From Sphingomonas brevis (lineage in GTDB: Bacteria > Pseudomonadota > Alphaproteobacteria > Sphingomonadales > Sphingomonadaceae), in NCBI RefSeq assembly GCF_023516505.1, contig NZ_JAMGBB010000001.1, positions 2,155,001-2,219,000 on the forward strand: DNA of 64,000 nt, given 5' to 3'. Shown here piece after piece: positions 1 through 64,000 of the stretch (positions are counted from its first letter, which is position 1; every line of letters begins with the position of its first letter). The notes below the pieces were generated by a model, which worked only from the letters and a program-made list of their open reading frames with translations, was not told the DNA's origin and did no database searches. The position numbers and the translations under genes are program-made.

Positions 1-868
1 CGAGAGCGGCGCTGCTGCCGAACGCCCGGGCAAATCGCGGAAACAGCCTGTCCGCCAGCCAGAACAGGACGATTGCCGCGATTGAGTAGAAGAGGATCCC
101 GAGCCAGGTGTGCTCAAGCACATAATGGCCGATCTCGTGGCCGGTCACCGCGCGCACTTCATCCAGCGACGCACTCTTCAATGCCACGTCGGAAATCGCC
201 ACGCGCGCCGTGCTGCCGACGCCGCCGGCATTGGCGGTGAAATTATTCGACTGGCGAGAGCCATCGTACATGAACACTTGGCTTGGCGGCACGCCGGCAC
301 GTCCCGCCATCTCGACCACCGCGTCGCGCACCTGGCCCGGCGGCACCGGCTCATATTTGTTGAACAGGGGCTCGATCAGCACCGGCGACAGCAGGATGAC
401 GAATGCCAAGCCGCCTGCGACCAGCCCGCCCGACCATAGCCACCAGCGCTTGCCCGTTTTGCGGATCAGCCAATAGACGCCGATCATGAACAACGCACCG
501 ATCGAGGAGGTGATCAGCGTCGAGAGAGACAGCTGCCCCAGGAAATCGCCGATCGGCTGGCTCGTGCGCCCATAGCCCTTTTCGCGAAACCAGCTGGCAT
601 AGATCGTCCACGGCAGCGAAAGCACGGCCGACACCAGAAAATAGATCAGGCTGACCAAAAATGCCCGCACATGGTGCCGACGTTCGGGGAGCCGCTTGTC
701 GATCCGCTCAAGCACGCCCGATTTGACGATCAGCCAGGTAACGATGCCGGCGACTACCAGGCCCCACAACAGCATCCATTCCTTGCCGATGGTGTAATCG
801 TGCGCCTTTTGCAGGGCGGCAGGCCCAAGGCTATCGATATACCGTGCGGTCGCTGCTTCGACGTTCAT
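1..868 (-). CDS. Ste24-type M48 zinc endopeptidase, 3' end cut by window
   Basis: The frame starts at the ATG at 868, behind a strong GGGGAGGAA ribosome binding site, and runs off the left edge after 289 codons. The N-terminus has several hydrophobic helices, including stretches around residues 30-45 and 65-85. Near residues 240-250 it reads VTGHEIGHYV, the HExxH zinc site of gluzincin peptidases, preceded by a region with the FNKYEPV and SRQSNNFTANAGG segments typical of CAAX-protease-like Ste24 enzymes. Members are membrane-embedded and cleave membrane or exported proteins. It lies 64 bases downstream of the CHAT gene on the same strand, so it could be the last cistron of the two-partner secretion operon, but it may simply be a neighbour. 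The family call is secure; its substrate is unknown. Confidence 0.9.
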   Translation of the reverse strand, partial: MNVEAATARYIDSLGPAALQKAHDYTIGKEWMLLWGLVVAGIVTWLIVKSGVLERIDKRLPERRHHVRAFLVSLIYFLVSAVLSLPWTIYASWFREKGYGRTSQPIGDFLGQLSLSTLITSSIGALFMIGVYWLIRKTGKRWWLWSGGLVAGGLAFVILLSPVLIEPLFNKYEPVPPGQVRDAVVEMAGRAGVPPSQVFMYDGSRQSNNFTANAGGVGSTARVAISDVALKSASLDEVRAVTGHEIGHYVLEHTWLGILFYSIAAIVLFWLADRLFPRFARAFGSSAAL

Positions 869-932
869 CGCAATTCCTCCCCCTGCGACAGTAAGGGGAC
901 CGTAATGAAATTGGCGCGGGCCGCAACGCTTC

Positions 933-3900
933 TTATTGGCCTGTCGGCGCGATGCTCCCGGCGGCAATCGCCGTTGTCGGGATCAACGGCTTGGCGCCGT
1001 CGCCGAGGATGATGAACGCCGCCCAATAGAAAGGATGCGACGTCCGGGGATCGTCCATCAATTTTTCCTGGGCCTGCTCCAGCGCCAGCGCCAGCGGCTG
1101 CCCGGGCTGGGCATTGACCATCCCGCCGACGAGCCGCTTGGTAGCGTCAAATTGTTCGGGCACCGGCCAATGGCTGGCGACGACCGACCGCGCGCCCGCG
1201 CCGACGAAAGCGCGCACCAGCCCGTCGAGCGCATAATTGCCGCCGGTGGCGATGCCGGCCTCGCGGCTCACCGCCGCTGTCGCCGATCCGGCGGTGTCGC
1301 AAGCCGACAGGATCACGACATCGGCATCGAGCTTCAGGTCGAAGATTTCGCGGAAGCTCAGCAAGCCATCCGAGCCGTCGGGGGCGAAGCTGGTGAGAAG
1401 TGCCGGCCGGGCCGGGCAATCCGGACGCGGCGCAGTGACCAGTCCGTGCGTGGCGAAATGCAGCACGCGATAATTGTCGAGCCCTTCGCTGGACTGGAGC
1501 AGGGCGGCGTCGTTGAACGCGGCTCCCGTCACCAATCGGCTGCGGTCTGGCCCGAACCGTGCCTCGGCCAGTTTCAGTTCAGCCGCGGAGATCGGTTGCT
1601 GCCACATGGCGATCGGCCAGTCGCACTCGTCGGCGACCGCCGCCATCGGCCGGCTGAATGCGACCGCATTTTCGCCCAGTCCGAGATAGGCCTGGCGTGC
1701 GTGGCTCGGTGCGATCGCCCGCATGTCGAGGAAGCTGCGCGGACCGACCGATATCGAAACCTGACGTCCGCGTCCGAGCCAGTCGACTCCCGTGAAGTCG
1801 AACTCGTCGGCATTGGGCCGCGCGATCCGGGCGGCATAGGCGTCCACGCTGGCCTGGGTCGCGGGAAGCAAATAGGGCGGCAGTTGCAGCATCGGCCCGT
1901 CGGGCTCGAAGATCAGGTGCTTGAGCCCGCGCACTTCGCCGTCGACCGGTCCGAACAGGGTCAGGTACATCGCCCGGGCGCGCTTCAGGTCGAACGGCTC
2001 GGTCAGTGCCTCGCCATTCTCGATCCTAACGATGCTGCCCCGAAGCGCGGTGACATCGGCCGCCATGGCGCTGCCGCTGGTCGCCAGCTTGAGCGGGCGC
2101 GCCGCCTCCTTGGTGATGGCAAGCGCGTAGATTGCCTCGCCGACCACCATCATCTTGTAATAACCTTCGCCCGGCCGCAGCGCCCCTTGCAGCTCGGCCA
2201 GCTCGACAGTCTGCGGACTGAGCACCTTGTAGCGCGGATAATCGTTGAGCTGCGCCTGCAGCCGGACCTGCTCGGCCTTGAGCGCCTCGAGGCTGGCCTT
2301 CCCCGCCGCGATCGCCTGGTCCTGCGCCGTGGTCCGTTCGGCAAGCGCCTCCAGCCGGCCGATTTCGCCTTCCTGCCGGACAATCTCGCGGGTGCGGGCG
2401 ATCGCCAATCGGAACAGCGCGCTACCCTGGTCATTGCCGGCCGAATATTGGCGGGCGAGGATCGCCTGGGTTTGCGCGACGCCGGGCCGCTGCAGCAGCT
2501 GGGCCGCGCGAAACATCGCGGCTGCCGCCGTGCCGGTACCGTCTCTCGCCAGCAGGTCGAAATAAGGGGCGAGCAAGTTGCGGAGAGCCGTCGAGCTGTC
2601 GGCCACGCTGGTACCCTGGTCGATTACCTCCCCGAACAGCGCCCGCCCGCCGGCCTCGTCGCCCGAGCGCAGCAGGAAGCCGGCCTTGCGTGCCTTGGCG
2701 GACAAGAGGGCCGGGCTGTCGGGGAAGCTGTCGGCCAATGCGGCAATCGCCGCATCGAATGCCGACACGGCCCCTGCTCGATCTCCGCGAGCCTCGGCGA
2801 CCAGCGCCCGTTCGACTTCGATTTCGCTGAGCAGCCAGCGTGCGGAAAGGACCTTGCCCTCGCGCACGCCAATTATTCGCTCGCGGGCATCCACCAGCTT
2901 CGCTTCGGCGTCGCCGAGCCGCTTTTCCTGGCGGAGGGCGATGGCGCTGAGCTCGGTTGCCTGCGCGTCGAGAATTGCCGCCCGCTCGGAGGGGGTGAGG
3001 TTGGAGCTTAGTTCGGCGACCTGTTGCCCGGTCGCGCTTTCCCGGTTGATGGCGAGACTCAGCGGCGGCGTGATCAGCCCGTTACGAATTTGCTCCGCCT
3101 GGTCGGCCTCGGCCACCGGCGCAACATTGACCGCTAACGCCGCCTCGGCGGCGGCCGGCTTGTGCTGGTTGAGCTGGTTGATCGCGCGATAGTTGCGGAT
3201 CAGGCGCTGGATCACGCCATCGCTCCGCGGGCTTGCCGCTTCGGCGCGGGCCAGCAGCCGCTCGGCCGCGCTCGAATTGCCAAGATTGGATTGCTGCAGG
3301 CCCTGGTTTGCCAGCGCTTCGGCGAGTGACGACGGTTCGTTGACGTCGCGGCCGGCCAGGTTCTCGAAAAACTCCGCACTCTCGGCGAAACGACCGGCAT
3401 TGTTGCGGGTGTAGGCTTCGACGCGCGCTCCGGCGGCGTCGAGCGAACCGGCCTGGATCCGGGCGAATGCTGCCGGGTCGCTGACTTCGGTCGTCGCGAC
3501 CTGCACCGCACCTGGCTGGGCCTTGTCGGTCACTACCGATGCCAGGGCCAGGCGAAGCGCGGGATCATAGCCCGCCAATCCCTCGGCGAGATATTGCGTC
3601 TTGCCGCGCTGGACGGAATAGCGCCGGTAATCCAGCCCGGCGGCCTCATCGCGGCAAGTGATGGCACGGACTGTACCGATTCCATCAATCGATGCCGCTT
3701 CTTCGGCCCGGCACGTCAAGGGCCCCATTGGGAGCGCGCTTGGCTCCCGGGCCAGGTCGACCGCCCGCCGGACCGCAACCACGCTGCCGATCGGTGCGGC
3801 GGCGTCGCGGCAGGTGAGCTGGTAGCCACGGTCGAAGATGCTAGTGAGGCGCGGATCGGTCGGCTTGATCTGGGCCGTGCACAATACGCCGGCATCGCCG

Positions 3901-4004
3901 ATCCGGAAGCTCGAGCGGATCGATAGCGGCGCGTCGGCCGCCTCGGCCAATGCCGGGACGAGCGCAACTCCGGCCAGCAACATCCCTGTCAGTACGCGGG
4001 TCAT
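933..4004 (-). CDS. Exported TPR/CHAT-domain caspase-like protein of the TPS locus
   Basis: This 1,023-residue protein has a signal peptide (MTRVLTGMLLAGVALVPALAEA), so it should be exported. Residues about 190-280 contain helical TPR-like repeats, and a long helical and coiled-coil region follows to about 590. The last 330 residues are a CHAT domain, a caspase-fold peptidase. The expected dyad is visible: HFATHG with His853 and LSACDTAG with Cys902, followed by the VRAFVGAGARSVVASHWPV segment typical of the family. The ATG overlaps the tpsA stop codon (ATGA), and a GAGGAG site lies inside the end of tpsA, so translation is coupled to the exoprotein. By inference it acts in the periplasm or outside the cell on the TpsA product, its transporter or a trigger protein. 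No substrate is shown by the sequence. Confidence 0.9.
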   Translation of the reverse strand: MTRVLTGMLLAGVALVPALAEAADAPLSIRSSFRIGDAGVLCTAQIKPTDPRLTSIFDRGYQLTCRDAAAPIGSVVAVRRAVDLAREPSALPMGPLTCRAEEAASIDGIGTVRAITCRDEAAGLDYRRYSVQRGKTQYLAEGLAGYDPALRLALASVVTDKAQPGAVQVATTEVSDPAAFARIQAGSLDAAGARVEAYTRNNAGRFAESAEFFENLAGRDVNEPSSLAEALANQGLQQSNLGNSSAAERLLARAEAASPRSDGVIQRLIRNYRAINQLNQHKPAAAEAALAVNVAPVAEADQAEQIRNGLITPPLSLAINRESATGQQVAELSSNLTPSERAAILDAQATELSAIALRQEKRLGDAEAKLVDARERIIGVREGKVLSARWLLSEIEVERALVAEARGDRAGAVSAFDAAIAALADSFPDSPALLSAKARKAGFLLRSGDEAGGRALFGEVIDQGTSVADSSTALRNLLAPYFDLLARDGTGTAAAAMFRAAQLLQRPGVAQTQAILARQYSAGNDQGSALFRLAIARTREIVRQEGEIGRLEALAERTTAQDQAIAAGKASLEALKAEQVRLQAQLNDYPRYKVLSPQTVELAELQGALRPGEGYYKMMVVGEAIYALAITKEAARPLKLATSGSAMAADVTALRGSIVRIENGEALTEPFDLKRARAMYLTLFGPVDGEVRGLKHLIFEPDGPMLQLPPYLLPATQASVDAYAARIARPNADEFDFTGVDWLGRGRQVSISVGPRSFLDMRAIAPSHARQAYLGLGENAVAFSRPMAAVADECDWPIAMWQQPISAAELKLAEARFGPDRSRLVTGAAFNDAALLQSSEGLDNYRVLHFATHGLVTAPRPDCPARPALLTSFAPDGSDGLLSFREIFDLKLDADVVILSACDTAGSATAAVSREAGIATGGNYALDGLVRAFVGAGARSVVASHWPVPEQFDATKRLVGGMVNAQPGQPLALALEQAQEKLMDDPRTSHPFYWAAFIILGDGAKPLIPTTAIAAGSIAPTGQ

Positions 4005-7000
4005 TGCTGCGTCTCCTCTTTACACGGAACCGTCGGCTGGTCTCCGCCGGTCGGGCAGCCGGCGGGCGTTTCCATCAGCGCCGGGTTGCCGCTGCCCGAG
4101 ACCGGATCGTCGATGTCGCCCTGATCGCCCAACGCGCTCGTATCGAACAGCGGCACTGGCGGCTCGATCGGGCTGGTCGCGCCATCCTCGGTGAAGTCGC
4201 TATTGTCGTCGATGAAGTCCTCATTCCCGAACAGGGGCGGCGGCAGCAGCCCTTCGTCGATCAGTTCAAATTCTTCCGGCAGACCCGGCGTCGGCGTGAA
4301 GTCCGGCGGGAATGGCGGCTCCGGCGGCTGCGCGACGCACGGCCCGACCAGGAGGCAGCCGTTTATCGTGCTGTTGTCGGTAAATGCGGTGATGTCGCCC
4401 TGGGACTCGACCAATGTATCGCGGACGTCGATTCCGGTCAGCGTGCCGCCCTCGGTGACAATCTGGCCGTTGATGATGAGGTCGATCGTGCCGGGGGGTG
4501 CCGTTGGGCCTTCTCCGTCGCCAAGCAGGGACTGGTCGCTGACGACAAAGCCGGCGGGAATATCCTCGGTGCCTGTATTCTGGACATAGAGGGTATTCAG
4601 CTCACCTGCGCCGGCATCGCCGAATACAATGTCGATGCTGGCGGCACGGATGACGCCGTCAGGCCGTTGGACCGCGGCCGGCGCGTTGAGGTCGTCCTGG
4701 TAGCCGTCATATTGCGGGTCGTCGGCCAGCTGGTCGAGGATATCGCCGCTGGCGACGTGGATATGGGCGGCATTGAGGAACAGCTCGCCGCCCAGGACAC
4801 CGGGCGCGCTTTCCAGGCTGAGCAGTCCGGTTTCGGCGTCGAGCTCGAACGTGCCGGTGGTGAAACCGACCGACTGGGTAGTGCCCATGTTGGTGAACAT
4901 CATGTCGCCCAGGATCCGGATCGAACCAGCGGCGCTCTCGGTCTCGCTGTCCCCGGTGATGAACTCATAATCGTGAATGGCTTCCCCATCGGAACCGTCG
5001 ACGCTTAGGTCGCCAATCAGCATCAGCGGGGCCGCGCCCAGCCCGGCGTCGGCGATGACCGTGATGTCATTGGCATGCAGCCGGTCATATTCCGCGTCGG
5101 ACAGCTGGTAACCGCCGCCACCGACTCCGTCCCCGACCACGGTTCGAACGGCGTTGGTCGACACCAGGGCGATATCGCCTGCGCTGATCGAACCGTTGGC
5201 GGTGATATCGATGTCGTCCGACGTGACCTGAACGTCGCCGGCCGACCATGCGCCGTCGATGGTCGCGGTGCCGCCGGCGGTCGCATCGATGTCGCTGGCG
5301 CCGACCGCGCGCGCCGTCAGGTTGGTGCCGGCGGAAGCCTGGAAGAACCCGGCCGCACTGGCATCGCCGATCTCGATCGCGCCGGTGTCGGCGGTCAGCA
5401 GTATATAATCGCCGGAGTCGATGTCTTCGCTCGTAAGGCTGGTCCCGGCGTGACCTTCGACGAATGTCAGCGCGTCGATGAAGCCGGTCCCGATGCTCCC
5501 CGCTGCCTGCAAGTAAACGCCATCGATCGAGCTGATGTCGCCGGTCAAAATATCGCCGCCGGATTCCAGCGTAATACTGGCGCCCGGGAACAATAATGTG
5601 CCGATCCCGCCGCCGAACAGCTGGAAGATCTGGGTCGTCAGGTCGCCGGTTGTGATGTCGCCGCCGGCCAACAGGTCGATCGATCCGGCCGCGATGTCGC
5701 CGGTGAGGATCGAACCGCCGGCATCCATCTCGACGCTGTCGAACGCGAAGATATCGCTGGTGTCGATGCCGGTTCCCGCCGTGATCTGCAGCAGTCCGGT
5801 ATCGATCGTCCCGGCAGTAACCGACGTCGTGGAATCGAGGCTGGCGCTGTTGCCGGCATTGATGTTGCCGGTCGAAATCGACGCCGCGCCGACCTGCAAT
5901 TGGCCGGTCGAAATCGCACCGGCCACATTATAGGCGCCGCCGCTGCGGACCGGCGATTGCGCGAACACCGCGGCGGGATCGAAATTCTCCACACCGCCAT
6001 TGTCGAGGAACATTTGCACATCGCCATGATAGACTCTGCCGTCCCCCGGCGTCGTGATCGACACGATATTGGTGTCGCCGCCGACCATGGTCAGTACGTC
6101 CGTACCGGCATTGAGCGCGCCGGTGGTGAGGTTGCCAAGAGTCGCGAAGCCGATTGCTTCGTCGGCATCGACATCGCCGACCTGGATCGACGTCGCCGAT
6201 GCGAACCCGGCGGCGAAGCCGTCTTCGGCCGCTCCGCCCGCCTGGAGGATCCCGACATTGATGTCGCCCAGGACGATCGTGCCGCCGGCATCGCCGCTCG
6301 CGTGCGTTCCTATGACGAGATCGCCGCCCAGCACATTGCCGCCGGCGCTGAAATCAAAATCGTCCGCTGCCACGTCGCCGAAGCTGATGTTGCCGGGCGC
6401 GTCGAGATCGATCGAGCTTCCAGCGGACAAATCGCCGAGCGCGACATTGCCGTTATTCGACAATATTTCGATGAAAGTGCCGGCGTTGACATCGGCCAGC
6501 GTAACGTCGCCGAAGCCGTTTGCGATTACCGATCCCGATGCGGTCAGCGTACCTCCGTCGATCGTTCCGCCAGCCTGCAGGAATATGTCGCCGGCGCTGC
6601 TGGTCGCATCCTTGATGTCGATCAGGCCGGGCGCGACGAGATTGAGCGAATCGGTCGAGACCAGATGCGCGTCGATCACCAAATCCTGTCCGGTAGTCAG
6701 GTTGAACGTATCAGCCGTGATCGCGCCAATGGCCGGCGGTGGTACAGTACGGTTGGGGTCGTGAATGAAGTTGGCTGCCGAAACCGTAAAGCCGGTCGCG
6801 CTGGCGGTGCCGTTATTGGTGTAGACCGAAATGACTCCGTCGGTGTTGAACGCGAAGTCGCCCAAAACGGTGAGGCTGCCGTTGATCACCTGGATCGTAT
6901 CGTTGGCCAGGTCGGCGATCTGACCATCGGCGACCACGTCGATCTGCACCGACAAGGCCGTCGCGTCGCCATTGATGACATAGAAGCCGCTGCCGCCTTC

Positions 7001-10000
7001 CATCAGGCTGGCGCCAGGGGTCGAGCCACTGCCTCCAGTTGAAGTTGAGGTGCCGATAATCGAGCCGGCGTTCAGCGTGCCGCGCAGCGTGGCGTCGCCC
7101 GGCCGGTTCACCACCACCACCGCGACCTCGTCGCTTTCGGCGTTGCCGCCAGCGCCATCGACCGCGCCTAAACCGCCGTTGCCGCCGGTCGCGTCGGCGG
7201 TCAGCAAGATGCTGGACAGGACGACGGTGCCGCCACGTACTTGGAGCGACGCGGTGCCGCCCTCGACGCTTCCGCCTGCGCCGCCATTGCCATCGGCGCC
7301 GGCCGTGCCTGCAGGAGTGCCGGATCCCGCCGCCCCGCCGAACCCTCCCGCGCCGCCATCGCCGCCGACCGCGCTCGCCGTGATTGCCATGAAGACGAAG
7401 TTTGCAGTGCCGTCGTTGATGCCGGGGGCGAGTCCATTGCCCAATTCGACGCCAGTCGTGGCGAAGCCGCCAAAGGCGTCGCCGCCCGCGCCGCCGGTGC
7501 CGCCGGCACCGCCATTGCCACCCGCGCCGGAGCTGCCGTCGCCACCAATGCCGCCATTGCCACCCGCGCCACCGAAGCCCCCGGTGCCGCTGGCCTCGAC
7601 AAATCCGAAGTCCAGGGTGATGGTGCCATTGCCGACCGAGCCGGTGATCGCCGCGACGCCGCCGGTCCCGGTGCCGCCATTGCCGCCATTGCCGCCGGCC
7701 GTTCCGTTGGTGCCGGAATTGCCGCCCACGCCATCGATTCCGGAAATTCCGTCCCCGCCATCGCCGCCAAAGCCGCTGGCGCTGACCGTGCCGAGCGACT
7801 CGACGCCCTGGACGGTAACGGAGCTTGGGGCGGTGTTGCCATTTGCGGCGTGGATCGAGGCCCAGCCGCCGGCCCCGTCGCCGCCATTGCCACCGTTGGC
7901 TCCGGAACCGCCGAAGCCGTCGGCGAAAGAGCTCGCTGACCCGCTGATGACGAGATTGCTGTTCTGCGCGTAAATGTGAGCGCCGTTTATCTGGCCGCCG
8001 AAATAGTCGCCGCCGCCGGTGCCGTTGCCGCCGGTGGTGCCGTTGCCGCCGAAGCCCGAGACATTGACCAACGCGGTTCCGTTGATGGTGATGTCGCCAC
8101 CGCTGGCGTTGATCCGGGCGGTCCCGCCGGTGCCATTGCCGCCCGTACCGCTTTCGCTGTCGCCGCCAGTGCCGCTTGCGTCGACGAACAAGCTGCCGAA
8201 GGACGCCGTTCCTGCCAGGGCGGTGAAGCGAGCGACTCCGCCCAGGCCGTTGCCGCCGGTGCCGCCATTGCCAAACGAGCTTCCGCCAAAGCCGCTGGCG
8301 TCGAGTTCCGATGTGCCGGTGACCGTGAGCGTACCGCCGGTCGCGGCGGTAAAGGCATCGACCAGGCCGCCAGTGCCATTGCCGGCTACTCCGCCATTGG
8401 TTTGCCAGCCGCCATTGCCGATCGCGTCGAGCCTGAGATCGCTCAGCAAGGCCACGGCAGCGCCATTCTGGACCCCCAGCCTGGCGGTGCCGCCCTGGCC
8501 GTTGCCGCCGGCGCCGGCATAGCCGTCGCTTCCGGTGCCGTTCGCGGTTCCGGTCAATACTCCGTCGACCGACAGCAGAGCGTTTGCATTGCCGATCGCT
8601 TCGATGGTCACCAGGCCGCCGGTGCCGTTGCCGCCTGTGCCGCCGCAGTCATTGCAATCGCCAAAGGAGAAGCCGCCCAGCCCGTCCGCGCTCAGCCCAA
8701 CGTCGCTGTCGGCATTGAGCGTCGCGCCATTGGCCCGGAACAAGACCGTCCCGCCGACCCCGGCGCCGCCCTGCGAGCCGTCGCTGAAATAATGACCCCC
8801 CTGGCCGTCTGCGCGGCCGGTCACGATTCCCGTCAGCGTCATCGTGCCGCCATTGGCGGCAATGATTTCGGTCTGCCCGCCGGTGCCGACGCCGCCGGCC
8901 GAGGAGCCCTGGTTGGTGAATCCGCCGCGACCCTGAGCCTCGGCATCGGTATCGTCATCGACCGTCACTGTCCCGCCGTTCGCGCGGAGCAGGACATGCC
9001 CCCCGGTTCCGGCACCGCCCGTGCCGTTGAAGGCGTCGCCGCCATCGCCGTCCGCGTGGAGCGCAAGCTCGAAGATGTCGGCGGTTCCGCCCCCGGAAGC
9101 CTCGACGAAGACGTCGCCACCGGTGGCGATGCCGCCGGCGATCAGGTCGCCGCCGGAATCACCCCCAAAACCGTCAGCCGATCCGCTGAGGAAGCCGGTG
9201 TTGAGCGATCCTGCGGATGTGACCTGGATATTGACCCAGCCGCCGTCGCCCACGCCGCCGGTTACGCCGCTGCCGCCGAAGCCGTCGGCATTGAGCAGGG
9301 TCACCTCGCCGTTCAGGTTGATGGTGCTGGCCGCGCCGCTGAAGCTCAGTCCGATGTACCCGCCGGTGCCCGATCCGCCCTGGCCGCCGATCGTGTCGTT
9401 GTCGACTCCGAAGCCGCCATTCCCCTGGGCATCGGCAATCAGGTCGCTGTTGACCGTGATCGTTCCGCCGTCGCCGCTGACCAGCTGGATATTGCCGCCA
9501 AGGCCATTGCCGCCGGCCATGTCGCCGCCGCCGCCTTCGCCATTGGCAGTCAGGCTCACATTCTGCAGGGTCAGCTGGTTTCCGGTGCCGGTCACTGCCT
9601 GGAGAAGGATGATCCCTCCGGTCCCGTTACCGCCGGTAATTTGGCATGAAGAGCAATCGTCGCCGACGCTTCCGCCGAGAGCCCTCGCCGAAACCGACAC
9701 CGAGCCTCCGACCGTAAGGTTTGCACCGCTGCCGCCATTGGCGAGGATATGGGCAATGCCGCCGGTGGCATTGCCGCCGGCCAGTTGGAATCCGGTCACG
9801 CTGCCGCCTTCGGCGTCGACATTGATGTCGAGGCTGCCGGCGATGTCGATTGTGCCGCCCGAGCTGGTCTGGACGATCGCCGTGCCGCCAGTCGCATTGC
9901 CGCCATTGATGTCGGCGCCCGCGGCGCCGAAGCTCTTGGCCGAAATAAATACATTGCCGCCGATCGTCAGTGTCGAGTTGCTGATCGTCGACAGGCGGAA

Positions 10001-11254
10001 GAGGTTGCCGGTGGTCGTGGGGCCGGTGCCGAACATATCGAGATTGGCGTTGAGGTCGCCGGCTATATGGAGCGTGTTGCCGTTGCTTGCGGTGACGATG
10101 CTGTCGTCGCCCGCGCGGATCGTCAGGTTGGTCAGATTGACCAGGCTGCCGCTGTCGAAGCTGCTGTTGCCGGTGCTGGTGCGCACGTCGACCCCGCCGC
10201 TGACATCGGCCAGGACGCTGGTCGTGAAATTCGAACTGTCGATGTTGAGGTTGACCGGTGCCGCGCCGACCGCATTGTCGATCTGGCTATCTTCGATGTT
10301 CCTGCCGCCCGACAGTACGACGACATTGCCTTCGAGCGCCGCCGACGTCGCCGTATCGAAGCCGATCGAACCGCCATTGCGGACCAGCATGGTGACCGCG
10401 TCGTTCTTCGCCACCGCGACCAGATAGGCATAATGATTGTTGTTCAATGCCTCGGTCGGGTCGCGGCGCTCGATCGTGCCGCCATCGACATCGACGCCAT
10501 TGGCGTCGTCGGTTCCGACCGTCACCTGGACGTCGAACAGCCCATCGGGGGAGAAGGTAATGGTCGCCGCCTCGGCCGCGACCAGCGCCGCGGCGGTATC
10601 GGTGCGGATGACGCCGTGATGCTCGATTCGCGGCGCGACCAGCGCGACATAGCTGCCCGCGCCATGGGCGTTGATCGATCCGTCGATCACCGCATCGGTG
10701 CGGATGAAGCTGTTGGGATCGACCGTGCCGCCGAAGCTGACCTGCGGATTGGCAGTGCCGAAGCCCGTCATCCAATTGCCCTCGCCGTCATCGCCGATGG
10801 GCAGGGTAGTAAGGCCGAGCGATCCGACATTGATCACCGCATTCTGGCCGATGACGATGCCGTTTGGGCTGTAGAAAAAGACGGTGCCGCCGACCGTTTC
10901 GCCGATCAGCGAAGTGATGCTTCCGCCCATGAATATGGCGTTGCCGGCGGTACCCGGCGTGATCCGGTTGAGCACCGCGAAATCGCTCGATCCAGTGAAG
11001 GTCGCGCTGGTTCCTTCGGGCTGGAAGACGATCGTGCCGCCCGACGGCGCGTTGGTCGCGATCCAGTCGATGACCGCCTGTTCCTGGGTAATGGTGACGT
11101 TGGTTTGCCCCGGCGTCGACTGGTCGACACTCGCTCCGACTTCGCTGTGCGAGCCCTGGAAGCTTTGCGCGGCGGCGGGCGACGGGCCGGCGGCCAGCGC
11201 GATGGCCAGGGCCAGGCTTGAAACCCTGGCTTGGACTGACTGTCTACGCGTCAT
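4001..11254 (-). CDS. TpsA-type filamentous haemagglutinin-like exoprotein, glycine-rich
   Basis: This is a 2,417-residue secreted protein. The ATG at 11254 is preferred over the GTG one codon earlier because AGGAGG lies six bases upstream. A long signal peptide ending near AAAQS precedes the two-partner secretion domain, which shows NRIT near residue 97 and YSPNGIVIG near 130, a variant of the NPNGI motif recognised by TpsB pores. Residues about 430-1,480 are imperfect repeats rich in GGNGTGG and GTGG with Ala/Asp-Gly-Xaa-Gly-Gly units. Residues about 1,550-2,150 change to short GDI/AGS beta-helix-like repeats. The C-terminus is proline-rich and acidic and carries two close cysteine pairs (GCLLVGPC and CPTGGDQPTVPC). 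It follows tpsB by 23 bases and overlaps the CHAT gene by four. Adhesion or contact-dependent function is inferred from the family only. Confidence 0.9.
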   Translation of the reverse strand: MTRRQSVQARVSSLALAIALAAGPSPAAAQSFQGSHSEVGASVDQSTPGQTNVTITQEQAVIDWIATNAPSGGTIVFQPEGTSATFTGSSDFAVLNRITPGTAGNAIFMGGSITSLIGETVGGTVFFYSPNGIVIGQNAVINVGSLGLTTLPIGDDGEGNWMTGFGTANPQVSFGGTVDPNSFIRTDAVIDGSINAHGAGSYVALVAPRIEHHGVIRTDTAAALVAAEAATITFSPDGLFDVQVTVGTDDANGVDVDGGTIERRDPTEALNNNHYAYLVAVAKNDAVTMLVRNGGSIGFDTATSAALEGNVVVLSGGRNIEDSQIDNAVGAAPVNLNIDSSNFTTSVLADVSGGVDVRTSTGNSSFDSGSLVNLTNLTIRAGDDSIVTASNGNTLHIAGDLNANLDMFGTGPTTTGNLFRLSTISNSTLTIGGNVFISAKSFGAAGADINGGNATGGTAIVQTSSGGTIDIAGSLDINVDAEGGSVTGFQLAGGNATGGIAHILANGGSGANLTVGGSVSVSARALGGSVGDDCSSCQITGGNGTGGIILLQAVTGTGNQLTLQNVSLTANGEGGGGDMAGGNGLGGNIQLVSGDGGTITVNSDLIADAQGNGGFGVDNDTIGGQGGSGTGGYIGLSFSGAASTINLNGEVTLLNADGFGGSGVTGGVGDGGWVNIQVTSAGSLNTGFLSGSADGFGGDSGGDLIAGGIATGGDVFVEASGGGTADIFELALHADGDGGDAFNGTGGAGTGGHVLLRANGGTVTVDDDTDAEAQGRGGFTNQGSSAGGVGTGGQTEIIAANGGTMTLTGIVTGRADGQGGHYFSDGSQGGAGVGGTVLFRANGATLNADSDVGLSADGLGGFSFGDCNDCGGTGGNGTGGLVTIEAIGNANALLSVDGVLTGTANGTGSDGYAGAGGNGQGGTARLGVQNGAAVALLSDLRLDAIGNGGWQTNGGVAGNGTGGLVDAFTAATGGTLTVTGTSELDASGFGGSSFGNGGTGGNGLGGVARFTALAGTASFGSLFVDASGTGGDSESGTGGNGTGGTARINASGGDITINGTALVNVSGFGGNGTTGGNGTGGGDYFGGQINGAHIYAQNSNLVISGSASSFADGFGGSGANGGNGGDGAGGWASIHAANGNTAPSSVTVQGVESLGTVSASGFGGDGGDGISGIDGVGGNSGTNGTAGGNGGNGGTGTGGVAAITGSVGNGTITLDFGFVEASGTGGFGGAGGNGGIGGDGSSGAGGNGGAGGTGGAGGDAFGGFATTGVELGNGLAPGINDGTANFVFMAITASAVGGDGGAGGFGGAAGSGTPAGTAGADGNGGAGGSVEGGTASLQVRGGTVVLSSILLTADATGGNGGLGAVDGAGGNAESDEVAVVVVNRPGDATLRGTLNAGSIIGTSTSTGGSGSTPGASLMEGGSGFYVINGDATALSVQIDVVADGQIADLANDTIQVINGSLTVLGDFAFNTDGVISVYTNNGTASATGFTVSAANFIHDPNRTVPPPAIGAITADTFNLTTGQDLVIDAHLVSTDSLNLVAPGLIDIKDATSSAGDIFLQAGGTIDGGTLTASGSVIANGFGDVTLADVNAGTFIEILSNNGNVALGDLSAGSSIDLDAPGNISFGDVAADDFDFSAGGNVLGGDLVIGTHASGDAGGTIVLGDINVGILQAGGAAEDGFAAGFASATSIQVGDVDADEAIGFATLGNLTTGALNAGTDVLTMVGGDTNIVSITTPGDGRVYHGDVQMFLDNGGVENFDPAAVFAQSPVRSGGAYNVAGAISTGQLQVGAASISTGNINAGNSASLDSTTSVTAGTIDTGLLQITAGTGIDTSDIFAFDSVEMDAGGSILTGDIAAGSIDLLAGGDITTGDLTTQIFQLFGGGIGTLLFPGASITLESGGDILTGDISSIDGVYLQAAGSIGTGFIDALTFVEGHAGTSLTSEDIDSGDYILLTADTGAIEIGDASAAGFFQASAGTNLTARAVGASDIDATAGGTATIDGAWSAGDVQVTSDDIDITANGSISAGDIALVSTNAVRTVVGDGVGGGGYQLSDAEYDRLHANDITVIADAGLGAAPLMLIGDLSVDGSDGEAIHDYEFITGDSETESAAGSIRILGDMMFTNMGTTQSVGFTTGTFELDAETGLLSLESAPGVLGGELFLNAAHIHVASGDILDQLADDPQYDGYQDDLNAPAAVQRPDGVIRAASIDIVFGDAGAGELNTLYVQNTGTEDIPAGFVVSDQSLLGDGEGPTAPPGTIDLIINGQIVTEGGTLTGIDVRDTLVESQGDITAFTDNSTINGCLLVGPCVAQPPEPPFPPDFTPTPGLPEEFELIDEGLLPPPLFGNEDFIDDNSDFTEDGATSPIEPPVPLFDTSALGDQGDIDDPVSGSGNPALMETPAGCPTGGDQPTVPCKEETQQ

Positions 11255-11277
11255 CACTTGCCTCCTAAGGCCTGTCG

Positions 11278-12990
11278 TCAGGGGAGAATTTTCGTGGTCA
11301 GCGTGACCAGCACGCGGACGTCTCCCTTGCGATTTTCAAATCCTGCTTTTTCCAGCGGCACAGCGACCGTGCCGTCCAACCGGAAGCGGTCGGCCAGCTC
11401 GGCGCGGATGCCGCCCCCGGCCGAGGCCAGATGGTCGGCGCCCTCGCCGTCATTCTTGTTCCACGCCCAGGCGGCGTCGCCGAAGATGAAGGGCTGGACG
11501 GCCAGCCTCGACCGCTTGACCGGAAGGATGCGCGGGCCGCGCAGCTCGGCGCTGAGGCCCGCTCCGCTGTCGCCGCTGAGCGTCGCCGGATCATATCCCC
11601 GCCCGACCGTATAATTGCCGGCGGTGAATTCCTCGAACGCCAGCAGCGGGTCGAACGCATATTGGAGTCGCGGGCTGACCGACAGCGCGAAGTCGCGGCC
11701 CAGCGCCACCTCGCCGGTTCCGCCGAGGCGGATGACGGTCGCGCTGGAATCTCCGTCGAGGCGGCTGGGCGGGACATCGTCGCCGCCGTCGCTGGCATCG
11801 AAAATGCCAAGGCCGTGGCGAATCTCCCCAAATGCGCTCACCCGCCAGCCGGGCCGGCGAGAGCTCAGGTCGATCGCGTCCCAGTCGGCCCTGAGCCACA
11901 GGATGCGCAGCTTGTCGCGGGTCAGCGGCTCGAAGAAATGGACCTTCTGGTCGACGAAATCGAAGCCGATGCCGCCCCACAGATTGGACGATTGGCTGCG
12001 GATCAGCGGGTAACGGGCGTCAACCGTCCAGTACAAGGTCTTGGCCTTGAGGTCGGGCACGGCGTCGCTCGCGCCAATGTCCGGCTTGGTCCAGGCATAG
12101 GTGAACTGCCCGTCGATCGTCAGTCCTTCGGACCCGGGGCGGAAGCTATGCGCCGCCTGCAGGATCTTCTGTTCCTCGAAGTCGAACGTCGAATAGAAGG
12201 ACAGTGTGGTGACATCGCCCAGCCCGGTCAGGCCGAACGCCTGGCCGCGGACCTGCCCGCCCCACCGGCCGGTTTCCTGCGCCCCCAAATTCTGGATGAG
12301 CAGGTCCAGCGAATAGGGCTCGTGCAGCACCGCTACTTCGCCGACCAGTTCGCCGGGGCCAGTGCCGGCCGGCTTCAGCGTCAGCTGGACATTATATCCT
12401 GGCAGGTCGCGGGCCAGCAGCAGGTAGCGCTCGGCCCGGTTGCGGTCGAAATATTCGTCCTCGGTCAGCTTGCCCAGATAGGCGGCGAGCTTGGCCTCGG
12501 CCCCGCCGGTCTGCCCGCGGGCTCGGATGGTAGTGACCCGGGCATAGAGCGTTTCCATCCGCACCACGCCATTCTCGATCCGCTGGGTCGGCACCTGGAC
12601 CGCAGCCAGATACCCCTTGTCGCGCAAAATGGTCGCGGCGGCATCGCGGATTTCGCACAGCACCGCCACTGGCTGCTCGCCCCCGGCGAACGGCGTCCAG
12701 GCTGGACGCATTTCCTCGGGAGTGGCGCCCTTCAGCCCATTGAACTGGACCTCGCTGATCGTCACCCGGACGTCGGCATAGCGTGGGTCGGCTAGCGGGC
12801 AGGGCGAGCGCTCGACCCCGCCGACTATGTTCAGCGTCGGCCGGCCTTGCGACGGCGCCAGCGTGATTCGATTCAGTTCTTCGCGGGACGGCGCAACCCT
12901 TTGCGCGGATGCGGTCGAGGGGAAGAAAAGCGCGGCGGTCGCGAGCAATCCGCCCGCCAGCTTCCCGCTTGTCCAAGCTGGTCCCGTCAT
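11278..12990 (-). CDS. TpsB outer-membrane transporter (ShlB/FhaC/HecB family)
   Basis: This 570-residue protein has a signal peptide ending at SASAQ and starts at an ATG behind AAGGGG. A POTRA domain is visible around residues 75-150 (VRVTISEVQFNGLKG through RDKGYLAAVQVPTQRIENG). The remainder is a beta-barrel with alternating strands ending in an aromatic-poor VLVTLTTKILP terminus. VGRGYD at residues 462-466 corresponds to the conserved VRGY motif of the barrel loop that plugs the pore in TpsB proteins. In this family the POTRA domain recognises the N-terminal TPS domain of the partner and threads it through the outer membrane. It is the first gene of the tpsB-tpsA-CHAT operon, and the partner is the next gene. 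Confidence 0.93.
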   Translation of the reverse strand: MTGPAWTSGKLAGGLLATAALFFPSTASAQRVAPSREELNRITLAPSQGRPTLNIVGGVERSPCPLADPRYADVRVTISEVQFNGLKGATPEEMRPAWTPFAGGEQPVAVLCEIRDAAATILRDKGYLAAVQVPTQRIENGVVRMETLYARVTTIRARGQTGGAEAKLAAYLGKLTEDEYFDRNRAERYLLLARDLPGYNVQLTLKPAGTGPGELVGEVAVLHEPYSLDLLIQNLGAQETGRWGGQVRGQAFGLTGLGDVTTLSFYSTFDFEEQKILQAAHSFRPGSEGLTIDGQFTYAWTKPDIGASDAVPDLKAKTLYWTVDARYPLIRSQSSNLWGGIGFDFVDQKVHFFEPLTRDKLRILWLRADWDAIDLSSRRPGWRVSAFGEIRHGLGIFDASDGGDDVPPSRLDGDSSATVIRLGGTGEVALGRDFALSVSPRLQYAFDPLLAFEEFTAGNYTVGRGYDPATLSGDSGAGLSAELRGPRILPVKRSRLAVQPFIFGDAAWAWNKNDGEGADHLASAGGGIRAELADRFRLDGTVAVPLEKAGFENRKGDVRVLVTLTTKILP

Positions 12991-13090
12991 CCGCGCCCCT
13001 TTTTAACGCACTACAAGGGGACTCGGCCGGAAATCCTGCGCGCCCCCACGCACGTTAAATTTGGTGAAACTAATCTTAATGTGAGTCAAT

Positions 13091-13108
13091 GTTGAACATC
13101 AGTTCAAC
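13091..13108 (-). promoter_or_regulatory. Perfect 7-bp inverted repeat upstream of the TPS operon
   Basis: The sequence GTTGAAC-ATCA-GTTCAAC forms perfect 7-base arms with a 4-base spacer, about 100 bases upstream of tpsB. The surrounding DNA is much richer in A and T than the rest of the window, and a TTGACT-like -35 hexamer follows it on the minus strand. A convincing -10 at the right distance is not obvious. It looks like an operator for a dimeric repressor or activator of the operon. This is inferred from symmetry and position. Confidence 0.4.
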
Positions 13109-13147
13109 TTTTATGACTCGTCCCGTTTGGTGCCAGAAACCGAAGGC

Positions 13148-14032
13148 CTAGCGGGCTTCGAAGCCGGCAATACATTCGGCAACCCAGCGTGCGGCGGTAA
13201 GGGCGCTGAGGTCGGTCGGGTCGAGCGGCGGATCCCATTCGGTAAGGTCGACGATCCGCACCTTGGGATGTGCTGCCAGGGCGCGAACGGCCTGGAAGAA
13301 TGTGTGGCTCATCATGCCGCCCGGCCTGGCGCCCGGTGCTCCGGGAAACTGGCTGCGATCGATCACGTCGATGTCGCAGTCGACCACGACAGCTTCGCAA
13401 TGATCGAGACGATGGAGCGCATGGCTCATCAAAACCAAAATGCCTTCGCGCCACACATCACCGATCGTGGCGACGAAATGCCCCCCTTCGACCGCATCTC
13501 GGTGCATCTCTTGGCTATTGGCGAAGGGTGCGAGGCCGACCTGGGCGATATTCTTGCCCGGCATTCCGTCATCGCGCAGCGCCCGCACGGGATTGCCGTT
13601 GCCGAGGCCCTGCGATGTGTCGCGCATGTCGAAATGGGCGTCGAGCGTGATCAGCCCGACCTTGTCCAGCGGCAAGCCCAGCGCATGAACGCCGGGCCGT
13701 GTAACCGCATTATTGCCGCCGACCAATAACGTCAGCCGATGCCGCTCGACGCTCGCCTTGCAAGCCGCGACGATCGACGGAGTCGCCTCCTCGATGCTGA
13801 GGCCCGCAATCGGCACATCGCCATGATCGGCGATACTGGTTTGCAGCTCTCGTCCAGTCTCGATGTCATATCGCCCGATCCGCCTGAACGTCGCGCGAAG
13901 CAGCGCCGGCGCAAGGTCGCAGCGCCCTGGAGTCACCGATCCCATGTTGAGCGGCGCTCCGACCAGCCCGACCGGCGCATCCGCCGTCTTGTCGACAATC
14001 AGGTCCGAAAGATTAGGCCATCCGCTGCTCAT
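13148..14032 (-). CDS. hutG: Formimidoylglutamase-type ureohydrolase (arginase fold)
   Basis: This is an arginase-superfamily protein expected to hydrolyse N-formimidoyl-L-glutamate to glutamate and formamide, the last step of the four-step histidine pathway. Numbered from the GTG at 14050, the motifs are DAHFDMRD (137-144) and DCDIDVID (224-231), which supply most manganese ligands, followed by GARPGG. The usual first motif GGDH/GGGH is GGNN here (111-114), so the metal-binding histidine is replaced by asparagine. The ATG at 14032 is chosen; the GTG at 14050 would add six residues. Neither has a clear ribosome binding site. It is divergent from hutI with a very short gap, so the cluster likely shares a bidirectional promoter. 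The histidine-pathway role comes mainly from context. Confidence 0.82.
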
Positions 14033-14073
14033 GCGCTTGACGACTAGCACTGCTGACGCCCAATTCCAGCATC

Positions 14074-15288
14074 ATGTGGGACCGCCTGATCACCGACTGC
14101 CATGTCGCGACGATGGTCGCCGCGCCGGACAATCCGCTCGGCCTGTTTCCCAATGCCGCGATCGGAATCGATGGCGGCAAGATCGTACGGGTCGGAAAGC
14201 GCACGGAGCTGGCCGGTTTCCGCGCGAAGGAAGTGGTGCCCTGCGGCGGCGCCTGGATCACGCCGGGCCTGGTGGACTGTCATACCCATCTGGTGTTCGG
14301 CGGCACCCGTGCAAACGAACATGCCATGCGCCGCGCCGGCGCAACCTATGAGGAAATCGCCAAAGCGGGCGGCGGCATCGCCTCGACCGTCGCGGCGACG
14401 AAGGCCGCCAGCGCCGACGCGCTGCAGCAGCAGGCGCGCCGCCGTCTCCACGCGCTGATGGCCGGCGGAGTTACTACCGTCGAGATCAAGTCGGGCTACG
14501 GTCTCGACACTGCGTCCGAGATGCGGCTCCTGAACGCCGCCCGCGCCATCGGCCGGGGCGAGCCGGTGCGGATCGTCACCACTTTGCTCGCCGCGCACGC
14601 GCTTCCGCCGGAGGCCAGGGAAGGTCTGGCGCGCGAGGCTTATGTAAGGATGATCGTGGAGGAAATGATTCCGGCGGTCGCCAAGGCCGGAATCGCCACC
14701 AGCGTCGACGCCTTTTGCGAATCCATCGCCTTCACGCCCGCGGAGGTCGAGCGGGTGTTCACCGCCGCCCGCGCCAACGGGCTTCCCGTCCGTCTCCACG
14801 CCGAGCAGCTCAGCAACCAGAAGGGCGCCGAACTCGCCGCGCGTTACAAGGCGCTGTCAGCCGACCATCTCGAACATCTCGACGCCGCCGGCGCCAAAGC
14901 AATGGCAGCGGCTGGGACGGTCGCGGTGCTGCTGCCCGGCGCCTTCTATGCGCTCAATGAGAAGAAGAAGCCGCCAGTTCAGCTCCTGCGTGACGCGGGC
15001 GTTCCGATCGCCATCGCGTCCGATTGCAACCCGGGCACCTCGCCGGTGCTGAACCCGCAGCTCATCATCAACATGGCGTGCACCCTGTTCGGCCTGACCC
15101 CGGAGGAGGCGATCGCCGGGATGACGGTCAACGCGGCCCGCGCGCTCGGCCTGGCGCATGAGGTCGGCACGATCGAGGCCGGCAAGGCCGCCGACCTGTG
15201 CGTCTGGCGGGTCAATGAGCTCAATGAGCTCGGCTATTGGGTCGGAATGCCGGGGCCGGAGCGGCGGATTTTCGCGGGTGAGGGATAG
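14074..15288 (+). CDS. hutI: Imidazolonepropionase
   Basis: The 404-residue protein matches the amidohydrolase-fold imidazolonepropionase, which opens 4-imidazolone-5-propionate to N-formimidoyl-L-glutamate in histidine degradation. Visible metal and substrate motifs are DCHTHLVFGG (His70, His72), RLHAEQ (His242) and ASDCNPGTS (Asp317). Length is normal for the family (about 400-410). The first ATG is used although no good ribosome binding site precedes it. It is the first gene of the rightward hut genes, with hutU following after a small convergent gene and a repeat. Confidence 0.96.
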   Translation: MWDRLITDCHVATMVAAPDNPLGLFPNAAIGIDGGKIVRVGKRTELAGFRAKEVVPCGGAWITPGLVDCHTHLVFGGTRANEHAMRRAGATYEEIAKAGGGIASTVAATKAASADALQQQARRRLHALMAGGVTTVEIKSGYGLDTASEMRLLNAARAIGRGEPVRIVTTLLAAHALPPEAREGLAREAYVRMIVEEMIPAVAKAGIATSVDAFCESIAFTPAEVERVFTAARANGLPVRLHAEQLSNQKGAELAARYKALSADHLEHLDAAGAKAMAAAGTVAVLLPGAFYALNEKKKPPVQLLRDAGVPIAIASDCNPGTSPVLNPQLIINMACTLFGLTPEEAIAGMTVNAARALGLAHEVGTIEAGKAADLCVWRVNELNELGYWVGMPGPERRIFAGEG

Positions 15289-15474
15289 TCAGCCGACAGC
15301 TTCCGGCGCGCTTTCTCCCATTGGAAAGTGATATTCCTCCGGAGTCAGAGCTTCGATCCGCTCTTCATATTTCCGAGCCAGCTCCTCATGCGCCCGGCGT
15401 GCAGGCTCATTGGCCCCGCTCTTGGCGCGACTGTGCTCGACCTGCTGGCGGTAGAATAGATAGTTGAGGTCCAC
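15289..15474 (-). CDS. Small conserved hypothetical protein (61 aa)
   Basis: The protein begins with MDLNYLFYRQQVEHSRAKSG and continues as a charged amphipathic helix ending near LTPEEYHFP. I recognise this as a type of small protein common in sphingomonads, with no known function. The start is set at the GTG at 15474 because GGAG lies five bases upstream; a longer frame to 15534 has a Pro/Arg-rich, non-conserved-looking N-terminus. There is no signal peptide or membrane segment. Its stop abuts the hutI stop convergently, so it is not part of the hut transcript. Confidence 0.68.
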   Translation of the reverse strand: MDLNYLFYRQQVEHSRAKSGANEPARRAHEELARKYEERIEALTPEEYHFPMGESAPEAVG

Positions 15475-15596
15475 GGTTGCTCCGCTCTCTTGATGCCGTG
15501 CCCCACAGCGAGGATGTGGGGGCGGTTTTGACACTTCAGTGGTTCATGCGGTCGACAGCCCGGCGTACGCGGTGGATGGAAGGCTTGACCTTTGCT

Positions 15597-15676
15597 GTCA
15601 TTGCGAGGAGCGGGAGCGGCGAAGCAATCCAGGAAGAGTCGGCGAAGCTGGATTGCTTCGCTGCGCTCGCAATGAC
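15597..15676. repeat. Intergenic palindromic repeat, class D
   Basis: The element begins GTCATTGCGAGGAGCG and ends CGCTCGCAATGAC. Its inner arms CGAAGCAATCCA and TGGATTGCTTCG are exact complements, so an arm of about 33 bases can fold on itself. Translated in the hutU frame it gives a spurious Cys/Arg-rich extension, which is why the hutU start was moved downstream. Only one copy of this class is present here. Confidence 0.8.
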
Positions 15677-15685
15677 GAGGGTAAA

Positions 15686-17347
15686 ATGACCGGCGATCGC
15701 AGGGACAATAGCCGCCATATCCGCGCGCGGCGGGGCTCAGACATCAAGGCGAAGCATTGGACCACCGAGGCCGCGGTCCGAATGCTGATGAACAACCTCG
15801 ACGCCGAGGTCGCCGAGGATCCGCAGAGCCTGGTGGTTTACGGCGGAATCGGCCGCGCCGCGCGCAACTGGGCGGCTTATGACAAGATCGTCGAAACACT
15901 CGAGCGGCTGGAAGAAGACCAGACGCTGCTGGTCCAATCCGGCAAGCCGGTCGGCGTGTTTCGCACCCACAAAGATGCGCCCCGAGTGCTCCTCGCCAAT
16001 TCCAATCTCGTGCCGCACTGGGCGACCTGGGAGAAGTTCAACGAGCTCGATCGCAAGGGCTTGATGATGTACGGCCAGATGACGGCCGGGAGCTGGATCT
16101 ACATCGGCTCCCAGGGCATCGTCCAAGGCACTTACGAAACCTTCGTGGAGATGGGCCGCCAGCATTTTGGCGGGGACCTTCGCGGAAAATGGATATTGAC
16201 CGGGGGCCTTGGTGGCATGGGCGGCGCCCAGCCGCTGGCCGCGGTGATGGCCGGTGCCCATTGCATCGCCGTCGAGGTACAGGACAGCCGCATCGAGAAG
16301 CGCCTCGAAACGCGCTACCTCGACCGTCGCGCGACCAGCATCGACGAGGCGTTGGAAATCATCAAGAACGCCACCGAACCGACCAGCGTCGGCCTCCTCG
16401 GCAACTGCGCCGAAATCCTCCCCGAAATGGTCCGCCGCGGTATCCGTCCCGACGCGGTCACCGACCAGACTTCGGCGCACGACCCGGCCAACGGCTATTG
16501 CCCGGCTGGCTGGTCGGTGGCGGAATGGATCGAGATGCGCGAGCGCGATCCGGCCGCGGTCGCCGCCGCCGCGAGGCGGTCGATGGCGGTGCATGTCCAG
16601 GCGATGCTCGATTTCCAGAAGATGGGCATTCCGACGTTCGACTATGGCAACAACATCCGCCAGGAAGCCTTCAACGAGGGCGTCAAGAACGCGTTCGACT
16701 TCCCCGGCTTCGTTCCCGCCTATGTTCGCCCGCTCTTCTGCCGCGGCATCGGTCCCTTCCGCTGGGCGGCGCTGTCGGGCGATCCCGAAGACATCGCCAG
16801 GACCGACGCCAAGGTGAAGGAGCTTATCCCGGACGATCCGCATCTCCACCGCTGGCTCGACATGGCGAAGGAACGGATCGCCTTCCAGGGGCTTCCGGCG
16901 CGCATCTGCTGGGTCGGCCTCGGCCAGCGTCACCGCCTCGGCCTCGCCTTCAATGAGATGGTCAGGAATGGCGAGGTCTCCGCCCCGATTGTGATCGGCC
17001 GCGATCATCTCGATTCGGGGTCTGTTGCCAGCCCCAATCGCGAAACTGAGGCGATGCAGGACGGCAGCGACGCGGTGTCGGATTGGCCGCTGTTGAACGC
17101 CCTGCTCAACACCGCTTCGGGGGCGACTTGGGTTTCGCTCCACCATGGCGGCGGAGTCGGCATGGGCTATTCGCAGCATAGCGGCGTGGTGATCGTCGCC
17201 GACGGCACCGACGATGCCGCCCGCCGCCTCGAGCGCGTGTTGTGGAACGACCCCGGCACCGGCGTCATGCGCCATGCCGACGCGGGCTATGACATCGCTG
17301 TGGAATGCGCGCGGGAGCAGGGGCTCGATTTGCCTTCCGTGCTTTGA
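15686..17347 (+). CDS. hutU: Urocanate hydratase
   Basis: This enzyme converts urocanate to 4-imidazolone-5-propionate with tightly bound NAD. The ATG at 15686 gives 553 residues, the usual length; the open frame extends upstream only through a palindromic repeat. Typical features are [15 protein letters not shown] and [13 protein letters not shown] near the N-terminus, the NAD-binding [14 protein letters not shown] around residue 175, DQTSAHDP around 265, and the C-terminal [20 protein letters not shown] region with the conserved cysteine near 408. The order hutI-hutU-(membrane protein)-hutH on one strand supports co-expression, although repeats separate the genes. Confidence 0.97.
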
Positions 17348-17348
17348 T

Positions 17349-17415
17349 CGTCATTCCCGCGAAAGCGGGAACCTAGCCAATCGAATTTCTGGGCCCCGCC
17401 TGCGCGGGAATGACG
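17349..17415. repeat. Intergenic palindromic repeat, class A
   Basis: CGTCATTCCCGCGAAAGCGGGAA at the left and GCCTGCGCGGGAATGACG at the right form two nested hairpins and one large inverted repeat. It starts two bases after the hutU stop. Other copies are at 24887, 29572 and 31137. Confidence 0.85.
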
Positions 17416-17481
17416 AATTTGGGGTCCCATACCGCGTCTCGCATGTTACGCATCCCCCGGGAGTTCGGGAGAGGGGGACGC

Positions 17482-18303
17482 ATGCCTTTCCGCAAAGCGT
17501 GGATTTATGTGCTGGCGCTGCTGGTGCTGACGTTCGTTGCCTTTTGGCCGAGCTATTTGAGCAAGCTCCCGGAGGCAAAGACGGCCCATCATTTCCACGC
17601 CGCGAGCGCGGTGCTGTGGACCATCCTCGCCATCGTCCAGAGCTGGACCATCCATCACGACCGAATGGCCCTGCACCGCAAGACGGGCCTGGCGATCTTT
17701 CTCCTCTTCCCCCTGTTCCTGGTCGCGGGGATGTGGGTCATTCATGTCGAGGCGACGACCCTTGCGGCTGGCGTCACCGATCCGGACAATTTGGTCATCG
17801 CCCAGTTCGGTTTCTTCGATCCGCTAGCCAACATCGGTTTCGCGGCGTTGTTCTGGGGTGGCCTCAAATATCGCCACAAGGTCCATCTGCACGCCCGTTA
17901 CATGCTCGGCACGGTGCTGTTCGTCGTCGCGCCGATCATTTGGCGGCTGCTCGAAAACTTCGTCCCTTTCTTCAACAATGATACGCCGGAAACGGCCTAC
18001 CGCTTTTCCTATGCCATGGCCGCGGGGAATGCGGGAACGATTGCCATTGCTCTTTATCTATATTCGCTCGCCCCCAAGCATGGCCGCCCATTCCTCATCG
18101 TTGCCGGCTTCGCCGCGGCGCAGGAGATCACCTTCGAAACGTTGGGCCGCATTCCCGCCTGGGCGCCAATGTTCGCGAGCGTGTCCGAAACGAACCTGCC
18201 GTTCCTGCTGTTGCTGACCGGTATCGCCAGTCTCGGCATCGCCTGGCACGGATGGGTCGCCGGCGCCCGTCCCGGCGCGCCGCAGGCAGCAGTCGCGGCG
18301 TGA
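17482..18303 (+). CDS. Multi-pass membrane protein of unknown function
   Basis: Starting at the ATG at 17482, which has GAGGGGG just upstream, the protein has 273 residues with about seven hydrophobic segments, such as WIYVLALLVLTFVAFW, AIFLLFPLFLVAGMWVI and LGTVLFVVAPIIW. Several histidines sit at the helix ends (AKTAHHFHAAS, TIHHDRMALHRKTG, VHLHARYM), which could bind haem or metal, but I cannot name the family. A longer frame from 17410 begins inside a class A repeat and is rejected. It lies between hutU and hutH with a repeat on each side, so it may be an insertion into the hut cluster and not a histidine transporter. Confidence 0.8.
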   Translation: MPFRKAWIYVLALLVLTFVAFWPSYLSKLPEAKTAHHFHAASAVLWTILAIVQSWTIHHDRMALHRKTGLAIFLLFPLFLVAGMWVIHVEATTLAAGVTDPDNLVIAQFGFFDPLANIGFAALFWGGLKYRHKVHLHARYMLGTVLFVVAPIIWRLLENFVPFFNNDTPETAYRFSYAMAAGNAGTIAIALYLYSLAPKHGRPFLIVAGFAAAQEITFETLGRIPAWAPMFASVSETNLPFLLLLTGIASLGIAWHGWVAGARPGAPQAAVAA

Positions 18304-18331
18304 AGCAAGGGCTATCTCCAATTTCAACGGC

Positions 18332-18426
18332 CGTCACGCCAGCGAAGGCTGGCATCCATGTCTGAGAAGTGCTGTGAGCGAGACAGAATCGCATAAACAT
18401 GGACCCCAGCCTTCGCCGGGGTGACG
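18332..18426. repeat. Intergenic palindromic repeat, class C
   Basis: The left part CGTCACGCCAGCGAAGGCTGG and the right part CCAGCCTTCGCCGGGGTGACG are inverted, with inner ATCCATGT and ACATGGA also complementary. A second copy of this class is at 63731. The right end runs into the start region of hutH, making the GTG at 18421 an unlikely start. Confidence 0.8.
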
Positions 18427-18438
18427 AATTGGGTGAAA

Positions 18439-19941
18439 ATGCTGACCTTGAATCCCGAAGCCATCGACCTCGCTGCCCTTCGCCAGCTTTGGGCCGGCGC
18501 TGCCGCCTCCCTCGACAACGCCAGCATGGACCGAGTCCGTGCCGCCGCCGCGTCGGTCGAGCGGATCGTCGCCAGCGGCGAGACCGTTTACGGAATCAAC
18601 ACCGGCTTCGGCCTGCTCGCCAACACCCGCATCCCGCCCGAGAGGCTGGCCGAGCTGCAGCGCAACCTGATCCTGTCCCATTCGTGCGGGCTCGGCGACA
18701 TGCTTCCGCGCCACACGGTGCGGCTGATGATCGTCCTGAAGCTGCTCGGCCTGGGCCGCGGCTTTTCCGGCGTTCGCCCGCTGGTGATCGAAGCGCTCCA
18801 GGCGCTGCTCGACAAGGACGCCATGCCGCTGATCCCGGCGCAGGGCAGTGTGGGCGCCAGCGGAGATCTCGCGCCGCTTGCCCATTTGATCGCCGCTTTG
18901 CTTGGCGAGGGCCGGATCGACGTCGCTGGCGATGTTCTTCCGGCGAAAGACGCGCTCGCCAGGCTTGGCATGTCGCCGCTGGAACTTGGCCCCAAGGAAG
19001 GCCTTGCCCTCATCAACGGCACCCAGGCCTCGACCGCAATTGCGCTTGATGCGCTGTTCACGGCGGAACGGGTGTTCGGCGCGGCGCTCGGCGCCGGCGC
19101 CCTGTCGATCGATGCGCTGAAGGGCTCCATCAAGCCGTTCGACCCGCGCATCTCGGCCGCGCGAGGCCAGCCAGGCCAGATCCGCGTCGCCGCGGAAATT
19201 CGCGCGCTTCTCGACGGCTCCGAGATCCTTGCCAGCCACGGCCGGTGCGGCAAGGTGCAGGACCCATATAGCTTCCGCTGCCAGCCGCAGGTGATGGGCG
19301 CCGCGCTCGACCTGCTCGTCAATGCCGCGCGCACCCTGACCATCGAAGCGGGCGCGGTTACCGACAATCCGATCGTCTTCGAGGATGAGGATACGGCGAT
19401 CAGCGGGGGTAATTTCCACGCCCAGCCGGTCGCCTTCGCGGCCGACATCATCGCCATGGCGATGTGCGAGGTCGGATCGATTTCCGAACGCCGCACCGCA
19501 GTCCTGATCGACCCCAAGATGAGCGGGCTTCCGGCCTTCCTGGTCGATGATGGCGGAGCCAATTCGGGGCTGATGATCCCTCAGGTCACGCAAGCCGCAC
19601 TCGTCGCTGAGAACCGCAGCCTGGCCTTCCCGGCCAGCGTCGATTCCGTGCCGACCAGCGCCGGGCAGGAGGACCATGTCTCGATGGCGCCGATTGCCGC
19701 TCGCAAGGCGGCACAGATTGCGAAGAATGTCGCGGGGATCGTCGGCGTCGAGCTGATCGCCGCGGCCCAGGGCGTCGACTATCACGCGCCGCTTAAGACC
19801 AGCCCGAAGCTGCAATTGCTCCACGCCAACGTCCGAGGCCTCAGCCCGCGGCTCGAAACCGACCGCTACTGGGCCGATGAAATGGCGGCGCTGCAGTCGG
19901 CCGTGCTGAAGGGAGAGGCGGCCTCCCCCTTCAGCATCTAG
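18439..19941 (+). CDS. hutH: Histidine ammonia-lyase
   Basis: This is the first enzyme of histidine degradation, eliminating ammonia to form urocanate. The start is set at the ATG at 18439, giving 500 residues; the frame is open to a GTG at 18421 that lies in a repeat. The MIO cofactor tripeptide Ala-Ser-Gly is at residues 140-142 within GSVGASGDLAPLAH. Other expected segments are YGINTGFG near residue 50 and the KVQDPYSFRCQPQVMG block near residue 275, and DNPIVF near 315. It is the last gene of the rightward hut genes. Confidence 0.97.
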   Translation: MLTLNPEAIDLAALRQLWAGAAASLDNASMDRVRAAAASVERIVASGETVYGINTGFGLLANTRIPPERLAELQRNLILSHSCGLGDMLPRHTVRLMIVLKLLGLGRGFSGVRPLVIEALQALLDKDAMPLIPAQGSVGASGDLAPLAHLIAALLGEGRIDVAGDVLPAKDALARLGMSPLELGPKEGLALINGTQASTAIALDALFTAERVFGAALGAGALSIDALKGSIKPFDPRISAARGQPGQIRVAAEIRALLDGSEILASHGRCGKVQDPYSFRCQPQVMGAALDLLVNAARTLTIEAGAVTDNPIVFEDEDTAISGGNFHAQPVAFAADIIAMAMCEVGSISERRTAVLIDPKMSGLPAFLVDDGGANSGLMIPQVTQAALVAENRSLAFPASVDSVPTSAGQEDHVSMAPIAARKAAQIAKNVAGIVGVELIAAAQGVDYHAPLKTSPKLQLLHANVRGLSPRLETDRYWADEMAALQSAVLKGEAASPFSI

Positions 19942-19947
19942 ACGGCG

Positions 19948-20358
19948 CTACTTCTCGCCGAGTGCCGTCAGGATCTGGGCCGCCGTGCGCGGGCCGATCG
20001 TCGTGGTATCGGTATGGGTGGCGATCATCGTCCGAAACTCGATGCTCGCCCGCGGGCCGGTCGACAGTCCCATCTTTTTGGCGGCGGCGTCCACCGCATC
20101 GTCCTGCGCCTTGGTCGTGACCGGGTTGATCACCAGATAGTCCCAACTGTCGCCCGATGTGTGGACATAGATTTGCGCTGGCGCGACGCCGGCGGCGATG
20201 GCTGCCTGGTCCTGCTTTGCCATCCATTTGAGCAGCGCGACCTGCTGGCCGGGCGCGGCTCGATAGAGCGATGCGATATGTTCGGGCGCATCCTGGCCAA
20301 TTGCAGGCACGGCGAGTGCGCATGCGGCCGCTGCCGCAAGTATCAGCTTCGATTTCAT
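19948..20358 (-). CDS. Exported protein of unknown function (136 aa)
   Basis: A clear signal peptide (MKSKLILAAAAACALAVPAIGQ) precedes a roughly 115-residue mature domain with a GDSWDYLVINP segment and many alanines and threonines. I do not recognise a named domain. The ATG has AAAGGG immediately upstream. It converges on hutH with six bases between the stops, and a second exported small protein follows upstream on the same strand. Probably periplasmic. Confidence 0.72.
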   Translation of the reverse strand: MKSKLILAAAAACALAVPAIGQDAPEHIASLYRAAPGQQVALLKWMAKQDQAAIAAGVAPAQIYVHTSGDSWDYLVINPVTTKAQDDAVDAAAKKMGLSTGPRASIEFRTMIATHTDTTTIGPRTAAQILTALGEK

Positions 20359-20506
20359 CCCTTTTGCCCCTTGATCGGCGCCCCCGCGCTACTGCAGCCA
20401 GTCTTGTGACGGGCTGGCCAGCTCTCTCCACGGACGCGCCACAGATGGGGGGATCGGCGCTGCGCGTTAACAGAAATTTAATAAAGTGCGCAAGTCGGGC
20501 AAGCGG

Positions 20507-20905
20507 TTAGTCGACGATCCGGGTCCAGCGTTGTTCCTTGCAGAACAGGCCCAGCACCGCGCAGCCCTTGACCACCATCGTGTTGCTGCCGAGCTGGCGG
20601 ACGGTCGCCGAGCCACGGATGTTGCGCTTCGGCTCGAACGCCTGTCCCTTGTAAAGGCCGCCGCCGGTAGGCTTGAGGTCGGTCAGGATCCGGGTGCCCA
20701 GCAGCTGCCGGCCATTGTCGGCGACCTTGTCGCGGTTGTGCTGGCTGGCCCAGCTGACCGTGCCGCAATAGGCCTGTCCGCAACGGTCGACGGTAACGAT
20801 TACGCTGCGCTTGGGATTGGTCCATTTGCCTTCAAGCGACTGCGCGGCCAGCGCCGAGGGCGCAGCCACAAGCATCGAGACGGCAAGAATCAATATCTGT
20901 TTCAT
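20507..20905 (-). CDS. DUF2147-type exported protein
   Basis: The start at 20905 gives 132 residues with a signal peptide ending at ALAAQS. The mature part LEGKWTNPKRSVIVTVDRCG..YCGTVSWAS has the pattern of DUF2147 proteins: a small beta-barrel-like domain with two cysteines near the N-terminus that could pair, and a C-terminal KGCAVLGLFCKEQRWTRI with two more. Longer frame to 21001 would replace the signal peptide start and is rejected. The function of this family is not established. Confidence 0.82.
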   Translation of the reverse strand: MKQILILAVSMLVAAPSALAAQSLEGKWTNPKRSVIVTVDRCGQAYCGTVSWASQHNRDKVADNGRQLLGTRILTDLKPTGGGLYKGQAFEPKRNIRGSATVRQLGSNTMVVKGCAVLGLFCKEQRWTRIVD

Positions 20906-21005
20906 CGGCCGCCCAATGACAGCGCAATGTGACGGAAATGGTGCCGCCAGCTTGACTCGACATGAACGGGCTCGGCCGGTCCCGCCGAAAGTATCGCTCA
21001 TCGAG

Positions 21006-21024
21006 GCTATTGATAATCATTCGC
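21006..21024 (+). promoter_or_regulatory. Fur-box-like site upstream of PepSY gene
   Basis: The 19 bases GCTATTGATAATCATTCGC match the classical Fur consensus (three GATAAT units) at 15 of 19 positions, including the uninterrupted core GATAATCATT. It lies about 45 bases upstream of the PepSY gene start, where a repressor would block the promoter. This suggests iron-dependent repression. Confidence 0.5.
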
Positions 21025-21068
21025 AGCAAAGCTAGGCCTTGCTCGAATCACGGCCTTAGCGAGTTCCC

Positions 21069-22145
21069 ATGAAATTGCTGTCCATCCTGCACCGCTGGAG
21101 CGGCGGTTTCGTCGGCCTCCTGCTCGCCATCCTCGGTTTGAGCGGCATCATCCTGGTGTGGAAGGACAGCTGGATTTCGCTCCCCGGCGCGCGCGACCCG
21201 CTGGTCGCGAACGTCGAGACCCTTGGCCAGATCGCCGAGCGCGAGGCGGCGGCAGGCGCGACCCGGATCACCTTTCCAAGCGACGATTTCGGCCTGATCC
21301 AGGTCGGCCGCGACGGTGGCGCCGGTGCCTACCTCAACCAGCACGGCGATACGGTCGCCACCTGGACCAGTCAGTGGCAGCGGCCGGAGCTGTGGATTTT
21401 CGACCTCCATCACCATCTTTTCTACGGCGAAACCGGCGAGACCATCGCCGGTGCCGCCGGGGTGTTCGGCCTGCTGTTCGTGATCAGCGGCATTTTCCTC
21501 TGGCTGCGCAGTCGCAGCCGCTGGCGTCCTCGCCTGCTTCCCAGGAAGTTCCAGCCGGGCCCGATTGTCATCCACCACCGCGACATCGGCATCCTTCTCG
21601 CGCCTCTGCTGCTGCTGACCTTCCTCACCGGAACGGGCATGGTGTTCAAGCAAGCGGCCGGTGCGGTGCTAAGTCCATGGGGCAAGCTTGACGGCCGACC
21701 CAAGCCGCTGGAAGTCGCCCCGGCCCATGGCCCCGCACCGATTGCGGCGATGCTGGCCGAGGCCAGGGTCCGCTTCCCCGACGCCGCCCTTCGCCGTGTC
21801 ACGCTTCCCGGCAAGCCGGGCCAACCCTGGTCGGTGACCATGCGCCAGCCGTTCGAATGGTCGGCCAACGGACGCACGCGCTTGACCTTCGACGGTACCG
21901 GCAATCTGGTGAAAGTCGATAATCCGGCCGCGGGCAGCCAGGCGGCCTCGATTTACGAGAAATTCCTGCCGCTCCACAGCGCCAAGGTCGGCGGCTTCGC
22001 CTGGCAGCTGGTGATGACCCTCTCCGGCCTAGGCCTCACCATCCTCGGAACCTTCGCCTGCCTGTCCTTCTGGTTCCGCAAGGCCAGGAAGCGCCGCCGG
22101 CCGGAAATTGCCAAGGCCGGGCTCGAAGTCGCCGCCGCGGGCTAG
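21069..22145 (+). CDS. PepSY-associated transmembrane protein
   Basis: The 358-residue protein starts LLSILHRWSGGFVGLLLAIL, the first of about four membrane helices arranged as in PepSY_TM proteins. Conserved features are LHRW, the DLHHHLFYGETGE motif around residues 115-125, IHHRDIGIL near 180 and a final helix around residues 310-340. Two periplasmic PepSY-like regions lie between the helices (TFPSDDFGLIQVG; RFPDAALRRVTLP). Such proteins often accompany siderophore receptors and are thought to help ferric-siderophore reduction in the inner membrane. A Fur-like box upstream supports an iron role. No TonB receptor gene is adjacent. Its stop overlaps the stop of the convergent GST gene. Confidence 0.88.
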   Translation: MKLLSILHRWSGGFVGLLLAILGLSGIILVWKDSWISLPGARDPLVANVETLGQIAEREAAAGATRITFPSDDFGLIQVGRDGGAGAYLNQHGDTVATWTSQWQRPELWIFDLHHHLFYGETGETIAGAAGVFGLLFVISGIFLWLRSRSRWRPRLLPRKFQPGPIVIHHRDIGILLAPLLLLTFLTGTGMVFKQAAGAVLSPWGKLDGRPKPLEVAPAHGPAPIAAMLAEARVRFPDAALRRVTLPGKPGQPWSVTMRQPFEWSANGRTRLTFDGTGNLVKVDNPAAGSQAASIYEKFLPLHSAKVGGFAWQLVMTLSGLGLTILGTFACLSFWFRKARKRRRPEIAKAGLEVAAAG

Positions 22146-23014
22146 TCCAAATCGGCGGAGCTGTGCCGCTCGCGGATGAAGTCCGGATCGTTTTCCGGCT
22201 TGCGATTGACCCGGCGGCCGCGCTGCACGGCTGGCCGAGAGCCGACTTCCTCGGTCCAGCGCATCACATTCCTGTAATCGGGCAGGCCCAGGAACTCCGA
22301 CGCGCCGGCATAGCCCTGGCCCAGCGCCACCGCGCCGTACCATGGGAAGATCGCCATGTCGGCGATGCTGTAATCTTCGCCAGCCACATAGCGATGATCG
22401 GCGAGGTGCCGGTCGAGCACATCATACTGCCGCTTGGTCTCCATGGCGTAGCGGTCGATCGCATATTGGATCTTTACCGGCGCATAGACGTAGAAATGGC
22501 CAAAGCCGCCACCGAGAAACGGCGCCGATCCCATCTGCCAGAACAGCCAGCTCAGCGCCTCGGTCCGCGCTGCCGGGTCCTTGGGCAGGAACGCATCGAA
22601 CTTTTCTGCAAGGTAAAGCAGGATTGCCCCGCTTTCGAATATCCGCTGCGGCTTGTCGGGATTGGACCGGTCGAGAAGCGCCGGGATCTTCGAATTGGGG
22701 TTCAGCTCGACGAAGCCCGAACCGAACTGGTCGCCTTCCATGATGTCGATGTACCAGGCGTCATATTCGGCGCCTGAATGGCCCGCGGCCAGCAGCTCTT
22801 CCAGCATGATGCTGACCTTCTGCCCGTTGGGCGTGCCAAGCGAATAAAGTTGCAGCGGATGCGTCCCGACCGGCAGCGCCTTGTCATGGGTCGGTCCGGC
22901 GATCGGCCGATTGGTGCTGGCGAACTGGCCTCCGCTGGGGCTTTCCCAGGTCCAAACCTTGGGCGGGGCATAATCGGCTGGGAGGGATGGGATTTTCTCG
23001 GGGGCGTCGGCCAT
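22142..23014 (-). CDS. yghU: YghU-type glutathione S-transferase / disulfide reductase
   Basis: The 290-residue protein starts at the ATG at 23014 behind GAAGGA. The sequence TNRPIAGPTH, LPVGTHPLQLYSLGTPNGQKVSIMLEELL and ELNPNSKIPALLD is the N-terminal thioredoxin-fold domain of the Nu-class glutathione transferase YghU. The C-terminal all-helical domain contains LGGGFGHFYVYAP and DRHLADHRYVAGEDYSIADMAIFPW. Nu-class enzymes reduce disulfide-bonded substrates and peroxides with glutathione in the cytoplasm. The function is inferred from the close motif match; the cellular substrate is unknown. A longer frame to 23065 lacks a ribosome binding site. Confidence 0.93.
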   Translation of the reverse strand: MADAPEKIPSLPADYAPPKVWTWESPSGGQFASTNRPIAGPTHDKALPVGTHPLQLYSLGTPNGQKVSIMLEELLAAGHSGAEYDAWYIDIMEGDQFGSGFVELNPNSKIPALLDRSNPDKPQRIFESGAILLYLAEKFDAFLPKDPAARTEALSWLFWQMGSAPFLGGGFGHFYVYAPVKIQYAIDRYAMETKRQYDVLDRHLADHRYVAGEDYSIADMAIFPWYGAVALGQGYAGASEFLGLPDYRNVMRWTEEVGSRPAVQRGRRVNRKPENDPDFIRERHSSADLD

Positions 23015-23089
23015 TGCTATTCCTTCACGTCGGTCCGCGGCGGGAAATGGGTACGCGATCTGCAACCGGCAAGGGTATGGGCCCAGCGA

Positions 23090-23470
23090 TCAAATGGCGC
23101 GTGTCAGCATCAGCCCGAGAGCGGCGGCGAGCAGCGAGAGGATGACCGACGCCGCGACATAGAGGCCGGCCTGCATAAGTGCCCCGCGCTCCCAAAGCGT
23201 CAGCGCATCGAGGCTGAAGGCGGAAAAAGTGGTGAACCCGCCAAGCACGCCAGTTGTCAGGAACAGGCGCATATTGTGCCCGGTCTCCATGGCTCCGAAC
23301 ATTCCGGCAAGCAGGCCGATCAGGAAACTTCCGGCGACGTTCACCACCATCGTCCACCATGGAAAGCCCGGGCCCATCAGCGCGAAGCCGGCCCGGTTCA
23401 CTCCATGCCGTGCCATCGCGCCCAATCCGCCGCCGATGAATACCAGCAAATAGCCGAGCGCATTGGGCAT
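23090..23470 (-). CDS. crcB: Fluoride ion channel CrcB/Fluc
   Basis: The 126-residue protein has four membrane helices. The signatures of the Fluc channel are present: IGGGLGAMARHGVN at the N-terminus, VVNVAGSFLIGLLAG for the channel asparagine, and TTGVLGGFTTFSAFSLD for the phenylalanine box and central sodium region. It exports fluoride from the cytoplasm as an antiparallel dimer. The start ATG at 23470 overlaps the TGA of the upstream DUF808 gene by one base (TGATG), so the two are likely translationally coupled. No fluoride riboswitch was recognised. Confidence 0.96.
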   Translation of the reverse strand: MPNALGYLLVFIGGGLGAMARHGVNRAGFALMGPGFPWWTMVVNVAGSFLIGLLAGMFGAMETGHNMRLFLTTGVLGGFTTFSAFSLDALTLWERGALMQAGLYVAASVILSLLAAALGLMLTRAI

Positions 23471-24423
23471 CAGTCGACGATCAGCTCTTCGGGATGCTTG
23501 GTAAGCTGGCGGACGATCACCACGATGATCCCGCCGATGAGGATGCCGACGATCGCCGATGCGATCGCGCTCGACAGCCAATGGACGATGGCGTGCAATG
23601 GCCCGAAATATTCGGCGATCGCGGTGGCGGTGTCATGCACCACATGCGGCAGCGTTTCGAAGCCCAGCTCCTCGATCCCGTGCAGCAGGATCCCGCCGCC
23701 GACCCACAGCATCGCCGCGGTGCCGATCCCCGACAGGCCCGTCAGCAGCTTCGGGACGACATGGACCAGCATATTGCCGACGGCCCGGGCGCCGGCATTG
23801 CTCCGTTCCGCCAGGTGCAGGCCGATATCGTCCAGTTTCACGATCAGCGCGACCACTCCATAAACGCCGAACGTGATCGCCACCGCCACGACGATCAGCG
23901 CGAAGGCGGTCTGCAAAACGGTCAGATGCTCAAGGTTGGCCAGCGCGATCGCCATGATCTCCGCCGACAGGATGAGGTCGGTGCGGATCGCGCCCTTGAC
24001 CTGCAGCCGTTCGAGCTCGGCCGGGTCGACCATCGCGTCGACCAGCTGCTCCTCGTGCTGATGCTCGTGCAGCAACGTCTCGAGGATCTTCTCGGTCGCT
24101 TCGAAGGCAAGATAGGCGCCGCCGATCATCAGCAATGGCGTGATGAGGAACGGCGCGAAGGCGGTCAGCAGCAGCGCCGCCGGTAGCAGGAACAGCAATT
24201 TATTCTTGATGCTGCCCCAGGCGATCTTGCCGATGATCGGCAGCTCGCGCTCCGGCGCCAGGCCGATGACGTATCGCGGGGTCACCGCGGTATCGTCGAT
24301 CACCACGCCGGCGGCCTTGGTGCTCGCCTTGCCGGCGGCTCCGGCGACATCGTCGAGCGAGGAGGCGGCGAGCTTGGCGATGGTCGCGACATCGTCGAGC
24401 AGCGCGATCAATCCGGACGGCAT
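23470..24423 (-). CDS. DUF808 (YedI-like) inner-membrane protein
   Basis: The start at 24423 follows AGAGGA and gives 317 residues. The N-terminus MPSGLIALLDDVATIAKLAA.SLDDVAGAAGKASTKAAGVVIDDTAVTPRYV is characteristic of DUF808 proteins, followed by hydrophobic segments near residues 75-115, 155-200, 255-275 and 285-310. The LIALLDD segment and the PRYV region are the best conserved. The biochemical role is unknown. It is coupled to crcB by a TGATG overlap, which suggests a membrane or ion-stress association, but that is inference. Confidence 0.9.
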   Translation of the reverse strand: MPSGLIALLDDVATIAKLAASSLDDVAGAAGKASTKAAGVVIDDTAVTPRYVIGLAPERELPIIGKIAWGSIKNKLLFLLPAALLLTAFAPFLITPLLMIGGAYLAFEATEKILETLLHEHQHEEQLVDAMVDPAELERLQVKGAIRTDLILSAEIMAIALANLEHLTVLQTAFALIVVAVAITFGVYGVVALIVKLDDIGLHLAERSNAGARAVGNMLVHVVPKLLTGLSGIGTAAMLWVGGGILLHGIEELGFETLPHVVHDTATAIAEYFGPLHAIVHWLSSAIASAIVGILIGGIIVVIVRQLTKHPEELIVD

Positions 24424-24517
24424 TGGGTTCCTCTTAGGTTGGTCGCGTGGGTTAGCCGACTGAACCCGCCATGGCGAGGAGGGAAAATGGATGGCTTGCC
24501 TGAATAATGCCAAATCC

Positions 24518-24550
24518 TAATGGCCGCTTTCGACCCATTGCGGTCATTAG
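24518..24550. repeat. Short palindromic repeat, class E, copy 1
   Basis: CTAATGGCCGC and GCGGTCATTAG form an 11-base stem with one mismatch around the loop TTTCGACCCATT. Three further copies with the same loop lie at 24845, 24964 and 27292. On the minus strand in one frame it reads Arg-Asn-Gly-Ser-Lys, a familiar sign of this repeat type in spurious proteins. Confidence 0.8.
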
Positions 24551-24572
24551 TGATGTCCGGCAATTCTGGCCA

Positions 24573-24848
24573 ATGACCGAGACAGCATGTGTCGTTTGCC
24601 CGCACGTCCTCGCCAACGAGCGACCCGTTCGGCTGCTAGTCCGTCATGGCGATGGAACGTGGCAAGCTACATGCGGCGAGCGCGACCACGCCGAGGATTG
24701 CTCCGATTTTGAAGTGGTTGGCGTCAATCATCTTTTCGAACGGCAATCCGACATTACGACCTTCGAGACGCTAGGCCCGGAACAAATGGCCGAATGGTCC
24801 CAGGGACGATGGACTGTCTCCCCGTTCGACGAGGACGACGCGACCTAA
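24573..24848 (+). CDS. Small hypothetical cysteine-containing protein (91 aa)
   Basis: Starting at the ATG at 24573, the protein begins MTETACVVCPHVLANERPVR and continues WQATCGERDHAEDC, giving five cysteines that could bind zinc, then DFEVVGVNHLFERQSDITTF. I recall similar short proteins in proteobacteria but cannot assign a domain name or function. The longer frame from 24507 is encoded by a class E repeat and is rejected. The stop codon lies inside another class E repeat. The gene is bracketed by repeats on both sides. Confidence 0.65.
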   Translation: MTETACVVCPHVLANERPVRLLVRHGDGTWQATCGERDHAEDCSDFEVVGVNHLFERQSDITTFETLGPEQMAEWSQGRWTVSPFDEDDAT

Positions 24849-24878
24849 TGTCCGCTTTCCACCCATTGCGGACATTAG
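24845..24878. repeat. Short palindromic repeat, class E, copy 2
   Basis: CTAATGTCCGC and GCGGACATTAG are exact complements (11 bases) around TTTCCACCCATT. The stop codon of the preceding small gene is part of the left arm. Confidence 0.85.
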
Positions 24879-24886
24879 CTCTTACT

Positions 24887-24954
24887 CGTCATTCCCGCGG
24901 AAGCGGGAACCTAGCAAAGGGAAGACTGGGTCCCCGCTTTCGCGGGGATGACGA
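24887..24954. repeat. Intergenic palindromic repeat, class A
   Basis: CGTCATTCCCGCGGAAGCGGG at the left pairs with CCCCGCTTTCGCGGGGATGACG at the right, with each half also forming its own hairpin. It lies between two class E repeats. Confidence 0.85.
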
Positions 24955-24963
24955 TATTTGAAT

Positions 24964-24992
24964 ATGTCCGCTTTCCACCCATTGCGGTGATT
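24964..24992. repeat. Short palindromic repeat, class E, copy 3 (degraded right arm)
   Basis: ATGTCCGC, the loop TTTCCACCCATT and GCGG are intact, but the right arm continues TGATT where GCGGACAT would be expected, so only four bases of the stem are perfect. Confidence 0.7.
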
Positions 24993-25017
24993 GCCGCGGG
25001 CGCGCTAGCAGCGGCGG

Positions 25018-25278
25018 ATGGATCTGGACGCTTTGCTGCACCACTATTTCGGCACATCGGCCGTGACGGATGCTTCGCCGGCGATGCAGGCCGCTGGCCT
25101 CGACCGGCTGCGGGTCGATTTCGGCCTTGAAAGCGATCGATCGCGACGGTTCGCGCTCTGGTCGCTCCTTTATATGCTCGGGCAGGCGCCCGACCTCGAT
25201 GTGGCGTTCAAGGAGGAAGCCGACCGCGAAGCGGCGCGCAACCTGATGGACCTGCTCGCTGCCTCCGACGAAGGTTAG
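25018..25278 (+). CDS. Small conserved hypothetical protein (86 aa)
   Basis: The protein MDLDALLHHYFGTSAV... is acidic and predicted all-helical, with SDRSRRFALWSLLYMLGQAPDLDVAF in the middle and no signal peptide. I take it as a conserved sphingomonad-type protein because of its good codon use and complete fit between repeats, but its function is unknown. It is followed after four bases by a convergent 59-residue zinc-ribbon-like gene. Confidence 0.68.
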   Translation: MDLDALLHHYFGTSAVTDASPAMQAAGLDRLRVDFGLESDRSRRFALWSLLYMLGQAPDLDVAFKEEADREAARNLMDLLAASDEG

Positions 25279-25282
25279 GCCG

Positions 25283-25462
25283 TCAGTCCCGAGGTCGAGG
25301 CCTGCGCTTGCCCTTGGTTCGGCTTGTCAGGTGGAAGAGCCGGCAGCGATCGCAACGGTACATGCGCAATTGCCAATCAGAGCGCCGAACGACGATGAGC
25401 GCCTCCTCCTCCGATCGATAAGAGGCTTTCCTGGCGCAGATGCTCTGCCTGGTGCGCTTCAT
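25283..25462 (-). CDS. Very small basic CxxC protein (59 aa)
   Basis: This gene was found by reading the minus strand. ATG at 25462 to TGA at 25283 encodes MKRTRQSICARKASYRSEEE, then ALIVVRRSDWQLRMYRCDRC, then RLFHLTSRTKGKRRPRPRD. The pattern C-x5-Y-x-S-x2-EA, then YxCxxCxxFHLTS, resembles small zinc-ribbon proteins that I associate with sphingomonads and relatives. The basic tail could contact nucleic acid. A GAGG precedes the start but very closely. It fills most of the otherwise empty stretch between the 86-residue gene and the helicase. Function unknown. Confidence 0.66.
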   Translation of the reverse strand: MKRTRQSICARKASYRSEEEALIVVRRSDWQLRMYRCDRCRLFHLTSRTKGKRRPRPRD

Positions 25463-25586
25463 GCCTCGTTATCGGGTCGGGCCAGCTGGACGGCAATGGC
25501 AGTTTTCCTCCCATTCCCGCCACTAGGCCCGGCAATTCCCAGCCCCGCCTATCGCTTCGACGCAATTGCGAGTAGGCGCTCATCCC

Positions 25587-27275
25587 ATGCGACAACCGAA
25601 TCTACATCCCGCGCTCGCCGCAGCGCTGGCGGCGCGCGGCTATGACACGCTTACCCCGGTCCAGTCCGAAGTCCTCAAGGACGAGGCGCAAGGCCACGAC
25701 CTGATCGTCTCGGCCAAGACCGGTTCGGGCAAGACGGTCGCCTTCGGCCTGGCCATCGCCGACCAGCTGCTCGACGGCGACTCTGCGCCCTGGACGCGCG
25801 AGCCCCTGTGTCTGGTCATCGCCCCGACGCGCGAACTCGCCATCCAGGTCAGCAAGGAGCTGGAGTGGCTCTATGCCTCGGCCGGCGCCCGCGTCGTCAC
25901 CTGCGTCGGCGGCATGGACCCGATGAAGGAGCGGCGCGCGCTGCACGGCGGCGCGCATATCGTCGTCGGCACGCCCGGGCGCCTGCGCGACCACCTCGAA
26001 CGGGGCGCGCTTAATCTCTCCGCCCTCCGGGTGGCCGTGCTCGACGAGGCCGACGAGATGCTCGACATGGGCTTCCGCGAGGAGCTGGAGGAGATACTCG
26101 ACGCCACTCCGACCGAGCGCCGCACCCTGCTCTTCTCCGCTACCATGCCGCGCCCGATCGTCGCGCTGGCCCGGCGTTACCAGAAGGATGCGCTGCGCAT
26201 CGAAACGCTCGGCGACCGCGAAGGCCATGCCGACATCGCCTATCAGGCGGTCGCGGTTTCCCCGACCGATATCGAGCATGCGGTGGTCAATTTGCTGCGC
26301 CTGCATGAGGCCGAGACCGCAATCCTGTTCTGCGCCACCCGTGAGGCGGTGCGCCGGCTGCACGGCAGCTTAAGCGAACGCGGCTTCGACGCCGTTGCAC
26401 TGTCGGGCGAGCATAGCCAGAGCGAGCGCAACCATGCGCTTCAGGCGCTGCGCGACCAGCGCGCGCGGGTGTGCGTCGCGACCGATGTCGCCGCGCGCGG
26501 CATCGACTTGCCGTCGGTTTCGCTGGTGATCCATGTCGAACTGCCGCGCGATGCGGAGGCGCTGCAGCACCGCTCGGGCCGCACCGGCCGTGCGGGCCGC
26601 AAGGGCACCGCCGTGCTGATCGTGCCGTTCCGCCGCCGCCGCAATGTCGAGATCATGTTGCGCAATGCCCGGATCGACGCCGAGTGGCTCGACCCGCCCA
26701 GCCCCGAGCAGGTGAGGATCAAGGACCGCGAGCGGCTGCTCGCCTCGCTGTCGGTCGAGGTTGAGCCGGACGAGGAGGATCGCCTGCTCGCCGACCAGCT
26801 GATGACGACATTGTCGCCCCAGGCCATTGCCGCCGCGCTGGTCCGGACGCTGCGCACCAACCTGCCGGCGCCGGAGGATATCCTCGCTTCGGGCGGCCGC
26901 GACGGCGGGCGAAGCGAGGACGGCGGACCGCGTGCCGGCTTCGAAGGATCGGTGTGGTTCCGGATGAACGCCGGCCGCCGTCACAACGCCGACCCTCGCT
27001 GGCTGCTGCCTTTGATCTGCCGTTACGGACATGTCGGCCGCAACGACATTGGCGCGATCAGGGTCGCCGCCAATGAAAGCTATTTCGAGGTCACCCAGCG
27101 CGCCGCGCCGGGCTTCATCAAGGCGCTTCGCCGCGCGACAATCGCGCCGGAGGACGAGGGCCTCATCATCGAACAGGCCGAGCCGCGCGGCGAACCGGCG
27201 CCCCGCAGGCACCCCATGGCCCATCCCCGCGGCAAGCCGCAATGGAAAGGCAAGAAGCCGGGGAAGAGGGGATAA
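25587..27275 (+). CDS. DEAD-box RNA helicase with DbpA-type RNA-binding domain
   Basis: The 562-residue protein carries the full DEAD-box motif set in order: TPVQ (Q motif), AKTGSGKT, PTRELA, GG, TPGR, DEAD, SAT, then VATDVAARGIDLP and HRSGRTGRAG. After about residue 400 a charged linker leads to a DbpA-like RNA-binding domain (VWFRMNAGRRHNADPRWLLPLICRYG with FIKALRRA) and a very basic tail ending KGKKPGKRG. Such helicases act in large-subunit ribosome assembly or cold adaptation. The first ATG at 25587 is preferred over a TTG at 25566. No operon partner is evident; an RMF-like gene follows on the same strand. Confidence 0.92.
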   Translation: MRQPNLHPALAAALAARGYDTLTPVQSEVLKDEAQGHDLIVSAKTGSGKTVAFGLAIADQLLDGDSAPWTREPLCLVIAPTRELAIQVSKELEWLYASAGARVVTCVGGMDPMKERRALHGGAHIVVGTPGRLRDHLERGALNLSALRVAVLDEADEMLDMGFREELEEILDATPTERRTLLFSATMPRPIVALARRYQKDALRIETLGDREGHADIAYQAVAVSPTDIEHAVVNLLRLHEAETAILFCATREAVRRLHGSLSERGFDAVALSGEHSQSERNHALQALRDQRARVCVATDVAARGIDLPSVSLVIHVELPRDAEALQHRSGRTGRAGRKGTAVLIVPFRRRRNVEIMLRNARIDAEWLDPPSPEQVRIKDRERLLASLSVEVEPDEEDRLLADQLMTTLSPQAIAAALVRTLRTNLPAPEDILASGGRDGGRSEDGGPRAGFEGSVWFRMNAGRRHNADPRWLLPLICRYGHVGRNDIGAIRVAANESYFEVTQRAAPGFIKALRRATIAPEDEGLIIEQAEPRGEPAPRRHPMAHPRGKPQWKGKKPGKRG

Positions 27276-27291
27276 CGGCAAGCAGGCGCGA

Positions 27292-27319
27292 GTGACCGCT
27301 TTCCACCCATTGCGGACAT
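27292..27319. repeat. Short palindromic repeat, class E, copy 4
   Basis: GTGACCGC, the loop TTTCCACCCATT and GCGGACAT form a short stem with two non-pairing positions. It follows the helicase gene by 16 bases and may act in its mRNA 3' end. Confidence 0.75.
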
Positions 27320-27369
27320 GAGGCGTAGCCGCCATTCATGCTATGCGTGCCCCAAAGCAGGGAGGTTGA

Positions 27370-27528
27370 ATGGCTAGTCCGCAAGATCGAGCATGGTCCG
27401 AAGGTCATAAGGCCGGGAAGCATGGTGAGCCGATCAGCGCCTGCCCCTATGGGAGCGGGATGATGCAGCAATCCTGGCAGGTCGGATGGCGTGCGGGACA
27501 AGCGGCCAGGGATGCGAAGGGCAGCTGA
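27370..27528 (+). CDS. RMF-like small protein (52 aa)
   Basis: This gene is too short for ordinary gene lists. A strong GGAGG lies four bases before the ATG. The protein reads MASPQDRAWSEGHKAGKHGE, then PISACPYGSGMMQQSWQVGW, then RAGQAARDAKGS. The order G-x2-AG-x2-G ... CPY ... W-x2-GW-x-AG is the core pattern of ribosome modulation factor and the related CrpP proteins. RMF dimerises and silences 70S ribosomes in stationary phase in gammaproteobacteria, so a similar role is possible, but RMF-fold proteins in alphaproteobacteria are little studied. It lies between a ribosome-related helicase and serS, both translation genes. Confidence 0.72.
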   Translation: MASPQDRAWSEGHKAGKHGEPISACPYGSGMMQQSWQVGWRAGQAARDAKGS

Positions 27529-27615
27529 CGGCGCATGCAAGCGGCGGTGATCCGGATCGACGATTGAGCCGATCGGGCTTGCGCACCGCTTTCCTTTCGC
27601 GCAACTGCCCAGCCC

Positions 27616-28878
27616 ATGCTTGCCATGGATTTCATCAAGTCGAACCGCGCCGACGTCGAGCGTGCGATCCGCGACAAGGGAGTCGACGTCGACCTTGACG
27701 CCTTGCTGGCGCTTGAAGGCGGCGCGCGCGCCCTCAAGACCGAGATCGACACTCTCCGCGCCAGCCGCAATGCGATCAGCGCCCGCTTCAAGGATGCAAG
27801 GCCCGAGGAGAAGGCCGCGCTGGGTGCCGAGGCCAAGGCTGCCGGTGCCCGCGCCTCCGAGCTTGAGGATGAGCTCGACTCTCGGGATGCGGCGTTGAAA
27901 GCGATGATGCTGAAGCTCCCCGGCATCCCCTGGGAAGGAGCTCCTGTCGGCCCCGACGAGAGCTTCAACACCGTCGTCCGGCAGGAAGGTACAGTCCCCA
28001 CCTTCGCCTTCGAGCCGCTCGATCATGTCGCCCTGCTCGAGCGCAACGACTGGGCCGAGCTTGGCCGAATCGTCCAGGTTTCGGGCAGCCGCACCTATTG
28101 TCTCAAGGGCCGCCTCGCCCTGCTCGAATTGAAGCTGATGGGCTGGGCGCTGCAACAGATAGCCGAAGCCGGATTCACCGCCATCACCGTCCCGGCGATC
28201 GCGCGCGAACAGGCCTTCCTCAACCAGGGCCAGTTTCCCGGCCACGTCGAGGAAACCTATGCGCTGCCCAATGACGATCTCTACCTCGCCGGCACGGCGG
28301 AGGTCGCGCTGACCTCGCTCCACTCCGGCGAGATCATCGAGGGCAAGCAGTTGCCGGTCCTCTACGCCGGCATTTCGCCCTGCTTCCGGCGCGAGGCGGG
28401 CAGCGCCGGCAAGGACGTCCGCGGGCTGCTGAGAGTCCACCAATTCTTCAAGGTCGAGCAATATGTGATCTGCGAAGCGGACGAGGGGCAGTCGGCTGAA
28501 TGGCATGCGAAGCTCCTCGGCCTGGCCGAGCAGCTGCTCACCGCGCTCGAAATACCCTACCAGGTAATCGAGACTTCGACCGGTGACATGGGCCTTGGCA
28601 AATATCGAATGAACGACATCGAAAGCTGGGTGCCCAGCCTCGGCAAGTATCGCGAGACCCACAGCTGTTCGACCCTGCACGACTGGCAGGCGCGGCGGGC
28701 CAACCTCCGCTACCGCGACGCCGATGGGAAGGTCCGCTTCGCCCACACGCTCAACAATACGGCGCTCGCCTCCCCGCGAATCCTCGTGCCCCTGCTCGAG
28801 AACCACCAGACGGCCGACGGCCGCGTTAGGCTTCCCGAAGCCCTTCGTGAGTTAATGGGCGGGGATGAATATCTCTAG
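27616..28878 (+). CDS. serS: Seryl-tRNA synthetase
   Basis: This class II synthetase charges tRNA-Ser. The 420-residue protein has the N-terminal antiparallel coiled coil (residues about 25-110), then the catalytic core with motif 2 SPCFRREAGSAGKDVRGLLRVHQF and motif 3 HTLNNTALASPRILVPLLENHQ. The Glu/Ser-rich THSCSTLHDWQARRANLRYR segment replaces the more common EISSCSNFEDFQARR, so it belongs to a less typical branch of the family. ATG at 27616 is used; another ATG three codons later is equally possible, and neither has a strong ribosome binding site. The following hydrolase gene overlaps its 3' end by 14 bases. Confidence 0.94.
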   Translation: MLAMDFIKSNRADVERAIRDKGVDVDLDALLALEGGARALKTEIDTLRASRNAISARFKDARPEEKAALGAEAKAAGARASELEDELDSRDAALKAMMLKLPGIPWEGAPVGPDESFNTVVRQEGTVPTFAFEPLDHVALLERNDWAELGRIVQVSGSRTYCLKGRLALLELKLMGWALQQIAEAGFTAITVPAIAREQAFLNQGQFPGHVEETYALPNDDLYLAGTAEVALTSLHSGEIIEGKQLPVLYAGISPCFRREAGSAGKDVRGLLRVHQFFKVEQYVICEADEGQSAEWHAKLLGLAEQLLTALEIPYQVIETSTGDMGLGKYRMNDIESWVPSLGKYRETHSCSTLHDWQARRANLRYRDADGKVRFAHTLNNTALASPRILVPLLENHQTADGRVRLPEALRELMGGDEYL

Positions 28879-29569
28879 CGACCCGGATCTTCGTATCCCG
28901 CCCAATTGGCGTCGGCTGACCGAGGCCGGCTGGCTGTTGTCACGCGCCTGGCACGGCATCGGCCACCTCGATCCGCGCGGCCCGCCCGGAGGCCCGCCTG
29001 CGCTGGTCATCCCCGGCTTCATCGCCAACGACCGCACCACCATGGCGCTGCGCCGGGCGCTGGCCGAGGGCGGCTACCGCACCTATCCGTGGAACGACGG
29101 CTGGAACCTCGGTGCGCGGGCCGACACCATCGCCCGCCTGAAGCAGCGCCTCGATGAGATCTCCCGCGACAAGCCGGTCCTGGTCGTCGGCTGGAGCCTT
29201 GGCGGAGTCTTCGCGCGGGAGCTGGCCCGAGCCGCCCCGGACCGCGTTCGCGCGGTAGTCACGCTGGGCAGCCCCTTCAGCCAGGACCCGCATCTGAACA
29301 ATGTTTGGCGACTCTACGAATGGGTCGCCGGCCATCCCGTCGACCAGCCGCCGATCGAGCGCATCACCGCCAAGCCGCCGGTCCCGACCCTGGCCCTTTG
29401 GTCGCGCAAGGATGGCCTCATCGCACCCCTGGCGGCGCGCGGCACTCCGGAGGAAAGCGATAAGGCGGTCGAGCTGGATTGCAGTCATATGGCGTTCGGT
29501 GTTTCGACCAGCACCGCCCGGCGCGTGGTGCAGGAAATCGAGCAATTCCTAGCCGAGCTTTCCTCATAA
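28865..29569 (+). CDS. Alpha/beta hydrolase, tandem paralogue 1
   Basis: The 234-residue protein has the alpha/beta-hydrolase pattern: PALVIPGFIANDRTT near residue 50 (oxyanion strand), nucleophile elbow GWSLGG near residue 118, acid in WSRKDG near residue 178 and HMAF near residue 208. It is likely a lipase or esterase acting on a small or lipid substrate, without a signal peptide. Its ATG lies inside the end of serS, so translation may be coupled. It is about 60 percent similar by eye to the gene at 29740, so the pair arose by tandem duplication, with a class A repeat between the copies. Confidence 0.83.
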   Translation: MNISSDPDLRIPPNWRRLTEAGWLLSRAWHGIGHLDPRGPPGGPPALVIPGFIANDRTTMALRRALAEGGYRTYPWNDGWNLGARADTIARLKQRLDEISRDKPVLVVGWSLGGVFARELARAAPDRVRAVVTLGSPFSQDPHLNNVWRLYEWVAGHPVDQPPIERITAKPPVPTLALWSRKDGLIAPLAARGTPEESDKAVELDCSHMAFGVSTSTARRVVQEIEQFLAELSS

Positions 29570-29571
29570 TT

Positions 29572-29640
29572 CGTCATCCCCGCGCAAGCGGGGACCCAGA
29601 TTTTCTTGTTCGCTAGGTTCCCGCTTGCGCGGGAATGACG
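29572..29640. repeat. Intergenic palindromic repeat, class A
   Basis: CGTCATCCCCGCGCAAGCGGGG and CCCGCTTGCGCGGGAATGACG are inverted. It starts two bases after the stop of the first hydrolase gene and could stabilise its mRNA end. Confidence 0.87.
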
Positions 29641-29739
29641 AGCTTGTGAGCCGTGACTCAAAACCCACATCACTCTGAATTCGTTCGCAAACCTTAGCCG
29701 TTTCTTGTTCCAGCAACGTTTCGATATCATGTTGGCCCC

Positions 29740-30516
29740 ATGAAGTGGGACCGATATCCCCTCGCGCCCGTGCGCACCCGGTCCAGCCCCGACGACCAGG
29801 CGCCGTCGGACTGGAGCCGCTGGCGCGAGGTCGCGTGGCACATCCCGCGCCTGCTTTCCGGCCTTGGCCCGCTGGGCCCCCGCGGCCCCGAGGACGGCCC
29901 GCCGGCGCTCGTCATTCCCGGCTTCCTCGCCACCGACCGAACCACCATGGAACTTCGCCGCGCCCTCGCCCGGGCCGGCTGGCGCGCGCACCCCTGGCTG
30001 ATGGGGGTCAACACCGGCGCCAAGGCCGACACGATGGAGCTGCTCGCCTCCCGTCTCGGCGCGATTTACAAGGAAGCCAAACAGCCGATCCTGATCGTCG
30101 GCTGGAGCCTTGGCGGAATGTTTGCCCGGGAAATCGCCTGCCGCGTCCCCGAACAGGTCCGCGCCGTCGTCACGCTGGGCAGCCCGTTCAGCGGCGATCT
30201 CAAGACCAACACCAATGTTCGCGAGATTTACGAGCGGGTCGCGGGACACGACGTCAACCGGCCGCCGTTCGAACGGATCGGCGGCAAGCCGCCGGTCCCG
30301 ACCCTCGCATTGTGGTCGCGCAAGGACGGCATCGTCGCCCCCGCCGCAGCCCGCGGTCGCGCCGGCGAAGTCGACAAGGCGGTCGAGATCGACACCCACC
30401 ATATGGGCTTTGCCGTCTACCGCCCGGCGCTCAGCCGCGTCGTGTATGAAATCCGCACCTTCCTGACGGAGCAGGAGGGCGTCGCGCCCGTCATGGGGAA
30501 AGTCGCGGCGGCCTAA
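29740..30516 (+). CDS. Alpha/beta hydrolase, tandem paralogue 2
   Basis: This 258-residue paralogue shares almost every motif with its neighbour: PALVIPGFLATDRTTM, NTGAKADTM, IVGWSLGGMFAREIA, VTLGSPFSGD, PPVPTLALWSRKDG and HHMGFAVY. The Ser, Asp and His of the triad are therefore intact. It has a longer N-terminus (about 25 residues, Trp- and Arg-containing) with no signal peptide. Esterase or lipase activity is inferred; the substrate is unknown. A class A repeat separates it from copy 1 and a class B repeat follows it. Confidence 0.83.
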   Translation: MKWDRYPLAPVRTRSSPDDQAPSDWSRWREVAWHIPRLLSGLGPLGPRGPEDGPPALVIPGFLATDRTTMELRRALARAGWRAHPWLMGVNTGAKADTMELLASRLGAIYKEAKQPILIVGWSLGGMFAREIACRVPEQVRAVVTLGSPFSGDLKTNTNVREIYERVAGHDVNRPPFERIGGKPPVPTLALWSRKDGIVAPAAARGRAGEVDKAVEIDTHHMGFAVYRPALSRVVYEIRTFLTEQEGVAPVMGKVAAA

Positions 30517-30524
30517 GCCCCTTT

Positions 30525-30609
30525 CGTCATCCCGGCCCCTGAGCCGGGATCCGCCTTTTACTTTTCGTCGCAAGAACAAGGCGGATTCCGGGTCAAGCCC
30601 GGAATGACG
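30525..30609. repeat. Intergenic palindromic repeat, class B
   Basis: CGTCATCCCGGCCCCTGAGCC and AAGCCCGGAATGACG are outer arms; GGGATCCGCCTT and AAGGCGGATTCC are inner arms, so the whole unit is an 85-base inverted repeat with a central spacer. A half-copy is at 32649. It lies between convergent genes and may act as a terminator. Confidence 0.82.
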
Positions 30610-30616
30610 GCTGAAC

Positions 30617-31039
30617 CTAAAGCTTTCTCTGGATCGCCCGGTAAAGCGGATCACGGCCGGCGCGCACTTCCTGGTACCAGCCGCCATCGCAATAATAGAA
30701 GGACGTCCCCTCCTCGATCAGCTTCATGCATCCGCCCGGCAGCGAGTCATAGCTGGCGCCGATCAGATAGGGCTTGCGTGGCTCCGGCGGGGTCATGGGG
30801 ACGGGCACCGGCACTTCCTTCACCACTTCGCGCTCGATCACCACCGGCACGTCGCGCTCGACCACCCACACGCCGCCCAGGCCATTGATAGAGCCGCCGT
30901 CCATCCCGCCACCTTGGCTCGGAATATTGTTGCGCGGGCCATAGCTGCGGCCCTGCGCATCGGCCTTTGCGGCCGCGAGGATCAGCGCGACGGATGCGAT
31001 CGCGCTCAGCGCCAGGACATGTGCATATTTCACGAACAT
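30617..31039 (-). CDS. Exported protein of unknown function (140 aa)
   Basis: The protein starts with a signal peptide (MFVKYAHVLALSAIASVALI, cleavage near KADAQG) behind GAGGCGC. A Gly/Ser-rich region is followed by a Val/Glu/Pro stretch (VIEREVVKEVPVPVPMTPPE), then a C-terminal part with GGCMKLIEEGTSFYYCDGGWYQEV in which two cysteines may pair. I do not recognise the domain. Probably periplasmic. Confidence 0.74.
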   Translation of the reverse strand: MFVKYAHVLALSAIASVALILAAAKADAQGRSYGPRNNIPSQGGGMDGGSINGLGGVWVVERDVPVVIEREVVKEVPVPVPMTPPEPRKPYLIGASYDSLPGGCMKLIEEGTSFYYCDGGWYQEVRAGRDPLYRAIQRKL

Positions 31040-31136
31040 ATGCTGCGCCTCATAGCATGGCGGACCAATCGGTTAGACTACTGATCTCGCGAAACTGTTC
31101 CGCCTTGTTGACTGGCCGCTGGCCTCAATCCCTTTT

Positions 31137-31204
31137 CGTCATCCCCGCGCAAGCGGGGACCCAGCCAAACAAGGAATCTAGGTTCCCGCTTTCGCGGGAA
31201 TGAC
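31137..31204. repeat. Intergenic palindromic repeat, class A
   Basis: CGTCATCCCCGCGCAAGCGGGG and TTCCCGCTTTCGCGGGAATGAC are inverted. It ends 12 bases before the stop of the XRE regulator gene. Confidence 0.85.
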
Positions 31205-31215
31205 AAAGGTGGAGG

Positions 31216-31422
31216 TCAGTCCAGCAACTGCCCGCAGCTGACGCCGAGCGTCTTGGCGATCTTCTCGATCGCCGAGATGCTGGGATTGCGTTTTCCCCGC
31301 TCGATTTCGCTGATGTATGTCCGGTGCAGGTCGACTTCGAAGCCGAGCTTCTCCTGCGACAGCTTCCGCTCACGCCGCAGGCGGCGCAAGTTCGTCGCCA
31401 ATCGCTGGTGAATGTCTGCCAT
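31216..31422 (-). CDS. Small XRE-family (Cro/C1-type) DNA-binding regulator
   Basis: The whole 68-residue protein is one helix-turn-helix domain: NLRRLRRERKLSQEKLGFEV for helices 1-2, DLHRTYISEIERGKRNPS for the recognition helix region, and IEKIAKTLGVSCGQLLD for the end. Its size and the HRTYISEIERGKRNPS segment resemble controller (C) proteins of restriction-modification systems as well as phage-type repressors. The HNH nuclease gene lies 290 bases upstream on the same strand. The DNA in between carries nested inverted repeats that could be its operators. Confidence 0.88.
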   Translation of the reverse strand: MADIHQRLATNLRRLRRERKLSQEKLGFEVDLHRTYISEIERGKRNPSISAIEKIAKTLGVSCGQLLD

Positions 31423-31454
31423 GTCGACGAGAGGCCAAAATGCAGACCAATCAT

Positions 31455-31528
31455 CTACAGGCTAATCGTGAACATTTCCCTTGACGCGTCTGATGCAGAC
31501 GTTTCAATTAGTCACGATCAGTCTACAG
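31455..31528 (-). promoter_or_regulatory. Nested inverted repeats upstream of the XRE regulator
   Basis: Two imperfect inverted copies, CTACAGGCTAATCGTGA at 31455 and TCACGATCAGTCTACAG ending at 31528, flank a perfect 15-base palindrome, CGTCTG-ATG-CAGACG, at 31487-31501. The block is AT-richer than the surroundings and begins about 30 bases upstream of the regulator start. No other gene is visible between 31423 and 31712. The symmetry suggests two or three operator sites for a dimeric regulator. Confidence 0.45.
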
Positions 31529-31712
31529 TTGTTCCGCGGCGGACCGTGTCGAAAAGCGGAAGGGCTGGAGACGATCGATGCGGAGGCTCACCCGAGCATG
31601 ACAGGCTTTCGCAAACCGCCGTCCCCGATTTCGAGATGGGAAGGGACGAACGGTGGCGGCGGGGTCCCGAGCCCCGCCGTCGAACCCTTCTCCGCCCTCC
31701 AGCGAGAATGCC

Positions 31713-32615
31713 TCAGTTAAGTGCTACGCCCTTGAAGCAATGCTCTCGGTGCCACTGCAGGAAAGCCGGATCGGGCTGTTCATTAGGATTGTCAGGGAAG
31801 CGTGCTCGGCCATCAGGAACTAAGATTTTTCGGACACCATCAACGTCATTGATCTGGTTCGACATTAGGATGCTTTGGTCATCGGCGACGCTGAGCAATC
31901 CCCGATCGAACATCCAATGCAGCGTGCCGGACAAGGCTAGCCCGTTTTGCACAACGTCTGGCCCCTTGGCGCTTACCGATTTGATATGCGCAGCTTCGAC
32001 TTCGGCTCGGCCGCCGCCGTTGATGAACTGAAATCCCGTGAAAGCACAGCGGCGATCATAGGCTTTGAGCACGACCGTCCGGAAGATGCGATCGCGGACT
32101 GTGCGAAGAGTCAGCATTTGAGTTCGATCTTGTTCGAACTGGTAAGGGGTTTGCTCTTCAGCGACGGCTTGTCCGCCGGACTCTGCGTCCGTCCGTGGCA
32201 GTAACTCGTCACCGGCATCAAGACCCAAAGCGACGATCCTGTTGAAATCGGCATCCGGGATCGTGCGAACAGCAGATTGAGCGCGCCCCGATACTTTGCC
32301 AGCTTCATTTAGTACGCTCCGCTCCGGGTAACTCCGAGCGACTTGAAACGGGACGTTGCGGTCAAATTCGATGTAGGAGGTTGGATCGATTATCGCCAAA
32401 TACATGCCCGTCTTGCGCGGGTCCGGCGTGATCTGCTCAACTTTGCCGACCGCGTGGTAGCCTTTTCGACCAGCTTTCACCGGCTCCATGAATATCACCC
32501 AGTCGCCGACCACCTGGCTGGCGCGCGAAAGATAGTTCTCAGGAAACTGATAAACTTCCCAAGGCCGGTCGTCGTAACGAGAGTCTTCGCGAAAGAGGAA
32601 AACGCCTTTGGCCAT
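31713..32615 (-). CDS. HNH endonuclease with PUA/EVE-like N-terminal domain
   Basis: The C-terminal part (residues about 175-250) is an HNH nuclease: RRCAFTGFQF, EAAHIKSV with His210, QNGLALS with Asn224 and LHWMFDRGLLSV with His233. The N-terminal 120 residues (RYDDRPWEVYQFPENYLSRA, VGDWVIFMEP, YHAVGKVEQITPDP, YIEFDRNVPF) look like a PUA/EVE-type fold, which in other enzymes reads modified bases. This architecture fits a modification-dependent (type IV-like) restriction nuclease acting on DNA in the cytoplasm. The codon and base composition is visibly less GC-rich than in its neighbours, which suggests horizontal acquisition. The small XRE regulator downstream could control it. Only the HNH domain is certain. 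Confidence 0.87.
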   Translation of the reverse strand: MAKGVFLFREDSRYDDRPWEVYQFPENYLSRASQVVGDWVIFMEPVKAGRKGYHAVGKVEQITPDPRKTGMYLAIIDPTSYIEFDRNVPFQVARSYPERSVLNEAGKVSGRAQSAVRTIPDADFNRIVALGLDAGDELLPRTDAESGGQAVAEEQTPYQFEQDRTQMLTLRTVRDRIFRTVVLKAYDRRCAFTGFQFINGGGRAEVEAAHIKSVSAKGPDVVQNGLALSGTLHWMFDRGLLSVADDQSILMSNQINDVDGVRKILVPDGRARFPDNPNEQPDPAFLQWHREHCFKGVALN

Positions 32616-32648
32616 GTGCTGATGCTAACAGCGGAGTTCAATGGGAGA

Positions 32649-32680
32649 AAGGCGGATCCCGGATCAAGTCCGGGATGACG
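32649..32680. repeat. Half copy of class B palindromic repeat
   Basis: AAGGCGGATCCCGGATCAAG and TCCGGGATGACG match the right half of the repeat at 30525. It lies upstream of the HNH gene and downstream of lepA. Confidence 0.7.
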
Positions 32681-32748
32681 AAATGGGAGAATCCTACCCC
32701 TCATCCCCTCCGACGCCTTTCCAGCGATGCTGAAGCATCGCCGGAACC

Positions 32749-34587
32749 TTAGGCGTCGTCGCCCATCCGCAGCGCGGCAATAAACGCCTCCTGCGGGATG
32801 CTGACGCTCCCATATTCCCGCATTTTCGCCTTACCCTTCTTCTGCTTCTCCAGCAGCTTCCGCTTCCGGGTCGCGTCGCCGCCATAGCATTTCGCGGTGA
32901 CGTCCTTGCGCATCGCGCTGATCGTTTCGCGGGCGATGACCTTGCCGCCGATCGCCGCCTGGATCGGGATCTTGAACAGGTGGCGCGGAATGAGGTCCTT
33001 GAGGCGCTCGACCATGCCGCGCCCGCGCGTCTCGGCATTGGCGCGGTGGACGATCATGGAGAGCGCATCGACCGGCTCCTCGTTGACCAGGATGCTCATC
33101 TTGACCAGGTCGCCTTGCCTCGTCCCGATCTGGTGATAGTCGAAGCTGGCATAGCCCTTCGAAATGCTCTTCAGCCGGTCGTAGAAATCAAACACCACTT
33201 CGTTGAGCGGAAGCTCGTAAGTGACCTGCGCCCGGGTGCTCGACCCATGGCCGACATAGGTGAGGTTCTTCTGGATGCCGCGCCGGTCCTGGCATAGCTT
33301 CAGCACCGCGCCGAGATATTCGTCGGGGACGTATATGGTCGCCTCGATCCACGGCTCCTCAATCGTCTCGATCCGGTTGGGGTCGGGCATGTCGGCCGGG
33401 TTGTGCAGCTCGATCACGCGGGCGTCGTCGTTCTTCGATTTGCTGAGCGAGATTCGGTAGACCACCGACGGCGCGGTGGTGATGAGGTCGAGGTCATATT
33501 CGCGGGTCAGCCGCTCCTGGATGATCTCCAGGTGGAGGAGGCCGAGGAAGCCGCAGCGGAAGCCGAAGCCCAATGCCGCGCTGGTCTCCATCTCGAAGCT
33601 GAAGGAGGCGTCGTTGAGGCGAAGCTTGTAAAGGCTGTCGCGGAGCTTTTCGAAATCGGCCGCGTCGGCGGGGAACAGGCCGCAGAAGACGACCGGCTGG
33701 ACTTCCTTGAAGCCGGGAAGCGCTTCGGCGGCGGGCCGCTTGGCATCGGTGATGGTATCGCCGACCCGCGCCTCGCTGATCTCCTTGATCTGGGCGGTAA
33801 TGAAGCCGATCTCGCCCGCGCTGAGATCGTTCAGCTGCTCGATCTTCGGCGTCATGCAGCCAACGCGGTCCACCAAATGCGTGGTGCCGGCGGCCATGAA
33901 CTTGATCTGCTGGCCCTTCTTCAGCACGCCGTCCATCACGCGGACCAGCACGACGACGCCGAGATAGGGGTCGTACCAGCTATCGACCAGCATCGCCTTT
34001 AGCGGCGCGTCGCGGTCGCCCTTCGGCGGCGGGATCTTGTCGACCACCGCCTGCAGCACCTCGTCGATGCCGATGCCCGACTTGGCCGATGCCAGCACCG
34101 CTTCCGACGCGTCGAGGCCGATGATGTCCTCAATTTCCTCGCGGACCTTTTCCGGCTCGGCCGCGGGCAGGTCGATCTTGTTGATCACCGGCACGATCTC
34201 ATGGTCATGCTCGATCGACTGATAGACATTGGCCAGCGTCTGCGCCTCGACCCCTTGCGCTGCGTCGACCACCAGCAGCGCGCCCTCGCAGGCGGCGAGG
34301 CTGCGGCTGACCTCATAGGCGAAGTCGACGTGGCCCGGCGTGTCCATCAGGTTGAGCTCATAGGTCTCGCCATCGGCCGCTTTCCACTTCAGCCGCACCG
34401 TCTGCGCCTTGATGGTGATGCCCCGCTCCTGCTCGATCTCCATATTGTCGAGCACCTGGCCGTGCGTCATCTCGCGCTCGGTAAGGCCGCCGGTGCGCTG
34501 GATGAGCCGATCGGCGAGCGTGCTCTTCCCGTGATCGATATGCGCGATGATCGAGAAGTTACGTATCAAATTCAATGGTTTGGACAA
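32749..34587 (-). CDS. lepA: Elongation factor 4 (LepA GTPase)
   Basis: The 612-residue protein begins [22 protein letters not shown], containing the P-loop, followed by [25 protein letters not shown] and [10 protein letters not shown] of the G domain. The C-terminal half carries the EF-G-like domains and the LepA-specific C-terminal domain ([49 protein letters not shown]). LepA is a ribosome-dependent GTPase acting in translation under stress and in subunit biogenesis. Length is normal. It is transcribed alone, divergent from the CsgG-like gene. Confidence 0.98.
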
Positions 34588-34731
34588 AGAGGGCCACTTT
34601 GCAGGATGTTGCTTGGCGGCGCGTTAGCAGTTGGCGCTCATACTGTCACCGCCTCCGCACCGAGTCGGCCTCTCGCATCAACTCCCCGTTAGTGTTAGGC
34701 AGCAACACCGATTAATTTACGGGGGTAAATC

Positions 34732-35520
34732 ATGCGTCGTCTGACTTATGCCGCGGCGACACTTGCCGCGGCCGCCTTCGCTTCCGCATCCGGCTTGGCC
34801 GCGCCGCAGGGCACCAGCAACACCGGGGCCAGCGAGTCCCGCAAGATGCAGACCAACGCCACTCAGCAGATCCCGGTGTGCGCCAAGCCGATCGGAGTGC
34901 TGGCGATCGTCGAACCGGAAATGCAGTGGTGGCGCGAATATAACCTTGGCAGCCCCGAGGCGGTGATCAAGGTGTTCGTCCAGCAGTCGCACTGCTTCAC
35001 CATCGTTAACCGCGGCCGTTCGATGCAGAGCCGGGCGATGGAGCGGGCGCTGGCCGACCAGGGCGAGCTCCAGCAGGGTTCCAACCTCGGCAAGGGCCAG
35101 GTCAAGGCGGCCGATTATTTCCTCGAGCCCAACATCGTCACCGCCAACCGCAATTCGGGCGGCGGCGGGGCCGGGGCCGCGCTCGGTGCGCTTGGTGGCT
35201 TGTTCGGCGGTGGCGGCAGCTTCGTCGGCGGTCTAGCTGGCGGGATCAACGTCAAGAAGGGCGAGGCCAATGTCACCTTGTCGGTGGTCAATGCCCGGAC
35301 CACCGAGGAAATGGTCGTCGAAGGCTATGCCCGCAAGAAAGACATTAGCTGGGGCGCCGGCGGCGCCGGCGGCTGGTGGAACGGCTTCGCCGCAGCGGGT
35401 GCCCACGGCTATCAGGATACCGAGATCGGCCAGGTCATCGTGCTGGCCTACCTCGATGCCTACACCAAGTTGCTCGGCCAGCTCGGCGGGATTCCGCAGA
35501 CCTATCCGGCCGCCCAATAG
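34732..35520 (+). CDS. CsgG/curli-assembly-like exported protein
   Basis: The 262-residue protein starts behind GGGGG with a signal peptide (RRLTYAAATLAAAAFASASG). The mature part has IGVLAIVEPE, then CFTIVNRGRSMQSRAMERAL, then KAADYFLEPNIVTANRNSGG and ANVTLSVVNARTTEEMVVEGYARKKDISWG. This order (an ancient fold strand, the F-x-V-x-NRG helix, a DYFLEP strand and a repeated strand pattern) resembles the CsgG domain of curli and holdfast secretion. No lipobox cysteine is visible at the start of the mature protein, unlike true CsgG. A glycine-rich hinge (about residues 140-175) is unusual. No other curli genes lie nearby, so the role is uncertain. A terminator-like hairpin follows. Confidence 0.75.
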   Translation: MRRLTYAAATLAAAAFASASGLAAPQGTSNTGASESRKMQTNATQQIPVCAKPIGVLAIVEPEMQWWREYNLGSPEAVIKVFVQQSHCFTIVNRGRSMQSRAMERALADQGELQQGSNLGKGQVKAADYFLEPNIVTANRNSGGGGAGAALGALGGLFGGGGSFVGGLAGGINVKKGEANVTLSVVNARTTEEMVVEGYARKKDISWGAGGAGGWWNGFAAAGAHGYQDTEIGQVIVLAYLDAYTKLLGQLGGIPQTYPAAQ

Positions 35521-35541
35521 TCCATAACCCATTGAAATGGG

Positions 35542-35571
35542 GGCGCGGTTCGGGTTCATCCCGGCCGCGCC
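35542..35571 (+). terminator. Hairpin after the CsgG-like gene
   Basis: GGCGCGG and CCGCGCC form a 7-base stem, with CGGG/CCCG continuing inside it around TTCAT. It lies 21 bases after the stop codon. There is no U-tract, so it may terminate with Rho or protect the mRNA end. Confidence 0.45.
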
Positions 35572-35672
35572 GTTCATCGACAGGTGCCTGCCGCTGGTCG
35601 AACAAATTTGCATCCTTCGCACGCCGCTCTAGGGTCCCGGCCAAATCCGACCGGGAATTGGGGAGTTTTTTC

Positions 35673-38546
35673 ATGCGCTTAATCGATCGTCGCCTGTCCA
35701 TTCTGCTCGCCGGCGCCTCGCTCCTGGCCGCCTGCGCACCGAGTGCGGCGGTCGAGTCCGCGGCCACTCGCGACCTGGTCGCGGCGGTCGCCCCCGCGGC
35801 ACCTGTGGCGGTAGATCCGGTGCCGGTCACCACCCTGGCCCGTGAGGTAACGATCCCGCACCAAAAGTTCGTGCTCGACAATGGCCTCACCGTCATCGTC
35901 CACGAAGATCACAAGGCGCCGGTTGTCGGCGTCAGCGTATGGTACAATGTCGGCTCCAAGGACGAACCCAAGGGCAAGACCGGCTTCGCCCACCTGTTCG
36001 AGCATCTGATGTTCAACGGCAGCGAGAATTTGCCGGGCGATTATTTCGAATATCTGCAGCAGGTCGGGGCAACCGACTATAACGGCACCACCTCGTTCGA
36101 CCGCACCAACTATTTCGAGACGGTGCCGACCGGCGCGCTTGACCGCGCGCTGTTCATGGAAAGCGATCGCATGGGCCATCTGCTGGGTGCGATCGGGCAA
36201 GACGTGCTCGATAACCAGCGCGGCGTGGTCCAGAACGAGAAGCGGCAGGGCGACAACCGGCCCGGCGGCCTGGTTTTCTACAAGGTCCTCGAAACGCTGT
36301 TTCCCGAGGACCACCCTTATCATCACCAGACGATCGGTTCGATGGCCGATCTCGACGCGGCCAGCCTGCAGACCGTCGGTGGCTGGTTCCACGATAAATA
36401 TGGCCCCAACAATGCGGTCCTGGTGCTGGCCGGCGACATTGACGCGGCAACCGCCCGCCCGCTGGTCGAGAAATATTTTGGATCGATCCCGCGCGGCCCG
36501 GTCAACAATCCTGCGCAGGCTCCGGTCATCCCTCTCGCCTCTCCGCAGTCGGCGGTGATGAAGGACCAGGTCGCGACGACCAGCGTGTCGCGCTTTTGGC
36601 CGGTGCCCGGATTGCTCGACGATCAGCTGGTGGCGCTCGATGTTGGCGGTTCGGTGCTGGGCGGGCTTGCCAGCTCGCGGCTCGACGAAGCGTTGGTGCG
36701 CAACGAGAAGCTGGCGACGTCGGTTTCCGCCGGCCTTTATGCCTTCCAGCGCGTCGGAATTTTCACCGTTTCGGCGACGGTCAAGCCGGGGGTCGACCCG
36801 GCGGTGGTGGAGAAGCGGCTCGACGAGCTGGTTTCCGGGTTCATCGCCAATGGTCCGACCGAGGACGAGGTGCGGCGTGCGACGGTAAGCGAAGTCGGTG
36901 GCCGGATACGTGGGCTGGAACAGGTCGGCGGCTTTGGCGGCAAGGCGGTGACCCTGGCCGAAAGCCAGACGTTCACGGGCGACAGCAATTGGTATGCCCG
37001 CAACCTGGCCACCTATGCCTCGATCACGCCGGCCGCGGTCAGGGCGGCAATGGGGCAGTGGCTGACGAAGCCGGCCTTCTCGCTCAGGCTCGAACCCGGC
37101 GCGCGCCCGCCCTATGAGGAAGCCAAGTCGGTCAACGCCAAGGGTGCCAAGGCGACCAACAAGAATGCCAAGGCCGGAAAGCCGGGTGCCAAGCGCGAAG
37201 TGCCGCCGGTCGGAACGCTGGCCGCCCTCGACTTCCCCGATGTCACCATCACGCGCCTCTCCAACGGCGTGGAGCTGCAATATGCCCAGCGCACGGCGGT
37301 TCCGGTCACCCAGCTCGCATTGTCGTTCGACGCGGGCGAAGCGGCGGATGCGCCTAACGGGCGCGGCCTTCAGTCGATGGTGATGTCGATGCTCGACGAA
37401 GGCGCGGGCGGGATGTCCTCGCAGAAGCTGGCGGAGGCCGAGGAACGGCTCGGCGCCGACATTGATACCGGCAGTTCGCTCGACCGGTCGTCAGTGACGA
37501 TGTCGGCCTTGTCTGCCAATCTCGCGCCGTCGCTCGCCCTGATGGGCGACATCGTCAAGAACCCGACATTCGATCCAGTCGAGCTGGAACGCGTTCGCAC
37601 CCAGCGGCTGACCGGAATCAAGCAGCTCCAGAAGGATCCCAACGGCATCGCACAAAGGGTCCTGCCGACCCTGTTGTTCGGACCCGACCATCCCTATGCG
37701 ACCCTGGCCGGCGGGGACGCCGCGGCCATCGGCCGCTTCACCCGTGACGAACTGGTCGGGTTCAAGGATGCCTGGCTACGGCCCGACCGCCTGAAGATTT
37801 TCGTCGTATCGGACCGGCCGCTGTCGGAAATCCAGCCGCTGATCGAGGCAGAGTTCGGCCAGTGGGCAGCTCCCGCCGTACCCGCCGGCGTCAAGCATTT
37901 CGGCGCCCCGCCGGCGCGGCCGACCGCTCCCAGGATCGTACTCGTCAACCGTCCGGATTCGCCGCAATCGGTAATATCCGGCGGGCAGATCACGCCGGCC
38001 GACCCGCGCAACAATATCGAGGCGGTAATCGCCGCCAATGATGTATTGGGGGGCAACTTCCTCAGCCGGATCAACATGGATTTGAGGGAAGCCAAGGGCT
38101 GGTCCTATGGTGTCACCGGCTCGGTACGGCCGAGTGAAAAGGCGGTTCCCTACGTAATTTCGGCACCGGTCCAGGCGGACCGGACGGGCGATTCGATCGT
38201 CGCCCTCAACAAGGATATTGGCGAATTCCTCAAGCTAAAGGGCGTGACTGCCGACGAGTTTACGCGGACGATCGCCAACCGGGTCAATGCGCTTCCCGGC
38301 CAATATGAGACGTCGGGAGCAGTCCTTTCGGCAATGATGTCCAACGATCTCTTTGGCCGGCCGACGAACTATCAGGAGTCATTGGCGGCCAAATATCGCA
38401 GCTACACGGCCGGGAGCCTTGACCAGGCCATCCGCGGAACGGTCGATCCGAACGGTTTCGTGTGGGTGGTCGTCGGTGACGCGGCCAAGGTGAAGCCCCA
38501 ACTCGACAAGCTCGGCATTCCTGTCGAAGTGATCGAGGCCCGATAA
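35673..38546 (+). CDS. M16 zinc peptidase, two-domain lipoprotein
   Basis: The ATG at 35673 follows GGGGAG and gives 957 residues; a longer frame begins in the upstream gene and is rejected. The signal peptide ends in LLAACAP, a lipobox, so it is predicted to be a lipoprotein. The first M16 half has HLFEHLMFNG, the inverted zinc motif HxxEH of pitrilysin-type enzymes, with the distal glutamate region near RGVVQNEKRQGDNRP. The second half (from about residue 510) lacks the motif, as usual for a structural M16C domain. A Lys/Ala/Asn-rich linker (around residue 490-505) joins them. It likely degrades or processes peptides in the periplasm. Confidence 0.93.
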   Translation: MRLIDRRLSILLAGASLLAACAPSAAVESAATRDLVAAVAPAAPVAVDPVPVTTLAREVTIPHQKFVLDNGLTVIVHEDHKAPVVGVSVWYNVGSKDEPKGKTGFAHLFEHLMFNGSENLPGDYFEYLQQVGATDYNGTTSFDRTNYFETVPTGALDRALFMESDRMGHLLGAIGQDVLDNQRGVVQNEKRQGDNRPGGLVFYKVLETLFPEDHPYHHQTIGSMADLDAASLQTVGGWFHDKYGPNNAVLVLAGDIDAATARPLVEKYFGSIPRGPVNNPAQAPVIPLASPQSAVMKDQVATTSVSRFWPVPGLLDDQLVALDVGGSVLGGLASSRLDEALVRNEKLATSVSAGLYAFQRVGIFTVSATVKPGVDPAVVEKRLDELVSGFIANGPTEDEVRRATVSEVGGRIRGLEQVGGFGGKAVTLAESQTFTGDSNWYARNLATYASITPAAVRAAMGQWLTKPAFSLRLEPGARPPYEEAKSVNAKGAKATNKNAKAGKPGAKREVPPVGTLAALDFPDVTITRLSNGVELQYAQRTAVPVTQLALSFDAGEAADAPNGRGLQSMVMSMLDEGAGGMSSQKLAEAEERLGADIDTGSSLDRSSVTMSALSANLAPSLALMGDIVKNPTFDPVELERVRTQRLTGIKQLQKDPNGIAQRVLPTLLFGPDHPYATLAGGDAAAIGRFTRDELVGFKDAWLRPDRLKIFVVSDRPLSEIQPLIEAEFGQWAAPAVPAGVKHFGAPPARPTAPRIVLVNRPDSPQSVISGGQITPADPRNNIEAVIAANDVLGGNFLSRINMDLREAKGWSYGVTGSVRPSEKAVPYVISAPVQADRTGDSIVALNKDIGEFLKLKGVTADEFTRTIANRVNALPGQYETSGAVLSAMMSNDLFGRPTNYQESLAAKYRSYTAGSLDQAIRGTVDPNGFVWVVVGDAAKVKPQLDKLGIPVEVIEAR

Positions 38547-38579
38547 TCGCCCGCGACTTTGTTTAAAGGGAGAAATGGG

Positions 38580-38843
38580 ATGCGTGCATTTCCGGTAATT
38601 TCGTGCGCGATCGCCTTGGCGTCCACCGCTGCATTCGCGGAAGAAAATCCAAACGAGGACAAGATCGTCTGCAAGCGCGCTGAAGCCGACTATACCGGTT
38701 CGCACCTGTCTCGCCCGAAGAAGGTCTGCAAGAAGCAATCCGAGTGGAAGCAGATGGACCAGGACAAGGAACAGACCATGAGCAAGCTGAGGGATGGCCG
38801 CCTCAGCCCCGACCAGTCGCAGGGCCTGGGCACGCCACGATAA
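38580..38843 (+). CDS. Small exported cysteine-containing protein (87 aa)
   Basis: The ATG at 38580 has GGGAG upstream. MRAFPVISCAIALASTAAFA is a signal peptide, and the mature part contains EDKIVCKRAEADYTGSHLSR then PKKVCKKQSEWKQMDQDKEQ. The pattern I-x-C-[KR]R ... TGS-x-L ... K-x-C-[KR] ... EW is common among small exported proteins of sphingomonads and caulobacters. Function is unknown. It lies 33 bases after the M16 gene and may be in one transcript with it. Confidence 0.74.
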   Translation: MRAFPVISCAIALASTAAFAEENPNEDKIVCKRAEADYTGSHLSRPKKVCKKQSEWKQMDQDKEQTMSKLRDGRLSPDQSQGLGTPR

Positions 38844-38985
38844 GCCCCCTTTGGCATCCCGAATATGCGCTGAATCCTTGGATTTTTGCGCTGTTCCGCA
38901 ATGGAACCGAGACTATCGTTAGGGAACAGTTTAGGATCGTTCTGCGATAAGCTTGCGGATTCAGCGAAAGGGAGCGGAAGCAGCG

Positions 38986-39828
38986 ATGCGTCTTTTTGCG
39001 GTTCTGGGATGGTTACTGGCGTTTCTGGCGCAGCCCGCCGCGGCTGCCACATCGCCGGAGCTGCTGTCCCTCGAACAGCAACTTGCCAGCCTGGTTGCCG
39101 GCAAATCAGGCGAATATGGCATCGCCGCGCTTGATCTTCACACAGGCAAGACCGTCAGCCTTAACGGCGACACTGCTTTCCCCATGGCAAGCACCGTCAA
39201 GCTTGCGGTCGCCGCGGCTTATTTGAGCCAGGTCGATTTTGGTCGCCGGACGCTCGATCAGTCGATCGGCGGACGCAGGGCATCATCGCTGCTCGAAGCG
39301 ATGCTGATCCGCTCGGACAATTATGCGACAGATCTTCTGATCAGTAACCTCGGCGGGCCGAAAACCGTCCAGCAATGGATTAGCTGGCACGGGCTGTCGG
39401 GCATCAGTATCGACCGGACCATCGCCCAGTTGCTTAGCGACCAGCGCGATCTCAGGGATACGCGCGATTCCAGCACGCCGCTGGCGATGATCGAGCTATT
39501 GAAGAAGATCGAGACCGGAAATGTGCTGAAGCCGCAAAGCCGCACATATCTGCAAATGCTGATGGCCAGGTGCATTACCGGCAGCAACCGGATTCGCGCC
39601 CTCCTTCCAGCCGGGACCCGGGTCGAACATAAGACCGGAACCCTGACCGGCCTGACCGACGACGTCGGGTTCATCACCTTGCCCGATGGCCGCCGCATCG
39701 CGATTGCAATTTTCGCTCGCTACGGCAGCGATCGTCCGCGCGGGATAGCGGAGGCGGCGCGCGCCATCTACGACGGCTTTGCCGCCACCTTCCGCTACCC
39801 TTTGGTCACCGCCTACGGCGGCCGCTAA
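38986..39828 (+). CDS. Class-A-beta-lactamase-fold serine hydrolase lacking Glu166
   Basis: The ATG at 38986 gives 280 residues with a signal peptide ending at AAAAT. The active-site serine motif STVK (69-72), the SDN loop (110-112) and KTG (216-218) are all present, as in penicillin-recognising enzymes. In class A enzymes the DRWEPELN loop supplies Glu166 and Asn170 for deacylation; the matching segment here, DRTIAQLL (143-150), has Ile and Leu at those positions. Hydrolysis of beta-lactams is therefore unlikely, and a carboxypeptidase, esterase or antibiotic-trapping role is possible. Function in resistance should not be assumed. It is not linked to an ampR-type regulator. Confidence 0.8.
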   Translation: MRLFAVLGWLLAFLAQPAAAATSPELLSLEQQLASLVAGKSGEYGIAALDLHTGKTVSLNGDTAFPMASTVKLAVAAAYLSQVDFGRRTLDQSIGGRRASSLLEAMLIRSDNYATDLLISNLGGPKTVQQWISWHGLSGISIDRTIAQLLSDQRDLRDTRDSSTPLAMIELLKKIETGNVLKPQSRTYLQMLMARCITGSNRIRALLPAGTRVEHKTGTLTGLTDDVGFITLPDGRRIAIAIFARYGSDRPRGIAEAARAIYDGFAATFRYPLVTAYGGR

Positions 39829-39832
39829 ACCC

Positions 39833-40165
39833 CTATTCAGGGGTGTGGTTGTTTTCCTGGTTCAGGCAAGCCACGTCATATTGCGACACCGATGAGCTGT
39901 TGCGGCTGTTTTGCGGTTGCTCGCCGGCATAATGAGTTCCGGCATTGCCGTCAGGATTGAAGGCGGAACCCGGCGCGCTTGAAGCCTGACCCGGGCGGAC
40001 ATCCTCGCATTCCGCGCCAGGCTGGCCGGTTGGATGGTCTGGCCCATTGAAATGGTCCCAACCGGTGCCGTTGGTCGGTCCCTGGCTGCCGCCCGGCGCG
40101 GCAAGCAAAGTTCCAGGCGAAAGCGCAATTGCTCCCGCCGCAAACAGGTAGGTCAGTTTGTTCAT
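39833..40165 (-). CDS. Small exported protein (110 aa)
   Basis: The start at 40165 follows GGAG with a six-base gap. MNKLTYLFAAGAIALSPGTLLAA is a signal peptide. The mature part is Gly/Asn/Pro-rich (GGSQGPTNGTGWDHFNGPDH) with C-terminal QYDVACLNQENNHTPE and two cysteines. No domain is recognised. It converges on the beta-lactamase-like gene with four bases between stops. Confidence 0.66.
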   Translation of the reverse strand: MNKLTYLFAAGAIALSPGTLLAAPGGSQGPTNGTGWDHFNGPDHPTGQPGAECEDVRPGQASSAPGSAFNPDGNAGTHYAGEQPQNSRNSSSVSQYDVACLNQENNHTPE

Positions 40166-40299
40166 GGCAAGCTCCATGCGGCCGTGCGCTTGGCGCACAG
40201 CCCAAAAACCCCTGTTATTTGAAGCCCCGTCGCCAGCAACGTTCGGGACAAGCGTAGGTTGCCCTTGATGACGTTGGCGCGCGATCAAATGCCGCCATC

Positions 40300-41358
40300 T
40301 CAGGCCAGTCGGGTTACATGTCCCATCTTGCGCCCGGGTCGCGCCTCTCCCTTGTTGTAGAGATGGAGGTTGGCATCGGGTTCGGCCAAAATATCCGCCC
40401 AGCGGTCAATCTCGGAACCGATAAGATTTTCCATTTCAGCCCTGGACGCCACCAGCGACGCATTGCCGAGCGGCAGGCCGAGAATGGCGCGCAGATGCTG
40501 CTCGAACTGTGACGTGTGGGCGCCCTCGATCGTCCAGTGGCCGCTATTATGGACGCGCGGGGCGATTTCGTTGACCAATGGCCCGTCGGCGGTGGCGAAA
40601 AACTCGACAGTCAGGACGCCGACATGGCCGAGCGCATTGGCGATCGCCATGGCGGCGCCGATAGCACTATCCGCCAATTGCTCGATCCCGGGTCCGGCTG
40701 GAACCGTCGAGGTCCTGAGGATGCCGCCTTCATGATGGTTGCGGGTCAGCGGGAACGGGCGCGTTTCGCCAGCGTCGGTGCGCGCGATGACGACGCTGAA
40801 CTCCGCCTCGAAGTCGACGCCGGCCTCCGCCACGGCGGGCTCTCTACCGATGGCGTCCCAGGCCACCTCGACATCGACCGGCTCGCGGATCCACGCCTGG
40901 CCCTTGCCGTCATATCCATAACGGCGGGTCTTGAGCACGATCGGCAGCCCGAGCTCCGCAACGGCGATCCGTAAATCGTCGATCGACGCGACGGCCCGCC
41001 ACCGAGTGACCCGGGCGCCGGCCGCCTCAAGGAAGCTCTTTTCATCGCCGCGATCCTGGGCGACGGCCAGCGACTTGAGGCCGGGCTTCAGCCTGTCGCC
41101 AAGCGCCCGCAACGGTTCGACCGGCAAATTCTCAAATTCATAGGTGATGACGTCGCACTGCGCGCCAAAGCGCTTCAGCGCATCCTCATCATCAAACTCG
41201 GCTTGGGTGAACCGGGCTGAGACCTCGGCGGCGCAGGGGCGCTCGTGCGGGTCGAAGATATGGCACTCATATCCGATCCTGGCCGCGGCCAGCGCCATCA
41301 TCCGGCCAAGCTGGCCGCCACCCAATATGCCGATCGTGGAACCAGGCGCTAATGTCAT
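40300..41358 (-). CDS. purK: N5-carboxyaminoimidazole ribonucleotide synthase
   Basis: PurK uses ATP and bicarbonate to carboxylate AIR in purine synthesis. The start at 41358 overlaps the purE stop as ATGA, so the pair is translationally coupled. The ATP-grasp pattern is clear: [16 protein letters not shown] at the N-terminus, [26 protein letters not shown] near residue 150, [10 protein letters not shown], and the metal site [26 protein letters not shown] near 255. Length (352) is normal. A longer frame to 41400 lies within purE and is rejected. Confidence 0.97.
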
Positions 41359-41837
41359 TCCGGCCGATCGGGAACCGAGTCGGTCTGCTTCGCCCGCCAC
41401 TCGGCCAGCCGCGCGGCCAGCGCCTCGTCGCCATTTGCCAGCATTGCCGCCGCCAACAGGGCGGCGTTGATTGCCCCGGCCTTGCCGATGGCCAATGTCC
41501 CGACCGGAATTCCGGCCGGCATCTGCACGATCGACAACAGGCTATCCATGCCTTTCAGGCTCTTACTCTCGATCGGCACGCCCAGCACCGGCAGCTCGGT
41601 CATCGACGCCGCCATGCCCGGAAGGTGGGCGGCTCCGCCGGCTCCGGCGATGATCGCCTTGAGGCCGCGGTCCCTGGCCGAATGGGCATAGTCGTAAAGC
41701 CGTTTCGGCGTGCGGTGCGCCGACACCACCCGGCTTTCATGGAGCACGCCGAGGGCATCGAGCGTTTCAGCCGCATGACGCATGGTTTCCCAGTCGGACG
41801 TGCTACCCATGATGATTCCGATCAACGGATCGGCCAT
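41355..41837 (-). CDS. purE: N5-carboxyaminoimidazole ribonucleotide mutase
   Basis: PurE moves the carboxyl group on the AIR ring, the step after PurK. The 160-residue protein shows [32 protein letters not shown] and [26 protein letters not shown], the class I PurE signature with the active-site SDW and HRTP. It is the first gene of purEK. A hairpin lies eight bases upstream of the ATG and includes part of the likely ribosome binding site. Confidence 0.97.
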
Positions 41838-41844
41838 TTGAAAT

Positions 41845-41869
41845 CCCCGATGCCTGCAGGAAATCGGGG
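41845..41869 (-). promoter_or_regulatory. Hairpin in the purE leader
   Basis: CCCCGAT and ATCGGGG form a perfect 7-base stem around GCCTGCAGGAA, which itself contains CCTGCAGG. On the mRNA strand the 3' arm ends eight bases before the purE ATG and contains the GGGG that would serve as its ribosome binding site, so folding could lower translation. No protein-binding site is recognised. Confidence 0.4.
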
Positions 41870-41971
41870 CTTAATGGGGCAGCGCGGCTGGCGCAATCCG
41901 GGACAGTTGCAGGAATGAGAATCCACATTGTCACCAATCTCGGTTATGTCGCTTGGGTTAGCGGGGGTTGA

Positions 41972-42553
41972 ATGATGCACGACGTTGCCCTGGAGCAGCG
42001 CGATCCGGCGCAATTGCTAGAGGAAATCGCGCGCCTGCGTTCCGAAGTAGCCCGGCTCGAATCGCGGGTCGAGGAGCTGGATCGCCTTGCCCATCGCGAC
42101 CCGCTGGTGCCCTTGTTCAACCGCCGCGGCATGCTCCGCGAGCTCGAGACGATGATCGCCCGGCACGATCGCCACGGCAACCCGGCGGCCGTCCTGTTCG
42201 TCGACCTCAACGACCTCAAGCTTCTCAACGACAGCTTCGGCCATATGGGCGGCGATGCGGCACTGGTCACGGTCGCCGAGAAGCTGGTCGAAGGGACGCG
42301 TGCGACCGACTGCGTCGCCCGGCTGGGCGGAGACGAATTTTGCATCCTGCTCGATCATGCCGACGAAAAGAGCGCGATCGAGACCGCCGAGCGGCTGGTC
42401 GACATCATCGCCCACGAGGAATGCCTGTTCGAAGGTGCGCCGATGCCGCTGTCGGTGGCGATCGGAGTCACGCTGATCGAGAAGGGCGACACGCCCGCGA
42501 CCGTCCTCGCCCGCGCCGACAAGGCGATGTATCGAGTTAAAGCAGCCGCTTAG
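41972..42553 (+). CDS. Soluble GGDEF diguanylate cyclase
   Basis: The 193-residue protein has a short N-terminal coiled coil (residues about 12-40, LLEEIARLRSEVARLESRVE) and then one GGDEF domain: DPLVPLFNRRGM near 43, VDLNDLKLLNDSFGHMGGD near 78, and RLGGDEFC with GGDEF at 119-123. RATD at 110-113, five residues before it, matches the inhibitory site that binds c-di-GMP. All catalytic residues are intact, so it should make c-di-GMP in the cytoplasm with feedback control, probably as a coiled-coil dimer. No sensor domain or membrane helix is present. ATG at 41972 is used; the next codon is also ATG. It is divergent from purE. Confidence 0.92.
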   Translation: MMHDVALEQRDPAQLLEEIARLRSEVARLESRVEELDRLAHRDPLVPLFNRRGMLRELETMIARHDRHGNPAAVLFVDLNDLKLLNDSFGHMGGDAALVTVAEKLVEGTRATDCVARLGGDEFCILLDHADEKSAIETAERLVDIIAHEECLFEGAPMPLSVAIGVTLIEKGDTPATVLARADKAMYRVKAAA

Positions 42554-42581
42554 GCTGTCCGGGGGACAGCCGTCCAAGCGG
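42546..42581. terminator. Bidirectional hairpin between GGDEF gene and gpmA
   Basis: GGCTGTCC-GGG-GGACAGCC is a perfect 8-base stem, extended by outer CCGCTT and AAGCGG. It lies between two convergent genes and overlaps the GGDEF stop codon. Without a U-tract on either side it is probably a weak or Rho-assisted terminator. Confidence 0.5.
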
Positions 42582-42591
42582 ATGCTGCCGC

Positions 42592-43278
42592 TTAGCGTTC
42601 GCTGAGATAGTAGCGGTCCGCAACCGTCAAATCGTCATTCAACTCATAGACGATCGGCTGTCCGGTCGGGATTTCCAGCCCGACAATGTCCGCGTCGGCG
42701 ATCTTCGACAGATGCTTTTCCAGCGCCCTCAGCGAATTGCCATGTGCCGAGACCATCACCCGCTGGCCGAGTTTCAGCGCCGGGACGATCTCGGCCTCAT
42801 AATAGGGCAGCACCCGCGCGATCGTGTCCTTGAGGCTTTCGGTATCGGGTATCGCGATCCCTTCGTAGCGGCGGTCCGCTGACGGCTGGTACGGGCTGTC
42901 CGCGTCCAGCGGCGGCGGCGGAATGTCGAATGAACGACGCCAGATCTTGACCTGTTCGGCCCCGACCCGGTCGATCATCTCCTGCTTGTTGAGCCCGGTG
43001 AGGCCACCATAGTGGCGCTCGTTCAAATGCCAGTCCTTGGTGACCGGCAGCCACAGCGTGCCCATTTCGTGCAGCACCAGATGCAGCGTGCGGATCGCGC
43101 GTGTCTGAACCGAGGTGAAGCAGCGGTCGAACTCATAGCCCTTGTCGGCCAGCATCCGCCCCGCCGCGCGCGCCTCGACTATGCCCTTCTCACTGAGGTC
43201 GACATCCCACCAGCCGGTGAAGCGATTCTCAAGGTTCCACTGCGACTGGCCGTGGCGCAGCAGGACGAGCGTGGGCAT
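42592..43278 (-). CDS. gpmA: 2,3-bisphosphoglycerate-dependent phosphoglycerate mutase
   Basis: The enzyme interconverts 3- and 2-phosphoglycerate in glycolysis. [21 protein letters not shown] carries the catalytic phosphohistidine (His9), and [22 protein letters not shown] and [17 protein letters not shown] give the second histidine near residue 180 and complete the dPGM pattern. Length (228) is typical. Its ATG overlaps the stop of the M14 gene upstream (TGATG), so the two share one transcript, though their roles appear unrelated. Confidence 0.97.
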
Positions 43279-44447
43279 CAGGCTTCGACCCGCTCCGCCT
43301 TGACGCCCTTTTCGGCATTCGCCTTCGTCAGCTCCGGCAGGATCGCATAGAGGCTGTCGAGGCAGGCCGCAGCGAGATATTTCGACCGCTCCGGCGACCA
43401 GCCATAGACTTCGTCCGGCAGGTCGAAATTATCCTTGAACGGCATTTCCAGGGTCATCGAGACACAGCCGTAGCGCTCGGCCAGCTGGGTGGTCGACATC
43501 GACATATTGGCCTCGCCCGGCTTGGCCACTTCATAGCCCCTGCGGGTCTGGAAATCGGGTGACACGCGCTCCAGCGTCTCGCTGAACAGCCGGAACAATC
43601 CTGTCTGCCGCTCGGTAATCGATGGAATACCCTCGAAGCCGGCAAGGAAGTTTGCCGGGATCGCCTCGTCGCCGTGGACGTCCATGGCGAAATCGGGCGG
43701 TGTCTCGTCCATAGCGTTCCGGACGCAAAGTACTTCCGGGCTCTTCTCGGCCGACGGCGAATGCCATTCGCGGTTGAGGTTCACTCCGACCGCATTGGTC
43801 CTGAGGTGCCCGCGGCGCGACCCGTCCGGGTTCATGTTGGGGACGATGTGGAAGCTGCACTCCCGGCGCAGCACGCGGGCGACCGGATCGTCCGGATCGG
43901 TCAGCTTCTCAAGCGCGCCTTCCATCCACCATTCGGCCATCGTCTCGCCCGGGTGCTGCCGGGCGTACAGCCACACGCTGATATCTCCCTCGCCCAGCTC
44001 GAGGCAGTCGATGTCCTGGCCGTCGAGGCTCTTGCCGAGGCTGCGATATTCGACGCCGGGAAGCGCCGCCACGGTCGACACCAGATCATGGTGCCGTTCC
44101 ATCGAGTAGGGCGCGAAATATGCGACCCAAACCAGGTCGGTTTCGGGAACGAAGCGAATGGTCAGGACGCCGTCGGCGTAGCTGGTGGTCGGGATCCGCG
44201 TCCAATCCTCGCGGTCGAGGCTGACGCAGGCCTTGTAATCGGGCCAGCCGTCAGGATAGGCGGCCGAGGCGCAATTGATAATGCGCAGCGTGACCTCGCG
44301 TCCCCCGGCCCCGGCTAGGCGGAAGTGGAACCATTGGTGGAAGTCACTCATATGGTCCTTGACGATTTCGAGGTCGATGGTGTCGCCGCGCTGCTCGACG
44401 ACGCGAATGTTGCCGGCGTCGAAGGCGCTCGAAATCGTGATGGTCAT
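43278..44447 (-). CDS. M14-family cytosolic-carboxypeptidase-like metallopeptidase
   Basis: The 389-residue protein has an N-terminal beta-sandwich-like domain (residues 1-125), as in the CCP/Nna1 branch of M14, and then the peptidase core. Zinc ligands are seen in QHPGET (His165, Glu168) and MDVHGD (His258), and the catalytic glutamate is likely in SMTLEMPF (Glu334). [23 protein letters not shown] contains the substrate-binding arginines and asparagine. No signal peptide is present, so it should act in the cytoplasm. Bacterial members are poorly characterised. It is coupled to gpmA. Confidence 0.9.
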
Positions 44448-44639
44448 GAATATTCCCTGGCAATTGGCAGATTCGAACTAAGGGCGGCCTCATAGTGCCG
44501 CCGGCGCCGATGGGCAAACCCGCCGGTAGCGGTTTCCTTTCGACGAACGGCGGCCAGCGGTACTGGCGCGACACCGGCGGGTCGACTAGCCGTGATCCCC
44601 TAAGCGGCGGTTAACGCCGGGTTTTCGAAAGTTGACCGA

Positions 44640-46268
44640 ATGCGATTGCTTGGCGCCGTTTTCCTACTTGTTGCCGTCCCGGCCTTGGCGCAATCGCCTG
44701 CCGCCGATCCCGCAATGGCTCGCCGGATCCGCGCCGACGTCGAGTTTCTGGCGTCGGACAATCTCGAGGGCCGCGACACCGGCTCTCGCGGCTATGCCAT
44801 TGCCGCCGACTATGTCGCGTCGCAGTTCCGTGCCATCGGGCTCGAACCGGCCGGAGAGAAGGGTGGCTGGTTCCTGACGGTCCCTTTCCGCCGCGCTTCC
44901 TATGAGGTGCAGCCGAAACTCGCCCTCACCGCCGGCGGCAAGACCGTCGTCCTCGAGCCAGGCAAGGATTTCGGCCTCCGCCCGAGCGTGCTGGCCAAAT
45001 CGCGCAAGCTAAGCGCCGGATTCGTGTTCGTCGGCTATGGCCTCCAGGACCGGCGCTACGGTTTCGACGATTACCGCGGCCTCGACGTTCGCGGGAAAAT
45101 CGTGGTCGCCCTGGCCGGGTCTCCCGGCGGCCTGGCGAGTGACGTCGATGCCCATCTCAATTCCAGCAAGGAACGGGTTGTCGCCGCACAAGGCGCGATC
45201 GGCTATGTCGAATTGAGCCGCAACAATGGCTCCGCGGGCCGGTTCGATCCGGTTCAACGCGGCAGTCGCCCCTTGGTCGACTGGATTGATTCCAACGGCG
45301 TTGCGGGCGCCACTCCCGCGGGCATGCAGCTGCAGCTGAGCTTCTCCCAGGATGTGGCGGAACAGCTGTTCGTGGGTGCTCCCAAGTCGCTGTCGGCCAT
45401 CCGTGCCGAAGCAAAATCCAAAGGCAGGCTGCGCGGCTTCAACCTGCGGCCGACCCTCGCGGTCGAGTCCGAAAGCAAGTGGGAGGGTTACACCAGCCCC
45501 GAAGTGATCGGCCTGCTCAGGGGCTCGGATCCCACGCTGGCAGCCCAGCATGTCGTACTGATGGGGCACCTCGATCACTTGGGGATCAAGCCGGACGCCA
45601 AGCCGGGCGAAGACGCCATTTATAATGGGGCGCTGGACAATGCCGCCGGCGTCGCAACCATGCTGGAAGCGGCGCGCCAGTTCGCTGCGCAGCCGGTGCG
45701 GCCGAAGCGCTCGGTGATGTTCATTGCCAACACCGGCGAAGAGCGCGGCCTGCTCGGCGCCGATTATTACGCCAACCATCCGACGGTACCGGCGGCCAGC
45801 ATCGTCGGACTGGTCGACCTCGACATGCCGGTCCTGCTCTATCCCTTTACCGACGTTACCGCTTTCGGCGCGGACCACTCCACGATCGGCGCGACGGTCG
45901 CCGACGCCGGCCGGTCCATGGGAATCTCCGTCGCCCCCGATCCGATGCCGCAGGAAGCGATCTTCACCCGCTCCGATCATTATAAATTCGTCCGCAAGGG
46001 CGTCCCGGCGGTTTTGTTGATGACCGGCTATGCCAATGGCGGCGCCGCGGTCTGGGGCAATTATCTCAGCAAGGTCTATCACTCGCCGCAGGACGACCTC
46101 AGCCAGAAGATCGATTGGGACAGCGGGGCACGCTATGCCCTGCTCAACTACCGCATCGCACGGGAAATGGCCGACTCCACCCAGCGGCCGATGTGGCTTC
46201 AGGGTGACTATTTCGGCGATCTGTTCGATCCTAGCGGGCCGCGGGCGCCGGCGGCACCGGCCCGATGA
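44640..46268 (+). CDS. Exported M28-family aminopeptidase
   Basis: MRLLGAVFLLVAVPALAQS is a signal peptide, so the 542-residue enzyme is periplasmic or secreted. Residues about 110-230 look like a protease-associated lid inserted before the core (GFVFVGYGLQDRRYGFDDYRGLDVRGKIVVALAG). The di-zinc aminopeptidase motifs follow: MGHLDHLG with His310, NGALDNAAG with Asp333, NTGEERGLLGADYY with the catalytic Glu near 366, and IFTRSDHYKF near residue 445. It trims N-terminal residues of peptides, presumably for nutrition. It is a single gene with rpmJ downstream. Confidence 0.93.
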   Translation: MRLLGAVFLLVAVPALAQSPAADPAMARRIRADVEFLASDNLEGRDTGSRGYAIAADYVASQFRAIGLEPAGEKGGWFLTVPFRRASYEVQPKLALTAGGKTVVLEPGKDFGLRPSVLAKSRKLSAGFVFVGYGLQDRRYGFDDYRGLDVRGKIVVALAGSPGGLASDVDAHLNSSKERVVAAQGAIGYVELSRNNGSAGRFDPVQRGSRPLVDWIDSNGVAGATPAGMQLQLSFSQDVAEQLFVGAPKSLSAIRAEAKSKGRLRGFNLRPTLAVESESKWEGYTSPEVIGLLRGSDPTLAAQHVVLMGHLDHLGIKPDAKPGEDAIYNGALDNAAGVATMLEAARQFAAQPVRPKRSVMFIANTGEERGLLGADYYANHPTVPAASIVGLVDLDMPVLLYPFTDVTAFGADHSTIGATVADAGRSMGISVAPDPMPQEAIFTRSDHYKFVRKGVPAVLLMTGYANGGAAVWGNYLSKVYHSPQDDLSQKIDWDSGARYALLNYRIAREMADSTQRPMWLQGDYFGDLFDPSGPRAPAAPAR

Positions 46269-46356
46269 ACTTGACTTGGCGCGCTTGTCCCCATAGGGGA
46301 GCCGCCGGTTTCATACCTCCTACAACCTTAGAAACACGAAGGCAGGCGTTCCGGCC

Positions 46357-46482
46357 ATGAAGATTCGCAATTCCCTGAAGTCGCTGAAGTCGCGTCATCG
46401 CGATTGCCGGGTGATTCGCCGTCGCGGCCGCACGTACGTCATCAACAAGACGAACCGGCGCTTCAAGGCGAGGCAGGGCTAA
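46357..46482 (+). CDS. rpmJ: 50S ribosomal protein L36
   Basis: This 41-residue gene was found by reading the sequence. It encodes [20 protein letters not shown] then [20 protein letters not shown] and G. It is highly basic and matches the longer, zinc-free L36 variant common in alphaproteobacteria, which has a single cysteine in place of the Cys/His zinc set. It binds 23S rRNA in the large subunit. A strong terminator follows within 30 bases, so it forms a short transcript of its own. Confidence 0.95.
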
Positions 46483-46510
46483 CCCAGCTCGGTCGACAGC
46501 GCGGCTTAAA

Positions 46511-46541
46511 AGGCCTCCGCCCAGCCGGCGGGGGCTTTTTT
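46511..46541 (+). terminator. Rho-independent terminator of rpmJ
   Basis: GCCTCCGCC and GGCGGGGGC form a 9-base stem with one G-U pair around a short loop, followed by six T residues. The GC stem and U-tract are textbook for intrinsic termination. Confidence 0.85.
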
Positions 46542-46655
46542 GCGTCTCGGGAACAGGGAAAATGCTGGCGAATCGTCCGTTTTACCGGCTGAACGGCAAT
46601 GTCAGCGCGCGTTAAGGTCGATTCGCCTATCCCTTGCCGCCAAGGAGTGAGTGAC

Positions 46656-46931
46656 ATGACTCGCATGTGGAAGATTGTTCTAGGCGCCGGCGTCGTTGCG
46701 CTGGCCGCGACCGCGGCCACGGCGGCCCATGCCCAGGCAACCGGCGGCAATGACCAGGCGACGCCGAACAGCTTCAACTGGGAAATCAAGGACGGCAAGC
46801 GCGTGCCCAAGGGCAATCGCGTGACGAACGCAGACGGCAGCTGGCGCGAGGAGATTCGCCAGGGCAAGTGCGTGACGATCAAGGAAAAGTCGGCCGCCGG
46901 CGAATATAAGGAGACGCGAAAGTGCGACTAA
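46656..46931 (+). CDS. Small exported protein of unknown function (91 aa)
   Basis: The ATG at 46656 follows AAGGAG. A signal peptide (MTRMWKIVLGAGVVALAATA, cleavage near AHAQA) leads to a mature part with FNWEIKDGKRVPKGNRVTNA and DGSWREEIRQGKCVTIKEKS, ending KETRKCD. The two C-terminal cysteines could pair. No domain is recognised. A longer frame to 46599 lacks the ribosome binding site. Confidence 0.74.
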   Translation: MTRMWKIVLGAGVVALAATAATAAHAQATGGNDQATPNSFNWEIKDGKRVPKGNRVTNADGSWREEIRQGKCVTIKEKSAAGEYKETRKCD

Positions 46932-46994
46932 CCAAGGTCGCAGAATTGAGCGTCTGGAAGTGCGACTAGCCGCACAGGATCCGGGCAACCGCTC

Positions 46995-47414
46995 CTAGTT
47001 CGCATTCGCCAGATTGAGTTGATCCAGCCCGGTACCGCCCTCGGTGCCGGGCTGAACCTTGCAGGCCGGCAGGCCGATCTTTTCATTATCGTCGCACAGC
47101 CGGACCTGGACGCTGTCATTGGCGGCTATGAACAATGCCCACTGCCGCTTGTCGCTGCAGGTGGCGGTCCACATGTCCATGTCCTTGAAGCGGGTGACAT
47201 AGCCGGTCGATACCATTTGCCCGCATCGCAGGCCCTGGTCGGCGATGGCCCGCTTCAGCGCGATTGCCCGGTCGAGATCGTTGAGGTCGAACAGTTGCTG
47301 CTGTGCGGAACTGCGGACGACAATATCGTTCTGCACCGGCTGCGCGGCGGGTTCGTTCTTGCCGCACGAAGCGAGAAATATTGCCGATATCATTAGCGCG
47401 GCTTGACGGGTCAT
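46995..47414 (-). CDS. Putative lipoprotein (139 aa)
   Basis: MTRQAALMISAIFLASCGKN contains the lipobox LASC, so it is predicted to be a lipoprotein; AAGGAG lies eight bases upstream of the ATG at 47414. The mature part includes VVRSSAQQQLFDLNDLDRAI, then LRCGQMVSTGYVTRFKDMDM and WTATCSDKRQWALFIAANDS, with paired cysteines. I do not recognise the domain. It lies downstream of argR by 40 bases and is on the same strand, but any link to arginine is doubtful. Confidence 0.72.
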   Translation of the reverse strand: MTRQAALMISAIFLASCGKNEPAAQPVQNDIVVRSSAQQQLFDLNDLDRAIALKRAIADQGLRCGQMVSTGYVTRFKDMDMWTATCSDKRQWALFIAANDSVQVRLCDDNEKIGLPACKVQPGTEGGTGLDQLNLANAN

Positions 47415-47454
47415 CGGCCTATCTCCTTGTCCGGCGCAACGCGCCAGGCCCGGC

Positions 47455-47913
47455 TTAGGCTCCGGAACGCCGTCGCTGCAACAGCGCCGCGACCAAGCCT
47501 GGATCGGCGCCATCGGCCACTGCGAGGAAAATTGTGTCGTCACCGGCGATCGTTCCGGCAATCTCCTCCAGACCTGCCGCGTCCAGTGCATTTGCAACAA
47601 GGTTGGCGGAGCCGGGCGGTGTCTTGAGGACCAGCAAATTCCCGGCCGGAATGATCGCATCGACCCATTCGGCCAGCAGCCGGTCCAGCTTGGCGGCAGC
47701 GTGACCGGATTCGACCTGGTCCGGCATTACGTAGCGGATCGAGCCGTCGCGTTTCAGCTTGACCGCGCCGAGCTCAAGCAGGTCACGACTGACCGTCGCC
47801 TGCGTCGCGGCGATCCCGGCCAGCGACAGGCGCGCGGCCAGCTCTTCCTGGCTGCCGACGCGGAATTCACGCAGCCAGTCGGCGATCATCCGCTGGCGCT
47901 GGGTCTTGGTCAT
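47455..47913 (-). CDS. argR: Arginine repressor
   Basis: The 152-residue protein has the winged-helix DNA-binding N-terminus (RQRMIADWLREFRVGSQEEL, then AATQATVSRDLLELGAVKL) and the C-terminal arginine-binding, hexamerising domain (NLLVLKTPPGSANLVANALD, then EEIAGTIAGDDTIFLAVADG). GTIAGDDT is the arginine-binding GTIAGDDT/GTICGDDT motif. It is the last gene of argC-argJ-argB-argR, with an ATGA overlap with argB, so it is likely autoregulated. ArgR is scarce in alphaproteobacteria, making this operon unusual. Confidence 0.95.
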   Translation of the reverse strand: MTKTQRQRMIADWLREFRVGSQEELAARLSLAGIAATQATVSRDLLELGAVKLKRDGSIRYVMPDQVESGHAAAKLDRLLAEWVDAIIPAGNLLVLKTPPGSANLVANALDAAGLEEIAGTIAGDDTIFLAVADGADPGLVAALLQRRRSGA

Positions 47914-48809
47914 CGCCCATTCTCCGTCGTGACCCCATTCTCCGTCGCGATCTCATTCTGAGTCGTAACCATCGTGCCGATCCCCTCGTCGGTGAACAGC
48001 TCAACCAATATGGCATGCTCGGCGCGGCCATCGATCATATGAGCGCTGCCGACTCCGCCCTCGACCGCCTCCGCGCAGGCCGCCAGCTTGGGGATCATCC
48101 CGCCGGTTACGCCTTCATCGGCAATCCTGCGGCGCGCCTCCGCTGCCGTCAGCCGGTGGACCAGGGTCGTGGGATCGGACGGGTCCTCGAGCAGGCCCGG
48201 CGTCGAGGTCAGATAGATGATCTTTTCCGCCTTCATCGCCACAGCGATTGCCCGCGCGGCATCATCGGCATTGATGTTGTACGGCTGCGCCGAGGCATCC
48301 GCGCCGACCGTCGACACCACCGGGATCAGCCCGTCGTCGTGAAAAGCGTGGAGCAGTGCGCCGCGGACCTTGGTCACTCGCCCGACGTAACCAAGCCGCT
48401 CGTCGACCGGCTCGACCTCGAGCAGGCGGCCATCCTCGCCGGCAACGCCGATCGCCACCGGCTCCAGCGCGTTGATCGCGGCGACCAGGTCGCGGTTGGT
48501 CTTTCCGACCAGCACCATGCGGACGATGTCGAGCGTTTCGGCATCGGTCACGCGCAGCCCTTCGACCCGCTTCACCTCGATCCCGGCCTTGGCCATTTCG
48601 ACATCGATCTGGGGTCCGCCGCCATGGACCAGCACGGGGCGAATGCCGACCGAGTGCAGCAGCAATATATCCTTGGCCAGGCTGCGCATCCGCTCCGGGT
48701 CGGTCATGGGCAAGCCACCGACCTTCACCACGATGGTCTTGCCGGTGAAGCGGCGAATATAGGGCAGCGCCTCGATCAGGATGCGTGCGGTGTCGTTGGT
48801 GTTGATCAT
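47910..48809 (-). CDS. argB: Acetylglutamate kinase
   Basis: ArgB phosphorylates N-acetylglutamate in arginine synthesis. Key motifs are TIVVKVGG near residue 25, [11 protein letters not shown] near 60, [13 protein letters not shown] and [16 protein letters not shown] with [12 protein letters not shown] near the end. It is 299 residues. The last 15 or so residues, after GTMV, are encoded by an 18-base tandem repeat ([17 protein letters not shown]) and look non-conserved. The start overlaps the argJ stop by four bases and the stop overlaps argR. Confidence 0.96.
47919..47972. repeat. Three 18-base tandem units at the argB/argR junction
   Basis: Three consecutive 18-base units begin ATTCTCCGTCG, ATTCTCCGTCG and ATTCTGAGTCG on the plus strand. 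The first two differ at four positions and the third is more diverged. On the argR mRNA strand the two intact units contain GGAGAATGGG, so each carries a ribosome-binding-site-like GGAG; the last one lies just upstream of the argR start. Confidence 0.7.
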
Positions 48810-49972
48810 GACGTCGCCGCATTTTCCTTGATATAGCCCGGGCCGAGGTCGACCGAGACGGCCCGGCCCTTTCCTGTGCCAAGGCCCAGATCGACCAAAA
48901 TTGCGATCTCATCGCCCTTCATATGGGCTCGAACCTTGTCGGCATCGTGCGGAATTTCGACGCCCGCCTCGGCCACCTTGGTGCCGCCATAGCTGACGGC
49001 GGAACGTTCGGTTTCGAACTCCACTCCGCATGACCCCGCTTCGGCCAGCAGCCGGCCCCAATAGGCATCGGCGCCGTACCAGCTGCATTTGATGAGATTA
49101 TTGTTGCTGATCGAACGAGCGACATGGCGGGCTTCGATATCGCTGGCAGCGCCAATGACGTTGACGACAACCAGCTTGGTCATCCCTTCGGCATCGCGCG
49201 CCATCTGCAACATCAGCTCCTCGCAGACCTGGCGAACATCGTCCTCGAACCGGCCAAGGTCGGCAGGACGGCCCTTGCGCCCGCTGGCGAACAGCATGAC
49301 CGTGTCGTTGGTCGAGGTCGCGCCATCGGTAATCAGGCTGTTAAACGTCGCGTCGGCCGCCCGGAACAGGATCGGCTTCAGCTCCTCCGGTGACAGCTCT
49401 GCGTCGGTGGTCAGGAAGGCGAGCATGGTCGCCATGTTGGGCGCCAGCATGCCGCAGCCCTTGGCCATGCCGCCGACCGCATAATCGCCGCGCAAGACCT
49501 TGGCCTCCTTGGGCCTTGTATCGGTGGTGAGGATGCCCTTGGCAGCATTGCGGTGGCCATCGCGGCAGAGTCCGTCGCCCAGCTGGGGAATGCCGGTCTG
49601 GATCTTCCGCATCGGCAAACGAAAGCCGATCAGCCCGGTCGAACAGACCAGCATGTCGCGCGGATCGCAGCCGACCGTCCTGGCGGCAGCCGAGCACATC
49701 TCTTCCGCATCGGCGCGGCCCTTGGCTCCGGTGCCGGCATTGGCGTTGCCGCTGTTGACGATCACGCCGCTCGCCATGCCGCCCGACACGTTCAATCGTT
49801 CCAGGCTTGCCTCGACCGGCGGTGCGCGGAACTTGTTCTGAGTGAATACCGCCGCGGTCGGGACCGGCTTGCCGTCATCGGTCGCAAGCAGCGCCATGTC
49901 GCGGCGCCCGCCGGCCTTGATCCCGGCGGCAACTCCGGACGCGACGAACCCTTCGGCGGCGGTAACGCTCAC
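48806..49972 (-). CDS. argJ: Bifunctional ornithine acetyltransferase / N-acetylglutamate synthase
   Basis: ArgJ recycles the acetyl group from N-acetylornithine to glutamate. The GTG at 49972, which overlaps the argC stop, gives 388 residues starting [20 protein letters not shown]. Expected segments are [23 protein letters not shown], [24 protein letters not shown] and the self-cleavage site [10 protein letters not shown], where cleavage before the threonine creates the two subunits and the nucleophile. An extended frame to 50236 lies inside argC and is rejected. The C-terminus contains [19 protein letters not shown]. Confidence 0.96.
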
Positions 49973-50976
49973 GGATAAACTCCCATGGTGGAAAGCCCGG
50001 CGGTCTCGTCGAGGCCGAGCATAAGATTGGCGCACTGGACCATCTGTCCCGCCGCGCCCTTGCCGAGATTGTCGATCGCAGCCAGCGCGACGACCATGTT
50101 GGTGCGCTCGTCGTAGCGGGCCGACAGGAATGCCGCGTTGCTGCCGGTCGCCCATTTGGTCTCGGGCGGCGTTTCGCCGACATGGACGAAGGGCTCGTTC
50201 GCATAAGCTTCCCGCAGGATCGCCAGCGGGTCGCACGGACCGGTCGCCCTGGCATAGCAGGTGGCGAGAATGCCCCGGCTGGTCGCCATCAGATGCGGCG
50301 TGAACAGCACTTCGGCGCCCGACACCATTTCCATTTCAGCGGTGTGGCGATGCCTGATGAGGCCATATGCGCGATAGCTGCCGTCGATGCCGCAAAAATG
50401 GGTGCCGGCATTGGCTGCCCGCCCTGCGCCGCTAACGCCCGAGGCCGCATCGACGATGATGCCTTGGCCGTCGATCGCCGCGGCATCGACCAGTGGCTTC
50501 AGCGCCAGGTTGGCGGCGGTCGGGTAACAGCCTGGCGCGGCGACCAGCCTTGAGCCCTTGATCTCATCGCGGAAGAATTCGGGAAGGCCGTAGGTGAAGC
50601 GGCCGAGCAGGTCGGGCCGGGCATGCGGCTCGCCATACCAGCGCTCATATTCTCCGGCGCTGCCGAGCCGGAAATCGGCGCCCAGATCGACCAACGGGAC
50701 ACCGGGCGCCAGCAGCTCGTCGGCCAGGCGTTGGGTTTCGCCATGGGGCAGGGCGGCCAGAATCAGGTCGCAGCCCTGGAAGTGGGCCGCGTCCCATGCC
50801 GCGAAGGCCAATTCCGGATAGGCCAACGCCAGGTGCGGATGCACTGCCGCAACTGCTTGCCCGGCGTTGGACGCGCCGAATGCGACGCCAACCTCGATCG
50901 CCGGATGAGCGGCGATGAGGCGCATCAATTCGCCGCCGACATAGCCGGAGGCGCCGAGGATGGCCGCGCGAATCAT
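49969..50976 (-). CDS. argC: N-acetyl-gamma-glutamyl-phosphate reductase, type I
   Basis: ArgC reduces acetylglutamyl phosphate to the semialdehyde with [25 protein letters not shown] is the Rossmann start, GADFRL and FTYGLPEF follow, and [13 protein letters not shown] carries the catalytic cysteine near residue 140. GTSGAG-like [10 protein letters not shown] and [10 protein letters not shown] complete the long type I form; alphaproteobacteria more often carry the short type II enzyme. The ATG at 50976 is chosen because the homologous N-terminus begins there; three further in-frame ATG codons up to 50997 extend into an upstream palindrome. None has a clear ribosome binding site. It is the first gene of argCJBR. 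Confidence 0.93.
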
Positions 50977-50986
50977 GCGCGGCATA

Positions 50987-51010
50987 TGCATATTCATGCA
51001 TGAATATGCA
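50987..51010 (-). promoter_or_regulatory. Perfect 24-bp palindrome between purT and argC
   Basis: Arms TGCATATTCATG and CATGAATATGCA are exact complements with no spacer. Each arm contains ATTCA/TGAAT, the core of an ARG-box half-site (WNTGAATWWWW ATTCANW in E. coli), but the half-sites are placed back to back. It lies immediately upstream of the argC start and five bases after the purT stop. The distance from the purT gene leaves little room for a separate promoter. It is a good candidate for the ArgR operator. Confidence 0.55.
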
Positions 51011-51015
51011 ATTAC

Positions 51016-52188
51016 TTAGTCGCGATGTTCGATTTTCACCTTGGCTGCCGCGGCGACCGCGCGCTCGACGGCCTGCCGGGCGCTCTCGCCCCGTGCCAGC
51101 GCGACGCCCATTCGCCGATTCTTGAGCGTATTAGGTTTGGCGAAAATCCTGAGGTCCACCGGCTTGCCAGGCTCTCCGGTCGCGAGTGCGTCCGCCAGTC
51201 CCGAAAAGCCGAAATCATGGCTCTCGCGATCGGCCAGGATTACCGCCGATGCCGACGGACCGGCCAGCTCGATCGCCGGAATCGGCAATTCAAGGATCGC
51301 CCGCAGGTGAAGCTCGAACTCGTTGGGGTTCTGGCCGATCAGGGTGACCATTCCGGTGTCGTGCGGCCGGGGACTGAGTTCGGAAAAGATCGCCCGGCTA
51401 CCGGCAATGAAAAATTCGACCCCGAAAATCCCATACCCTCCCAGCGCCGTCACCACCTTGGCCGCTTGCTCCCGCGCCGAGGCCAGGACCGCCTGGTCCA
51501 TCGGCATCGGCTGCCAGCTTTCGCGATAGTCGCCCGATTCCTGGCGGTGCCCGATCGGCGGACAGAAGATCACTCCATCCCTGGTCGAAACGGTCAGCAG
51601 GGTGATCTCATAATCGAAGGCGATATATTCCTCGACGATCACTCGCGGCCGATCGCCGCGCATATTGGCGACGGCATAGTCGAACGCTTGGCCGAGCTCC
51701 TCCCCGGTTCGCGCAACGCTCTGGCCCTTGCCGCTCGACGACATCACCGGCTTGACCACCGCCGGCAGGCCGACGCTCGACGCAGCGGCGATCGCTTCCT
51801 CGCGCGTTTCGGCGAACAAATAGCGCGAAGTGGTGAGGCCCAGCTCCTTGGCGGCAAAGTCGCGGATCCCGTCGCGGTTCATCGTCAGCTGGACCGCCTT
51901 GGCCGACGGGACGACATGCCATCCTTCGCGCTCCAGCTCGGCCAGGGTCGCGGTGTCGATCGCCTCGATCTCAGGGACGATATGGTCGGGCCGGTGCTGC
52001 TCGACCGCTGCGCGTAGCGCCACCCCGTCGAGCATCGAGAAAACCTCGCGCGCGTCGGCCAACTGCATTGCCGGGGCGTTGTCGTAACGATCGCAGGCGA
52101 TCACCCGGCAGCCGAGCCGCTTTGCGGCGATGGTGAATTCGCGGCCCAGTTCGCCGGAGCCGAGCAGCATGATCGTAGAAAGGTACAT
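51016..52188 (-). CDS. purT: Formate-dependent GAR transformylase
   Basis: PurT makes formylglycinamide ribonucleotide from formate and ATP, a folate-free alternative to PurN. The 390-residue ATP-grasp protein shows IMLLGSGELGREFTIAAKRL, EIEAIDTATLAELE near residue 80, VVKPVMSSSGKGQS near 145, FDYEITLLTVSTRDG near 200, FGVEFFIAGSRAIFSELSPRPHDTGMVT near 275 and the C-terminal NTLKNRRMGVALARG. Length and motifs match the family. It is directly upstream of the arg operon on the same strand and may be its first cistron. Confidence 0.96.
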   Translation of the reverse strand: MYLSTIMLLGSGELGREFTIAAKRLGCRVIACDRYDNAPAMQLADAREVFSMLDGVALRAAVEQHRPDHIVPEIEAIDTATLAELEREGWHVVPSAKAVQLTMNRDGIRDFAAKELGLTTSRYLFAETREEAIAAASSVGLPAVVKPVMSSSGKGQSVARTGEELGQAFDYAVANMRGDRPRVIVEEYIAFDYEITLLTVSTRDGVIFCPPIGHRQESGDYRESWQPMPMDQAVLASAREQAAKVVTALGGYGIFGVEFFIAGSRAIFSELSPRPHDTGMVTLIGQNPNEFELHLRAILELPIPAIELAGPSASAVILADRESHDFGFSGLADALATGEPGKPVDLRIFAKPNTLKNRRMGVALARGESARQAVERAVAAAAKVKIEHRD

Positions 52189-52262
52189 GCCCGCTCACCT
52201 AGCGGGCTTGCGCGAACTTGGGGAGGCGGCAATGTTCCGCCCAACCAATGAAAGGCTCCGCC

Positions 52263-53153
52263 ATGCGCCGACTTGCCGCCCTTGCCCTCGTTCCGCTGAT
52301 CGCCGCCGCTGAGGCCCCGACCCCGGCCAAGCCGCAAACGCCCGGCGAGATCCTTGCCGCCGCGCCCCAGTCCGATTGGCGCCCGATCGCTGCCGATGAC
52401 CTGCTGGTGGTCGAATTCAAGGATGGCAAGAAGGTCGTGATCCAGCTCGCGCCTGAGTTTGCGCCCGTCCATGTCGCGAACATCAAGGCCTTGGCCAAGG
52501 CAGGCTATTGGCAAGGTGCGGCGCTGTATCGGGTGCATGACAATTATGTCGCGCAATGGGGCAATAACGAGACCGAAAAGCCCTTGCCGGCCGGGGTCGT
52601 GGCGCAGCCTCCGGCCGAATATTTCCGGGCGCTTGCCGGGCTGGACGTCACTCCGCTGGGTTCTCCGGACCCATATGAGCCGCTGGTTGGCTATGCGGCG
52701 GGGTGGGCGGTCGCCGTGGACACCAGCGATTCAACCATCAATCTCGCCCATTGCTATGGCAGTGTGGGCGTCGGCCGCAACCTATCACCTGATACCGGGA
52801 TGGGCGGCGAACTCTATGCGGTCATCGGCCAGGGCCCGCGGGCACTCGACCGGGTGATCGCCAATGTCGGGCGGGTTGTCGGCGGCATTGAGAATTTGTC
52901 CAGCCTGCCACGCGGGACGGAGGCGCTCGGCTTCTACAAGGAACGCTCCATGGATGTGCCGATCGCCAGCGTCCGCCTGGCCTCGGCAATGCCGGAGGGC
53001 GAGCGACCGAAATTCGAATATCTCGACGAGAAGAGCGGTAGTTTCGCCGCATGGCTGAAGGTCAAGAAAAACCGGCGGGACGATTTTTACATTCATCCCG
53101 CCGGCGGAGTGGATCTGTGCAATGCGACCGTCCCGGTGAGGGCGGCCGGCTGA
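52263..53153 (+). CDS. Cyclophilin-type peptidyl-prolyl isomerase, exported
   Basis: The ATG at 52263 follows AAAGG and gives a 296-residue protein with a signal peptide (MRRLAALALVPLIAAAEA). The cyclophilin-like core appears as VVIQLAPEFAPVHVANIKALAKAG, YRVHDNYVAQWGN, and later HCYGSVGVGRNLSPDTGMGGELYAVIGQ. An unusually large insertion lies between YWQGAALYRV and HCYGS compared with classical cyclophilins. The histidine and arginine positions of the active site are not all obvious, so activity is uncertain. It probably folds periplasmic proteins. A longer frame to 52218 lies behind a weaker site. Confidence 0.83.
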   Translation: MRRLAALALVPLIAAAEAPTPAKPQTPGEILAAAPQSDWRPIAADDLLVVEFKDGKKVVIQLAPEFAPVHVANIKALAKAGYWQGAALYRVHDNYVAQWGNNETEKPLPAGVVAQPPAEYFRALAGLDVTPLGSPDPYEPLVGYAAGWAVAVDTSDSTINLAHCYGSVGVGRNLSPDTGMGGELYAVIGQGPRALDRVIANVGRVVGGIENLSSLPRGTEALGFYKERSMDVPIASVRLASAMPEGERPKFEYLDEKSGSFAAWLKVKKNRRDDFYIHPAGGVDLCNATVPVRAAG

Positions 53154-53159
53154 CTGGAG

Positions 53160-53420
53160 TCAGGCCGCGTAGGCGGTCTCATGAAGCCGGTTGCGATGCT
53201 GGATCACGATCGGCCCGTTGTGATGACGCATGCTGGCTTCGGCCAGGGGCAGGGCCGTCGCGCAGAAGGCGCATTCGGCCGACATCCGGCCAATCAGCCA
53301 CTGGGTCCGGCCGCAGCCGGGGCAATGGTTCACTTCATGCTCGCGGTAGACGACGTGATAGCCGCGTCCGGCCGGGTCATGCTTCATCTGCAGGTCGCTC
53401 AGTGTTGGAACTGAAGCCAT
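53160..53420 (-). CDS. Small zinc-ribbon-like protein (86 aa)
   Basis: The start at 53420 follows AGGA by seven bases. The protein contains HCPGCGRTQWLIGRMSAECAFC, a CxxC pair at each end of a 16-residue loop that should bind zinc, followed by a hydrophilic C-terminus with HRNRLHETAY. The function is unknown; it may bind DNA, RNA or protein. The longer frame to 53471 lacks a site and overlaps the permease control region. It converges on the cyclophilin gene. Confidence 0.76.
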   Translation of the reverse strand: MASVPTLSDLQMKHDPAGRGYHVVYREHEVNHCPGCGRTQWLIGRMSAECAFCATALPLAEASMRHHNGPIVIQHRNRLHETAYAA

Positions 53421-53482
53421 GAGGGGTTCCTTTCGGAGGCGTTGAACGAGCGAAATCGTGGCCGGTTGCACGAAATCGCTTG

Positions 53483-55966
53483 CTAGAGCGCGCGCAGTCC
53501 CTCTGCGGGACGGGCGTTAAGCGCTGGAATGGCCGCCAGAAATGCAGCGAGCATCGCCAACAGGGTCGCCCCCAGCGGGATCAGGGCGAGGTTCGGCCAA
53601 TCCGGGCTGAACGGAAATTCGAATAGCTGGACTACCACTAGTCGGGCGGCGATCGAGCCGGCTACGAAAGCGGCCAGCGAAACAGCCGCCGCCAGCAGGG
53701 CGAACTCGATCAGCTGGCTGCGAGTCACCTGGCCTCGGGTAGCACCCACCAGTCGCAGCAAGACGATGTCGCGGGCTCGCCGCCGGCGGGTTGCGACGAC
53801 CGAGCCGGCGAGCACGATCATGCCCATCAAGATGGCGAAGCCGGTCGCGATCCGAACCGCGCCATCGATCGATTCGAGCAAGGATTTCACTTCGGCCACG
53901 ATGTCGGCGACCCGGATGGCGCTGACCATCGGCATTTCGTCAGTCAGCCGCCGCTCCAGCTTCGTCGTCGATCCGCCTTGTTCGGGCGCAACCGTGGCCA
54001 TCAGCGTATATGGCGCGGCCTCCAGTACGCCGGGCGCGAAGATGATCGCGAAATTGAAACCGAAGCTGCGCCAGTCGATCTCACGGAAGGATGCGATGCG
54101 GGCCTCGATCGGGCGGCCGAGGATCGATACCGTCAGCGTGTCGCCAACCTTCAGGTTCAGGGCCGTGGCCGCGTCGGCATCGATGCTGACCAGCGGCGGA
54201 CCCCGATAGTCTTTCGGCCACCACTGGCCGGCGACGATGCGGTTGGCCGGCGGCAATTCGCCGGCGAAGGTCAGCCCGCGGTCGCCCCGCAGGATCCAGG
54301 CTCCCTCAGGGACATTTTTCATGTCGGCAACCCGGACTCCGTTTACCGCGGTCACCGGGCCCCGAAGCGACGGCACCAGCCGCAGCTCGGAATGCGCCAC
54401 GGTCTGCTCCGCAATCTGGCGAAAACGAGCCTCTTGAGCCCGGGGAATATCGACCATGAACAGGGCAGGAGCCTTTTTGGGAATGGTCGTGTCGATCTCG
54501 GCCAGGATGCTTGACGCGGTGCCGGCCAACGTGACCAGCAGGGTCAGTCCCAGCCCCAGCGATACCGCCAGCCGGCCGGTGGCCGCCCCTGGCCGGTCGA
54601 GCGCGGCGATTCCGAGGCGGGTGATGGGTCCGCCCAGATGCTTGGCGCCTCGGGCAATCCGCCGGATCGCGAAGCCGACCAGCGCGAACAGGCCGCAGAG
54701 GCCGGCAATCGCGGCCACGCCGATTGCGGCGAACCAGGGGTCGCTGGCGCCGGCAATCGCGATTGCTGCGGCGGTGGCGAGTGCCGCGGCCGGCAGCAGG
54801 AAGCTACGCCAATTGGTGGACTGGCCATTGCCGACGTCCCCGCGGAGCAGCCGGGCCGGCTTCGTTTCCCCGGCACCGGTGACCATTCGCCAGCTCGCGG
54901 CGAAGCAGATCAGGACTCCGAACAGCGCCGCTTCCCCCAGGGCCATCCACTGTGGCGCCGTATCGGGGGAAATCGGCAGCAGGCCTTCGGTCAGTTTGCC
55001 GACCAGGGCGGGCGCAATGGCGCCGATTGCCAGTCCGGCCAGGATCGCAGTCGTCGCGATCAGCCCAATTTCGGTCAGCAACATGGCGTTGACCGTCCGC
55101 CGGGTAGCGCCGACCAGCTTCAATATGGCGATCGAGGGACGCCGCGAGGCGGCGAAGGCGGCCGCCGCGCTCGACATGCCGAGTCCACCTATCGCCAGCG
55201 CGGACAGTGCCACCAGCAGTAGCATCTGCCCCAGCCGGTCGATGAACCGGCGCGTTCCCGACCCGGCCTCGTCACGGGTCGTGGAGCGCCATCCACCGGC
55301 CGGATGGAGGCGCTGGAAGTCCTTGCCGATGGCGTCGGCATTGGCGCCGCCAGGCAACAGGATGCGGTAATTGGTGGTGCTGATGCTGCCCGGCTGGATG
55401 AGTCGGCTTGCCGCCAGGCCGGCTTCGTCGACGATCACCGGCGGGGCGAGAGCGAAGCCGGATTGCCCAGGCACTTTCTCGATGATCGATACGATCCGGT
55501 AGCTTGCGCGCCCAAGCCTGACCTGGCCGCCAAGCTTAAGGTCGAGGCGTTCGGCGACTTCATGGCCGACCGCGACTTCGAGGCCAGCGGGACGCCGGCC
55601 GCCCATGCCCCAATCGACCTCGCCGGCGAGCCGCCAACCGCGATCGATTCCGCTGAGCTCGACCAGCTGGCTTCGGCCGTCCGGCCCGACCAGCATGGAC
55701 CGGGTCGTAATGCTCTTTGACATCCGGCCGAGCGCCTCGATCGCCGCCAGCTCTTCGGCATTCGCTTGTCGCGACGAGGTCGACAGCATCAAGTCGCCGC
55801 CAAGCATGGCGCGGCCATTATCGGCGATTGCGCGGTCGATCGAGGAGGCAAGGCTGGTGACCGAGGCCAGCCCGGCAATCGCCACGGCTAGGCAGATCCA
55901 GAGAAGGCCAAGCCCCTTGAGCCCGCCCCTGAGGTCGCGAAGCGCCAGGCGCAGCACCTGGCTCAC
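53483..55966 (-). CDS. ybbP: ABC transporter permease of FtsX/MacB type
   Basis: The 827-residue protein has a membrane helix at the N-terminus (GLGLLWICLAVAIAGLASVTSL), a large periplasmic loop, two FtsX-type groups of helices (about 260-420 and 690-820), and further helices near 430-480 in the middle. This double-FtsX layout matches YbbP, the permease partner of YbbA. The YbbAP complex is thought to extract or export lipids or hydrophobic substrates; it is proposed to work with the esterase TesA, which is encoded on the other side. Its start overlaps the ATPase stop by four bases. Confidence 0.9.
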   Translation of the reverse strand: MSQVLRLALRDLRGGLKGLGLLWICLAVAIAGLASVTSLASSIDRAIADNGRAMLGGDLMLSTSSRQANAEELAAIEALGRMSKSITTRSMLVGPDGRSQLVELSGIDRGWRLAGEVDWGMGGRRPAGLEVAVGHEVAERLDLKLGGQVRLGRASYRIVSIIEKVPGQSGFALAPPVIVDEAGLAASRLIQPGSISTTNYRILLPGGANADAIGKDFQRLHPAGGWRSTTRDEAGSGTRRFIDRLGQMLLLVALSALAIGGLGMSSAAAAFAASRRPSIAILKLVGATRRTVNAMLLTEIGLIATTAILAGLAIGAIAPALVGKLTEGLLPISPDTAPQWMALGEAALFGVLICFAASWRMVTGAGETKPARLLRGDVGNGQSTNWRSFLLPAAALATAAAIAIAGASDPWFAAIGVAAIAGLCGLFALVGFAIRRIARGAKHLGGPITRLGIAALDRPGAATGRLAVSLGLGLTLLVTLAGTASSILAEIDTTIPKKAPALFMVDIPRAQEARFRQIAEQTVAHSELRLVPSLRGPVTAVNGVRVADMKNVPEGAWILRGDRGLTFAGELPPANRIVAGQWWPKDYRGPPLVSIDADAATALNLKVGDTLTVSILGRPIEARIASFREIDWRSFGFNFAIIFAPGVLEAAPYTLMATVAPEQGGSTTKLERRLTDEMPMVSAIRVADIVAEVKSLLESIDGAVRIATGFAILMGMIVLAGSVVATRRRRARDIVLLRLVGATRGQVTRSQLIEFALLAAAVSLAAFVAGSIAARLVVVQLFEFPFSPDWPNLALIPLGATLLAMLAAFLAAIPALNARPAEGLRAL

Positions 55967-56634
55967 GCGGTTAGATAGCCGTCGGCCATGTGTACGGTGC
56001 GGTCGGCGCGCGCCGCTACCGCGGCGTCATGAGTAATGACCAGCAGCCCGGCCTCCGCCTTTCCGGCCCGCTCGAACAACAGGTCGATGATTGCCGCGCC
56101 GGTCTTGCTGTCGAGGTTTCCGGTCGGCTCGTCGGCCAGCAGCAGCCGCGGCCTTGGCGCGGTCGCGCGCGCAATCGCCACCCGCTGCTGCTCGCCGCCC
56201 GACAGCTGGGCCGGATAATGGGACAGGCGGTGACTCAGTCCCACCGCTTCAAGCTCGTGCGCCGCGCGGTCGCGCGCATCCTCAGCTCCGGCGAGCTCGA
56301 GCGGCACCGACACATTTTCAAGCGCGGTCATGGTCGGCAGCAGGTGGAACGCCTGGAGAATGATACCGAGAGATCGGCCGCGCAGGCGCGCCAAAGCGTC
56401 CTCGTTCATCCCGCTAATTTCCTCGCCCGCCAGCCGGACCTGCCCGGTATCGGCTCGCTCAAGGCCCGCCACGACCGCCATCAGCGAGCTCTTGCCCGAT
56501 CCCGATGGTCCCAGCACGGCAACCTTCTCCCCAGGCTGCAGGGTCAGGCTGACGCCCTTCAATATTTCGGTGCGGACGTCGCCTTCCCCAAGGGTCAGGC
56601 GGATATCGTCAAGCTCGATCAGCGGCTGGCTCAT
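55963..56634 (-). CDS. ybbA: ABC transporter ATP-binding protein
   Basis: The ATPase contains all ABC motifs: [10 protein letters not shown] (Walker A), [20 protein letters not shown] with the Q-loop, [15 protein letters not shown] (signature), [13 protein letters not shown] (Walker B) and VITHD (switch). It is the LolD/MacB-like type that pairs with FtsX-type permeases. The ATG at 56634 is used; a GTG three codons before lies within a perfect 13-base palindrome. It overlaps the permease gene and is divergent from tesA, the conserved ybbAP-tesA arrangement. Confidence 0.95.
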
Positions 56635-56647
56635 AGCTGTCACAGCT
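56635..56647. promoter_or_regulatory. 13-bp palindrome in the ybbA/tesA divergent gap
   Basis: AGCTGT-C-ACAGCT is a perfect 6-base inverted repeat with one central base, immediately upstream of the ybbA ATG in the 56-base gap to tesA. It could be an operator for both directions. Confidence 0.35.
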
Positions 56648-56690
56648 AGGGAGCTTGCGGGGCCGTCACAATGGCCCCACCTTGAAAGCC

Positions 56691-57335
56691 ATGAACCGCC
56701 GGTCGATTGCCGCCGCCCTTTTGTCGATGATGCTGGTTGGCGCCAGCCCGCCGGCCACCAGCCCGGATTCGGCGCGCCCGCTGGTGCTCGCCTTCGGCGA
56801 CAGCCTTACCGCCGGCTACGGCCTCGACCAGGGCCTTGGCTTCGTTCCCCAGCTCCAGGCGACGCTGCGCCGCCACGGAATCGCCGCGACCGTCGTCGAC
56901 GGCGGCGTATCGGGCGATACCAGCGAAGCCGGCAAGGCCCGGCTCGGCTGGACGCTCGACGGGATGGAACGCAAGCCCGACCTGGTGATCGTCGAGCTCG
57001 GGGCCAACGATATGCTGAGAGGGCTCGATCCGAAGCTGACCGAAGCCAATCTAAACGCCATTTTGAGCGACCTCGATCGGAGGAAGATACCGGTCCTGGT
57101 CGCGGGCATGCGCGCCGCGCCCAACCTGGATCCCGCTTATATCGCCCGGTTCGAGGCGATCTTCCCCGCCCTGGCCAAGCGCCACGGCGCCGAGCTCTAT
57201 CCATTTTTCCTGGAAGGCGCCGCCGCCCAGCCGGGCATGCAGCAGGCGGACGGGATGCACCCGACCTTCGCCGGCGTGAAGCGGATCGTCACGGGAATTG
57301 CGCCGGCGGTGAAGCAGGCGCTGAAGCTGGGCTAG
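56691..57335 (+). CDS. tesA: SGNH/GDSL arylesterase (TesA-like)
   Basis: The start at 56691 gives 214 residues with a signal peptide ending near LVGASPP. The SGNH motifs are AFGDSLTAGYG with the catalytic serine, DGGVSGDTSEAG (Gly block), VELGANDMLRG (Asn block) and GMHPTFAG with the catalytic Asp/His pair near the end. TesA family enzymes are periplasmic thioesterase/lysophospholipase/arylesterases. It is divergent from ybbA-ybbP, which is the usual neighbour pair. Its stop overlaps that of the PilZ gene by four bases. Confidence 0.95.
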   Translation: MNRRSIAAALLSMMLVGASPPATSPDSARPLVLAFGDSLTAGYGLDQGLGFVPQLQATLRRHGIAATVVDGGVSGDTSEAGKARLGWTLDGMERKPDLVIVELGANDMLRGLDPKLTEANLNAILSDLDRRKIPVLVAGMRAAPNLDPAYIARFEAIFPALAKRHGAELYPFFLEGAAAQPGMQQADGMHPTFAGVKRIVTGIAPAVKQALKLG

Positions 57336-57646
57336 GCGCTCAAGCCTTCCATCGAGATCGGCTCGGCGAATTCGGCGCCGATGCGGTTTCCGGCAATCCA
57401 GCGTACCAGGGCATTGGCCCGCTCGCGGCCCGGCAAAATCAGCCAGATCCGGCAGCCCACTTCAAAATCGCCTTCGGCTTCGGCCATGAACCCGGTTTCG
57501 GAGATGTTGAGCACCTTCGCCTCGAAGCCTTCCGCCCCAAGCTCGCGGACCTTGGCGCCGATGTCGACAGGGTGGCGCGCCGTGCGTCGGCGATCGCTCG
57601 AGTCCCTGGCCTCTTCGATCCGCGCCTTGATCATCCGAAAGCTCAT
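57332..57646 (-). CDS. PilZ-domain protein, copy 2
   Basis: The 104-residue protein starts at the ATG at 57646. The PilZ signature has both parts: RRRTARHPV (R-x3-R) near residue 20 and VLNISETGFMAEAE (N-x-S-x2-G) near 45, then VRWIAGNRIGAEF. PilZ proteins bind c-di-GMP at these two motifs. No other domain is present, so it may act as an adaptor. It lies 14 bases downstream of a second PilZ gene, and a GGDEF gene is found elsewhere in the window. Confidence 0.83.
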   Translation of the reverse strand: MSFRMIKARIEEARDSSDRRRTARHPVDIGAKVRELGAEGFEAKVLNISETGFMAEAEGDFEVGCRIWLILPGRERANALVRWIAGNRIGAEFAEPISMEGLSA

Positions 57647-57660
57647 CTCCACCGGCGAGG

Positions 57661-57966
57661 CTACTCTAGCGGATTGGCGAAATATACGCCCATCCGTCCG
57701 TCGCGCAGCCAACGCACTTGAGCCGGGTTCGTGCCACGGTCAAGCAGTTGGAGCGAAACGCTTTCTCCGATGTGCGCATCGCCCGAAAAGCGCAGCATGG
57801 CCCCCGAACGCGACAGATTTACCACCGAAACGATGTGATTGCGGCCGCGGATCGACAGTACCGCCGTCTGGGAATCGGCCTCGATCCGCTGTTCGACGCG
57901 CTCGTCGAACATCCGCTTGACGGTTCTTGGGATCATGCCGCCATGCAAGTGGAATCGCGATGACAT
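57661..57966 (-). CDS. PilZ-domain protein, copy 1
   Basis: The ATG at 57966 follows GAGGA by seven bases and gives 101 residues. Near residue 24 DERVEQRIEAD supplies the arginine motif (R-x3-R), and VVNLSRSGAMLRFSG has N-x-S-x2-G, followed by AQVRWLRDGRMGVYF. The two copies are only about 30-35 percent alike, so they are old or independent. It may bind c-di-GMP or have lost it. The pair forms a likely two-gene operon. Confidence 0.82.
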   Translation of the reverse strand: MSSRFHLHGGMIPRTVKRMFDERVEQRIEADSQTAVLSIRGRNHIVSVVNLSRSGAMLRFSGDAHIGESVSLQLLDRGTNPAQVRWLRDGRMGVYFANPLE

Positions 57967-58171
57967 TCGGCGTTTCCTCATCCGAGCTTAATATCCCGCA
58001 AACCTTATGCTTCCCAACTGTTTAAGGATTGGTTGGCATGGGTCAAATAAGCGGCAGGGGCGCGCGGCGGCCCCTAGTCCGTTCGGTTCATCCTGTGTAT
58101 GTTCGATGACGCTAGGATGGATGTCGGTTGGCGCGTGCGCGCCGTTGGTGTCGAGCGAGGGGTTACGGACT

Positions 58172-59506
58172 GTGACGAAGGCGCGTTGGAACCAGTTGGT
58201 GACGTTTACAGCCATGGCTATCGTTCCGGTGGCCCTGGCGGCTCAGCAGCCTGTCGCAGCGCCTGCCGCGCCCGCCTCGAAACCCGTTGCCCAACCCAAG
58301 CCCGCCGATCCCATCGGCCCGCTGCCGGAGGGCGTGACCGAGCCGCCACAGGCCGCGCCGGAACCTCCGCCGCTGCCCCCGCCACCACCGATCTGGACCT
58401 TGCAGCAGGCAAGCGCGCTGGCTGGCTACATCAATAATGTCGGTAGCGAAGGCCTGTCACCTACGGACTATGACCCGGCAGGGCTGATCGAAGCGATGCG
58501 CTCTAACGATCCGCAGCTGCTTGCACAGGCCGCCACCGACCGTTTCAACAAGCTCTCTTCGGACCTGGCGCTGGGCCATGTCCGCGGCGACGCCCGAATC
58601 GATTGGCACGTGGTCGACAAGGACCTCGATGAGGCCCGGCAGCGGCAAATGCTCGATGCGGCCCTGGTCACCAACCGGATTCCGGAGGTGCTCAATTCGC
58701 TGCTTCCGACGCATCCGCAATATGGAGCGCTCCGCACTGCGCTGTCGATCACGCCCAAGACCGACACCCAGAAGATCAACAAGATCCGGCTGAACATGGA
58801 CCGCTGGCGCTGGCTGCCCCGCGAACTTGGCCAGAAGTACATCATCGTCAACGTGCCGAGCTATTACGCGACGCTGGTTGAAAATGGGGCGACGCGGTGG
58901 AAGACCCGTGCGGTTGCGGGCGCGATCAAGACTCCCACGCCGCAGCTCAATGCCACGGCGGTCGGTGTGATCCTCAATCCCTGGTGGGAAGTGCCGCCGA
59001 GCATCTCCAAGGAAGTCGCCGGCAAGCCGGGCTATGTCGCGGTCAAGGGCAAGGACGGAAAGGTCCAGCGCTGGCGCCAGCCGCCCGGACCGACCAACGC
59101 CCTCGGACAATTGAAGTTCGTGATGTACAACGAACAGAATATCTATCTGCACGACACCAACGCAAAGAGCCGCTTCAACAGCGAGGTCCGCGCGGCCAGC
59201 CATGGCTGCATTCGTACCAAGGACGTCCTCGATCTTGCGACCATGTTGCTCGGCGATGACGGCGGCGAATGGACTCCAGACAAGATTACGGAAACGCTGG
59301 CGTCCAAGAAATCGAAGCAAGCCAACTTCGTGAAGCCGCTGCCGATCTACATTGTCTATTTCAGCATCGCGGCGAACACCGATGGGTCGATCGTCAGCTA
59401 TGAGGACATGTACAAGCGAGACGGCAAGGTAATCTCCGCGCTGCTCGACAATGACGGCAAGGCGCCGGTCGACAAGAAGCCGGCGGAGAAAGTAGCCGCC
59501 AAATAA
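58172..59506 (+). CDS. L,D-transpeptidase (YkuD/YcbB-like)
   Basis: The GTG at 58172 gives 444 residues with a signal peptide (MTKARWNQLVTFTAMAIVPVALA). A proline/alanine-rich stretch (residues about 25-65) is followed by a helical region and the YkuD catalytic domain: LNPWWEVPPSISKE near 270, then ASHGCIR with His344 and Cys346, where the cysteine is the nucleophile. Such enzymes crosslink peptidoglycan stems or attach proteins in the periplasm. The long frame from 58007 is rejected because it would hide the signal peptide. A hairpin after the gene separates it from the convergent transpeptidase gene. Confidence 0.9.
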   Translation: MTKARWNQLVTFTAMAIVPVALAAQQPVAAPAAPASKPVAQPKPADPIGPLPEGVTEPPQAAPEPPPLPPPPPIWTLQQASALAGYINNVGSEGLSPTDYDPAGLIEAMRSNDPQLLAQAATDRFNKLSSDLALGHVRGDARIDWHVVDKDLDEARQRQMLDAALVTNRIPEVLNSLLPTHPQYGALRTALSITPKTDTQKINKIRLNMDRWRWLPRELGQKYIIVNVPSYYATLVENGATRWKTRAVAGAIKTPTPQLNATAVGVILNPWWEVPPSISKEVAGKPGYVAVKGKDGKVQRWRQPPGPTNALGQLKFVMYNEQNIYLHDTNAKSRFNSEVRAASHGCIRTKDVLDLATMLLGDDGGEWTPDKITETLASKKSKQANFVKPLPIYIVYFSIAANTDGSIVSYEDMYKRDGKVISALLDNDGKAPVDKKPAEKVAAK

Positions 59507-59508
59507 GG

Positions 59509-59536
59509 AAAGGGCGGCTCCCGAAGGAACCGCCCT
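59509..59536. terminator. Hairpin between convergent L,D-transpeptidase genes
   Basis: AAGGGCGGCTCC and GGAACCGCCCTT form a 12-base stem with one mismatch around CGAA. It can work for both strands, although only a short T/G run follows. Confidence 0.6.
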
Positions 59537-59559
59537 TGTCTGCCCCCAGATCTGTCAGC

Positions 59560-60267
59560 TCAGGCGATATCCAGCCGATCGGCGAAGACCATCCGGCCGC
59601 CGGCGAGCTTGCTCATCACTTTCCACTGGTCAGCGCGGCTGAAGGCAAAGCAGCCCTCAGATCGGCCCAGCTTGCCGTGGATGTCGATCATTTCCGGCTC
59701 GGCATACCAGGCATTGTGGATGACGATCGCCCGATTTTCGGCATTGTTGTTGGTCCAGTCGAGACCGTGGACCTTCATCGAGAGGCCATATTTGCCGTGA
59801 TAGTAATCGCCAGTCGTATAGGTCCCGTTCGATGTCGCTTCCGACCCGGGCCGGTTCGAAAACCGCTCGACGAAGCCACTGTGATCGGGATCGGAGCCGC
59901 GGCCATGGGCGACGCGGAAGCTTTCGACCGTGCCGCTGGCAAGGTCGACCAGGTGGAAGCGCGGGTCGCGCGACGCCAGCGAGAAATCGACGATGCCGAT
60001 CGAATCGCGGGCCGCGATGCGGTGCGAATCGAGTGCCGCCTTGGCCCGCTGGTAAAGCGCCGGGTCGATCCCGACTGGAGTGGTCGGCGCGGCGGGTGCG
60101 GTCGCAATCGGCTTTGCCGGCTCGATAGGAGCCATCGGCTGTGTCAGGATGGATGGAGCCAGGCCCTGCGAACTCGCCGCGCTGGACAGCAACAAGCCAC
60201 CCGCGCCGGCCGCACCGAGACGCAACATTTCCCGACGATTCAACGAACTAATACCCGCACTTTGCAT
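59560..60267 (-). CDS. Second YkuD-type L,D-transpeptidase with twin-arginine-like leader
   Basis: The ATG at 60267 gives 235 residues. The leader NRREMLRLGAAGAGGLLLSS resembles a twin-arginine signal. The catalytic domain has KVHGLDWTNNNAENRAIVIH (His184 region) and IHGKLGRSEGCFAF with the likely nucleophile Cys206, matching murein L,D-transpeptidase-catalytic proteins with the HGL and GRSxGC motifs. It is a different subfamily from the neighbour on the other strand, which has HGCIR. It likely acts in peptidoglycan remodelling. Tat export would be unusual for the family. Confidence 0.84.
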   Translation of the reverse strand: MQSAGISSLNRREMLRLGAAGAGGLLLSSAASSQGLAPSILTQPMAPIEPAKPIATAPAAPTTPVGIDPALYQRAKAALDSHRIAARDSIGIVDFSLASRDPRFHLVDLASGTVESFRVAHGRGSDPDHSGFVERFSNRPGSEATSNGTYTTGDYYHGKYGLSMKVHGLDWTNNNAENRAIVIHNAWYAEPEMIDIHGKLGRSEGCFAFSRADQWKVMSKLAGGRMVFADRLDIA

Positions 60268-60546
60268 CCGAACGCTTATACGGATCAAACGGTTAACCGC
60301 CGATAACCCTTTTGGCGCTTTCGCGGCTTCCGTCCCGCTTGACCAACGGTTCGTCGTGCAATGCGGAACTTGTCTACGCCTTGTCAGGAAGGGGCGCCGC
60401 TGCTAAGGGGCCGCCTCCGCACGCGCCCCGGGCGCTTGTGAACCATATTCATTGCCTAGCGAATGTGAGGCCGGACGACCGGCCCCAAGCGCCGGGTTCG
60501 CCCGCTAGGTTTTGGGCATCTATTCGAAGGGAGTTGGACGGCTTTT

Positions 60547-60753
60547 ATGCAAATCATCGTTCGCGACAACAATGTCGACCAGGCGCTGCGCGCGCTCAAG
60601 AAGAAGCTGCAGCGTGAGGGCGTCTACCGCGAGATGAAGCTGCGCCGTCACTACGAGAAGCCGTCGGAAAAGCGCGCCCGTGAGCGTGCCGCCGCGATTC
60701 GCCGCGCCCGCAAGCTGGAGCGCAAGCGGATGGAGCGCGAAGGCGCCCGCTAA
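60547..60753 (+). CDS. rpsU: 30S ribosomal protein S21
   Basis: The 68-residue protein [20 protein letters not shown], then [20 protein letters not shown] matches bS21, a small basic protein at the platform of the small subunit, with the C-terminal [16 protein letters not shown] tail. A GGGAG lies rather far upstream, at about 14 bases. It is followed immediately by an intrinsic terminator and then the FKBP gene. In the 250 bases upstream of it (60289-60546) I see no gene. Confidence 0.97.
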
Positions 60754-60778
60754 GGCTCCCGTTCGGGCGCCTTTTTCT
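60753..60778 (+). terminator. Rho-independent terminator of rpsU
   Basis: AGGC(T)CCC and GGG(C)GCCT pair around GTTC and are followed by TTTT. The left arm begins at the last base of the stop codon. Confidence 0.78.
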
Positions 60779-60807
60779 CTTCCCCTGGCCGCATCGCGAG
60801 GGCTGAC

Positions 60808-61293
60808 ATGTCGGTTACCCAAGTTCCGCTTCGTCCCGTCGCCAAGGGAACGCTCGTCAAATTGTGGCTGGCTGTCGCGGCGCTGATCGCGCTGGCCTAT
60901 GGAATCGCCTATTTCGGCGCCGGCCAGTTCAAGGCGGTCACGGTCGAAACCGTCGTCGCCGGCAACGGCCCTCTCATTGGCGAGCTTGACGGCGTGATCA
61001 TCGAATATACCGGCCGCACCGAAGACGGAACGGTGTTCGACAGCACCGAGGGCCGCGGCCCGGCTCCATTCCTGGTGATGCAGCTGTTCCCGGGCTTCAA
61101 GCAGGCGCTGGCCCAGATGCAACAGGGCGGCCGTTACAAGATCGTCGTCCCCGGCCGCCTCGCCTATGGCAAGAACCCGCCTGCCGGCAGCCCGATCAAG
61201 CCCAATGAGGACCTGGCCTTCGACGTCTACGTCAAACAGGTCGTCCCCAACGCCGCGTTGAGCGCGGGCGCCGCGCAGCCACCGCAGCAGTAA
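60808..61293 (+). CDS. FKBP-type peptidyl-prolyl isomerase, membrane-anchored
   Basis: The 161-residue protein has one membrane helix near residues 18-38 (LWLAVAALIALAYGIAYF), without a cleavage site, so it is probably anchored with the FKBP domain outside the cytoplasm. The domain runs EYTGRTEDGTVFDSTEGRGP, then VMQLFPGFKQALAQMQQGGR and YGKNPPAGSPIKPNEDLAFDV, with the YTG, FD, and IPPN-like residues of FKBP. It assists protein folding. It overlaps none of its neighbours and converges on the AI-2E gene. Confidence 0.93.
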   Translation: MSVTQVPLRPVAKGTLVKLWLAVAALIALAYGIAYFGAGQFKAVTVETVVAGNGPLIGELDGVIIEYTGRTEDGTVFDSTEGRGPAPFLVMQLFPGFKQALAQMQQGGRYKIVVPGRLAYGKNPPAGSPIKPNEDLAFDVYVKQVVPNAALSAGAAQPPQQ

Positions 61294-61296
61294 GCC

Positions 61297-62373
61297 CTAC
61301 TTTCGTTTTTTCGGTACCGCCGCCGCCGGCGAGCCCTTGCTCACTTCCTGCAAGGTGACCTTGAGCATTGCCAGCAGCGGATCGGCGAGCAACAGGCCAA
61401 GCAGCCCGAACAGCGCGCTGAACACCAGCTGTGCCGCAAGCACCAGTGCCGGCGCCAGGTCGACTGTCTTCCGCGCGATGAAGGGCACGACCAGATAGCC
61501 ATCGACATTCTGGACGAAGAAATAGACGAAAATCGCCCAGAGGCCGGTGCCGGTGCCGGCGGAAAAGCCGACCAGCACCATCAATATCCCGGAAATAATC
61601 GCCCCGATGTTGGGGATGAAGGCCAGCAGCCCGGTAATTAGCCCCAGCAGCGCCGCCATCGGCACGCCGCCGATCGCCAGCATGACGAACGTGAACACGC
61701 CTTCGAACAGCATTCCGATGATGCGGCCGAACAGCAGGCGCCGGAGGGTGAAGCCGACCCTTTCGCTGATCTGGTAGAATCGGGCGCGATTTTCGACCGG
61801 GAGCATCCAGGCGATGCCGCGATCGTAGAGATGCGGCTCCATCGCGATGAAGATGCCGATGACGATGATCATCAGCCCGCTGGCCAGCGCGCCAAGCGCC
61901 GTTCCGACCGCGGTCGTCAAACGTCCAACCGATCCCATTAGCTGGGGGCCGAGGCTCGCCCTGGTACTGTCGGTCACCAGGCCCATGTCGTGGGCCCACA
62001 GCATCACCCGGTCTATTTGCAGGTCGAGGACGATGCGCAACGCCTCGAACTGGGCGGCGAAGGTCGTTCCGGCGAACCAGAAGACCCAGCCGATGAATCC
62101 GAAACCGGCGAGCGCGACGATGGCCAGCCGCCAGCCGCGGCCTAGCGGCAGGACCCGGCCTAGCAGCCGCGCACCGCCATCGAGCACGACCGAAAAGACG
62201 AAGCCGGCGACGATCAGCAGGATTGGCTGGGCCAGCACGATGACGCCGGCAATCGCCAGCGCCATGCCCAGCCATACCGCCGCCCTGCGGGCCTCGTCCC
62301 GGACCGACCTGCTGGAAAGATCGGCCGGTCCCGGGCTTTCCGGCGGACGATCGGGTTCCAGCTTGCCGGCCAT
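61297..62373 (-). CDS. AI-2E (PerM)-family membrane protein
   Basis: The 358-residue protein has about eight helices. Paired helices occur near residues 30-75 (MALAIAGVIVLAQPILLIVAG and LAIVALAGFGFIGWVFWFAG), near 160-180, 205-260 and 270-340. The LLGLITGLLAFIPNIGAIIS segment around 245 is the conserved PNIG region of the AI-2E/PerM family. Members export varied small molecules or ions; the AI-2 exporter role was shown for only some of them, so the substrate here is unknown. It lies three bases downstream of lepB. Confidence 0.91.
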   Translation of the reverse strand: MAGKLEPDRPPESPGPADLSSRSVRDEARRAAVWLGMALAIAGVIVLAQPILLIVAGFVFSVVLDGGARLLGRVLPLGRGWRLAIVALAGFGFIGWVFWFAGTTFAAQFEALRIVLDLQIDRVMLWAHDMGLVTDSTRASLGPQLMGSVGRLTTAVGTALGALASGLMIIVIGIFIAMEPHLYDRGIAWMLPVENRARFYQISERVGFTLRRLLFGRIIGMLFEGVFTFVMLAIGGVPMAALLGLITGLLAFIPNIGAIISGILMVLVGFSAGTGTGLWAIFVYFFVQNVDGYLVVPFIARKTVDLAPALVLAAQLVFSALFGLLGLLLADPLLAMLKVTLQEVSKGSPAAAVPKKRK

Positions 62374-62376
62374 CCT

Positions 62377-63306
62377 CTAGTCCTTGCCCGGCCGCAACGA
62401 CGTCCCGGCGCGGCCATCGCGGAAGGCGGTAAACCAGCTTGCCGGGTTGGTCAGCACAGTCGTGCCGTCCAGGCTGAAGGTGATGAATTCGGCGCGGCCG
62501 CCGATATTCTCGATCGGCACCGGGCCGCCAAGGCCCATGTCCTCAAGCCCGAAGCGGCTGTCGGCGCTATGGTCGCGATTGTCGCCCATCAGAAAGACGT
62601 GGCCGGGCGGAATGCGCACCTCGGCATAGTCGTCACCCTGGCTGTTGCCGTCGTCGATCGTGTCATAGCCGACGCCGTTTGGCAGTGTCTCATGGACGAC
62701 CGGCAACCGGCAGAAGCTGCCGTTTGCGGTTGAGACCTTGCGGTCCCAGAACTGGTTGATCCCGCATGGCGCATTGGCATCGACCGGGATCATCGCCGGT
62801 GGCCGTGAGGCAGCCTTCACCGGAGTGCCGTTGATGATCAGCCGGCCGCTGCGGACCTCGATCGTGTCGCCGGGCAGGCCGATGACGCGCTTGATATAAT
62901 CCTGGTTGCCGCCCGGCGGGGTGACGATGACGACATCGCCGCGTTCCGGCAGGCCGCCCATGATCCGCCCCTTGGTGAAGGGCAGGGTGATCGTCCACGG
63001 CTCCGAATGCCCCAGCAGCACGTTCCTGAGGATCGCCGCCGGATTGGGAATGGTCGGCGACACATAGGACCAGCCATAGGGATATTTGGTGACCACCAGT
63101 CGGTCGCCCGTCAGCAGGTTGGGCATCATCGATTCCGACGGGATGTAGAAGGGCTTGGCGATGAAGCTGTGGAAGGCGAGCACCGCTACCAGCACCCAGA
63201 ACAGGCCCTTCACCTCGCGCCAGATCATCTGGCCGCGGCTTTCGTTTTTCACCTTGGTTGGCTCGACCGGCGCCAGGTCGGCGGCGGGCTCGGTACGCTC
63301 GGACAA
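62377..63306 (-). CDS. lepB: Signal peptidase I
   Basis: LepB removes signal peptides from exported preproteins at the outer face of the inner membrane. The catalytic pair is visible: SESMMP with Ser59 and YIKRVIGLPGD with Lys139. GDNRDHSADSRF is box E, and a single membrane helix lies at residues 33-50 (GLFWVLVAVLAFHSF). The start codon is TTG at 63306, immediately after the acpS TGA, with no better ATG nearby. Length is 309. pdxJ-acpS-lepB is a conserved order, usually followed by rnc and era; here an AI-2E gene follows lepB. Confidence 0.97.
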   Translation of the reverse strand: MSERTEPAADLAPVEPTKVKNESRGQMIWREVKGLFWVLVAVLAFHSFIAKPFYIPSESMMPNLLTGDRLVVTKYPYGWSYVSPTIPNPAAILRNVLLGHSEPWTITLPFTKGRIMGGLPERGDVVIVTPPGGNQDYIKRVIGLPGDTIEVRSGRLIINGTPVKAASRPPAMIPVDANAPCGINQFWDRKVSTANGSFCRLPVVHETLPNGVGYDTIDDGNSQGDDYAEVRIPPGHVFLMGDNRDHSADSRFGLEDMGLGGPVPIENIGGRAEFITFSLDGTTVLTNPASWFTAFRDGRAGTSLRPGKD

Positions 63307-63714
63307 TCAGGGCTCCATCTTGCGGGCATAAAGAATGACGAAGGCCTGTGCCCACGGATGGTCGTCGGTCAACGTCAGATGCACTTCGACGGCGTGGCCT
63401 TCCGGGACCATGGCGTCAAGCCGCGCCTTGGCGCCGCCGGTCAGCCGCAGAGTGGGGGCGCCCGACGGCGCATTCACCACGCCGATATCCTTCATATAGA
63501 CGCCGCGCTTGAAGCCGGTTCCGACCGCCTTGGAGAAAGCCTCCTTGGCGGCAAAGCGCTTGGCCAACGTTCCCGCCATGGTGTGCGGGCGCCGGGCCGC
63601 CTTGGCCCGCTCGGTCTCGGTGAACACGCGATTCAAGAAGCGCTCGCCGAAGCGATCGACCGATCCCTGGATCCGCTCGATGTTGCACAGGTCGGAGCCG
63701 ATGCCGAGGATCAT
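63307..63714 (-). CDS. acpS: Holo-[acyl-carrier-protein] synthase
   Basis: AcpS attaches the phosphopantetheine arm of CoA to apo-ACP. The 135-residue protein shows [20 protein letters not shown] with the metal-binding Asp8, and [20 protein letters not shown] with the catalytic Glu of the WxxKEA-type motif. It is a small cytoplasmic trimeric enzyme. Its stop abuts the lepB TTG start. Upstream is the pdxJ gene, separated by a class C repeat, which breaks the usual tight coupling. Confidence 0.97.
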
Positions 63715-63730
63715 GACCGCACCCTCCGGC

Positions 63731-63816
63731 GGTCACCCCGGCGAAGGCCGGGGCCGATGTCAGCGCGCCGCGATCGAGCACCGAGACATGGATGCCAGCC
63801 TGCGCTGGCATGACGA
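63731..63816. repeat. Intergenic palindromic repeat, class C
   Basis: GGTCACCCCGGCGAAGGCCGG at the left and CCAGCCTGCGCTGGCATGACG at the right belong to the same class as the unit at 18332; ACATGGATG is shared in the right half. It fills most of the pdxJ-acpS gap. Confidence 0.75.
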
Positions 63817-63826
63817 GAAGCGTGAG

Positions 63827-64000
63827 TCACCGTGCCTGATCCATTAGTTCACGCATCCGCCGGACGCTGGCTTCAAGCCCGGTGAAGATTGCCTCGCCGA
63901 CCAGGAAATGGCCGATGTTGAGTTCGGCCAGTTGCGGGATGGCCGCGACGGGGATGACATTGTCGAAGGTCAGGCCATGGCCGGCGTGAGGCTCGATCCC
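63827..64000 (-). CDS. pdxJ: Pyridoxine 5'-phosphate synthase, C-terminal part
   Basis: The frame enters at the right edge and ends with TGA at 63827; only 57 codons are in the window. It reads GIEPHAGHGLTFDNVIPVAA then IPQLAELNIGHFLVGEAIFT and GLEASVRRMRELMDQAR. The AGHGL, ELNIGHFLVGEAIF and GLE-x2-V-x-RM pattern is the C-terminal part of PdxJ, which makes pyridoxine phosphate from 1-deoxyxylulose phosphate and amino-acetone phosphate. It precedes acpS, as in most proteobacteria. Confidence 0.96.
   Translation of the reverse strand, partial: GIEPHAGHGLTFDNVIPVAAIPQLAELNIGHFLVGEAIFTGLEASVRRMRELMDQAR

What the first reader, a model, noticed from the sequence alone, without database searches (positions are those of the whole stretch)
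933..12990. Coupled two-partner secretion locus with an exported CHAT caspase-like protein
Three genes (TpsB pore, 2,417-aa TpsA and a TPR/CHAT protein) form a tight minus-strand operon. The CHAT gene starts at an ATGA overlap with tpsA and has a signal peptide and an intact His853/Cys902 dyad. CHAT proteins are caspase-fold peptidases best known in cytoplasmic defence and regulatory systems; here one is probably periplasmic and produced in fixed ratio with a giant exoprotein. It could mature or release the exoprotein, clear jammed pores or respond to contact. The coupling suggests a dedicated exoprotein-plus-protease system, possibly with the M48 peptidase downstream.
Basis: partly seen in the sequence, partly recalled or inferred. 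Interest (0 to 1): 0.75.

Follow-up and report, generated by a model that had tools for sequence, protein, structure and literature searches.

The report
Exoprotein secretion operon with built-in protease
Many sphingomonad bacteria make a giant surface protein in one operon with its own exporter and a caspase-like protease, and the conserved end region of the giant protein was found only in genomes that also carry a gene for such a protease, which probably trims that end.

Summary
In detail: window 933-12990 (-) encodes TpsB, a 2,417-aa TpsA and a TPR-CHAT protein joined to tpsA by ATGA. It recurs: in 62 genus genomes, weak matches set aside, 21 have CHAT and cognate TpsB, one CHAT only, 40 neither; across the order the trio persists in several gene orders. 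CHAT looks exported: signal peptide, six conserved extra cysteines, invariant His853/Cys902. (2) A CHASE2-adenylate cyclase accompanies the module, linked or in trans: 85 of 87 cyclase genomes have CHAT. Best reading: a dedicated periplasmic protease that cuts the tail of its TpsA, as LapG does with CdrA. Cleavage is inferred. The M48 link is not supported. No description was found in the papers searched.

The parts
11278..12990 (-). tpsB: outer-membrane TPS transporter, 570 aa (POTRA_2 + ShlB), signal-peptide-like N-terminus
4001..11257 (-). tpsA: giant exoprotein (2,418 aa from GTG; 2,417 from ATG at 11254)
10466..11116 (-). TPS secretion domain (PF05860) of TpsA
   Evidence: G000:C1:2165466-2166116, 35.3 bits, cut-off 33.5
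4331..4732 (-). conserved C-terminal cap of TpsA
   Evidence: the window sequence is one of the 55 rows of the profile; folded in the model
4337..4357 (-). Cys loop C2301-C2307 (NGC-x5-C); both Cys invariant in alignments A2 and A5
4004..4333 (-). C-terminal tail of TpsA (aa 2309-2418), predicted disordered
   Evidence: pLDDT about 50-65
4073..4114 (-). tail motif IDDPVSGSGNPALM (aa 2382-2395)
4022..4057 (-). terminal Cys pair C2401/C2412 behind the motif
   Evidence: such a pair in 1 of 36 layout-I and 10 of 21 layout-II rows
4001..4004 (-). ATGA overlap of tpsA stop and CHAT start
933..4004 (-). CHAT gene: exported-looking TPR-CHAT caspase-fold protein, 1,023 aa
3576..3911 (-). N-terminal beta domain of the CHAT protein (aa 32-143) with C42, C65, C98, C117
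999..1985 (-). CHAT peptidase domain (aa 674-1002), also with C794 and C863
1446..1448 (-). catalytic His853
1299..1301 (-). catalytic Cys902

Best explanation
A two-partner secretion system with its own periplasmic processing protease. TpsB exports TpsA, which folds into a beta-rich body up to a C-terminal cap closed by a Cys loop (perhaps a pore plug like those described for HMW1/HxuA). A disordered tail of about 110 residues stays in the periplasm and carries a conserved motif near its end. The exported TPR-CHAT protein recognises this tail (probably with its TPR arch) and cuts it with the His853/Cys902 dyad, so that the exoprotein is released, re-set or matured. A CHASE2-adenylate cyclase, beside the genes in some lineages and elsewhere in this genome, probably links the state of the system to cAMP. 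Shown here: the genes, their recurrence, the conservation, and that the TpsA cap was found only in genomes with a CHAT match. Inferred: location of the tail, recognition by CHAT, cleavage and its outcome, the cAMP link.
For: Recurrence in several gene orders: of 80 loci, 76 have a CHAT ORF of 700 aa or more: BAC 30, CXBA 17, CXB 6, BACX 4, BC 4, CBA 3, CB 2, AC 2, CX 2, C only 6 (B TpsB, A TpsA, C CHAT, X cyclase; the loci were chosen round CHAT hits, 37 of them for a nearby ShlB hit). The CHAT tree needs 8 changes among six layout labels, 5 being the least possible. CHAT: dyad invariant 74 of 74, six further Cys kept in 69-71 of 74; in a later set of 20 CHAT loci, 13 of 13 with the six Cys are TPS-linked and 0 of 7 without them, by local profiles. 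TpsA tail: strict motif 52 of 57 CHAT-linked TpsAs, matrix leave-one-out 57 of 57, CHAT-free controls 0 of 5. C-cap: all 80 cap genomes have a CHAT match and 0 of 170 CHAT-negative genomes have the cap; among TpsB genomes 79 of 105 with CHAT and 0 of 48 without. Of 97 cap places, 85 have a listed CHAT on the same strand within 30 kb and 7 of the other 12 have a CHAT next to them. The tail is predicted disordered. [quoted passage not shown] DegP and CtpA process FhaB (PMC8263021, abstract); a TPR-CHAT cuts Csx30, encoded near it, and needs its Cys (PMC9729208, passages).
Against: No cleavage is shown. The tail could be read by the cognate TpsB instead of CHAT: TpsBs of layouts I, II and BC (706-867 bits) also stand apart from the control TpsBs (102-509 bits), so co-occurrence cannot separate the two. 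Two genomes (G015, G022) have TpsB-CHAT pairs but no detectable TPS domain or TpsA N-terminus (PF05860 also missed G025, so it is insensitive), and G022 has no cap (G015 was not in that set). 47 of 127 CHAT genomes have no cap, among them those of the distant layout-III clade (G120, G177, G240, G267, G310), whose TpsA ends were not seen. In G159 the cap stands beside a CHAT match that covers only aa 9-719 with PF12770 at E 0.001. The Niveispirillum TpsA lacks the motif, and that of S. parapaucimobilis and 3 of 4 alphaproteobacterial ones outside the order fall under the threshold, though variants are visible; the TPS protein of L075 (CB layout) ends without it. Co-occurrence counts are not corrected for descent. 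Disulfide pairing and dyad geometry were not measured. The best fold match is DdvA, an anti-sigma factor, which speaks for signalling.
Confidence: 0.5

Rival explanations
1. CHAT is a periplasmic sensor or adaptor of a signalling pathway: the TpsA tail (free, stuck or pulled) is bound by TPR-CHAT and the signal goes to the CHASE2-adenylate cyclase; proteolysis, if any, acts on the signalling side.
For: Cyclase beside a listed CHAT in 49 of 89 cyclase places (three partial rows left out), and CHAT in 85 of 87 cyclase genomes; Sphingobium plasmid annotated CHAT-CHASE2-hypothetical-ShlB-hypothetical; Planktothrix plasmid with FHA, ShlB, CHAT, DUF928 and CHASE2; best fold match DdvA, an anti-sigma factor.
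Against: The dyad is invariant, which a pure adaptor would not need; 42 of 127 CHAT genomes lack this cyclase subfamily, and 7 of 80 cap genomes do.
Confidence: 0.25
2. CHAT is a quality-control protease that clears stalled or misfolded TpsA from periplasm and pore without a specific tail signal; the tail is a TpsB docking signal.
For: Tight operon with TpsB and TpsA; TpsB-CHAT pairs without TpsA exist.
Against: A special TpsA end would not be expected to track CHAT so closely.
Confidence: 0.15
3. Neighbours by shared transfer or regulation only; CHAT acts on unrelated exported or foreign proteins (for example in defence).
For: CHAT proteins are known in defence and regulation; other exported-looking CHAT proteins without TPS occur in the order and on plasmids.
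Against: The link survives changes of gene order; the cap was found only with CHAT; no PADLOC family matches this CHAT.
Confidence: 0.08

Closest known systems
LapG-CdrA of Pseudomonas aeruginosa (PMC5422565, passages)
   Same: Periplasmic protease that cuts the C-terminal tail of a TPS adhesin; nucleotide second-messenger control.
   Different: Here a caspase-fold CHAT protein (Pfam gives only CHAT) encoded inside the TPS operon; an adenylate cyclase instead of c-di-GMP control; cleavage unproven.
FhaB processing by DegP, CtpA and SphB1 (PMC8263021, abstract; PMC5422565, passages)
   Same: C-terminal region of a TpsA trimmed by proteases, two of them periplasmic, which governs release.
   Different: The 2017 review says that maturation-protease genes appear not to be part of TPS operons; here one is.
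HMW1/HxuA C-terminal disulfide anchor (PMC5422565, passages)
   Same: Cys pair near the C-terminus of TpsA.
   Different: Here the Cys loop is followed by a long disordered tail with a conserved motif.
Craspase TPR-CHAT (Csx29) with Csx30 (PMC9729208, passages)
   Same: TPR plus CHAT with His/Cys dyad; substrate encoded nearby; fold match E 4.1e-8.
   Different: RNA-guided CRISPR complex; here exported-looking, with a six-Cys pattern.
DdvA transmembrane anti-sigma factor (PDB 8rot/8rw5)
   Same: Best fold match of the CHAT model (E 3.6e-11).
   Different: Low TM-scores (0.22-0.27); an anti-sigma factor; the paper on its structure was not found in the library.
HetF (PMC8406250, passages)
   Same: CHAT plus TPR protein in a bacterial envelope process.
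   Different: Divisome and heterocyst role, transmembrane; no TPS mentioned in the passages seen.

Membership tests
Two-partner secretion (type Vb) | TpsB with POTRA and ShlB/FhaC barrel | tested here: met
Two-partner secretion (type Vb) | TpsA with N-terminal TPS domain | tested here: met
   35.3 bits over the cut-off of 33.5; hmmscan of the full protein missed it
Two-partner secretion (type Vb) | TpsA is secreted through TpsB | not testable with these tools
   needs a bench test
CHAT peptidases | CHAT domain | tested here: met
   PF12770, 174.4 bits
CHAT peptidases | His/Cys catalytic dyad | tested here: met
   74 of 74
CHAT peptidases | proteolytic activity | not testable with these tools
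   needs purified protein
LapG-type release protease | LapG protein family | tested here: not met
   only CHAT in Pfam at E 0.01; it may work like LapG but is not one
Craspase (type III-E CRISPR) | gRAMP/Cas7-11 and Csx30 beside the TPR-CHAT gene | tested here: not met
   eight ORFs of window 2-18303 scanned, no Cas family; the rest of the genome was not searched for it
Known anti-phage defence protein | PADLOC family | tested here: not met
   none for the CHAT protein; the cyclase in trans matches PycC (Pycsar cyclase) models over its cyclase domain

The most novel reading that the evidence does not exclude
A new trans-envelope system: an operon-encoded caspase-fold peptidase reads a sorting-signal-like tail of its own TPS exoprotein, and the cut or the free tail is reported through a CHASE2-adenylate cyclase to cAMP, so that secretion or contact at the surface controls the cell from outside in; related gene sets lie in Alphaproteobacteria and, with other tails, in Cyanobacteria.
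Probability: 0.25. Interest if true: 0.87.

Novelty: new variant of a known kind. Interest (0 to 1): 0.73.

Why it matters
[quoted passage not shown] Here a protease gene sits with them in many genera (the cap alone is in 22 of 77 genera searched), together with a precise candidate target, which makes the question what an exported bacterial CHAT protein cuts directly testable.

Tried and rejected
M48 peptidase as partner: no hit in 19 genus loci. Signal peptide as the mark of TPS-linked CHATs: rejected, since exported-looking CHATs without TPS exist; the six-Cys pattern separates them better. Solved relatives by sequence: none for the single protein; the matches of the profile that I saw are nearly all TPR proteins, none a CHAT protease. 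Fold of the TpsA end: no match at E 0.001, the best is a TPS haemolysin A structure at E 1.1. Promoter/terminator scan: numbers as in shuffles. Gene Y (small secreted protein between cyclase and TpsB in layout II): no Pfam family in four scanned. Literature: CHAT domain with two-partner secretion, with filamentous hemagglutinin or with CHASE2, and two-partner secretion with CHASE2, gave 0 papers each; a search for at least 3 of CHAT domain, hemagglutin, secretion, caspase gave 2,068, of which the 20 listed hold no 'CHAT domain'; CHAT domain with cyanobacteria gave 7 and CHAT domain or TPR-CHAT 37 listed, of which titles and abstract starts show none on TPS; three of these were seen in passages. 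The library is open-access only. A paper on the DdvA structure was not found; the one paper with DdvA was seen in passages, as was PMC8999054.
Full report
Observation. The operon is as described. On the minus strand TpsB (11278-12990), TpsA (4001-11257) and a CHAT protein (933-4004) follow each other, with 20 bp between tpsB and tpsA and a shared ATGA between tpsA and CHAT. Pfam finds ShlB and POTRA_2 in TpsB and CHAT in the third protein; the TPS domain of TpsA passes its cut-off in the genome search though not in hmmscan of the whole protein. The window lies in a 2.59-Mb genome.

Recurrence in the genus. A search with the CHAT protein hit 21 of 100 relatives, all of them of the same genus. 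Over 62 genus genomes, with weak matches set aside (CHAT: G001, G035; TpsB: G007, G045), 21 have both CHAT and the cognate TpsB, one has CHAT only (G036, whose CHAT lies at a contig start) and 40 have neither. The 21 include G053, with broken frames, and G039, with a CHAT remnant of 66 aa beside a TpsB fragment.

Recurrence in the order. PF12770 matches 127 and PF03865 matches 153 of 297 genomes. Both tables list only their best 150 places. Of the 150 listed CHAT places 47 lie within 20 kb of a listed ShlB place, all on the same strand, where about 1.7 are expected. Five genomes already in hand were set aside; of the other 145 places 43 were near and 102 far. I fetched 37 of the near and 23 of the far ones and 20 more far ones. 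By local profiles and the tail score, 19 of the first 23 far ones and 13 of the 20 later ones are TPS-linked too; 59 far ones were not looked at. In L066 and L096 the TPS partner is a giant ORF upstream of CHAT, cut by the stretch and recognised by its tail only. In L070 and L075 a TPS-domain protein lies between a divergent CHAT and TpsB (TPS domain scanned in L075 only). A scan of named genomes (the best 80 of 536 confirmed, capped) gave, together with four plasmid loci, CXBA 28, BAC 22, BaC 5, BACX 4, CX 4, CBA 3, AC 2, CXB 2, C only 7 and seven single other patterns (lower-case a is a long ORF after TpsB that the TpsA profile does not match). BaC holds two Phenylobacterium, one Caulobacterales and one unclassified alphaproteobacterial locus besides S. 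parapaucimobilis. C only includes three Caulobacteraceae loci with short upstream sequence and a Reyranella locus with full flanks, that is, without TPS. Annotated plasmids: Sphingobium herbicidovorans CHAT-CHASE2-hypothetical-ShlB-hypothetical, Sphingomonas parapaucimobilis with an FHA-like TpsA before CHAT, Planktothrix agardhii FHA, ShlB, CHAT, DUF928, CHASE2, Anabaena cylindrica FHA then CHAT. Counter-examples: CHATs of Pseudosulfitobacter, Nostoc, Oscillatoria, Agrobacterium vitis and Tolypothrix without TPS in the stretches seen, an Azospirillum TpsB with a cyclase but no CHAT, and an Acaryochloris ShlB with only a short CHAT protein some 3 kb on.

The CHAT protein. In 74 full-length homologues His853 and Cys902 never vary; six other cysteines are kept in 69-71 rows, and the five rows that depart are two whose start is missing (L069, L071) and three TPR-CHATs without TPS (L090, L095, L106). 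A crude rule finds a signal peptide in 69 of 74; the Niveispirillum homologue starts like a lipoprotein (by eye). AlphaFold2 gives a beta domain, a TPR-like helical part and a CHAT domain (mean pLDDT 83.6, pTM 0.83). Its nearest folds are DdvA and the Craspase TPR-CHAT.

The TpsA end. The 57 CHAT-linked TpsAs used (36 layout I, including one piece of the broken G053 gene; 20 layout II; one Sphingobium plasmid) share a Cys loop (55 of 57, permissive pattern) and a terminal motif (strict pattern 52 of 57; the other five are variants by eye). A scoring matrix with a threshold at 99.9 percent of shuffled tails (6.43 bits) accepts 57 of 57 in leave-one-out; 29 of 35 further TpsAs (4 duplicates dropped; the fails are a wrong-frame ORF, Niveispirillum, S. 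parapaucimobilis and three of four loci outside the order); 0 of 5 TpsAs from CHAT-free genomes; and 4 of 973 other ORFs, which are TpsA frames or giant ORFs directly upstream of CHAT (L043, L066, L096, L099). Twenty control loci were fetched; 8 had a long ORF after TpsB, of which 3 were cut by the end of the stretch, so the control is small. The motif also holds in layout II, where CHAT is not next to the tpsA 3' end, so adjacency alone does not explain it. The C-cap profile hits 80 of 297 genomes, all with a PF12770 match; of TpsB genomes, 79 of 105 with CHAT and 0 of 48 without. Of 97 cap places (three second pieces left out) 85 have a listed CHAT on the same strand within 30 kb. A last search looked at 7 of the other 12: in G191, G213, G264, G266, G280 and G326 a full CHAT homologue lies directly behind the cap, in G159 a match to aa 9-719 only; 5 were not checked. 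The two cyclase genomes without CHAT (G014, G214) have no match to this CHAT protein either. The model of the last 420 residues is folded up to the Cys loop and disordered after it. The ends of layout-III TpsAs were cut off and not seen; the cyanobacterial TpsA ends look different (by eye).

The cyclase. Layout II and some layout I loci carry a CHASE2-adenylate cyclase beside CHAT. The window's genome has one elsewhere (C1:1257868-1259898). Its subfamily (my limit: E 1e-80) is in 87 of 297 genomes; 85 of these have CHAT and 73 the cap; of 89 places (three partial rows left out) 49 are next to a listed CHAT and 40 are not.

Mechanism. Known TPS tails can stay in the periplasm, be locked by a disulfide loop, and be cut there by LapG (CdrA) or DegP/CtpA (FhaB). 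The simplest reading is that this CHAT is the built-in version of such a protease, with the conserved tail as its target. It is not proven; the tail may instead be read by TpsB, and genomes G015 and G022 keep TpsB-CHAT pairs without a detectable TpsA. The signalling reading with the cyclase is the main rival and the most novel reading.

Verdict. Real, recurrent and not found described in the library searched; function inferred. New variant of a known kind.

Noticed in passing
own genome G000:C1:1257868-1259898 (L110 1294-3372): CHASE2-adenylate cyclase of the CHAT-linked subfamily, unlinked to the operon here.
   Followed up: partly
L041 (G022) 3745-8662; L037 (G015) 3609-8472; L085 (G213) 8632-13553; L087 (G231) 6370-11252: TpsB-CHAT pairs with no TpsA between them. 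G022 and G015 have no detectable TpsA; G213 and G231 have a separate TpsA-CHAT locus.
   Followed up: partly
G159:C1:1622500-1625372: The CHAT match behind a TpsA cap covers only aa 9-719 of 1023; the CHAT gene may be damaged or altered.
   Followed up: no
L042 7511-10705, L043 6876-10034, L045 3693-6770, L085 3528-6671: About 1,050-aa exported-looking protein near several CHAT loci of the second genus clade; the one scanned (L042) has no Pfam family.
   Followed up: no
layout II loci, e.g. L049 3486-4304, L056 16354-17280: Small secreted-looking protein Y (about 250 aa) between cyclase and TpsB, no Pfam family.
   Followed up: partly
L044 (G053) and L046 (G039): Broken CHAT/TpsA/TpsB frames in one genome and a CHAT remnant beside a TpsB fragment in another; decay or assembly error.
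   Followed up: no
L242: A contig of an Akkermansia MAG carries CHAT, CHASE2-cyclase and a TpsB fragment; mis-binning or transfer was not tested.
   Followed up: no
L120 (Azospirillum oryzae plasmid) 7626-11509: Adenylate/guanylate cyclase gene directly before ShlB, without CHAT.
   Followed up: no
window 13148-14050: HutG/arginase-family gene upstream of tpsB, kept near the operon in several genus relatives.
   Followed up: partly
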